This document shows, in pieces, positions 1 to 26,039 of a stretch of 26,039 nucleotides of DNA. The notes beneath the pieces were generated by a model. That model made no database searches and was not told the origin of the DNA. It saw nothing but the letters and a program-made list of their open reading frames with translations. The stretch covers positions 1 through 26,039 of IMG/VR virus record IMGVR_UViG_3300037635_003112. One strand, given 5' to 3'. How positions within the stretch are numbered: the first letter of the stretch is position 1; every line of letters begins with the position of its first letter. Made by a program: the position numbers and the translations under genes. The DNA is from a virus.

Positions 1-365
1 AGTTCTTCTGTCTTTATTAAACCTGCCATAGAAGCATTTTTTAAAGCACTAATAAGTTGTAGTATCATAAAGGGTACAACAACTACCTCGGATAGCCAGC
101 CTGTTCCTGTAAATCCTTTTTCTACCATTAGTATAACGGTCAGAATGGCTATCCACGCAAAGGTGTTTCTAGTAATTCTTAACGCTTTATATGTTTTAAA
201 TCCTTCTCTTTTACAGCCAGCCCAAACTCCAAAAATGCCATCCAACCATAATACTGAACAAACGGCTAAGTATTGTTCCATGTTTTCCATTGATAAATCA
301 AAAAAGTACGTACATAAGTACGTACAAAATGCTGTTATGCTCACTATGAATAATTTAGTTGTCAT
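1..365 (-). CDS. Holin-like small membrane protein, 3' end cut by window edge
   Basis: The minus strand is open from an ATG at 365-363 to the window edge, giving 121 residues with no stop; the C-terminus lies outside. I chose this start because two in-frame TAA codons sit directly before it. Hydrophobic segments lie at about residues 4-22, 32-50, 68-82 and 91-107. The second contains an acidic residue (LDGIFGVWAG), is followed by a basic stretch (CKREGFKTYKALRITRN), and a later segment reads ISALKNASMAG. This order (D..G in a membrane segment, a basic loop, then an N-A-S end) resembles the phage holin_4 superfamily, whose members form inner-membrane lesions that trigger lysis. It is separated by 93 bases from the virion block upstream, consistent with the start of a lysis module. 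There is no Shine-Dalgarno sequence. A different small phage membrane protein remains possible. Confidence 0.72.
   Translation of the reverse strand, partial: MTTKLFIVSITAFCTYLCTYFFDLSMENMEQYLAVCSVLWLDGIFGVWAGCKREGFKTYKALRITRNTFAWIAILTVILMVEKGFTGTGWLSEVVVVPFMILQLISALKNASMAGLIKTEE
306..325. repeat. Two copies of palindrome GTACGTAC at 12-bp period
   Basis: GTACGTAC occurs at 306-313 and again at 318-325, each a perfect palindrome, inside near-identical 12-base units (AAGTACGTACAT, then AAGTACGTACAA). It lies within the holin-like coding sequence and encodes the repeated residues C-T-Y-L-C-T-Y. It could be a simple tandem duplication or an operator-like site. The sequence alone does not decide. 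Confidence 0.6.
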
Positions 366-458
366 TTATTAGTCTCATTTACTTTAATTCTTGGGAGGTT
401 ATACTATAATATACACAATTATACCGTCATCCCTAGGATTTTAACCTGTTAATTTGTC
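366..458 (-). promoter_or_regulatory. 93-base gap before the holin-like gene with imperfect inverted repeats
   Basis: This is the longer of the two real intergenic gaps. No open frame of useful length is present. It contains a 6-bp inverted repeat (AGGTTA at 396-401, TAACCT at 442-447) and, nested inside, TATAAT at 405-410 with ATTATA at 418-423 around a 7-base loop. On the minus strand it includes TATAATTG, one mismatch from the Bacteroidota -7 element TAnnTTTG. A promoter or weak terminator between the virion block and the lysis gene is plausible, but no T-tract or clear -33 element is present. Confidence 0.28.
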
Positions 459-3400
459 TTATTTAATATAAAAACTTTCAAGTTTTTCAAAGTTTTTCCA
501 TTTTTGTAAAGTATATAATACAGGAACTACATCATAGAAGTTTTTTTCTAGCTTCCACATACCTTTCTTAGGTTTGTTCTGATATACATATTTACTGTTT
601 TCATTAAATTCTTTATCACTATAAACCAGTAGACCAAATGCAGTACCAAAAGTAAGGTCAAGTAATTCACCTAGCTCTCCAAGAGTTCGTGTAGCAGCTA
701 TAGGAGATTTTAACATCTGATATACTTGTTGGTAACCACCTAGTGTAGGTAAAGGATTAAATAAAACCATCTCTTTATAAGTTCTGTTTGCTTGATAAGC
801 GCCAAAGTTTCTAAGCTTTTTAATAAGGATAGGATCATCATCATCTCCACCAACTAAAGTCTCATCTAGAATATGAATAATTAGCAGTATCATTGCTTCA
901 CCTAATGTTCTATATACATTTTTAAGCATCATGTTTGCTTTACCCTCATCGTATCTTCCATCTACAAGTCCGTACTCCTCTTTAAATGATTTACCTAACT
1001 CTGCTAAACCAAACTTAGCCATACCTCTTTCACCAGTTACAGCAGTTTTTCGTATATGATTTAAAAACTTAAATGCAGATGTATATCTACCTTCTAACCA
1101 ACCTAAGTTTTGATCATAATAATTTTCTTGGAACCTTGCTCTAAAAGCAGGCATAACCCACTTGTGAAACTGTGCCATTAATATACCAGTAAAGTTATTT
1201 TGAATAACCATTCTATCTTCTCTAGCATAGTTACCATGTATCTGCTTGTTTACTTCACGTATATTATTTCTCATTTCATATCTCCACCCATCTGTATATT
1301 CTGTAGTAGATCCATCTTTATTGATAATTGTATCATAACCTTCTCTCATAGTTACTTTACCAGTTGACTGATCAAAGTCTAAAGCATCAACTAGATTTAG
1401 AGAATCTTCACCATTAGATATTTGTGTACCTAATAGCATAGCCATACCCACAGTACTTTGAACTTTGTATTCAGCACCCTGGTTAAAAGAGTAACCAAAG
1501 TTTGTGAATCTTGACCATAAAGTTTCACCATCACCTAATCCAAACTGTTCTCTTATATCTGCATCATCGTCCATCATTCTAAAATACTGAACTATTGCTT
1601 CATATTTATTAAGTGCTTTATCTGGATCGTAGTTTCCTCTTTTTATTTGTAAATTATTACCGGTCACTACTCTACCTGTAAAATCAGCTGCTGACTCAAC
1701 AGCATTAGCTGTTCTCTCTATCATACCTTGGGTACCCATAGTATAAAACATTTTAGTAGCTTCAGTATAATCTCCTGCTGTATAAAATAAACCACCGGCA
1801 GCTTCTATGTAATTGTTAATTTGACCTAGAGTCAAGTTATTAAAGTTACCAAATATGTTAAAAGCCACATAAGACAATGAAGACAGATTAATTAATCCAC
1901 CTGCTAACTTGTCTACGGCACCTTTAGTTATTTTATCATTATCATAGTAAACCATTTTCATCCAATGATGAGCACGTTTTTCTGCATTACTTTGCAAACC
2001 GGTTTGGCTATCTCTACCTACAACTGTATTCACAAAGCCTTGTGATCCTTGTTTTATTTTTGCAATTAACTCAAGCGCTGTACCTGGTTCTTTATAAGCT
2101 CTCATTTTTAAGGCTTGTACCATTGCTTGTAATGTGTCTTCTATTTGACCCATCACCTCAAAGTTTTCTGCCATACTTGCAAACTTAACTAAACTTTTAG
2201 TCATGTCTGTACTAACTTCACCAAGTGTAGGTTGTGATCTTAACTTGGCTGCTTCAGCTTCTAATACTGCTCTTTCTTTTTTATATTGGTCAACATTAAT
2301 ACCACCATTCATTCTTTTATCTTTAAGATCTTGAATGTCTTCATATACTTTTTCAAGTTGTCCTTCTACCCTTGGATTACCAGTGTAAAATACAGGAAGA
2401 GTATCTACTAATTTTCCCTGCTCATTTAAAAGAACAACCTTTTGCTCTGATGTTTCAGTAAATAAGTTCTTTATACTTCCTAAAAACTTAGGTATCATTC
2501 TAGCAAAGAATGATGGTTTAGTCATTACCTCATCCACAAAGTTGTTAGCAATAACAGGTACCTTACCTAGCATTTGCATTCGTTGACTTCTTGGTAATTT
2601 TTTAAGCAAATCTTCATAATGCTCTACAAATTTCAAGTAGTATTGCTTCCTGGCTTCACCCAATTGATCAGTTGGATTCATTATAGCTTCATACTTAGGA
2701 TTGAGTAAGCTAGCACCTGTGTCTGATCTTTCATCTTTAACCTCAACATAATCAGGCTTTACAGCATCAAAATTTTTGTTTTCTTTAATAGCTCCAGTAG
2801 GTTCTCTGTTTGCATCTTTAAAAGTTTTTGTATACTCTACCTTATAATAGTATTTGTTTTTATATACATCATAAGCAGTTTGTGGGACACCCGGTTTTTT
2901 AATCCAGGTAACACCTTCCCCATTAGACCACACTTGAGCATACTCATAATTTTTTCTAACATCAATAAACTCTTGTGTATATTGATGAAATGTTCCTGAA
3001 GTTAGAACACCATCTTCTAGTTTTTCTCCTTGCATAAAATCAGCAAAAGCTTTCTTATCTCTGTACAGTTGTTTATTCTTTTCTATTTGAATAGGGTCAG
3101 CGTTAGCTAAAGAATAAATAGGAAAATATTTTCTTGGCTTACCATTAGCATCATAAAGTTTATCTCTTAATGCTTTCTTTTCATTTAAATAATTCTGACC
3201 TACTCTTGTAGTATAGAAACCTGTGAATCTTTTGTTATCATCAAACTCAAGCATAAAGTCATATAACCTTTGAAGATCTTTTTCACCTGAGAGTTCTAGT
3301 AGTGTTTTACCTGCATCTAATATATCTGCTTTTCTAGCTTGAACTTTATCTAAAAACTCTTGTTTTTTAAACTTAAATATTTTATCCATAGTTGCAAGAA

Positions 3401-6206
3401 TAACATCTTTGGATGTTGCTAAATCCTTAGCATAAAGCTCTGAGTTAGATATATCCGGCACAAGAGTAAATAACTCATCTAGATCATCAAGAGTAATTGT
3501 CTGTCCTGAATGTGACTGTATGACTGTTTCAGCATCTGTCTTTTTTCCTTTCTTTGCAAAAGCCCTGATTACAGTAGCAACATAATCAAGTATAGCTGTT
3601 TTAATTATACCTCTGTTAGCACCTACGTCTGATACAATATCATTACCAAGTAGTTGAGTAAGTTCAATATTAATACTACCTAATAATGATCTTTGTGTTG
3701 CATTTAATTCTTTATTAGCTTCTATAGCATGAAGCCCTTCAAATGTTGAAAGAAATCTATTAAAGTTTAGTATATACGTTATGTATTCTTTTTTACTTTG
3801 ATTCTTAGGATCAGTAGCATATTCTTTAAATGACTTCATCTGTCTTAGAGCATCCTGTAATAATCTTGTGTACACTCTAGACTGTGATATAGGACCTTCT
3901 TGTTTAGCAAGAGCTATGTAACTTAATGTACTTGCTATTTCTTCTTGCACATCTTCTTTTGATCTATCTCTATATATGTTTTCTTTTAATAAATCTTCTA
4001 CTTCTTGTTTGCTCTTTAAAGCTTTTTCATATGTTTCCAAAGCACCAAGAACAGTTCCTTGTTCAGGGTATTCTGAAGGATCAACAGTATCAGCAAAATT
4101 CTCAGCAGATTCTATATCTTGCTCAGCATTATAAATTTGTTCTGCTGCGTCTTTAAGTACTTGATCTGATATTTCTTGTTCTGCTAACTTAGTATCTATA
4201 GCAGGTATTAAGATATTAACCTTTTCTGCATTTTGCTTATACCCATGAGGCTCATTACCATCAAACCTTATTTTCTTTCCATTATAAGAAACTAGTAGAC
4301 TAGCAACATTACCAACACCATACTCAATATCATAGCCCATATTTTCAACCATTCTTTGCAGAAGGTTTACTTCCAAAGCATCTAATGTTTTGAGTGTTAA
4401 AGACTTTGTATCAGTAAGTTTTGCATACATACTTGTTTCTGCAAGGGTTACCTTATCTACATTGTAGGGATTTTTCTTATCACCATATAATATACCCATA
4501 TCTTTAGTAGAAGTAAATATACCTTTGGTCCAAGTCTTAGGGTTTGTCTTTAAAACGTTTGATTCATTTAATTGTATTTGTAAAATTTTAAGTTGTCCTG
4601 TTGATGCAACCAAAACTATGTCTGCTTTAGAAGCTATCTCTGTATATGCGTCATGAAAGACCACATTAGTTAACATAACATCTCCTTGGCTTTTGACTGT
4701 ATTAACCTGGTTTACTATATTACTAAAAGCCTGTTTAGCAACTTCAGTTTCTATATTTGTAATCTTATCAGATATCTTATCAAAAGACTCATGAGATGCA
4801 ATAGCATCTAACATTGTACTTAAATCATTTTTAATAAGCTGTTGTTCTTTAGTTTCTTTTCTACCTAGCGCTTCTTTAGCAGATATAAAAGGCTTTTTAC
4901 TAGTAAGACTATAATATTTACCGTCTTCTTTATTCAAAATAACTAAGTCATCACTGTTAAAAGTAACTCCTTCTGAGGCAGACAAAGTATCTGATTCCTC
5001 TTTAGCACTTTCAACATTGTGAAACAATCTATCAATCATTCTTCTTTGTAGAACTCCTCCTTCTTTTTTTGCTACATTAACTATCTTTTGTTTCTCAGGA
5101 GATAGACTGTATCTTATTCTGCCATTTACAGGTGTATCTAATTTAAATGATATACCATCTGTATTAAGCAGTTTAGCAATGTCACTTAAGGTTGCTTTCT
5201 CAGATATATTATTTACTTCAATAACACGGCCTGTAATTACCTCATTGAGGTTTTTAATAATTTTAGAAAACCAATCTAAAAATTGTTTTATTTTATCAGT
5301 AAAACTTTTAGTTGGGGTGTTCTCATATTCATTATTAAAATGTCTGGATAATGCTTGTGTTACAATTTCTAACTGAACATCTGCTTCTGTAAATCTTCTT
5401 TTACCACGGTAAGCATCTTTTATTTGTTGAGTCATCTCAGGAAAATTCCTTTGTGCCTCATCTAATAAAGAATTAAATAAGTTTTCATTATCCAGTTTTA
5501 CAGCATCTATAAAAGGGTGTAAGACTTCTTCTATTGCTATTTCATCTGTTACTCTGCCATTTATTAATATAGCAGTACCATCCAGATAAAATGAGTTTAT
5601 TTTATTAAAAGGAACTTTTGCTTTTTTCCATTGAGGTATACTAGCATAAAGATTTTCTGCATCCTTTACTGACATTAACTTAACATTAATTCCAGGAAAC
5701 ATTCTCATTAAATGTGAAACTACTTTTCTAGCTCTGGGTTTATCCCATGCCCTAGAAGATTCTAGCATGTCAGTTGCAGAAAAAATAGATGGATCAATAG
5801 ATACAGAAAATGTTTTTTTTGTTTTAACTATATCTACAGACTCAATAGGTATGTTATTTATTTCAAGATATCTATTCAACCTTCTAACATTAGAGTCTAT
5901 AAGTGTTTGACTCGGTTGTAATGTATCTGAATCAGTATTATTGATATAGTACCTACCCCCAAAACTGTGTATTATGTTTAGCCTTCTAAGATTATTTAAT
6001 AATGCAACCCCAAACTCTTCTTGCTTTAAGTTAAAAAGAACTTTTCTATCAGCAATCATATTTTGTGCTTCTACAACAGTAGGTATAGTATCACTTTTTG
6101 AAAGTCTTTGATATTGATTTATTACATTATTTGTTATAATATCAGTCTTGAAAACTTTCTTTAAGTTTTTATACGTTGTTAGATTTTTATTGTGACACTT
6201 TCCCAT
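459..6206 (-). CDS. 1915-residue virion protein with decayed zincin-like and PD-(D/E)XK-like regions
   Basis: Probably an internal or ejected virion protein of crAss-like phages. The N-terminus (MGKCHNKNLTTYKNL) looks like a genuine start of this family rather than an internal site. A zincin-like module occupies about residues 165-330: IEEVLHPFIDA at 225-235 (first His replaced by Glu226, His230 kept), then LEIVTQALSRHF with Glu280, then a tryptophan-containing helix (LDWFSKIIKNL). Residues about 400-640 resemble a PD-(D/E)XK nuclease fold with the catalytic core lost (Asp529 kept; Gln543 and Gln545 where D/E-x-K is expected). Residues about 700-1400 are mostly helical and charged. Hydrophobic stretches follow at about 1440-1475 and 1766-1778 (EAMILLIIHIL), then an acidic run GGDDDD. 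The stop is TAA. The start lies 3 bases after the TAG of the polymerase gene and in the same frame, with no Shine-Dalgarno sequence. The exact role is not known to me. Confidence 0.85.
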   Translation of the reverse strand: MGKCHNKNLTTYKNLKKVFKTDIITNNVINQYQRLSKSDTIPTVVEAQNMIADRKVLFNLKQEEFGVALLNNLRRLNIIHSFGGRYYINNTDSDTLQPSQTLIDSNVRRLNRYLEINNIPIESVDIVKTKKTFSVSIDPSIFSATDMLESSRAWDKPRARKVVSHLMRMFPGINVKLMSVKDAENLYASIPQWKKAKVPFNKINSFYLDGTAILINGRVTDEIAIEEVLHPFIDAVKLDNENLFNSLLDEAQRNFPEMTQQIKDAYRGKRRFTEADVQLEIVTQALSRHFNNEYENTPTKSFTDKIKQFLDWFSKIIKNLNEVITGRVIEVNNISEKATLSDIAKLLNTDGISFKLDTPVNGRIRYSLSPEKQKIVNVAKKEGGVLQRRMIDRLFHNVESAKEESDTLSASEGVTFNSDDLVILNKEDGKYYSLTSKKPFISAKEALGRKETKEQQLIKNDLSTMLDAIASHESFDKISDKITNIETEVAKQAFSNIVNQVNTVKSQGDVMLTNVVFHDAYTEIASKADIVLVASTGQLKILQIQLNESNVLKTNPKTWTKGIFTSTKDMGILYGDKKNPYNVDKVTLAETSMYAKLTDTKSLTLKTLDALEVNLLQRMVENMGYDIEYGVGNVASLLVSYNGKKIRFDGNEPHGYKQNAEKVNILIPAIDTKLAEQEISDQVLKDAAEQIYNAEQDIESAENFADTVDPSEYPEQGTVLGALETYEKALKSKQEVEDLLKENIYRDRSKEDVQEEIASTLSYIALAKQEGPISQSRVYTRLLQDALRQMKSFKEYATDPKNQSKKEYITYILNFNRFLSTFEGLHAIEANKELNATQRSLLGSINIELTQLLGNDIVSDVGANRGIIKTAILDYVATVIRAFAKKGKKTDAETVIQSHSGQTITLDDLDELFTLVPDISNSELYAKDLATSKDVILATMDKIFKFKKQEFLDKVQARKADILDAGKTLLELSGEKDLQRLYDFMLEFDDNKRFTGFYTTRVGQNYLNEKKALRDKLYDANGKPRKYFPIYSLANADPIQIEKNKQLYRDKKAFADFMQGEKLEDGVLTSGTFHQYTQEFIDVRKNYEYAQVWSNGEGVTWIKKPGVPQTAYDVYKNKYYYKVEYTKTFKDANREPTGAIKENKNFDAVKPDYVEVKDERSDTGASLLNPKYEAIMNPTDQLGEARKQYYLKFVEHYEDLLKKLPRSQRMQMLGKVPVIANNFVDEVMTKPSFFARMIPKFLGSIKNLFTETSEQKVVLLNEQGKLVDTLPVFYTGNPRVEGQLEKVYEDIQDLKDKRMNGGINVDQYKKERAVLEAEAAKLRSQPTLGEVSTDMTKSLVKFASMAENFEVMGQIEDTLQAMVQALKMRAYKEPGTALELIAKIKQGSQGFVNTVVGRDSQTGLQSNAEKRAHHWMKMVYYDNDKITKGAVDKLAGGLINLSSLSYVAFNIFGNFNNLTLGQINNYIEAAGGLFYTAGDYTEATKMFYTMGTQGMIERTANAVESAADFTGRVVTGNNLQIKRGNYDPDKALNKYEAIVQYFRMMDDDADIREQFGLGDGETLWSRFTNFGYSFNQGAEYKVQSTVGMAMLLGTQISNGEDSLNLVDALDFDQSTGKVTMREGYDTIINKDGSTTEYTDGWRYEMRNNIREVNKQIHGNYAREDRMVIQNNFTGILMAQFHKWVMPAFRARFQENYYDQNLGWLEGRYTSAFKFLNHIRKTAVTGERGMAKFGLAELGKSFKEEYGLVDGRYDEGKANMMLKNVYRTLGEAMILLIIHILDETLVGGDDDDPILIKKLRNFGAYQANRTYKEMVLFNPLPTLGGYQQVYQMLKSPIAATRTLGELGELLDLTFGTAFGLLVYSDKEFNENSKYVYQNKPKKGMWKLEKNFYDVVPVLYTLQKWKNFEKLESFYIK
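4400..4960 (-). other. PD-(D/E)XK-nuclease-like region with lost catalytic residues
   Basis: Residues about 415-600 of the 1915-residue protein follow the order I associate with phage PD-(D/E)XK modules: a Y-Y-S-L-T segment, helices, then ADIVLVASTGQLKILQIQL. Asp529 matches the first acidic residue, but the expected D/E-x-K strand reads Gln543-Ile-Gln545. The later Q..xY helix reads AETSMYAKL. If the assignment is right, the module cannot be a working nuclease. Domain limits are approximate and the assignment is from motif pattern only. Confidence 0.42.
5367..5531 (-). other. Zincin-like motif with first His replaced (EEVLH ... E)
   Basis: The codons at 5531-5517 read E226-E-V-L-H230, which aligns with H-E-x-x-H but has Glu in the first ligand position. 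A candidate third ligand, Glu280, is at 5369-5367 in LEIVTQALSRHF. The flanking pattern (I-x-E-E-x-L-H-P-F) looks like a family trait rather than a single-phage mutation, as far as I recall. Classical catalytic zinc binding is unlikely. Confidence 0.55.
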
Positions 6207-6212
6207 ATTCTA
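6204..6212 (-). other. In-frame amber junction between the two largest genes
   Basis: Minus-strand bases 6212-6204 read TAG-AAT-ATG. The TAG ends the polymerase gene and the ATG starts the 1915-residue gene, in the same frame (19784 and 6206 both leave remainder 2 on division by 3). The other two stops visible in the window (23265 and 19795), and the stop at 459, are TAA. Readthrough of this one codon would give a continuous protein of about 6441 residues. Confidence 0.95.
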
Positions 6213-9200
6213 TAAATTACATCTTTTGATTTCTTCTAAGAAATTTTTAATTTTTTCCTCTTCTGTCTTCCCGTCATATGACAATATTTTGTTTTCATAT
6301 AATGCTATAAGATCTCCCAAAGATACAATTTTATTATCAGCCAATTTCTTTCTCATCTCAGTAAACTCGTCTGCTATGTATGGCGCATTTATTGTATCAT
6401 TATAAAACTTAGTAATTTGAGGATACTTGCTTTTCTCATCAATGTTTTGATTAAAAAGATCTAGTTTGATTTGCTGATTGTAATCTAAGACTGGTAAATT
6501 CTTTTCTGCTGAAACAACACCTTTTGATTGCTTCTCAATATTATTTACTGCTTCTATATTACCTAGCAAATCATTTGCATTAACAGAGCCAATGTTTTTA
6601 GGTTTTGCTGCTTGATCAATTTGTATAGAAATACTGTTTTCATCAGCGTTAATATTTGAACTTTCATTTCTAAGTGCTTGAGCAGATATAGATTTTGATC
6701 TATCTAAATTAAAATTTTCAATATCCAATGAATCAATTGCTTGATCTATACCAAGCATGTCATCTATATTTCCTATAATATCAGTTTTATTATTAATATT
6801 ATTTCTAACTGTTGCATGCGTATCTCTAGGGCCAAACATGAATCCTATTGCATTTTGATAATTTGATCCCATAAACGGAACTTCATCATACACAAATGAT
6901 GTGCTTTTCTCTTGACCTTCTCTTAATAAAAATAATTTATTTGATCTTTCTACTTTAAATCCAGTATCTGTTTCAGTATAATATCTTAAGTACTTTGGTT
7001 GATTTTCCAAAGTAAATGCACCATCAACCTGTGAATTCTTAGGAGCAGATAATGTTAACACACCTTCTTTACTTAGTGATGTTTTACCTTTAATTGTAGT
7101 TTGTATATTTGATGAACCATCAACTCCTGTTCTAACCTCTTTAAATGTAAGATTAAACATGCCAACATTAGATGATAGGTATCCATTTTCATACTCATTA
7201 AATAACTCATCTTTTGTTAAACCAAAAGCCTCTTTATAGTTTTTATCATTAAGTAAAGAATCTTTAGCAGTCTCTATTTGTTGTAGATAAGAATCCATTA
7301 CAAAAGGAGATATAGCTTCTAATAGGCTATCTTTAGAAAGCTGCAAACCATCTTTAACCATAATATAATTTACAATTGTTGACGCATCTTTTCTTGTTGC
7401 AGGATTACCATACAACTTTGCAAATGAGGTTTGAAGATCTATCTTCTGAAGTTTATTTAGGTTTCTCCATGAATTAGCAGCTAAAATATTAATTCCTGTT
7501 TTGTTAGACTCTGCATTTACAGGTAACTGTGTAACAAATGATTTAAGAAAAAAGTTATCATTGTCTGCAGCATTCAGTCTTCTAATAGAATCATAAATAT
7601 TTTGTGCATCTTGCATAGGGTATATAAGCTTATTGCTTAATGTTCCCGCATCTTTATTCTGTGTGTTTGCATTGTTATGCATATATGCTTTTATAGTAAA
7701 GTAAGAAAGCATATCTCTTCTAATCTTCTGCTCTGTCTCTTCATTAAAAGTTATAGCATCTACAGCAAATGACTTTTCAAGTTTTTCATAGAGCTCATTA
7801 AATACAGGAGTTGCTGTTAAGAATACTTGTGGTAAAAGCTCATTTGTTATCTCATTAAAGATATTTAAATTGGCTGATACAAAACTACTTTCAAGAATAG
7901 GTTTAATATTAATTGCTGGTCTCTCTCCAATTTTTTCTATTGCACCTATTTTCTGCAAGTCTTTTTTAATTGATGCTATGTCAGCAAAGTTTTTACCTAG
8001 CCCTGCACTACCTGATATACCAGTTAATGCATTCATATTACCAATAAATTCATTTATAGTATTTACCGTAGATAAAATTTGTAGCAGTTCTAACTCTTGT
8101 TTGAAAGAACCGCTGCCTTCAACTAAACCACCAAGATCTTCTTTACTTTTTATTCCTGTACCTATATCTATTTTTAGTTTATCATCTTTTAATTGACCCT
8201 GCTTAAATGCTAGCTCTTGATTAACAAGACCTTTAAACCCTGGATCAAACTTCTGTATTTTGTTGGATGCTTGTTCAAATAAATCCCTAGCTATTTTTGA
8301 ATTTAATATAAGTATTGCATCAGACAACGGAACCCCTAAAGCAACCATTGTTACAGCTCTTGGTACTGCCTGTTTGTGCATACCAAGCTTTGACATAAAG
8401 TTCTCTTTAGAGTTATCAGTAAGCATTGTTATTATAGCAGATATTGTATCTTGCTTTCTTTTACCTTCGGTAGTATTAGCTTTGTCAAAACCGGTGTATG
8501 GCTTATTCAGAATACTGAACTGTAATTCTCCAGGTAGTTTTATTTTATACTCACTTAATAAACTGATAGCTAAGTTTGGTGATACAGCTCTACCAATTGC
8601 AGCACCTTTATTATTAATAAATGATATTACTTTACCATTTATATCATCTACATCAACCTCAGAACCATTCATGGATTGAGTATAGATAGGTGCAAATTTT
8701 TCTAAACTTGCATATGCTTCTTTAACTGCATCTAGTGTAGCTGGAGTATAAGAAATATCTTGTACTGCCTCATTACCCATAAGTGCATATCTCATATTGA
8801 GAACCGCATTATTAATAGGTGCTTCATATGGCTCACCATATTCTTCTTTATACTTTTGATACTGAGCCTTAGTTACGGGAAGCCCTAATCTTGTTATAGC
8901 CTTAAGCGCATCATCAGTAAACATTTGATCTATGATAAAGTTATCATCATAGCTGTCTTCCAATCTAGAACCTTGAACCTTAAATGACTTTAATGCCTCA
9001 GCATAGATTGTGTCTTGTTTAACTTTTCTATTGATATATTCAACATAATCTTTATACTGTCTGCCTTGCGTGGCACCATATTGGAAAAACTTTTTGTCTT
9101 CTTTTGAGTAATAGTATTCTAATATTTGAGTATATACTTTGTCAATATCAAAATCCGCTCCTGACACTTCTACAAGTTCAGCTGCAAACATTGCTGATGA

Positions 9201-12200
9201 ACCATAATAAACAGGCATAAAGTCTACAAGTTTTATATTCATTGTAGAATGATTATCTTGTGATGGTATACGCACAGCAAACATTTTTGCAATCATCTCT
9301 GGTATAGGACCGCCTTTTTCTGCAACCTTTTCAAATACATCTTTGAAGTGAGCAGGCATCATGCTCTCTGAATAACGTTGTTTTGTTGATCTACCTTTAT
9401 CATCAAACTCTTGTAGACCATATCTAAGTCTATCTATTACAACTATACCTTCTTTAGGTATTTGTTTTTGAGCTAACTCAGCCATAGAGAATTGTTTAAC
9501 ATCTAAAGCACTCATTCTAACAGCAACAGATTCTCTTATTACTTCATGTCTAAGAGGTAAGAATTTACTATTACCAGCTTCATCTTTTATTTCTTCAACG
9601 CTAAATACTCTTCTATATATGTTATTTCCAAAGTCAGAAACCAGGGCCAAACCATGACCTGGTATCTTTTCTTGGAATACACCTTTAGTGAAGTAACTTA
9701 AAAATAACTGTTCTGCTTTTGCAATAGCCAATGGGTTATTGAAGTCAAACTTAGGTTGCCCTGATACAGGATCAATACTAAAAAACTCAATAACATTACT
9801 GCTAGATTTAGATGCTTTTAAAGAATTAATTGCATAACTTAAAAATGCTGCAAGATCAGGTGTAAGATTATTTCTTTCTTTACTTACATTAAATTCTGAC
9901 ATTATACCATCAAAAGTAAATACTAGATTTCTTTTATTTTTAAATTTAAGAACAACTCTTTTCTTCAATGCATCATTATAGAATGCTTTAACTTTCTTTA
10001 TAGTTGTAAGAGCTGGATAACCAGGTATGTTTACTTGTTGTGAGTCCTCTTGTTCATTAGTAGCTAATAGCTTTATTTGACTTACTTCAGTAACAGAGTT
10101 TTTATTACTTGGGTTTACAACTTGTAGTCCAAAATCTTTAGCACTTATTATAGAAGATGGCTCTGATATACTTTCATTTAAGAGCTGTATATTTTTCTTA
10201 GCCATTTTCTGTGCACTAACAGGTGTTGCAATTGCCACGTTACCTGTATTTCTTTGAATAGTTTCAAGGTCTTCTCTTAGTTTATGAAGCTCTGGTCTTA
10301 ATGGGTTCTCTTCCCAAATAACATTACCGTTATTATCTTTCTTCCCTGTATCTATAGATGTAAATGAAGGTGATAAAACAAAAGCAGACATTTTAATAAA
10401 CTGCTCTCCGTCAAAATGAACAAACTTCTTAGAGTTTAACATCCCGTCTGTTTGTATTAATCCTCCTTCATCATAGATATCACTTGATGTAATTTTTTCT
10501 CCTCGTTCTATTTTAGTTATAATGTCAGCTTGTGACTTAGTCAATTTACCTAAACCAAACCAGAAGTTTCTAAATGCTTTAGTAGTTAAGTAAACCTGTG
10601 CATCTGCTCTTTCAATACCTTGACCAGTAAACCAAGAACTCAAAATAGGATCATCAAATGTTAATACTGATATATTTTCAGTCATGGTATCAACACCTAA
10701 ATTGGCATCAAGCATGTTAGTATATACATTATCAAATGCTGCATTCTGACCCTTAGCTCTTTTAATCTTATCAACTGAGTCTTTAAGTATTAATGCCTGA
10801 TCACCAAGAAGAAGTTCATTTATAGATTTTGTATTTATATAATCATTAAAAAATATCTGTCTTAAGTTATAATCTAAATCTTTTCTTAAGTTTAGTTTTT
10901 CTGCAGCAGCTACAGCATTCGCTCTATCCACACCAGTTCTGTCTTGAACTATACCAGATTTTATTTCATTAGATATTTTATTATCTATCTTAAGAGTATC
11001 ATATAAAGACTTAAATCTTTTATACTTAATTTCTAAATTACTTCTTAACTGATCTTTAAATTGTTTTTCTGATAATTCATTATTTTTTAATGCTTCTTTA
11101 AAAGTAAAGTGCTCTTCAAGATTTTCTCCAACTTTTTGTTGAGCAGAAACCTCCAAAGATTTTCTTAACTCTTCAGAAATTAAATCTGAATTATTTACAA
11201 AACTAAGTTTTCTATCATCATATCCTTTGTATGAATCTTTTGTTTTGTTTTCACCTTGCTCTCTAACAATTCTATCATACTCATTTTTTACAAAATCAAA
11301 TGATGCATCTATTATAGTGTCTGTTATTTTTCCATCTTTACCAGATACTGCAATTGTAACTGGTAACGTTGTCATATCATTAGTATTAGATGATTCTAGA
11401 ATTCTTATCTGAATAGGAGAGGTAGCTATTTGTTCAACTAGACCAGTTTCTTGGTTTACTACAACAGACTTCTTAAGCTTATTTGTTTTTGGGTTAAAGT
11501 CTAATGTATAATTGTTAATTAAGTTTGACATGAACTGACCAGCTGTGAAGCTTCCATACTCTGTTGTATTCAACACTCCACTTATATATTGATCATAATC
11601 AACATCTCTATCTAATGTTTTAACTTCCGCAACACCAGATACTCTTTGTACTGACAGCATATTGGCATCAGACATTGCTTTAAACTTATCATTATTTAAA
11701 AGGTAATTATTTGACAAGTATTCTTTTTCTGATAACTCTTGTAATTTTGCCTGATAATTTAATTCCTTTATTCTTTTTAAATGGTATGTAGGCTTTTGAT
11801 GAGCATTTACTAAATCACCATTTACATTTTTAAATACGGATAAACCAATGCTCTCATCAAATACTGCATTGTTAACTGCCATAGACTTTAGTCTACCGGC
11901 TGCACCTTTCTCATCACTATATAGTTCATGAGCTGTCTCTTTACTTTTTATAATTTCAGATATAAAATAAAGTTGCTCAGCCGTAATTGGCTCTGCATTT
12001 GCGTTTAATGATAAAAGTAATTCTTGATCTGGGTGTTCTTCATTTGTACCATTAGACTTTAGTATACTGAATTTTATATACTGTGGAGATAAACTTATAC
12101 CTGTGTCATCAAATATTTTTTTAGCTGCACTTTTACTTGAGTCATCTAATTTTTGATCATTAAACTTTTTACCACTTAGCAGTAACTGTCTGAGTCTACT

Positions 12201-15200
12201 TATAGATTTTACTGCATCGGCTCTTTCTTGGGGTTTTATCTTCCACTCTTGTAATAATGAAGTATAAGCCTGGCTCCATAGAGACAACTGTGTATTTGCA
12301 TCATCTCTTTCTGCAGCAGAAAAGGTAATTAAACTACCATTATTATCTGTCTTTTGAAATAACCACTCAACTTTAAAATTGCTAAATGCTTTTAGCTGGT
12401 TGAACAAAATACTATTGTTAATCTTAGTTGGTAATACCATATCTGATATTGACTCACCCATAGTTATACCTAAGTCAGTAAATATTTTGTTAACTGCTGC
12501 TTTTGTATCTGGATTTGAGGTAGAAAATAAAGCTAAAGACTGAACAATTTCCATAGGCTCAGTTCTGCCTTCCATAGCTTTCATGATACCGTTATAAGTG
12601 TTATATACATTTATAGGTACAATTAACTTTTCCTCTCTATTATCTTTTCTTGTTATTGTTGTATTACCAAATATATCTGACTCAGCTCTTGTTATTGTAG
12701 CTAAATACTTTCTAAAGTAAGATGACAGTGAGCTAAAGCTACCGTTGAGGTATGCTTCTTTGCCATACTGAGTTACATTTCTTAGACCTTGATCCTGCTC
12801 AAGACTATCCGCTTCTTCTACCTCTTCTGCTTTTTGAAAGTCTATTGTATCTAGAACATCAAAAGCAGCTTTATAATAAGGTGACTCAGTAAGGTCTTCA
12901 TAGCTATTAGAGTATATAAAAGAATCTGTAATCTTTTGTAAGAGTTTAGATCTTTCATCATCATTCATATTACTTTCATTAGATGGATTGTCAACACTAT
13001 ATAACCACTCAAAGTCATCTAATATTTCTGACATTCTATCTTCTCTGGAAACTTTAGGATCTTGTTGCTGTCTTTCTACAAATGTAGCCGCCATAGTTAA
13101 AACTATATTATTAGCTACACTACTATCCAAAAATAGTTGACCTTTACTTGTACCTACTTGTACTTGCTCATATGGGATAACAGCATTTGCTATTACTATC
13201 TCGTTGCTATAGTTATCCGTGAACTCATTTGATACTGACTCAGCCTGTGCATATTTACCAGAGTCTATGTTTTCATATAAACTTTGCAATTCAGTCTTTG
13301 TGTACTTAGAGAATATACCTTTTAACCAATCAAGAAGTTTAGTGAACCATGACTTAACAACAGAATCTGTATTTGTATCTCTTGGATTTAATTTAAATTT
13401 ATTAAACTCATCCGCCATATATTCTTCATAGAAAAGATTTTCTAATTCTTTTAAACTTAAGCTATCATATTGCTCAGATGTATTTTTAAACTTCTGTAAT
13501 TCTTTAGCAAATGATTTATTTTCTTTTCTAAGCTGAGCTCTTACTTCTTTTCTAGCAATTGCTCTTAACTTAACTTGCTCTTCTGGTGTTAATAATAATC
13601 TGTATACTGCATGAAATGCTTCATGATATTTAAACGGATTGCTTGCTCCAGTATATATTGTTCCACCTATTTTAAGATTTCCTGCTAATGCATTCATACT
13701 TAATGCAAAGCCACCTACTCTTACTCCACCTTTTAAAAGGTTACTCCCTAATACGTTTATATCAGCAAGTGTAATAGAATCAGGTAAGTTGTTTTGTGCC
13801 CATACAGTAAACTCATTTAGAGATTGTACATCTTGTGCTGTAAAGTTTGTAACTACTTTATTTGAAATCAGTTTATCTCTAGCTTGCTTAAGTTTCTGGT
13901 ATACTGGGTCATTTCTTAATGCTTTAGTTAACCCTCTAGCACCCACTTCTTTTTTAGTAGTGTCTTCTATCTCTTTTAATTTTACATTAAGTTGATCTAA
14001 CGGACTCTGTGTTATAGATGCTAAGTCAATAGAACCATCTGTTGATGTTGCTGTTTTCTCTTCTCCAACAGTTATAGGGTTTCCTTCTGCATCAGTGTAA
14101 CCCAATGTTTCAGTAAAGACTGCATTTGTAGTAATCTTATTTCCTAAATTAAGTATCTTATTAGTATTATCTTCTGCAGATGAATTTACATCTTTATCAT
14201 AACTTGCTTGATTAGCAGCACTTGTAGTTTCAAAATTTAATTTAGAATTACGTCTGACTCTAGGAGTAAGCTTTGTACCAAGAGATTCTAGTGTAGTTTG
14301 TACATTAGCATTTAATGATAATGATGTTGTAAATTGATCCAAAGAAATATTCACTGTACTATAACCAGCAACATCTAAGTCAGCATTGATTTTTTTAAGT
14401 AAGTCATTCAGTTGCTTCAAAGGATCTGATGAAGCTTTTATTTCTGAAAGCTCAAGATATGTGCTTGTTATTTTACTTCTATTTTTTTCTACTACTGCAC
14501 GTATTTTTCCAAAGGGTGCAACATTAATAGTAACATCAAATCCAGGAACCATTGCTATCCTGATATTCTTATTATTTTCTAGATTAAATACATCAATTTC
14601 TTGACCAACAGTTTGTTGTGTCTGACCATTAATATAATTTCCTTTTTCATTAATTGAAGGCTTTATATTTTTTTCTTTATTTCCTTCTTTTAGTTCTATA
14701 ACCTTGTTCATCATTCCGGTTACAAAATCACTAATAATGGTTTTGTCTTGACCTATAGTCTTAGCCGTTGCTAATGTATAAACTCCATTAGGTTGTTTAA
14801 TAACATACTGATATCTTTCGGTATAACCTAGACTATTAGGACCAAGCATTTTACTCCATAAACCATTTTGTAAACCTTCTCTAGCTTCCTTCTCTAATAT
14901 TTTAAGTTCATCATCTATTAAATTACTTATTACTTCTGGTTCTCCAATAGATTCACCATTCTTATCTCTTGTGATATCATAAATAAGAATACCACCTTTT
15001 CCATCTGAAGAAAGGCCGGCCTTATAGAAGTCACTCAATACTGTTAATGGATTGTCTGTATTATAATCAGGATAACCATCTTCTCTTACAATTGAAAAGC
15101 CGTTCTTCTTTAAACTTTCAAAAGTAATATCAGTTATGCCTGAAGCATATTGTTTATTTAAAAAGTTTACTAAAACATTTTTCTTAGTTGTAGAATCAAT

Positions 15201-18200
15201 TGCTTTTGCAAGCTCTTGTTCAATTGTTGTTTTAGATGTATCTACATTAAATATATTTTTAGCCAGATCTACAGGCATTGTAGAAGGAGTGTATTCTTTG
15301 TTACCTACTTTATATATATAAGAACTATTTGCAATGTTACCTATGATACCATTGTTCTTATCACTAATAGGTTGTAACCCTACGGCTTGTAATTTTTGGT
15401 TAACATCAAGAAGAGTAAGCTCATCTTTAATTCTTATCTGTATATTATAAGGTTCTCCTTTTGTAAGTATATATTTATTTGGTAGAGCTGTACCACTATA
15501 ACTAAATTGTGTTGCTGCTTTATTAGGATTAGGTTTTACATCAATTACTAAATTATTATAAACGTTATCAGTTAGGTTGTTTATGATCCAGCTTAAACGT
15601 TTTTCAGCACTTTCCTTTGATTCACCTGCATTTTCTCTTACATAAATATTAGCAATGTTATCTGCTGTTATTTTAGCAGTACCATCAGGAACTTTATCAA
15701 CAATAAGTTTTTCATCATAGTAACGCTCACTAAAATCTAATTCAGACTCTGTTATTGCTTTTTGTTTTCTATCAGCATAAGGTTTACCATAATCTTCAGG
15801 AGTAACTAACTGAATGTTATCTCCTAAAGGTCTATTTACTGCAACTCTGAATTCTTCTCCTGTAACCTTATCGTATACAAATTGACCTCTTATAAGTGTA
15901 AGACCATCAAACTTAAACGTAGAACCATCTGAATACTCTTCCTCTAGTATAGTAAACTGATCTAAGGCTGCCCTAGCATTATTGTAAACGCCTTGACCAG
16001 ATATTGCATCTAACTGTACTGCTGATAAATCTGATCCATTGTTGTTTATTATTTTATATAATTTTTGATCTTCGTCAGCTACATCAATTGATATAACTCT
16101 GAAATTAACTCCATCACCACCCTTAATAGGTTTTAAATTACTTTTCTTATTGATATTCCTGTTTGTAAAAATATCATAAGATAAATCTAGCTGTCTTAGT
16201 ATATCTTCTATAATAGGATTTTCAATAGCTTCTCTACTATCTAGATACTCTTGGAAACCTTTTTCTTCATCTATATCTCCTGCAGATGGTATTCTTGACT
16301 TTTCAACTAAATTGCCATATTCTTCAACTGTAGTTGAATAACCTTTTGCCCATATTCTTTTTATAGCAATAAAAGCTTTTTTAATTTTAAGAGCTTCGTT
16401 TGTTGCTGACCATTGTGAAAAATCTAATGGGTCTGAGGACTTGTCATTAGCTCTGTACTTTAGATACTGCTGTTTAAGTATTTCATTTAATATGTTTGAA
16501 TCAACCTGTTCATCTACCTCAACATCTACTCCAGCTTGTTGTAGTGTTTCCTCAATATCTAATATTTCTGCATTTGCTACAGCTTCATCAGATACTTCAC
16601 TCTCTCTTTCTTGTTGAACTTTTACTCCAATGTAATTTTTAATTATTGCTACTGCTTTTGCTAATGACTCAGCATCTTTTATAACATTTGGATTTAAACG
16701 TCTGCCGTTTTGTATAAGCTTACCTTCATTTACTGCTTGAAGTAAATCCTCTAAACTAACTTCATCTTGTAAAAATTCTCTTGTGAAGTTTTCTTCCATT
16801 AGAATATCTACTTCAGCTAATCCATTTAATAATTTAGTTTTTTCAACACTATCTATAAATGCTTCAGTCTGTCTTTTATATATTGTCTTTCTATTTTTAT
16901 ATATATACTCAAGATATTCCGTAGCTCTTTCTTCTAATTGCTCTTGTACTTTTGGATTAGTTAAAAGGTCAACTGATTTACTAAATGCAGAAGCATCTTC
17001 TTGTAATGCTACATGATCAGTAATTAGAATTAAAGCTTCTTTTACCTTACCGTAGTCTACAAAATCACTAGACTTGTCTGCCAATGTTTCAATATAGTTT
17101 TTAAACGCTGCATCTAACCCGGATGTTTTTACTTTGTTTCTAGCAAAGTAACCTTTTTTTGTTAAGTTTTTAGGATCAGTAAATATCTTAAGATACTTTT
17201 CTAATGCTTTCTTTTTCTTTTGTTTTTTTGATTTTAATTTCTTCCCTTCTGGAGTATTCTCATATGTGTCTATCTCTGTTTGTAATGTGTTGATCTCTTG
17301 TTCTATTGTATCTTTAGTGTATAGTAATCTTACATCAGTTGCTCCTTGATTGGAAATAAGTGGTTCCGTTTCTAGTCTATTTTCTATTTCAGACTGTCTT
17401 ATTGCTGCATTTTTAAAAGACTCATTAGTAAACATATAAAGCAATTTTGTTTGCTCATATGCTTGAAGTTTGAAAGATTCTTTGATAAACTCTTCAGTGC
17501 CTGGATCAAACTGTTTAGGATCATATTTAGTTGGGAAAAGACCACCCATATTATCAGTGACAGTTTTCCCAAAAGAATCTATTCTTTCTAATTGAGTTGA
17601 TATTTTATTTCTTAATGATTTAGCACTTCTACCACTTCCTTTAAATGCATCAACTAAGTCTTTATCATTTAGTTTATTTAAATTTACAAGATTGTCTTTT
17701 AAGAATACAATAGAGCCTGTATCAAATGCTTTTTTTAATGCATCAAACTCAGCAAAATTTCTATTATCAAAGTACTCTTTCTTATCACCCATTGCAATAT
17801 TTAAGTTCATAAGACCTTGCTGTTGTTTTTGTAAAGACAACTTTAATTGGTTCTCACTTAATATAGCTTCTAATGGTTTTTCAGCATTCATCTGCTGATC
17901 ATTAATCTTATTGATGTAATTGACAACATCGTCTACTGCTTTTTCTCTTGCAGCATTATACTCAGTATAAGGATCTGCTGCTGTCTCACCTTCTTTAACT
18001 GTACTTTTATTATAAACAGATTGGCCTTTTCTAAATAGAGCAGGCATACCTTGAAATAATACTTGTTGATAAGGGCCAGCTAAACCACCCATAAAAAATC
18101 CAGATGCAAACACTTCTGCCCCTTCTTTTGAAAATACATTACCTACAGCCTGTTGACCAAAGGCACCATAGGTAGATGGTGCACCTGCTAAAGGATCTCT

Positions 18201-19784
18201 TAATAAAGAACTATAATATCCAACAGTAGCTGCAGATATTGCTTCCTGAGAAACCTCTTGAACACCTTCAGCCAAATTAGCTGCTGCGTACTTTAACATC
18301 TGGCTACCCAATACTTTAGGAACACCTTTCCAACCCTGGGCTTTAAATGCTAATTTAATTTCTTGAGGTACACGTTTAAATAAATACTTTTCTGCTTTTA
18401 TTGCTTTACCACCTTGTCCTCTTAAAACTCTTTGTGTTTCTTTACCTAGCTTTCTTTGCCAACCTCCAAATGCATTTTTTAATACTATTCTATTTGATGC
18501 ATGTATAATTAAGAAGTTTCTCATTTGAGCTTTGAAAGCTCCTTCAGCAGCTTTTATTCTTGTATCTTTAGCTTGCTGTTCTGTAATACCATTCCCGGCT
18601 CCATTCTTATAATTGAAATAATTTAAACCATTCATTTCAATTTGATTAAATACCATACCTGCTTCCATTTTAGACTCAGACATTGAAGCATTAATCATTC
18701 TCATATCTCTATAAAACGCACCAAAGACATGTGTATTCTTTCCTATGTTAAGTAAATTCTTTGCTGTGTTACCTGTGGTCTTCCAGTTTTGAATAGCATG
18801 AGTTAACTCTGGTGCTACAAATTTTAATCCTGCTGTAGCAACACCTCTTGATACATTATAAAAACTTCTTGCATTCTCAATATTTTTTAGTGTTTTTACT
18901 AAATCTCTTGATGCTTTTGCTGCTCTAGTTACGTCAAAAAGATTACCTACTTTCCTTAAGTTGGCCAGAGTTCCAGCAGCAAATGCACCCCAACTAGAAC
19001 CCCCACTTGGTATTGTACCGGCAGCTGCAGCCGCAGCCATTACAACTTCTTCAAAGGCTACTGATGCTACAATCCCTGCAGTATAACCAAAATTAAGACC
19101 TAAGTTTCCTGCTTTACCAATAAAAGAACCATCAGTACTACCTCCTATTCTCATTGCATCTTCCATTTCATATGCAGAAGTTAGATCTGGAGAACTCAAA
19201 TAATCATCACCATCAAAGAAATCCGCAATTGATCTGTAACTTGATACAAACCCTGTACCAGCAAGATGTTGAAACTGTTCCCATCCTCTTTGCCAACCAT
19301 CCCAAGCTGTCATGTTTTGGTTATAGATAGTATCCATGTCTGCATATGGTGTAAAGCCTATATCACCAAAAGCGTCTGACTTATACTGTCTATCAAAATT
19401 TAAAGATCTAACATTTTCAAATATAGGTTTAGCTAAAGCACCCTCTTCCTTTACCATAGGAGCTCCAATTGATTTTATCAGGCTATTCATTTCAGACTCA
19501 TAAGTATCAGTATTCTGATTTGGTAGAGTTGAAAATGTTGGAGAAGGTATGTCACTATTAATATTACCCATATTAATAGGTCCAAATTTATCTATATCAG
19601 TTTGATAAGCAGATATCATATTTTTATACTCATCACTAACAGCTGTTGGATCATCATCCATTATATCAGCAATAGATACATAAGGCTTAGATGAATCAAT
19701 AGGATTCAAAGCTGTAGTATCTGCTAGTATTTGATCTGTTAAGTTACTCCCTGAACTAGGTAAATTTTTGTTTACTTCTTCCAT
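6210..19784 (-). CDS. Giant virion RNA polymerase (4524 residues) with zincin-like domain
   Basis: Likely crAss-like virion RNA polymerase, ejected with the genome to transcribe early genes. Residues 1-130 are polar and probably disordered. About 135-600 hold a helical part with GFTPYADMDTIYN, tryptophan-rich helices and an Ala/Gly-rich hydrophobic segment near 228-262, as expected of an ejection module. A Lys-rich patch lies at about 847-860. Residues about 1250-1950 contain beta-rich linkers. A zincin-like domain follows: H2054-E-A-F-H2058, then E2120-E-Y-M-A-D2125. The polymerase occupies about 3060-4250: Lys3193 in TPVSAQKMAKKN (beta-like barrel), R3505 in RIPSQDNHS, D3544-F-D-I-D3548 (Mg-binding beta'-like barrel), GAAIGRAV near 3731 and TDNSKEN at 3789-3795. 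It starts 10 bases after the previous stop (no Shine-Dalgarno) and ends in TAG. Polymerase identity is strong, zincin identity good, and the ejection role inferred. Confidence 0.92.
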   Translation of the reverse strand: MEEVNKNLPSSGSNLTDQILADTTALNPIDSSKPYVSIADIMDDDPTAVSDEYKNMISAYQTDIDKFGPINMGNINSDIPSPTFSTLPNQNTDTYESEMNSLIKSIGAPMVKEEGALAKPIFENVRSLNFDRQYKSDAFGDIGFTPYADMDTIYNQNMTAWDGWQRGWEQFQHLAGTGFVSSYRSIADFFDGDDYLSSPDLTSAYEMEDAMRIGGSTDGSFIGKAGNLGLNFGYTAGIVASVAFEEVVMAAAAAAGTIPSGGSSWGAFAAGTLANLRKVGNLFDVTRAAKASRDLVKTLKNIENARSFYNVSRGVATAGLKFVAPELTHAIQNWKTTGNTAKNLLNIGKNTHVFGAFYRDMRMINASMSESKMEAGMVFNQIEMNGLNYFNYKNGAGNGITEQQAKDTRIKAAEGAFKAQMRNFLIIHASNRIVLKNAFGGWQRKLGKETQRVLRGQGGKAIKAEKYLFKRVPQEIKLAFKAQGWKGVPKVLGSQMLKYAAANLAEGVQEVSQEAISAATVGYYSSLLRDPLAGAPSTYGAFGQQAVGNVFSKEGAEVFASGFFMGGLAGPYQQVLFQGMPALFRKGQSVYNKSTVKEGETAADPYTEYNAAREKAVDDVVNYINKINDQQMNAEKPLEAILSENQLKLSLQKQQQGLMNLNIAMGDKKEYFDNRNFAEFDALKKAFDTGSIVFLKDNLVNLNKLNDKDLVDAFKGSGRSAKSLRNKISTQLERIDSFGKTVTDNMGGLFPTKYDPKQFDPGTEEFIKESFKLQAYEQTKLLYMFTNESFKNAAIRQSEIENRLETEPLISNQGATDVRLLYTKDTIEQEINTLQTEIDTYENTPEGKKLKSKKQKKKKALEKYLKIFTDPKNLTKKGYFARNKVKTSGLDAAFKNYIETLADKSSDFVDYGKVKEALILITDHVALQEDASAFSKSVDLLTNPKVQEQLEERATEYLEYIYKNRKTIYKRQTEAFIDSVEKTKLLNGLAEVDILMEENFTREFLQDEVSLEDLLQAVNEGKLIQNGRRLNPNVIKDAESLAKAVAIIKNYIGVKVQQERESEVSDEAVANAEILDIEETLQQAGVDVEVDEQVDSNILNEILKQQYLKYRANDKSSDPLDFSQWSATNEALKIKKAFIAIKRIWAKGYSTTVEEYGNLVEKSRIPSAGDIDEEKGFQEYLDSREAIENPIIEDILRQLDLSYDIFTNRNINKKSNLKPIKGGDGVNFRVISIDVADEDQKLYKIINNNGSDLSAVQLDAISGQGVYNNARAALDQFTILEEEYSDGSTFKFDGLTLIRGQFVYDKVTGEEFRVAVNRPLGDNIQLVTPEDYGKPYADRKQKAITESELDFSERYYDEKLIVDKVPDGTAKITADNIANIYVRENAGESKESAEKRLSWIINNLTDNVYNNLVIDVKPNPNKAATQFSYSGTALPNKYILTKGEPYNIQIRIKDELTLLDVNQKLQAVGLQPISDKNNGIIGNIANSSYIYKVGNKEYTPSTMPVDLAKNIFNVDTSKTTIEQELAKAIDSTTKKNVLVNFLNKQYASGITDITFESLKKNGFSIVREDGYPDYNTDNPLTVLSDFYKAGLSSDGKGGILIYDITRDKNGESIGEPEVISNLIDDELKILEKEAREGLQNGLWSKMLGPNSLGYTERYQYVIKQPNGVYTLATAKTIGQDKTIISDFVTGMMNKVIELKEGNKEKNIKPSINEKGNYINGQTQQTVGQEIDVFNLENNKNIRIAMVPGFDVTINVAPFGKIRAVVEKNRSKITSTYLELSEIKASSDPLKQLNDLLKKINADLDVAGYSTVNISLDQFTTSLSLNANVQTTLESLGTKLTPRVRRNSKLNFETTSAANQASYDKDVNSSAEDNTNKILNLGNKITTNAVFTETLGYTDAEGNPITVGEEKTATSTDGSIDLASITQSPLDQLNVKLKEIEDTTKKEVGARGLTKALRNDPVYQKLKQARDKLISNKVVTNFTAQDVQSLNEFTVWAQNNLPDSITLADINVLGSNLLKGGVRVGGFALSMNALAGNLKIGGTIYTGASNPFKYHEAFHAVYRLLLTPEEQVKLRAIARKEVRAQLRKENKSFAKELQKFKNTSEQYDSLSLKELENLFYEEYMADEFNKFKLNPRDTNTDSVVKSWFTKLLDWLKGIFSKYTKTELQSLYENIDSGKYAQAESVSNEFTDNYSNEIVIANAVIPYEQVQVGTSKGQLFLDSSVANNIVLTMAATFVERQQQDPKVSREDRMSEILDDFEWLYSVDNPSNESNMNDDERSKLLQKITDSFIYSNSYEDLTESPYYKAAFDVLDTIDFQKAEEVEEADSLEQDQGLRNVTQYGKEAYLNGSFSSLSSYFRKYLATITRAESDIFGNTTITRKDNREEKLIVPINVYNTYNGIMKAMEGRTEPMEIVQSLALFSTSNPDTKAAVNKIFTDLGITMGESISDMVLPTKINNSILFNQLKAFSNFKVEWLFQKTDNNGSLITFSAAERDDANTQLSLWSQAYTSLLQEWKIKPQERADAVKSISRLRQLLLSGKKFNDQKLDDSSKSAAKKIFDDTGISLSPQYIKFSILKSNGTNEEHPDQELLLSLNANAEPITAEQLYFISEIIKSKETAHELYSDEKGAAGRLKSMAVNNAVFDESIGLSVFKNVNGDLVNAHQKPTYHLKRIKELNYQAKLQELSEKEYLSNNYLLNNDKFKAMSDANMLSVQRVSGVAEVKTLDRDVDYDQYISGVLNTTEYGSFTAGQFMSNLINNYTLDFNPKTNKLKKSVVVNQETGLVEQIATSPIQIRILESSNTNDMTTLPVTIAVSGKDGKITDTIIDASFDFVKNEYDRIVREQGENKTKDSYKGYDDRKLSFVNNSDLISEELRKSLEVSAQQKVGENLEEHFTFKEALKNNELSEKQFKDQLRSNLEIKYKRFKSLYDTLKIDNKISNEIKSGIVQDRTGVDRANAVAAAEKLNLRKDLDYNLRQIFFNDYINTKSINELLLGDQALILKDSVDKIKRAKGQNAAFDNVYTNMLDANLGVDTMTENISVLTFDDPILSSWFTGQGIERADAQVYLTTKAFRNFWFGLGKLTKSQADIITKIERGEKITSSDIYDEGGLIQTDGMLNSKKFVHFDGEQFIKMSAFVLSPSFTSIDTGKKDNNGNVIWEENPLRPELHKLREDLETIQRNTGNVAIATPVSAQKMAKKNIQLLNESISEPSSIISAKDFGLQVVNPSNKNSVTEVSQIKLLATNEQEDSQQVNIPGYPALTTIKKVKAFYNDALKKRVVLKFKNKRNLVFTFDGIMSEFNVSKERNNLTPDLAAFLSYAINSLKASKSSSNVIEFFSIDPVSGQPKFDFNNPLAIAKAEQLFLSYFTKGVFQEKIPGHGLALVSDFGNNIYRRVFSVEEIKDEAGNSKFLPLRHEVIRESVAVRMSALDVKQFSMAELAQKQIPKEGIVVIDRLRYGLQEFDDKGRSTKQRYSESMMPAHFKDVFEKVAEKGGPIPEMIAKMFAVRIPSQDNHSTMNIKLVDFMPVYYGSSAMFAAELVEVSGADFDIDKVYTQILEYYYSKEDKKFFQYGATQGRQYKDYVEYINRKVKQDTIYAEALKSFKVQGSRLEDSYDDNFIIDQMFTDDALKAITRLGLPVTKAQYQKYKEEYGEPYEAPINNAVLNMRYALMGNEAVQDISYTPATLDAVKEAYASLEKFAPIYTQSMNGSEVDVDDINGKVISFINNKGAAIGRAVSPNLAISLLSEYKIKLPGELQFSILNKPYTGFDKANTTEGKRKQDTISAIITMLTDNSKENFMSKLGMHKQAVPRAVTMVALGVPLSDAILILNSKIARDLFEQASNKIQKFDPGFKGLVNQELAFKQGQLKDDKLKIDIGTGIKSKEDLGGLVEGSGSFKQELELLQILSTVNTINEFIGNMNALTGISGSAGLGKNFADIASIKKDLQKIGAIEKIGERPAINIKPILESSFVSANLNIFNEITNELLPQVFLTATPVFNELYEKLEKSFAVDAITFNEETEQKIRRDMLSYFTIKAYMHNNANTQNKDAGTLSNKLIYPMQDAQNIYDSIRRLNAADNDNFFLKSFVTQLPVNAESNKTGINILAANSWRNLNKLQKIDLQTSFAKLYGNPATRKDASTIVNYIMVKDGLQLSKDSLLEAISPFVMDSYLQQIETAKDSLLNDKNYKEAFGLTKDELFNEYENGYLSSNVGMFNLTFKEVRTGVDGSSNIQTTIKGKTSLSKEGVLTLSAPKNSQVDGAFTLENQPKYLRYYTETDTGFKVERSNKLFLLREGQEKSTSFVYDEVPFMGSNYQNAIGFMFGPRDTHATVRNNINNKTDIIGNIDDMLGIDQAIDSLDIENFNLDRSKSISAQALRNESSNINADENSISIQIDQAAKPKNIGSVNANDLLGNIEAVNNIEKQSKGVVSAEKNLPVLDYNQQIKLDLFNQNIDEKSKYPQITKFYNDTINAPYIADEFTEMRKKLADNKIVSLGDLIALYENKILSYDGKTEEEKIKNFLEEIKRCNL
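8400..10210 (-). other. RNA polymerase catalytic core with D-F-D-I-D motif
   Basis: Residues about 3190-3795 of the giant protein hold the recognisable catalytic landmarks. These are Lys3193 (codon 10208-10206), Arg3505 (9272-9270), the D-F-D-I-D loop (9155-9141) in SGADFDIDKVYTQ, a G-R pair at 3731-3732 and Asp3790/Lys3793 in a segment resembling the bridge-helix side of multi-barrel polymerases. Two-barrel polymerases of the YonO/QDE-1/crAss-like group use a DxDxD loop to bind the catalytic metal. All three aspartates are present here, so the enzyme is predicted to be active. Confidence 0.87.
13410..13625 (-). other. Zincin metallopeptidase motif HEAFH ... EEYMAD
   Basis: Codons 13625-13611 encode H2054-E-A-F-H2058, a complete H-E-x-x-H zinc-binding helix. 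E-E-Y-M-A-D at 2120-2125 (13427-13410) supplies the likely third ligand about 62 residues later. A following segment (WFTKLLDWLKGIF ... ENIDSGKYAQ) resembles the C-terminal helix found after zincin domains in phage polyvalent proteins. All residues needed for activity appear present. The substrate is unknown; self-processing of the giant protein or cleavage of a host target are both possible. Confidence 0.75.
17223..17229 (-). other. Possible slippery heptamer A-AAA-AAA in a Lys-rich patch
   Basis: Seven consecutive A's on the coding strand fall in the register TCA-AAA-AAA (S852-K853-K854), the layout of a -1 slippage heptamer. The -1 frame runs eleven codons and then hits TAA, which would release an N-terminal product of about 865 residues. 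I found no clear stimulatory stem-loop. The run may simply encode the basic patch (K-K-L-K-S-K-K-Q-K-K-K-K). Confidence 0.3.
19000..19102 (-). other. Ala/Gly-rich hydrophobic segment of the giant protein
   Basis: Residues about 228-262 (GYTAGIVASVAFEEVVM followed by six alanines and a Gly/Ser-rich turn) form the most hydrophobic stretch in the N-terminal third. A second such stretch (GFFMGGLAGPYQQVLF) is near residue 565. Ejected phage proteins such as T7 internal core proteins and the N4 polymerase are known to cross or enter the envelope. By analogy this part may insert into the host membrane. Confidence 0.45.
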
Positions 19785-19794
19785 GTTGATTTAC

Positions 19795-22700
19795 TTATTC
19801 GTTTGTTTTGCTATTGATTTTAGCAAATTCTAATGCTTGTTGATATTGAAGTTCATAATCTGCTTCTGACAGACCTGGATTGTTAGCCTTAAATCCTTCT
19901 ATCCATTTTACTTTAGAAAGATCTTTAGCTCTCATATCATACATCTTAAGATTATTATTAGCATTAGTTAGCTCAAGCGCTTGTTTAATATTATTATATT
20001 TTTCATTAAGACCTATAGTATAATTCTCTCCTGGATCATAAATAATATTTTGAACAACTTGTTGAGTTTTATATTGCTTTGCTGAATCATTAGATGCAGG
20101 GTCATAGGTATTGATATTCATTGTTACTTGAATCTTACCGGGAACAATCTCTTTAAATATAACATTACCTGGAGAAAATATTTGACCTGGTATTGTATAT
20201 TTAAATGTTCCGTTTTGACTTAAATCTAATCTTTTTTTAATGTTTGAACCCTCAGCACTTTTTGCATAACTGCCCGGACTAATATCTTTATCTCTTGGAA
20301 ATAAAAACACAAACCCTTCTTTATTCATATCTTTTGCTATATCATACTGCTCTGCATTAAGAGGGGAATTTTTATTTTCATCAGGGTTTAAAGCAGTTAT
20401 AAATTCTGAGTCTATTTCAGATATTTTATATCCTGCCATAGGAGTTGAAATTTTTATACCTTCATCATCAAATCTATCTGGACCAATATTTTGAAAGTAT
20501 TCTATTTTATATTTTGATTTTACATCTGCTCCTTTTAGCACTAACTCATTAAATAAAACTCTACCTGCTATAGCTTCATCACTAGTTGTATTGGGAGCAT
20601 TAATGTTAATATCAGTTATGTCTTCTACTTTCTCTGGTAACTGCATAATTATCCCGCCTATTTGAGTTGGGTCTGCATAAGTTTGTCTGAACTGATTCAT
20701 CATTGTATTTACCACTCTTTCTGAATCAGATCCTGGTAAAGGTTCTCCATCAGTATAAACACTTTCTGTTTGTGTAAAGCCCATGTTAGTTCCGGGAAGG
20801 CCTATTACTTCTCTTTGTATTTGTAAGTATGTTTTATAATCTTGAGACCCAAAATTTTTCTGCATCTGTTTTGTAAGTTTATCATATATATACTCAGACT
20901 TACCTTTGATAGCATCTTCATCTGGTCTATCCATAATCGTCATTACAGGCAGTCCCCCTGGAATACCAGAAGGCATTGGTGTTATTTGCTTATCATACCA
21001 ATTTGGATTACTATCTCCATCACTTGTTTGACCAAAACCTTCTCCATCAAAGTTTTTGATTTCTCCTTTAAGAGCCATATCTCTAAATACTTTCATGTAC
21101 TCAACTTTAGTCATGACTCTCTTAATACCATTTTCATTTACATATGGTGTAGGATAGTTTAATTCATTAATCATTTTATTAAAATCCTTATCCGTCTCTT
21201 GAAGGGCTGCTGATGCTGCTGTAGCATTACTATAAAATGCTTCACCATTTTTTACAACCATTTGATTAAAAAGCTTTTCATCCTCAAAGAAACCTTGTTG
21301 AGATGGGTTTGTAGGATCAGATTTAAAAAGTTTATTTTGGATTTTTCTGTAATCAGTCTGATTATCATCATCTGTATTTCTAACTCCATCATCACCTATT
21401 AACCAGTTAGGATGCTCTTGATATATATTCTGTTCATTATCTGGTGAGAAATAATCAGACATTTCTGTGAATAGTCTATCTATAGTAGCATAGTTTTTTA
21501 ACTTGTCTGTTTCTTCTTCTTGCTGGGTCTTTGGGTTATAAACTTTTTGTTTAGCTGCTAAAAATTCTCTAAGTCTATTAGAATTCATTTCCTCCATAAC
21601 AGGTTCATCTACTGTTCCTGTATTAATAGTATAAGTTTCAGCACCAGGATATCTTGCAGCAAACATATCTATAATAAGATCGTTCTTGCGTAACATCATC
21701 TCCTTTTGCTTATTAGCTATTGCATTTTGATTTTCATTTATATAATTATCTTTTATTATTAGGCCATCATCATCAAGTTGAAATATAGAAGAGGTTGTAT
21801 TACCATATGTTACTGTTGATCTATTTCTATTTCTTTCTGTATCATTGCTACTATCATCCTTATTGTCTTTGTCAATTGCACCTTGTAATTGTTTTAAAGC
21901 TACATCTTCTTCATACTCTTGTTGACTTAATTTAAATGCCTCTTCATAGTCTTGCTTAGATTGTTCACTTTCAAAGTAAGCTCTTGTTTTAATTTCATTT
22001 AATTCATATTTGTGATTTAATTCATCTTGTCTTAAATCATTTACTTCTAAGTCAGTACTAGAGTCTAAGTATGCATACTGACGTGCAGCTTCCATAGTAT
22101 CTTGCATCATATATTGTTGGCCTAACATTGCGTATGCCTTACTTAGTGATGCGGTATTATCAACATCTTTCATTGATAAAAACTCTGATCCTTGTAACTT
22201 TCTGTCTAAGTCTGCTTGTAATTGTTCTACTGCTGATTTATTATTTTCAACTATGGTTTTTTCTGCAGGTAATAAACCTGAACTACCTCTTACAGATTCC
22301 CAAGTAACCGTAGCATTTCGTCTTTTGTCTATATCTTTTTTTAAATCTTCTTGTTGGTTAAAGTTAATCTCTTCTAATACTTTAAGTTGTTCACTAGCCC
22401 AAAGTTGTAAACCTTCTTGTTTTGATTGAACGCCTCCTGCTTCTAATGCATTATTAGCAAACCTCATGCTCTCTACATATGTTCTTGTATCATACCACTG
22501 CCTTACTCTAGGATCATCCAGTAAATCTGTCATAATCATATTTCTTGCTAGACCTTCTATAAGTTTACCATTCTTGTCAGTAATTAAAAAATTACCTGCA
22601 CCTTTACCATCCTTATCTCCAAAACTTGGGTACTCAACTGTCATTGTAAGACCCTTTTCTTTTAAATATTCTTTAGCTGTTCTTACTAAATCAGCATCCT

Positions 22701-23205
22701 CAACAAACTTAGGTAAAGCCATACCTAAAGTTGCAGCTCTATCTGCCTCTTGAAACTCTTGCATTCTAAATTGCATTGCCTCCATAGCAATAGGATTAAA
22801 CTTTTGACGTACTTCAAAGTCTGCACTATTAGCCAGTTGACTAGCATATCTTAATTGATCTTTATAAGTAGAAGTATATACTATATCTTTTACAACACGT
22901 TCATCTTCAAAAAAAGGAGCAAACACCCCTTTAGCTGCATTTACGTTTTGCTGTATGGAAAAATCTAATCCAGATATCTTCTGTAATTTTGGAGTTAGAT
23001 CTTCTATAAACTGTTTTTGAAACTGTCTATTTTCTTCTTGACTTAAATCAGAATACATTCTGCTATATGTATCATTAGCAGCCTCCCAACCAGATAAATA
23101 TTTACTTTCTCTTGCATCCAATGTTGCAGAGAGAAACTTATAATCAGGTGTAAATGATTTAATCTCTGGGTAAAAATTCTTTTCTCCTTTTAAAAATGTA
23201 GCCAT
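19795..23205 (-). CDS. 1136-residue coiled-coil-rich internal virion (cargo-type) protein
   Basis: I do not recognise a named enzyme here. The start ATG (23205) is preceded by AAATTTGAATT with no Shine-Dalgarno sequence, and the stop is TAA. Residues 1-260 are mixed helix with a compact segment near 180-210 (GLTMTVEYPSFG ... NFLITDKNGKLIEG). About 265-450 are highly charged, Gln/Glu/Lys-rich and probably coiled coil (for example QDYEEAFKLSQQEYEEDV), ending in a disordered Asp/Asn/Arg-rich linker (DKDNKDDSSNDTERNRNRS). A Ca-binding-like loop GDDGVRNTDDDNQTD sits at 604-618. The C-terminal third is beta-rich, with a final amphipathic helix. There is no signal peptide or membrane segment. Its position directly upstream of the virion polymerase, 10 bases away, suggests an internal cargo protein packed with the polymerase. 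That role is inferred from crAss-like gene order; a tail or portal-associated structural protein is the alternative. Confidence 0.8.
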   Translation of the reverse strand: MATFLKGEKNFYPEIKSFTPDYKFLSATLDARESKYLSGWEAANDTYSRMYSDLSQEENRQFQKQFIEDLTPKLQKISGLDFSIQQNVNAAKGVFAPFFEDERVVKDIVYTSTYKDQLRYASQLANSADFEVRQKFNPIAMEAMQFRMQEFQEADRAATLGMALPKFVEDADLVRTAKEYLKEKGLTMTVEYPSFGDKDGKGAGNFLITDKNGKLIEGLARNMIMTDLLDDPRVRQWYDTRTYVESMRFANNALEAGGVQSKQEGLQLWASEQLKVLEEINFNQQEDLKKDIDKRRNATVTWESVRGSSGLLPAEKTIVENNKSAVEQLQADLDRKLQGSEFLSMKDVDNTASLSKAYAMLGQQYMMQDTMEAARQYAYLDSSTDLEVNDLRQDELNHKYELNEIKTRAYFESEQSKQDYEEAFKLSQQEYEEDVALKQLQGAIDKDNKDDSSNDTERNRNRSTVTYGNTTSSIFQLDDDGLIIKDNYINENQNAIANKQKEMMLRKNDLIIDMFAARYPGAETYTINTGTVDEPVMEEMNSNRLREFLAAKQKVYNPKTQQEEETDKLKNYATIDRLFTEMSDYFSPDNEQNIYQEHPNWLIGDDGVRNTDDDNQTDYRKIQNKLFKSDPTNPSQQGFFEDEKLFNQMVVKNGEAFYSNATAASAALQETDKDFNKMINELNYPTPYVNENGIKRVMTKVEYMKVFRDMALKGEIKNFDGEGFGQTSDGDSNPNWYDKQITPMPSGIPGGLPVMTIMDRPDEDAIKGKSEYIYDKLTKQMQKNFGSQDYKTYLQIQREVIGLPGTNMGFTQTESVYTDGEPLPGSDSERVVNTMMNQFRQTYADPTQIGGIIMQLPEKVEDITDININAPNTTSDEAIAGRVLFNELVLKGADVKSKYKIEYFQNIGPDRFDDEGIKISTPMAGYKISEIDSEFITALNPDENKNSPLNAEQYDIAKDMNKEGFVFLFPRDKDISPGSYAKSAEGSNIKKRLDLSQNGTFKYTIPGQIFSPGNVIFKEIVPGKIQVTMNINTYDPASNDSAKQYKTQQVVQNIIYDPGENYTIGLNEKYNNIKQALELTNANNNLKMYDMRAKDLSKVKWIEGFKANNPGLSEADYELQYQQALEFAKINSKTNE

Positions 23206-23264
23206 AATTCAAATTTACTATAATTTATAAGGTTTACCTATCAAAATAAATAAACCTTTAATGT
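23206..23264 (-). promoter_or_regulatory. 59-base gap with an 8-bp hairpin and promoter-like strings
   Basis: An inverted repeat pairs AAGGTTTA (23229-23236) with TAAACCTT (23251-23258) around a 14-base loop. No T-tract follows on the minus strand, so it is not a standard intrinsic terminator. Reading towards the 1136-residue gene, TTGATA and TATAGT lie 16 bases apart. TAAATTTG at 23217-23210 matches the Bacteroidota -7 element TAnnTTTG exactly, but it ends only 4 bases before the ATG, which would make the transcript leaderless. The AT-rich base makes chance matches likely. Confidence 0.35.
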
Positions 23265-26039
23265 TTATATCCCCATCTTACCTGTATAGAAAGGGTTTGC
23301 AAAACGTTTCATGCTACCACCTTTCTTACCAACTGTTGTGTTTGGTACTGTAACTGAAGGAATATTGAAATCAGTATCTTCTTCAGATGAAGGATTTCTT
23401 CTTTCTGTTTTTTTACCTGTTAGAGGTGTGCCATCTAAGAAATATTGATTCATTTTCATCCTCTCTTCTACTGTAGCATTAGGATAAAGTTCAGATGTTT
23501 TTTTATCAATCTCTATCAGTCTATCTTGTCTTATCTGCCAATCCTCTCGGTCATCTTTATTTACCTCAAAAGGTTTGTCTGCTTTTTTAACTTGCATACC
23601 ACCAATGCTAGGATCTATTTCCATATAGTCTTTAAGCATATTTAAATTATATGTATTAGCCCTGTTTGTTATAGCTTCATTATATAATTTATTAGATTCT
23701 TTTTTATCCCAATTCTCAAAATCAACAAATCTTTGCAGTGCTCTTATACTACCATTATATTCTTCATCTTGTTGTTTGGCGTTGAAAACTCCTGTTCTTA
23801 AATTAAGATCAGCTTGTGTTCTCGCAGCATTATTCATAATACCTACATTATTAGTATTAGTACTAGCAATTGCTTTTACTGCTTCTTCAGCACCTTTACC
23901 AAATGCATTTGTACCTGCTACTTTACCTTTACCATATCCTCTAAGGTTTTTCATATACTGACCAGTATTTGCATTTATTGCATTTACTTTTGCAGTCCAA
24001 TCATCAAGAACATAGTTTACTCTTTCTTGTGGTAGTTTAGTCACATTAGGCATAAACAACGGATTCTCTAATGAATTTTGTGTTGCTATATTATTAAGGT
24101 CTTGCCACCACCAATCAGGCATTGGTTGTTTTTCTGTTATTATGTCTCCGCTACTTGTTGGTGTTCTTTCATCTTCAACACTAGCATTTAATATATTTGG
24201 CTTTTCTACACGTACATATGTTCTACCTTTATTAAAAGTATCAAAACCTAATTTACCATCTACACATGTTCCTGGTCTTCCTTTACATGGAAATAATATT
24301 CTAGGTTTACTTTTTGCATCTTTTCCAAATATCTCATAATGATTTTTGTTTTCTATTTCTTGCATTAAAGTCTGTGCTTCAATCCAATGAGCTTTATATT
24401 TTCTAGCTTGTTCATTTACAGGTTTACCATTCTTCCATACACCTGACTTCATTTGGTAATTAAAGTTAGGCATCATGATTTTTAGGTCATCACCGTAACG
24501 TAGATTAAAATCAGCTTCAGCTTCAGGAGTTGTAAAGTCACCACCAAATGAATTAGAATCTTCACCCATCCAACCTTGCATTTTAGGTCTGTCCTGGTCA
24601 GAATACATACCTTTTCTTATCCTAACATTATTATCATCTGCTCCTTCATACACGGCATTTAAAGAAGCATCTTCTTTACTAATAACACTTATACTACCTG
24701 TTCCTTTTGTTTCTAGTTGTTTCTGCTCATTCTGAACAAAATTTTCAAACTTGTTAGGAGGTAAAACTTCTATAGCCTCATAGTTTGTAACACCCTGTGT
24801 TTCATCTCTAGTAGCAACAATTCTATAACCATTATTTACAGCATCCTCAAACTCTTGCCATTGAGGGTGTGTCTTTGGTAATGGGTTTTTATCAATAGGT
24901 TTTGCAGTTGAAGTGTTAAGACTAGTACCTGACTCATCTATAGAACCATCTTCTACATCTGTTGATGCTTCTGTTGTTACTTCTTGATTAACCTCTGTTG
25001 GTTGTTCAGTTACTTCTTCTTGTATTTCTACATTCTCAGTTCTATATTGTTCTGGAATATTACCTGTGCCTTTAACACTCATTGCCAATTGCATAGCAGC
25101 TGACTTACTTAAAGAAGGTGTACCATCATCAAATACCCAGACCTTACCATCAAAGGTAGGATCTTTAACGCCTTCTGGCCAGTCTTGTCCTCTCCGTTTA
25201 GCATATTCAGAAGCTTTTTCCCCACCTTTTTGAAACTCAGCAGCTGGAGCCTGATTCATTTCTTCTGGTGTTGGTTGAATTTGATTATTAGGATCTACCA
25301 TTTGTGGATCTACAGAATCTTGTTGCTGTGGTTGCCCGTCTATATTCTCCATTATAGCTTGCATCTGTAACATTTGCTGCTGTTGCTCTGGTGGCAATGA
25401 TGCTAATAATTCTAACTCTTGTTTTTGTTTAGTTGATTGTTCTACTGTAGCAGCAAACTCTATTGGGTCAATGCCTTTTTCTACTAAGTATGGGTATGAT
25501 GCTAAAGGTACACCATCTTCAAAATTCTTTTTGACTTCTTGACCAAAGGCTAGCTTTGATAAGTTACTCATATTTTTCTTAAGCATTAATTCAGCACTTG
25601 CTGTAGATATATTATCAGCATACTGATCATTAATAACTCCATAAAAAGGATTGAGTTGATATCTTTTAGATACTTGTGCTGGTGTTATTTTTTTTCTACT
25701 TTCTATACCAAACTCAGCAAGTTCATTTCTATCCATCTTTAACCCTGCAGTATCAGAATAAATAAAAGATTGCTCTGGCAAATACATTGGCACACCTCCA
25801 CTTGAATGTCTTGGTCCAGTTATACTATATAAACCAAATTGACCATCACCACTTAAGTCTGTTAGTACAGTCTCACCACCCTCTGCTTCAATGTTTGCTT
25901 CATCTCTAGGCACACTAGATAGGCTATATCTAACTGAATCATCTAGATCATTATTAAAGTTTGTTTGACCATAGTATTCTTGTGGTGTTGTAATTAAACC
26001 GTAATCTGCTTGATCACCAGTTACCATTCCACCATCTCT
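23265..26039 (-). CDS. Virion structural/cargo-type protein, 5' end outside window
   Basis: The frame stays open to the window edge: four codons (R-D-G-G) precede the first visible Met at 26027, so the true start is probably upstream. Numbering from that Met, residues 47-92 hold a conserved-looking module (EAEGGETVLTD ... SITGPRHSSGGVPM ... EQSFIYSD) that I associate with virion proteins of crAss-like and other Bacteroidota phages. A Gln-rich linker follows at about 210-265 and a Thr/Glu-rich linker at about 330-375. A compact domain contains CKGRPGTC. A tryptophan-rich motif (PDWWWQDL) and Asn/Ala-rich helices follow, with NNVGIMNNAARTQADL and repeated NxAITNRANTYNLN-like segments, and the C-terminus is GKMGI. 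The stop is TAA. There is no membrane segment or catalytic motif. The role, perhaps capsid-internal or tail-associated, is inferred from position. It is 59 bases from the next gene. Confidence 0.82.
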   Translation of the reverse strand, partial: RDGGMVTGDQADYGLITTPQEYYGQTNFNNDLDDSVRYSLSSVPRDEANIEAEGGETVLTDLSGDGQFGLYSITGPRHSSGGVPMYLPEQSFIYSDTAGLKMDRNELAEFGIESRKKITPAQVSKRYQLNPFYGVINDQYADNISTASAELMLKKNMSNLSKLAFGQEVKKNFEDGVPLASYPYLVEKGIDPIEFAATVEQSTKQKQELELLASLPPEQQQQMLQMQAIMENIDGQPQQQDSVDPQMVDPNNQIQPTPEEMNQAPAAEFQKGGEKASEYAKRRGQDWPEGVKDPTFDGKVWVFDDGTPSLSKSAAMQLAMSVKGTGNIPEQYRTENVEIQEEVTEQPTEVNQEVTTEASTDVEDGSIDESGTSLNTSTAKPIDKNPLPKTHPQWQEFEDAVNNGYRIVATRDETQGVTNYEAIEVLPPNKFENFVQNEQKQLETKGTGSISVISKEDASLNAVYEGADDNNVRIRKGMYSDQDRPKMQGWMGEDSNSFGGDFTTPEAEADFNLRYGDDLKIMMPNFNYQMKSGVWKNGKPVNEQARKYKAHWIEAQTLMQEIENKNHYEIFGKDAKSKPRILFPCKGRPGTCVDGKLGFDTFNKGRTYVRVEKPNILNASVEDERTPTSSGDIITEKQPMPDWWWQDLNNIATQNSLENPLFMPNVTKLPQERVNYVLDDWTAKVNAINANTGQYMKNLRGYGKGKVAGTNAFGKGAEEAVKAIASTNTNNVGIMNNAARTQADLNLRTGVFNAKQQDEEYNGSIRALQRFVDFENWDKKESNKLYNEAITNRANTYNLNMLKDYMEIDPSIGGMQVKKADKPFEVNKDDREDWQIRQDRLIEIDKKTSELYPNATVEERMKMNQYFLDGTPLTGKKTERRNPSSEEDTDFNIPSVTVPNTTVGKKGGSMKRFANPFYTGKMGI

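Follow-up and report, generated by a model that had tools for sequence, protein, structure and literature searches.

A zincin-type domain and a crAss-type RNA polymerase joined in one 4,524-residue chain, and a cysteine pattern at the chain junctions of crassvirus cargo proteins

The ordered passage of multi-hundred-kDa proteins through a narrow tail is an open question in crassviruses, which are abundant gut phages, and in N4, and a locus whose single frame unites zincin and RNA polymerase motifs raises it in a particular form: of what is such a chain composed, and how would it be carried into the cell and taken apart there? We examined a window that is an entire 26,039-base virus record, probably a genome fragment, and that contains five gene-like open reading frames (ORFs), all on the minus strand (Table 1). 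A preliminary description of this DNA had placed HEAFH, EEYMAD and DFDID in one uninterrupted frame, and this was confirmed: the motifs start at residues 2054, 2120 and 3544 of P0001 (6210-19784, minus), which is ATG-initiated and unbroken through 4,524 amino acids under table 11. As a lone query, P0001 gave no match in Pfam, none that was credible in the PDB, and one short weak match in PHROGs. By homology, P0001 was shown to correspond, in crAss001 names, to a gp47-gp50 fusion and P0002 to the gp49 partner, residues 1 to ~2177 being classed as gp47-type (N module and zincin) and residues 2202-4150 as gp50/gp66-type polymerase. For P0002, hhalign gave 99.9% with crAss001 gp49, 98.4% with phi14:2 gp65 and 100% with cr4_1 gp27. 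Homology of P0003 and P0004 to crAss001 gp45 and gp46 was considered and set aside, there being no profile support despite a similar gene order.

Table 1 Features of the window (positions are those of the window; residues are those of P0001 unless another protein is named)
Feature	Position	Strand	Basis or remark
P0005	3-365	minus	holin-like, match under Pfam cutoff
P0002, 1,915-aa partner, homologue of crAss001 gp49 and phi14:2 gp65	459..6206	minus	hhalign 99.9%, 98.4%
Sole P0002 Cys codon TGT, P0002 residue 4	6195..6197	minus	
P0001, 4,524-aa fusion: N module, zincin, gp66-type RNA polymerase, variable C-terminus	6210..19784	minus	
Variable C-terminal region, residues 4151-4524	6213..7334	minus	
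Sole P0001 Cys codon TGT, residue 4522 (third from end)	6219..6221	minus	
gp66-type two-barrel RNA polymerase (predicted), residues 2202-4150	7335..13181	minus	6VR4 structure matches, HMM E 1.6e-16
Catalytic DFDID, residues 3544-3548	9141..9155	minus	motif conservation, 6VR4 profile alignment
Fusion linker between zincin and polymerase, residues 2178-2201	13182..13253	minus	model confidence low at 2163-2199
N-x-F-T, linker residues 2186-2189	13218..13229	minus	candidate cleavage or docking motif
Zincin-type domain, residues 1979-2177	13254..13850	minus	hhalign to crAss001 gp47, cr4_1 gp26
EEYMAD, residues 2120-2125, presumed third zinc ligand	13410..13427	minus	17/17 in alignment
HEAFH, residues 2054-2058	13611..13625	minus	17/17 in alignment; 95/96 ORFs
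Residues 721-1978, clade-conserved, without recognised fold	13851..17624	minus	no Pfam or PHROG match there
N-module core, residues 122-720	17625..19421	minus	crAss001 gp47/cr128_1, hhalign 97.6%
Most hydrophobic N-module segment, residues 236-256	19017..19079	minus	Kyte-Doolittle 1.69, two Glu
P0003	19795-23205	minus	
P0004	23265-26027	minus	

Relatives were collected by scans of viral contigs, which gave 22 loci through P0001, 80 kept of 163 through a zincin-side alignment, and 79 loci from the best 80 of 305 confirmed stretches through a polymerase alignment, many contigs being common to the scans. Part of the loci were retrieved by patterns that hold the scored motifs, and a set retrieved by the polymerase pattern only was counted in addition. 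Identity to P0001 ranged from 100% (an identical protein on a separate contig, L005) through ~95% over the best segment (the protein of L002, L003 and L006) down to ~22%. In eight long relatives searched with crAss001 queries, the Crassvirales marks TerL (best E 9.9e-23) and portal (best E 9.4e-32) were each found in six, with no match to them in the remaining two; neither was seen in the window fragment itself, and a single crAss001 major capsid protein sequence as query matched none of the eight. Eight GTDB contigs held relatives, including those of Spirosoma oryzae and S. terrae strains, and a crAss-like transcription block was seen in contigs of these strains (L195, L198, L287); one scan for further Spirosoma-type relatives brought up nothing beyond the IMG/VR copy of S. 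terrae.

Frame breaks inside the polymerase of some relatives (L080, L087, L141) might suggest that two genes had been joined by an assembly artefact, an explanation that is already refuted by independent contigs and to which we leave practically no chance: there are 95 distinct HEAFH-bearing ORFs longer than 2,000 aa, 89 of 96 HExxH ORFs also carry the polymerase motif, and the fusion is present in the cr4_1 genome too, with TAG read as Gln. A programmed frameshift at these breaks was rejected, as they fall inside conserved polymerase sequence and are indel-like.

A 40-sequence profile of residues 2955-4152 matched phi14:2 gp66 (6VR4, 6vr4_A) with E 1.6e-16 and DFDID aligned, and the model predicted for the same residues (pLDDT 82.5, pTM 0.80) matched 6VR4 835-1960 with Z 17.3 over 936 residues, the next matches being the QDE-1, RDR2 and P23-45 polymerases (Z ~10-14). 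These matches uphold the crAss-type two-barrel polymerase first proposed for this frame. In the model of slice 1900-3050 (pLDDT 73.9, pTM 0.60), residues 2202-3044 aligned with 6VR4 97-922 (Z 18.7 over 640 residues); this stretch is thus polymerase, and the earlier suggestion that residues 2200-3050 may hold undescribed domains falls away. Residues 2202-4150 together span 97-1960 of the 2,166-residue 6VR4 entry, whose first 96 and last ~200 residues are unmatched. The proposed structural check, a double barrel, came out in favour of the polymerase through the 6VR4 matches, from which we infer the barrels, and a two-barrel fold is predicted across the polymerase region. The N4-type alternative, a T7-like single-subunit polymerase domain, was not found in this region, which is assigned to the two-barrel fold. 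One giant (L066) carries, near residue 3787, the catalytic loop GSDHDGD and not GADFDID, a form that we take to be nearer the cellular one. By analogy with the records and papers on crAss001 and phi14:2, the P0001 polymerase would be packaged in the virion and transcribe early genes.

Ahead of the polymerase, residues 1979-2177 are classed by their HExxH and second-helix Glu as a zincin-like metallopeptidase, a putative peptidase. With hhalign, this domain gave 98.4% to the C-terminal zincin of crAss001 gp47, 97.8% to cr128_1 and 98.7% to cr4_1 gp26, and no detectable likeness to crAssphage gp45 (7.9%) or crAss002 gp32 (21.5%). Against the PDB, the best match of its profile was weak (E 0.032, Pro-Pro endopeptidase 6fpc) and aligned the two motifs in register. 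In the model, helices at 2052-2064 and 2111-2132 carry the HExxH and the downstream Glu, and the part just before HEAFH is of low confidence with no sheet predicted there. No zincin was among the 50 matches listed for slice 1900-3050 in each structure search, which is not evidence against the fold. Homology to the N4 zincin was rejected (12% and 1.7%), only the layout being alike.

HEAFH and FYEEYMAD were identical in 17/17 members of a 17-member alignment, and SGADFDIDK in all 14 with letters there, so that the motifs in P0001 are not due to chance; a conserved HExxH...Glu domain ahead of the polymerase, as had been claimed, is kept through the clade. Within the 79 loci of the polymerase-only set, HExxH and the third-ligand motif stood in the same ORF in 68, four had HEAFH with a variant third motif, five were cut by the contig end, one (L141) was a broken frame with the zincin on the upstream ORF, and one (L163) had no zincin. 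Among 96 distinct HExxH-bearing ORFs longer than 2,000 aa, 95 had HEAFH, and the odd one was again L163, with an HEYQH inside its polymerase part. Relative to L003, dN/dS was 0.053 for residues 2000-2200, 0.056 and 0.078 for two polymerase stretches, 0.138 for residues 1-1980 and 0.295 for residues 4150-4524.

The N-module core (122-720) has its counterpart in the N-terminal part of crAss001 gp47/cr128_1, and residues 361-755, overlapping this core, gave 98.3% with a Spirosoma terrae protein in hhalign. The membrane-like N-terminus proposed earlier fared less well: a single segment (236-256) attains a Kyte-Doolittle value of 1.69, with two Glu in it, and N-terminal membrane insertion was not retained on this one weak segment. 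Similarity to gp47 ends at about residue 2177 and similarity to the polymerase begins at 2202. In the linker between them, the Asn of N-x-F-T was identical in 33/33 aligned members, with Phe and Thr kept in at least 90%; in the searched stretch, N-x-[FYM]-[TVI] occurred in 95/95 distinct HEAFH giants, 86 of them with the N-x-F-T form. The motif was absent from two Spirosoma sequences, with degenerate zincins, and from cr4_1 and crAss001, with intact ones. We claim no more for this motif than candidacy as a site of cutting or docking. The C-terminal region was variable. In L003, ~146 residues are inserted after P0001 residue 4407 (near giant residue 4411), and L002, L006 and L007 are likewise longer. 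A NADAR domain was considered for the insert and dropped, there being no such match listed in Pfam (E 0.1), PHROGs (E 0.1) or the PDB (E 10). In two other giants (L010, L016), this region contains a DUF7831 domain (E 1.6e-16 and 3.4e-20).

Polymerase, zincin and partner are known from other phages, and a zincin-polymerase chain has already been deposited as cr4_1 gp26. With N for the N module, Z for the zincin (z when degenerate), Pol for the polymerase, S for the partner and a slash for a gene break, crAss001 and cr128_1 are arranged as N+Z / Pol / S (cr112_1 alike by annotation), the window clade and cr4_1 as N+Z+Pol / S, S. terrae as N / z+Pol / S, and crAssphage, crAss002 and cr107_1 as N+Z / Pol+S, the N and Z of these last being taken from annotation, HExxH or position. 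The polymerase of phi14:2, gp66 (6VR4), shares the two-barrel fold and the DFDID loop with P0001 over 97-1960; gp66 stands alone as a chain of 2,180 aa that has a Cys close to either end, whereas in P0001 the polymerase is fused behind the zincin and only the C-terminal Cys remains. That phi14:2 gp67 is a zincin-less N module was not adopted, the match being suggestive only (77.9% over 151 columns). crAss001 (Kehishuvirus primarius) has the same parts as the window (gp47 as N module and zincin, gp50 as polymerase, gp49 as P0002), in three genes on two strands versus two co-directed genes; gp47, gp49 and gp50 were detected in its virions by mass spectrometry, according to the pertinent passage of PMC10172136, and the transcription block is drawn in Fig. 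3 of PMC7886860, as its text indicates. In crAssphage (BK010471), gp44 has a homologous polymerase (E 1.9e-19) with the partner fused to it (99.1%), and gp45 is labelled 'RNAP associated protein fused to zincin protease'; unlike in the window, the break lies between zincin and polymerase, and the N part (3.2%) and zincin (7.9%) of gp45 are matched to those of the window by annotation and position only.

The same fusion occurs in cr4_1 gp26 (Buorbuivirus hominis, NC_055893; 'hypothetical protein'), a 4,491-aa chain that, like P0001, unites zincin and polymerase, with HEAFH at 2002, DFDID at 3433 and a Cys fourth from the end. Unlike P0001, it is open only with TAG as an amino acid and has seven Cys, and its N part has no detectable similarity to that of the window (0.2%). 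N4 vRNAP (Schitoviridae) also resembles P0001 as a packaged giant with an ejection-type N-terminal domain (NTD), a polymerase and an HExxH...Glu domain, as the parts of PMC12633501 and PMC5512222 on this protein describe, and we found that domain kept in 30/30 aligned relatives; its polymerase is T7-like, however, its order is another, its zincin is not detectably homologous (12%) and it has no Cys. The main text of the open papers searched yielded no account of the fusion, nor of the cysteine pattern to which we now turn.

P0001 and P0002 each contain one Cys, at the ends that face each other (Table 1). We counted 89 complete giants, distinct by containment and not independent, and found a Cys in the last five residues in 85, in 83 as the only Cys of the chain; the four without it were L091 and three that seem frame-broken within the polymerase (L080, L087, L185). 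The next ORF, found for 84 giants, had a Cys within its first eight residues in every case, and partner ORFs taken by profile had an early Cys in 85 of 86 (any of the first three Met allowed as start), in 68 of 71 complete ones as the only Cys. We extended the count to 12 genomes (eight named crassviruses, the window, S. terrae, S. oryzae, whose N gene was not found, and L199), with chains assigned by homology, partly by gene order (crAssphage, crAss002, cr107_1, phi14:2 gp67 and the ORF upstream in L199), and with unannotated starts set at the first Met. A Cys lay within 10 residues of the end at 34/35 junction ends and at 0/23 outer ends (Fisher 2.7e-15, no true probability since the genomes are related). 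The one miss was the annotated start of crAss002 gp33 (L027); the cr107_1 start is 32 residues shorter and begins MSC, and the crAss002 start may have been annotated 32 codons too early. Five GTDB loci lay outside this tally, three of them cut (L193, L194, L196), and the two that could be added brought the count to 37/39 and 0/26: L192 has a Cys at both ends, and L197 has it in the partner and not at the end of the polymerase ORF, 506 bases upstream. In S. terrae, where the gene break precedes the zincin, the Cys pair sits at this break between N and z. Two genomes fetched after the rule had been noted, cr107_1 and cr112_1, obey it, each being congeneric with a genome already seen.

Where polymerase and partner are fused (crAssphage gp44, crAss002 gp33, cr107_1), no Cys was present near the fusion point, estimated at ~2,600-2,800 by back-projection. 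These chains contain eight, seven and six Cys, respectively, the 3'-cut chain of L196 has three, and the one of the seven in cr4_1 gp26 that comes nearest, at 2180, is ~180 residues past HEAFH, near and not at the joint of zincin and polymerase. Internal Cys thus persist in fused chains outside the clade, and the window clade is the only one in which the fused junction has lost its Cys cleanly. In hand-picked other CDS, Cys made up 1.10% in crAss001 (27 CDS) and 0.92% in phi14:2 (22), and low Cys was wider than the cargo: of the 24 further ORFs listed in the surroundings of five giants, 13 had none. In the window, P0003 has no Cys, and the only Cys of P0004 are a close pair, at 581 and 588. 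In phage N4 (L206), vRNAP (3,500 aa, one chain), gp51 and gp52 are without any Cys. A low number of Cys would suit a protein that has to unfold on its way through a tail.

Cys that survive where chains face each other, and are missing from the outer ends, fit interchain disulfides that would make the cargo one ordered string. On the strength of this pattern we suggest, tentatively, that the cargo chains of crassviruses may be joined head to tail by disulfides, pass through the phage tail one after another and come apart when these bonds are reduced in the cytoplasm. For the window clade, the same tentative picture would have the first two cars fused and their pair gone, with only the pair to the partner remaining and the zincin as uncoupler of a link that, being a peptide bond, reduction cannot undo. 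Terminal Cys might instead bind metal, take lipid or anchor the chains separately to another virion protein, which we regard as a serious possibility, if short of probable: the distance of the Cys from the end varies from 1 to 10 residues, and the lone Cys at the end of crAssphage gp47 faces no Cys at the following start. Separate anchors, however, do not predict the difference between junction ends (34/35) and outer ends (0/23). The passages of the crAss001 structure paper that deal with disulfides place them in the tail, the fibre hubs and gp57 and name none in the cargo. Thioredoxin-like genes are listed in the crAssphage and cr128_1 records, which is compatible with disulfides, weakly so.

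Our best overall explanation, combining fusion, cargo train and release, we hold to be somewhat probable. P0001 and P0002 would be capsid cargo ejected through the tail, by analogy with crAss001, and may leave as a single covalently joined train, to which we give somewhat less than an even chance: N module first, then zincin, polymerase and partner, held by peptide bonds where genes are fused and by a disulfide between lone terminal Cys where they are split. In the reducing cytoplasm the partner would detach, and the zincin would cut the chain of which it is part, within the 2178-2201 linker or else towards the N module, freeing the polymerase for early-gene transcription. Release driven by the zincin, as first proposed for this frame, is possible; self-cleavage, which Iyer 2017, in the section concerned, had already proposed for the zincin of the N4 polymerase, we consider doubtful in itself at either of these places. 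A self-cutting role is consistent with a zincin that is intact where N is peptide-bonded and decayed in S. terrae, where N is a separate gene and the first His is replaced by Glu, the remaining domain being kept. Self-cleavage being necessary is opposed by crAss001, where the zincin is intact and the polymerase already a separate chain, by N4, whose polymerase is packaged unprocessed (Iyer 2017, same section), and by L163, whose N part (crAssphage-type, 97.0%, L163:4664-14545) is joined to the polymerase with no HExxH ahead of it; a profile of the window-type zincin, which does not extend to the crAssphage type, found none in the 70.8-kb record of L163. The lack of N-x-F-T in cr4_1 and crAss001, with their intact zincins, also counts against our best explanation, as do the Cys kept inside fused chains outside the clade, the Cys-poor neighbouring ORFs, the misses at the crAss002 gp33 start and the L197 polymerase end, and the unpaired end of crAssphage gp47.

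L163 and the unprocessed N4 polymerase equally suit a chain that is never cut, in which the polymerase would work while joined and anchored at the envelope and the zincin would be structural or regulatory. Such a chain is modelled on proposals for N4 vRNAP, whose NTD has been drawn as its anchor and which, in recombinant form, was not degraded, and for the tape-measure-fused polymerase of P23-45, whose authors hypothesised a pore-associated polymerase. We judge this possible, with the greater weight against it: the clade keeps both His, the Glu and also the Glu of the third ligand, at a dN/dS of 0.053, which would be needless in a purely structural domain. It is unlikely, in our estimate, that the zincin is instead an injected effector that cuts host proteins and not its own chain, one of the options for such domains in the relevant part of Iyer 2017. 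Retention of the domain in crAss001 gp47, with the polymerase already apart, argues for an effector, while the loss of the first His in S. terrae, with N separate, fits a role in cis better, albeit in one genome; the S. oryzae zincin likewise lacks the first His, and its N gene was not located in the fetched stretch. If the zincin cuts its own chain, as in our best explanation, a candidate role would be at hand for a domain whose retention in two systems with unrelated virion polymerases has had no explanation. Two cargo proteins, as the fusion shows, can be synthesised as a single chain. The Cys pattern predicts which residue pairs are joined and bears on the question whether covalent coupling sets the order of the cargo; the junction cysteines are a new observation, and the bonds, if they exist, would be a real surprise.

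The partner showed sequence changes of its own. At residues 505-560 of P0002 (window 4527-4694), QIQLN stands where 10/10 other aligned partners have DLK[TV][ST], the core of what we take to be a PDDEXK-type nuclease, and the nuclease site looks decayed in P0002. A remark on PDDEXK in the text of PMC7886860 agrees with the family name of the partner nuclease. The C-terminal domain (CTD) of N4 vRNAP was tried as a P0002 homologue and rejected (profiles 32.5% with cr4_1 gp27 and <1% for three others tried). In cr4_1 gp27, only a small second zincin is similar to the N4 vRNAP zincin (93.7%), and that of phi14:2 gp65 gave 67%. This second zincin reads HEILH in cr4_1 gp27 and HEIMH in phi14:2 gp65, and in P0002, at residues 226-230 (window 5517-5531), it is degenerate (EEVLH).
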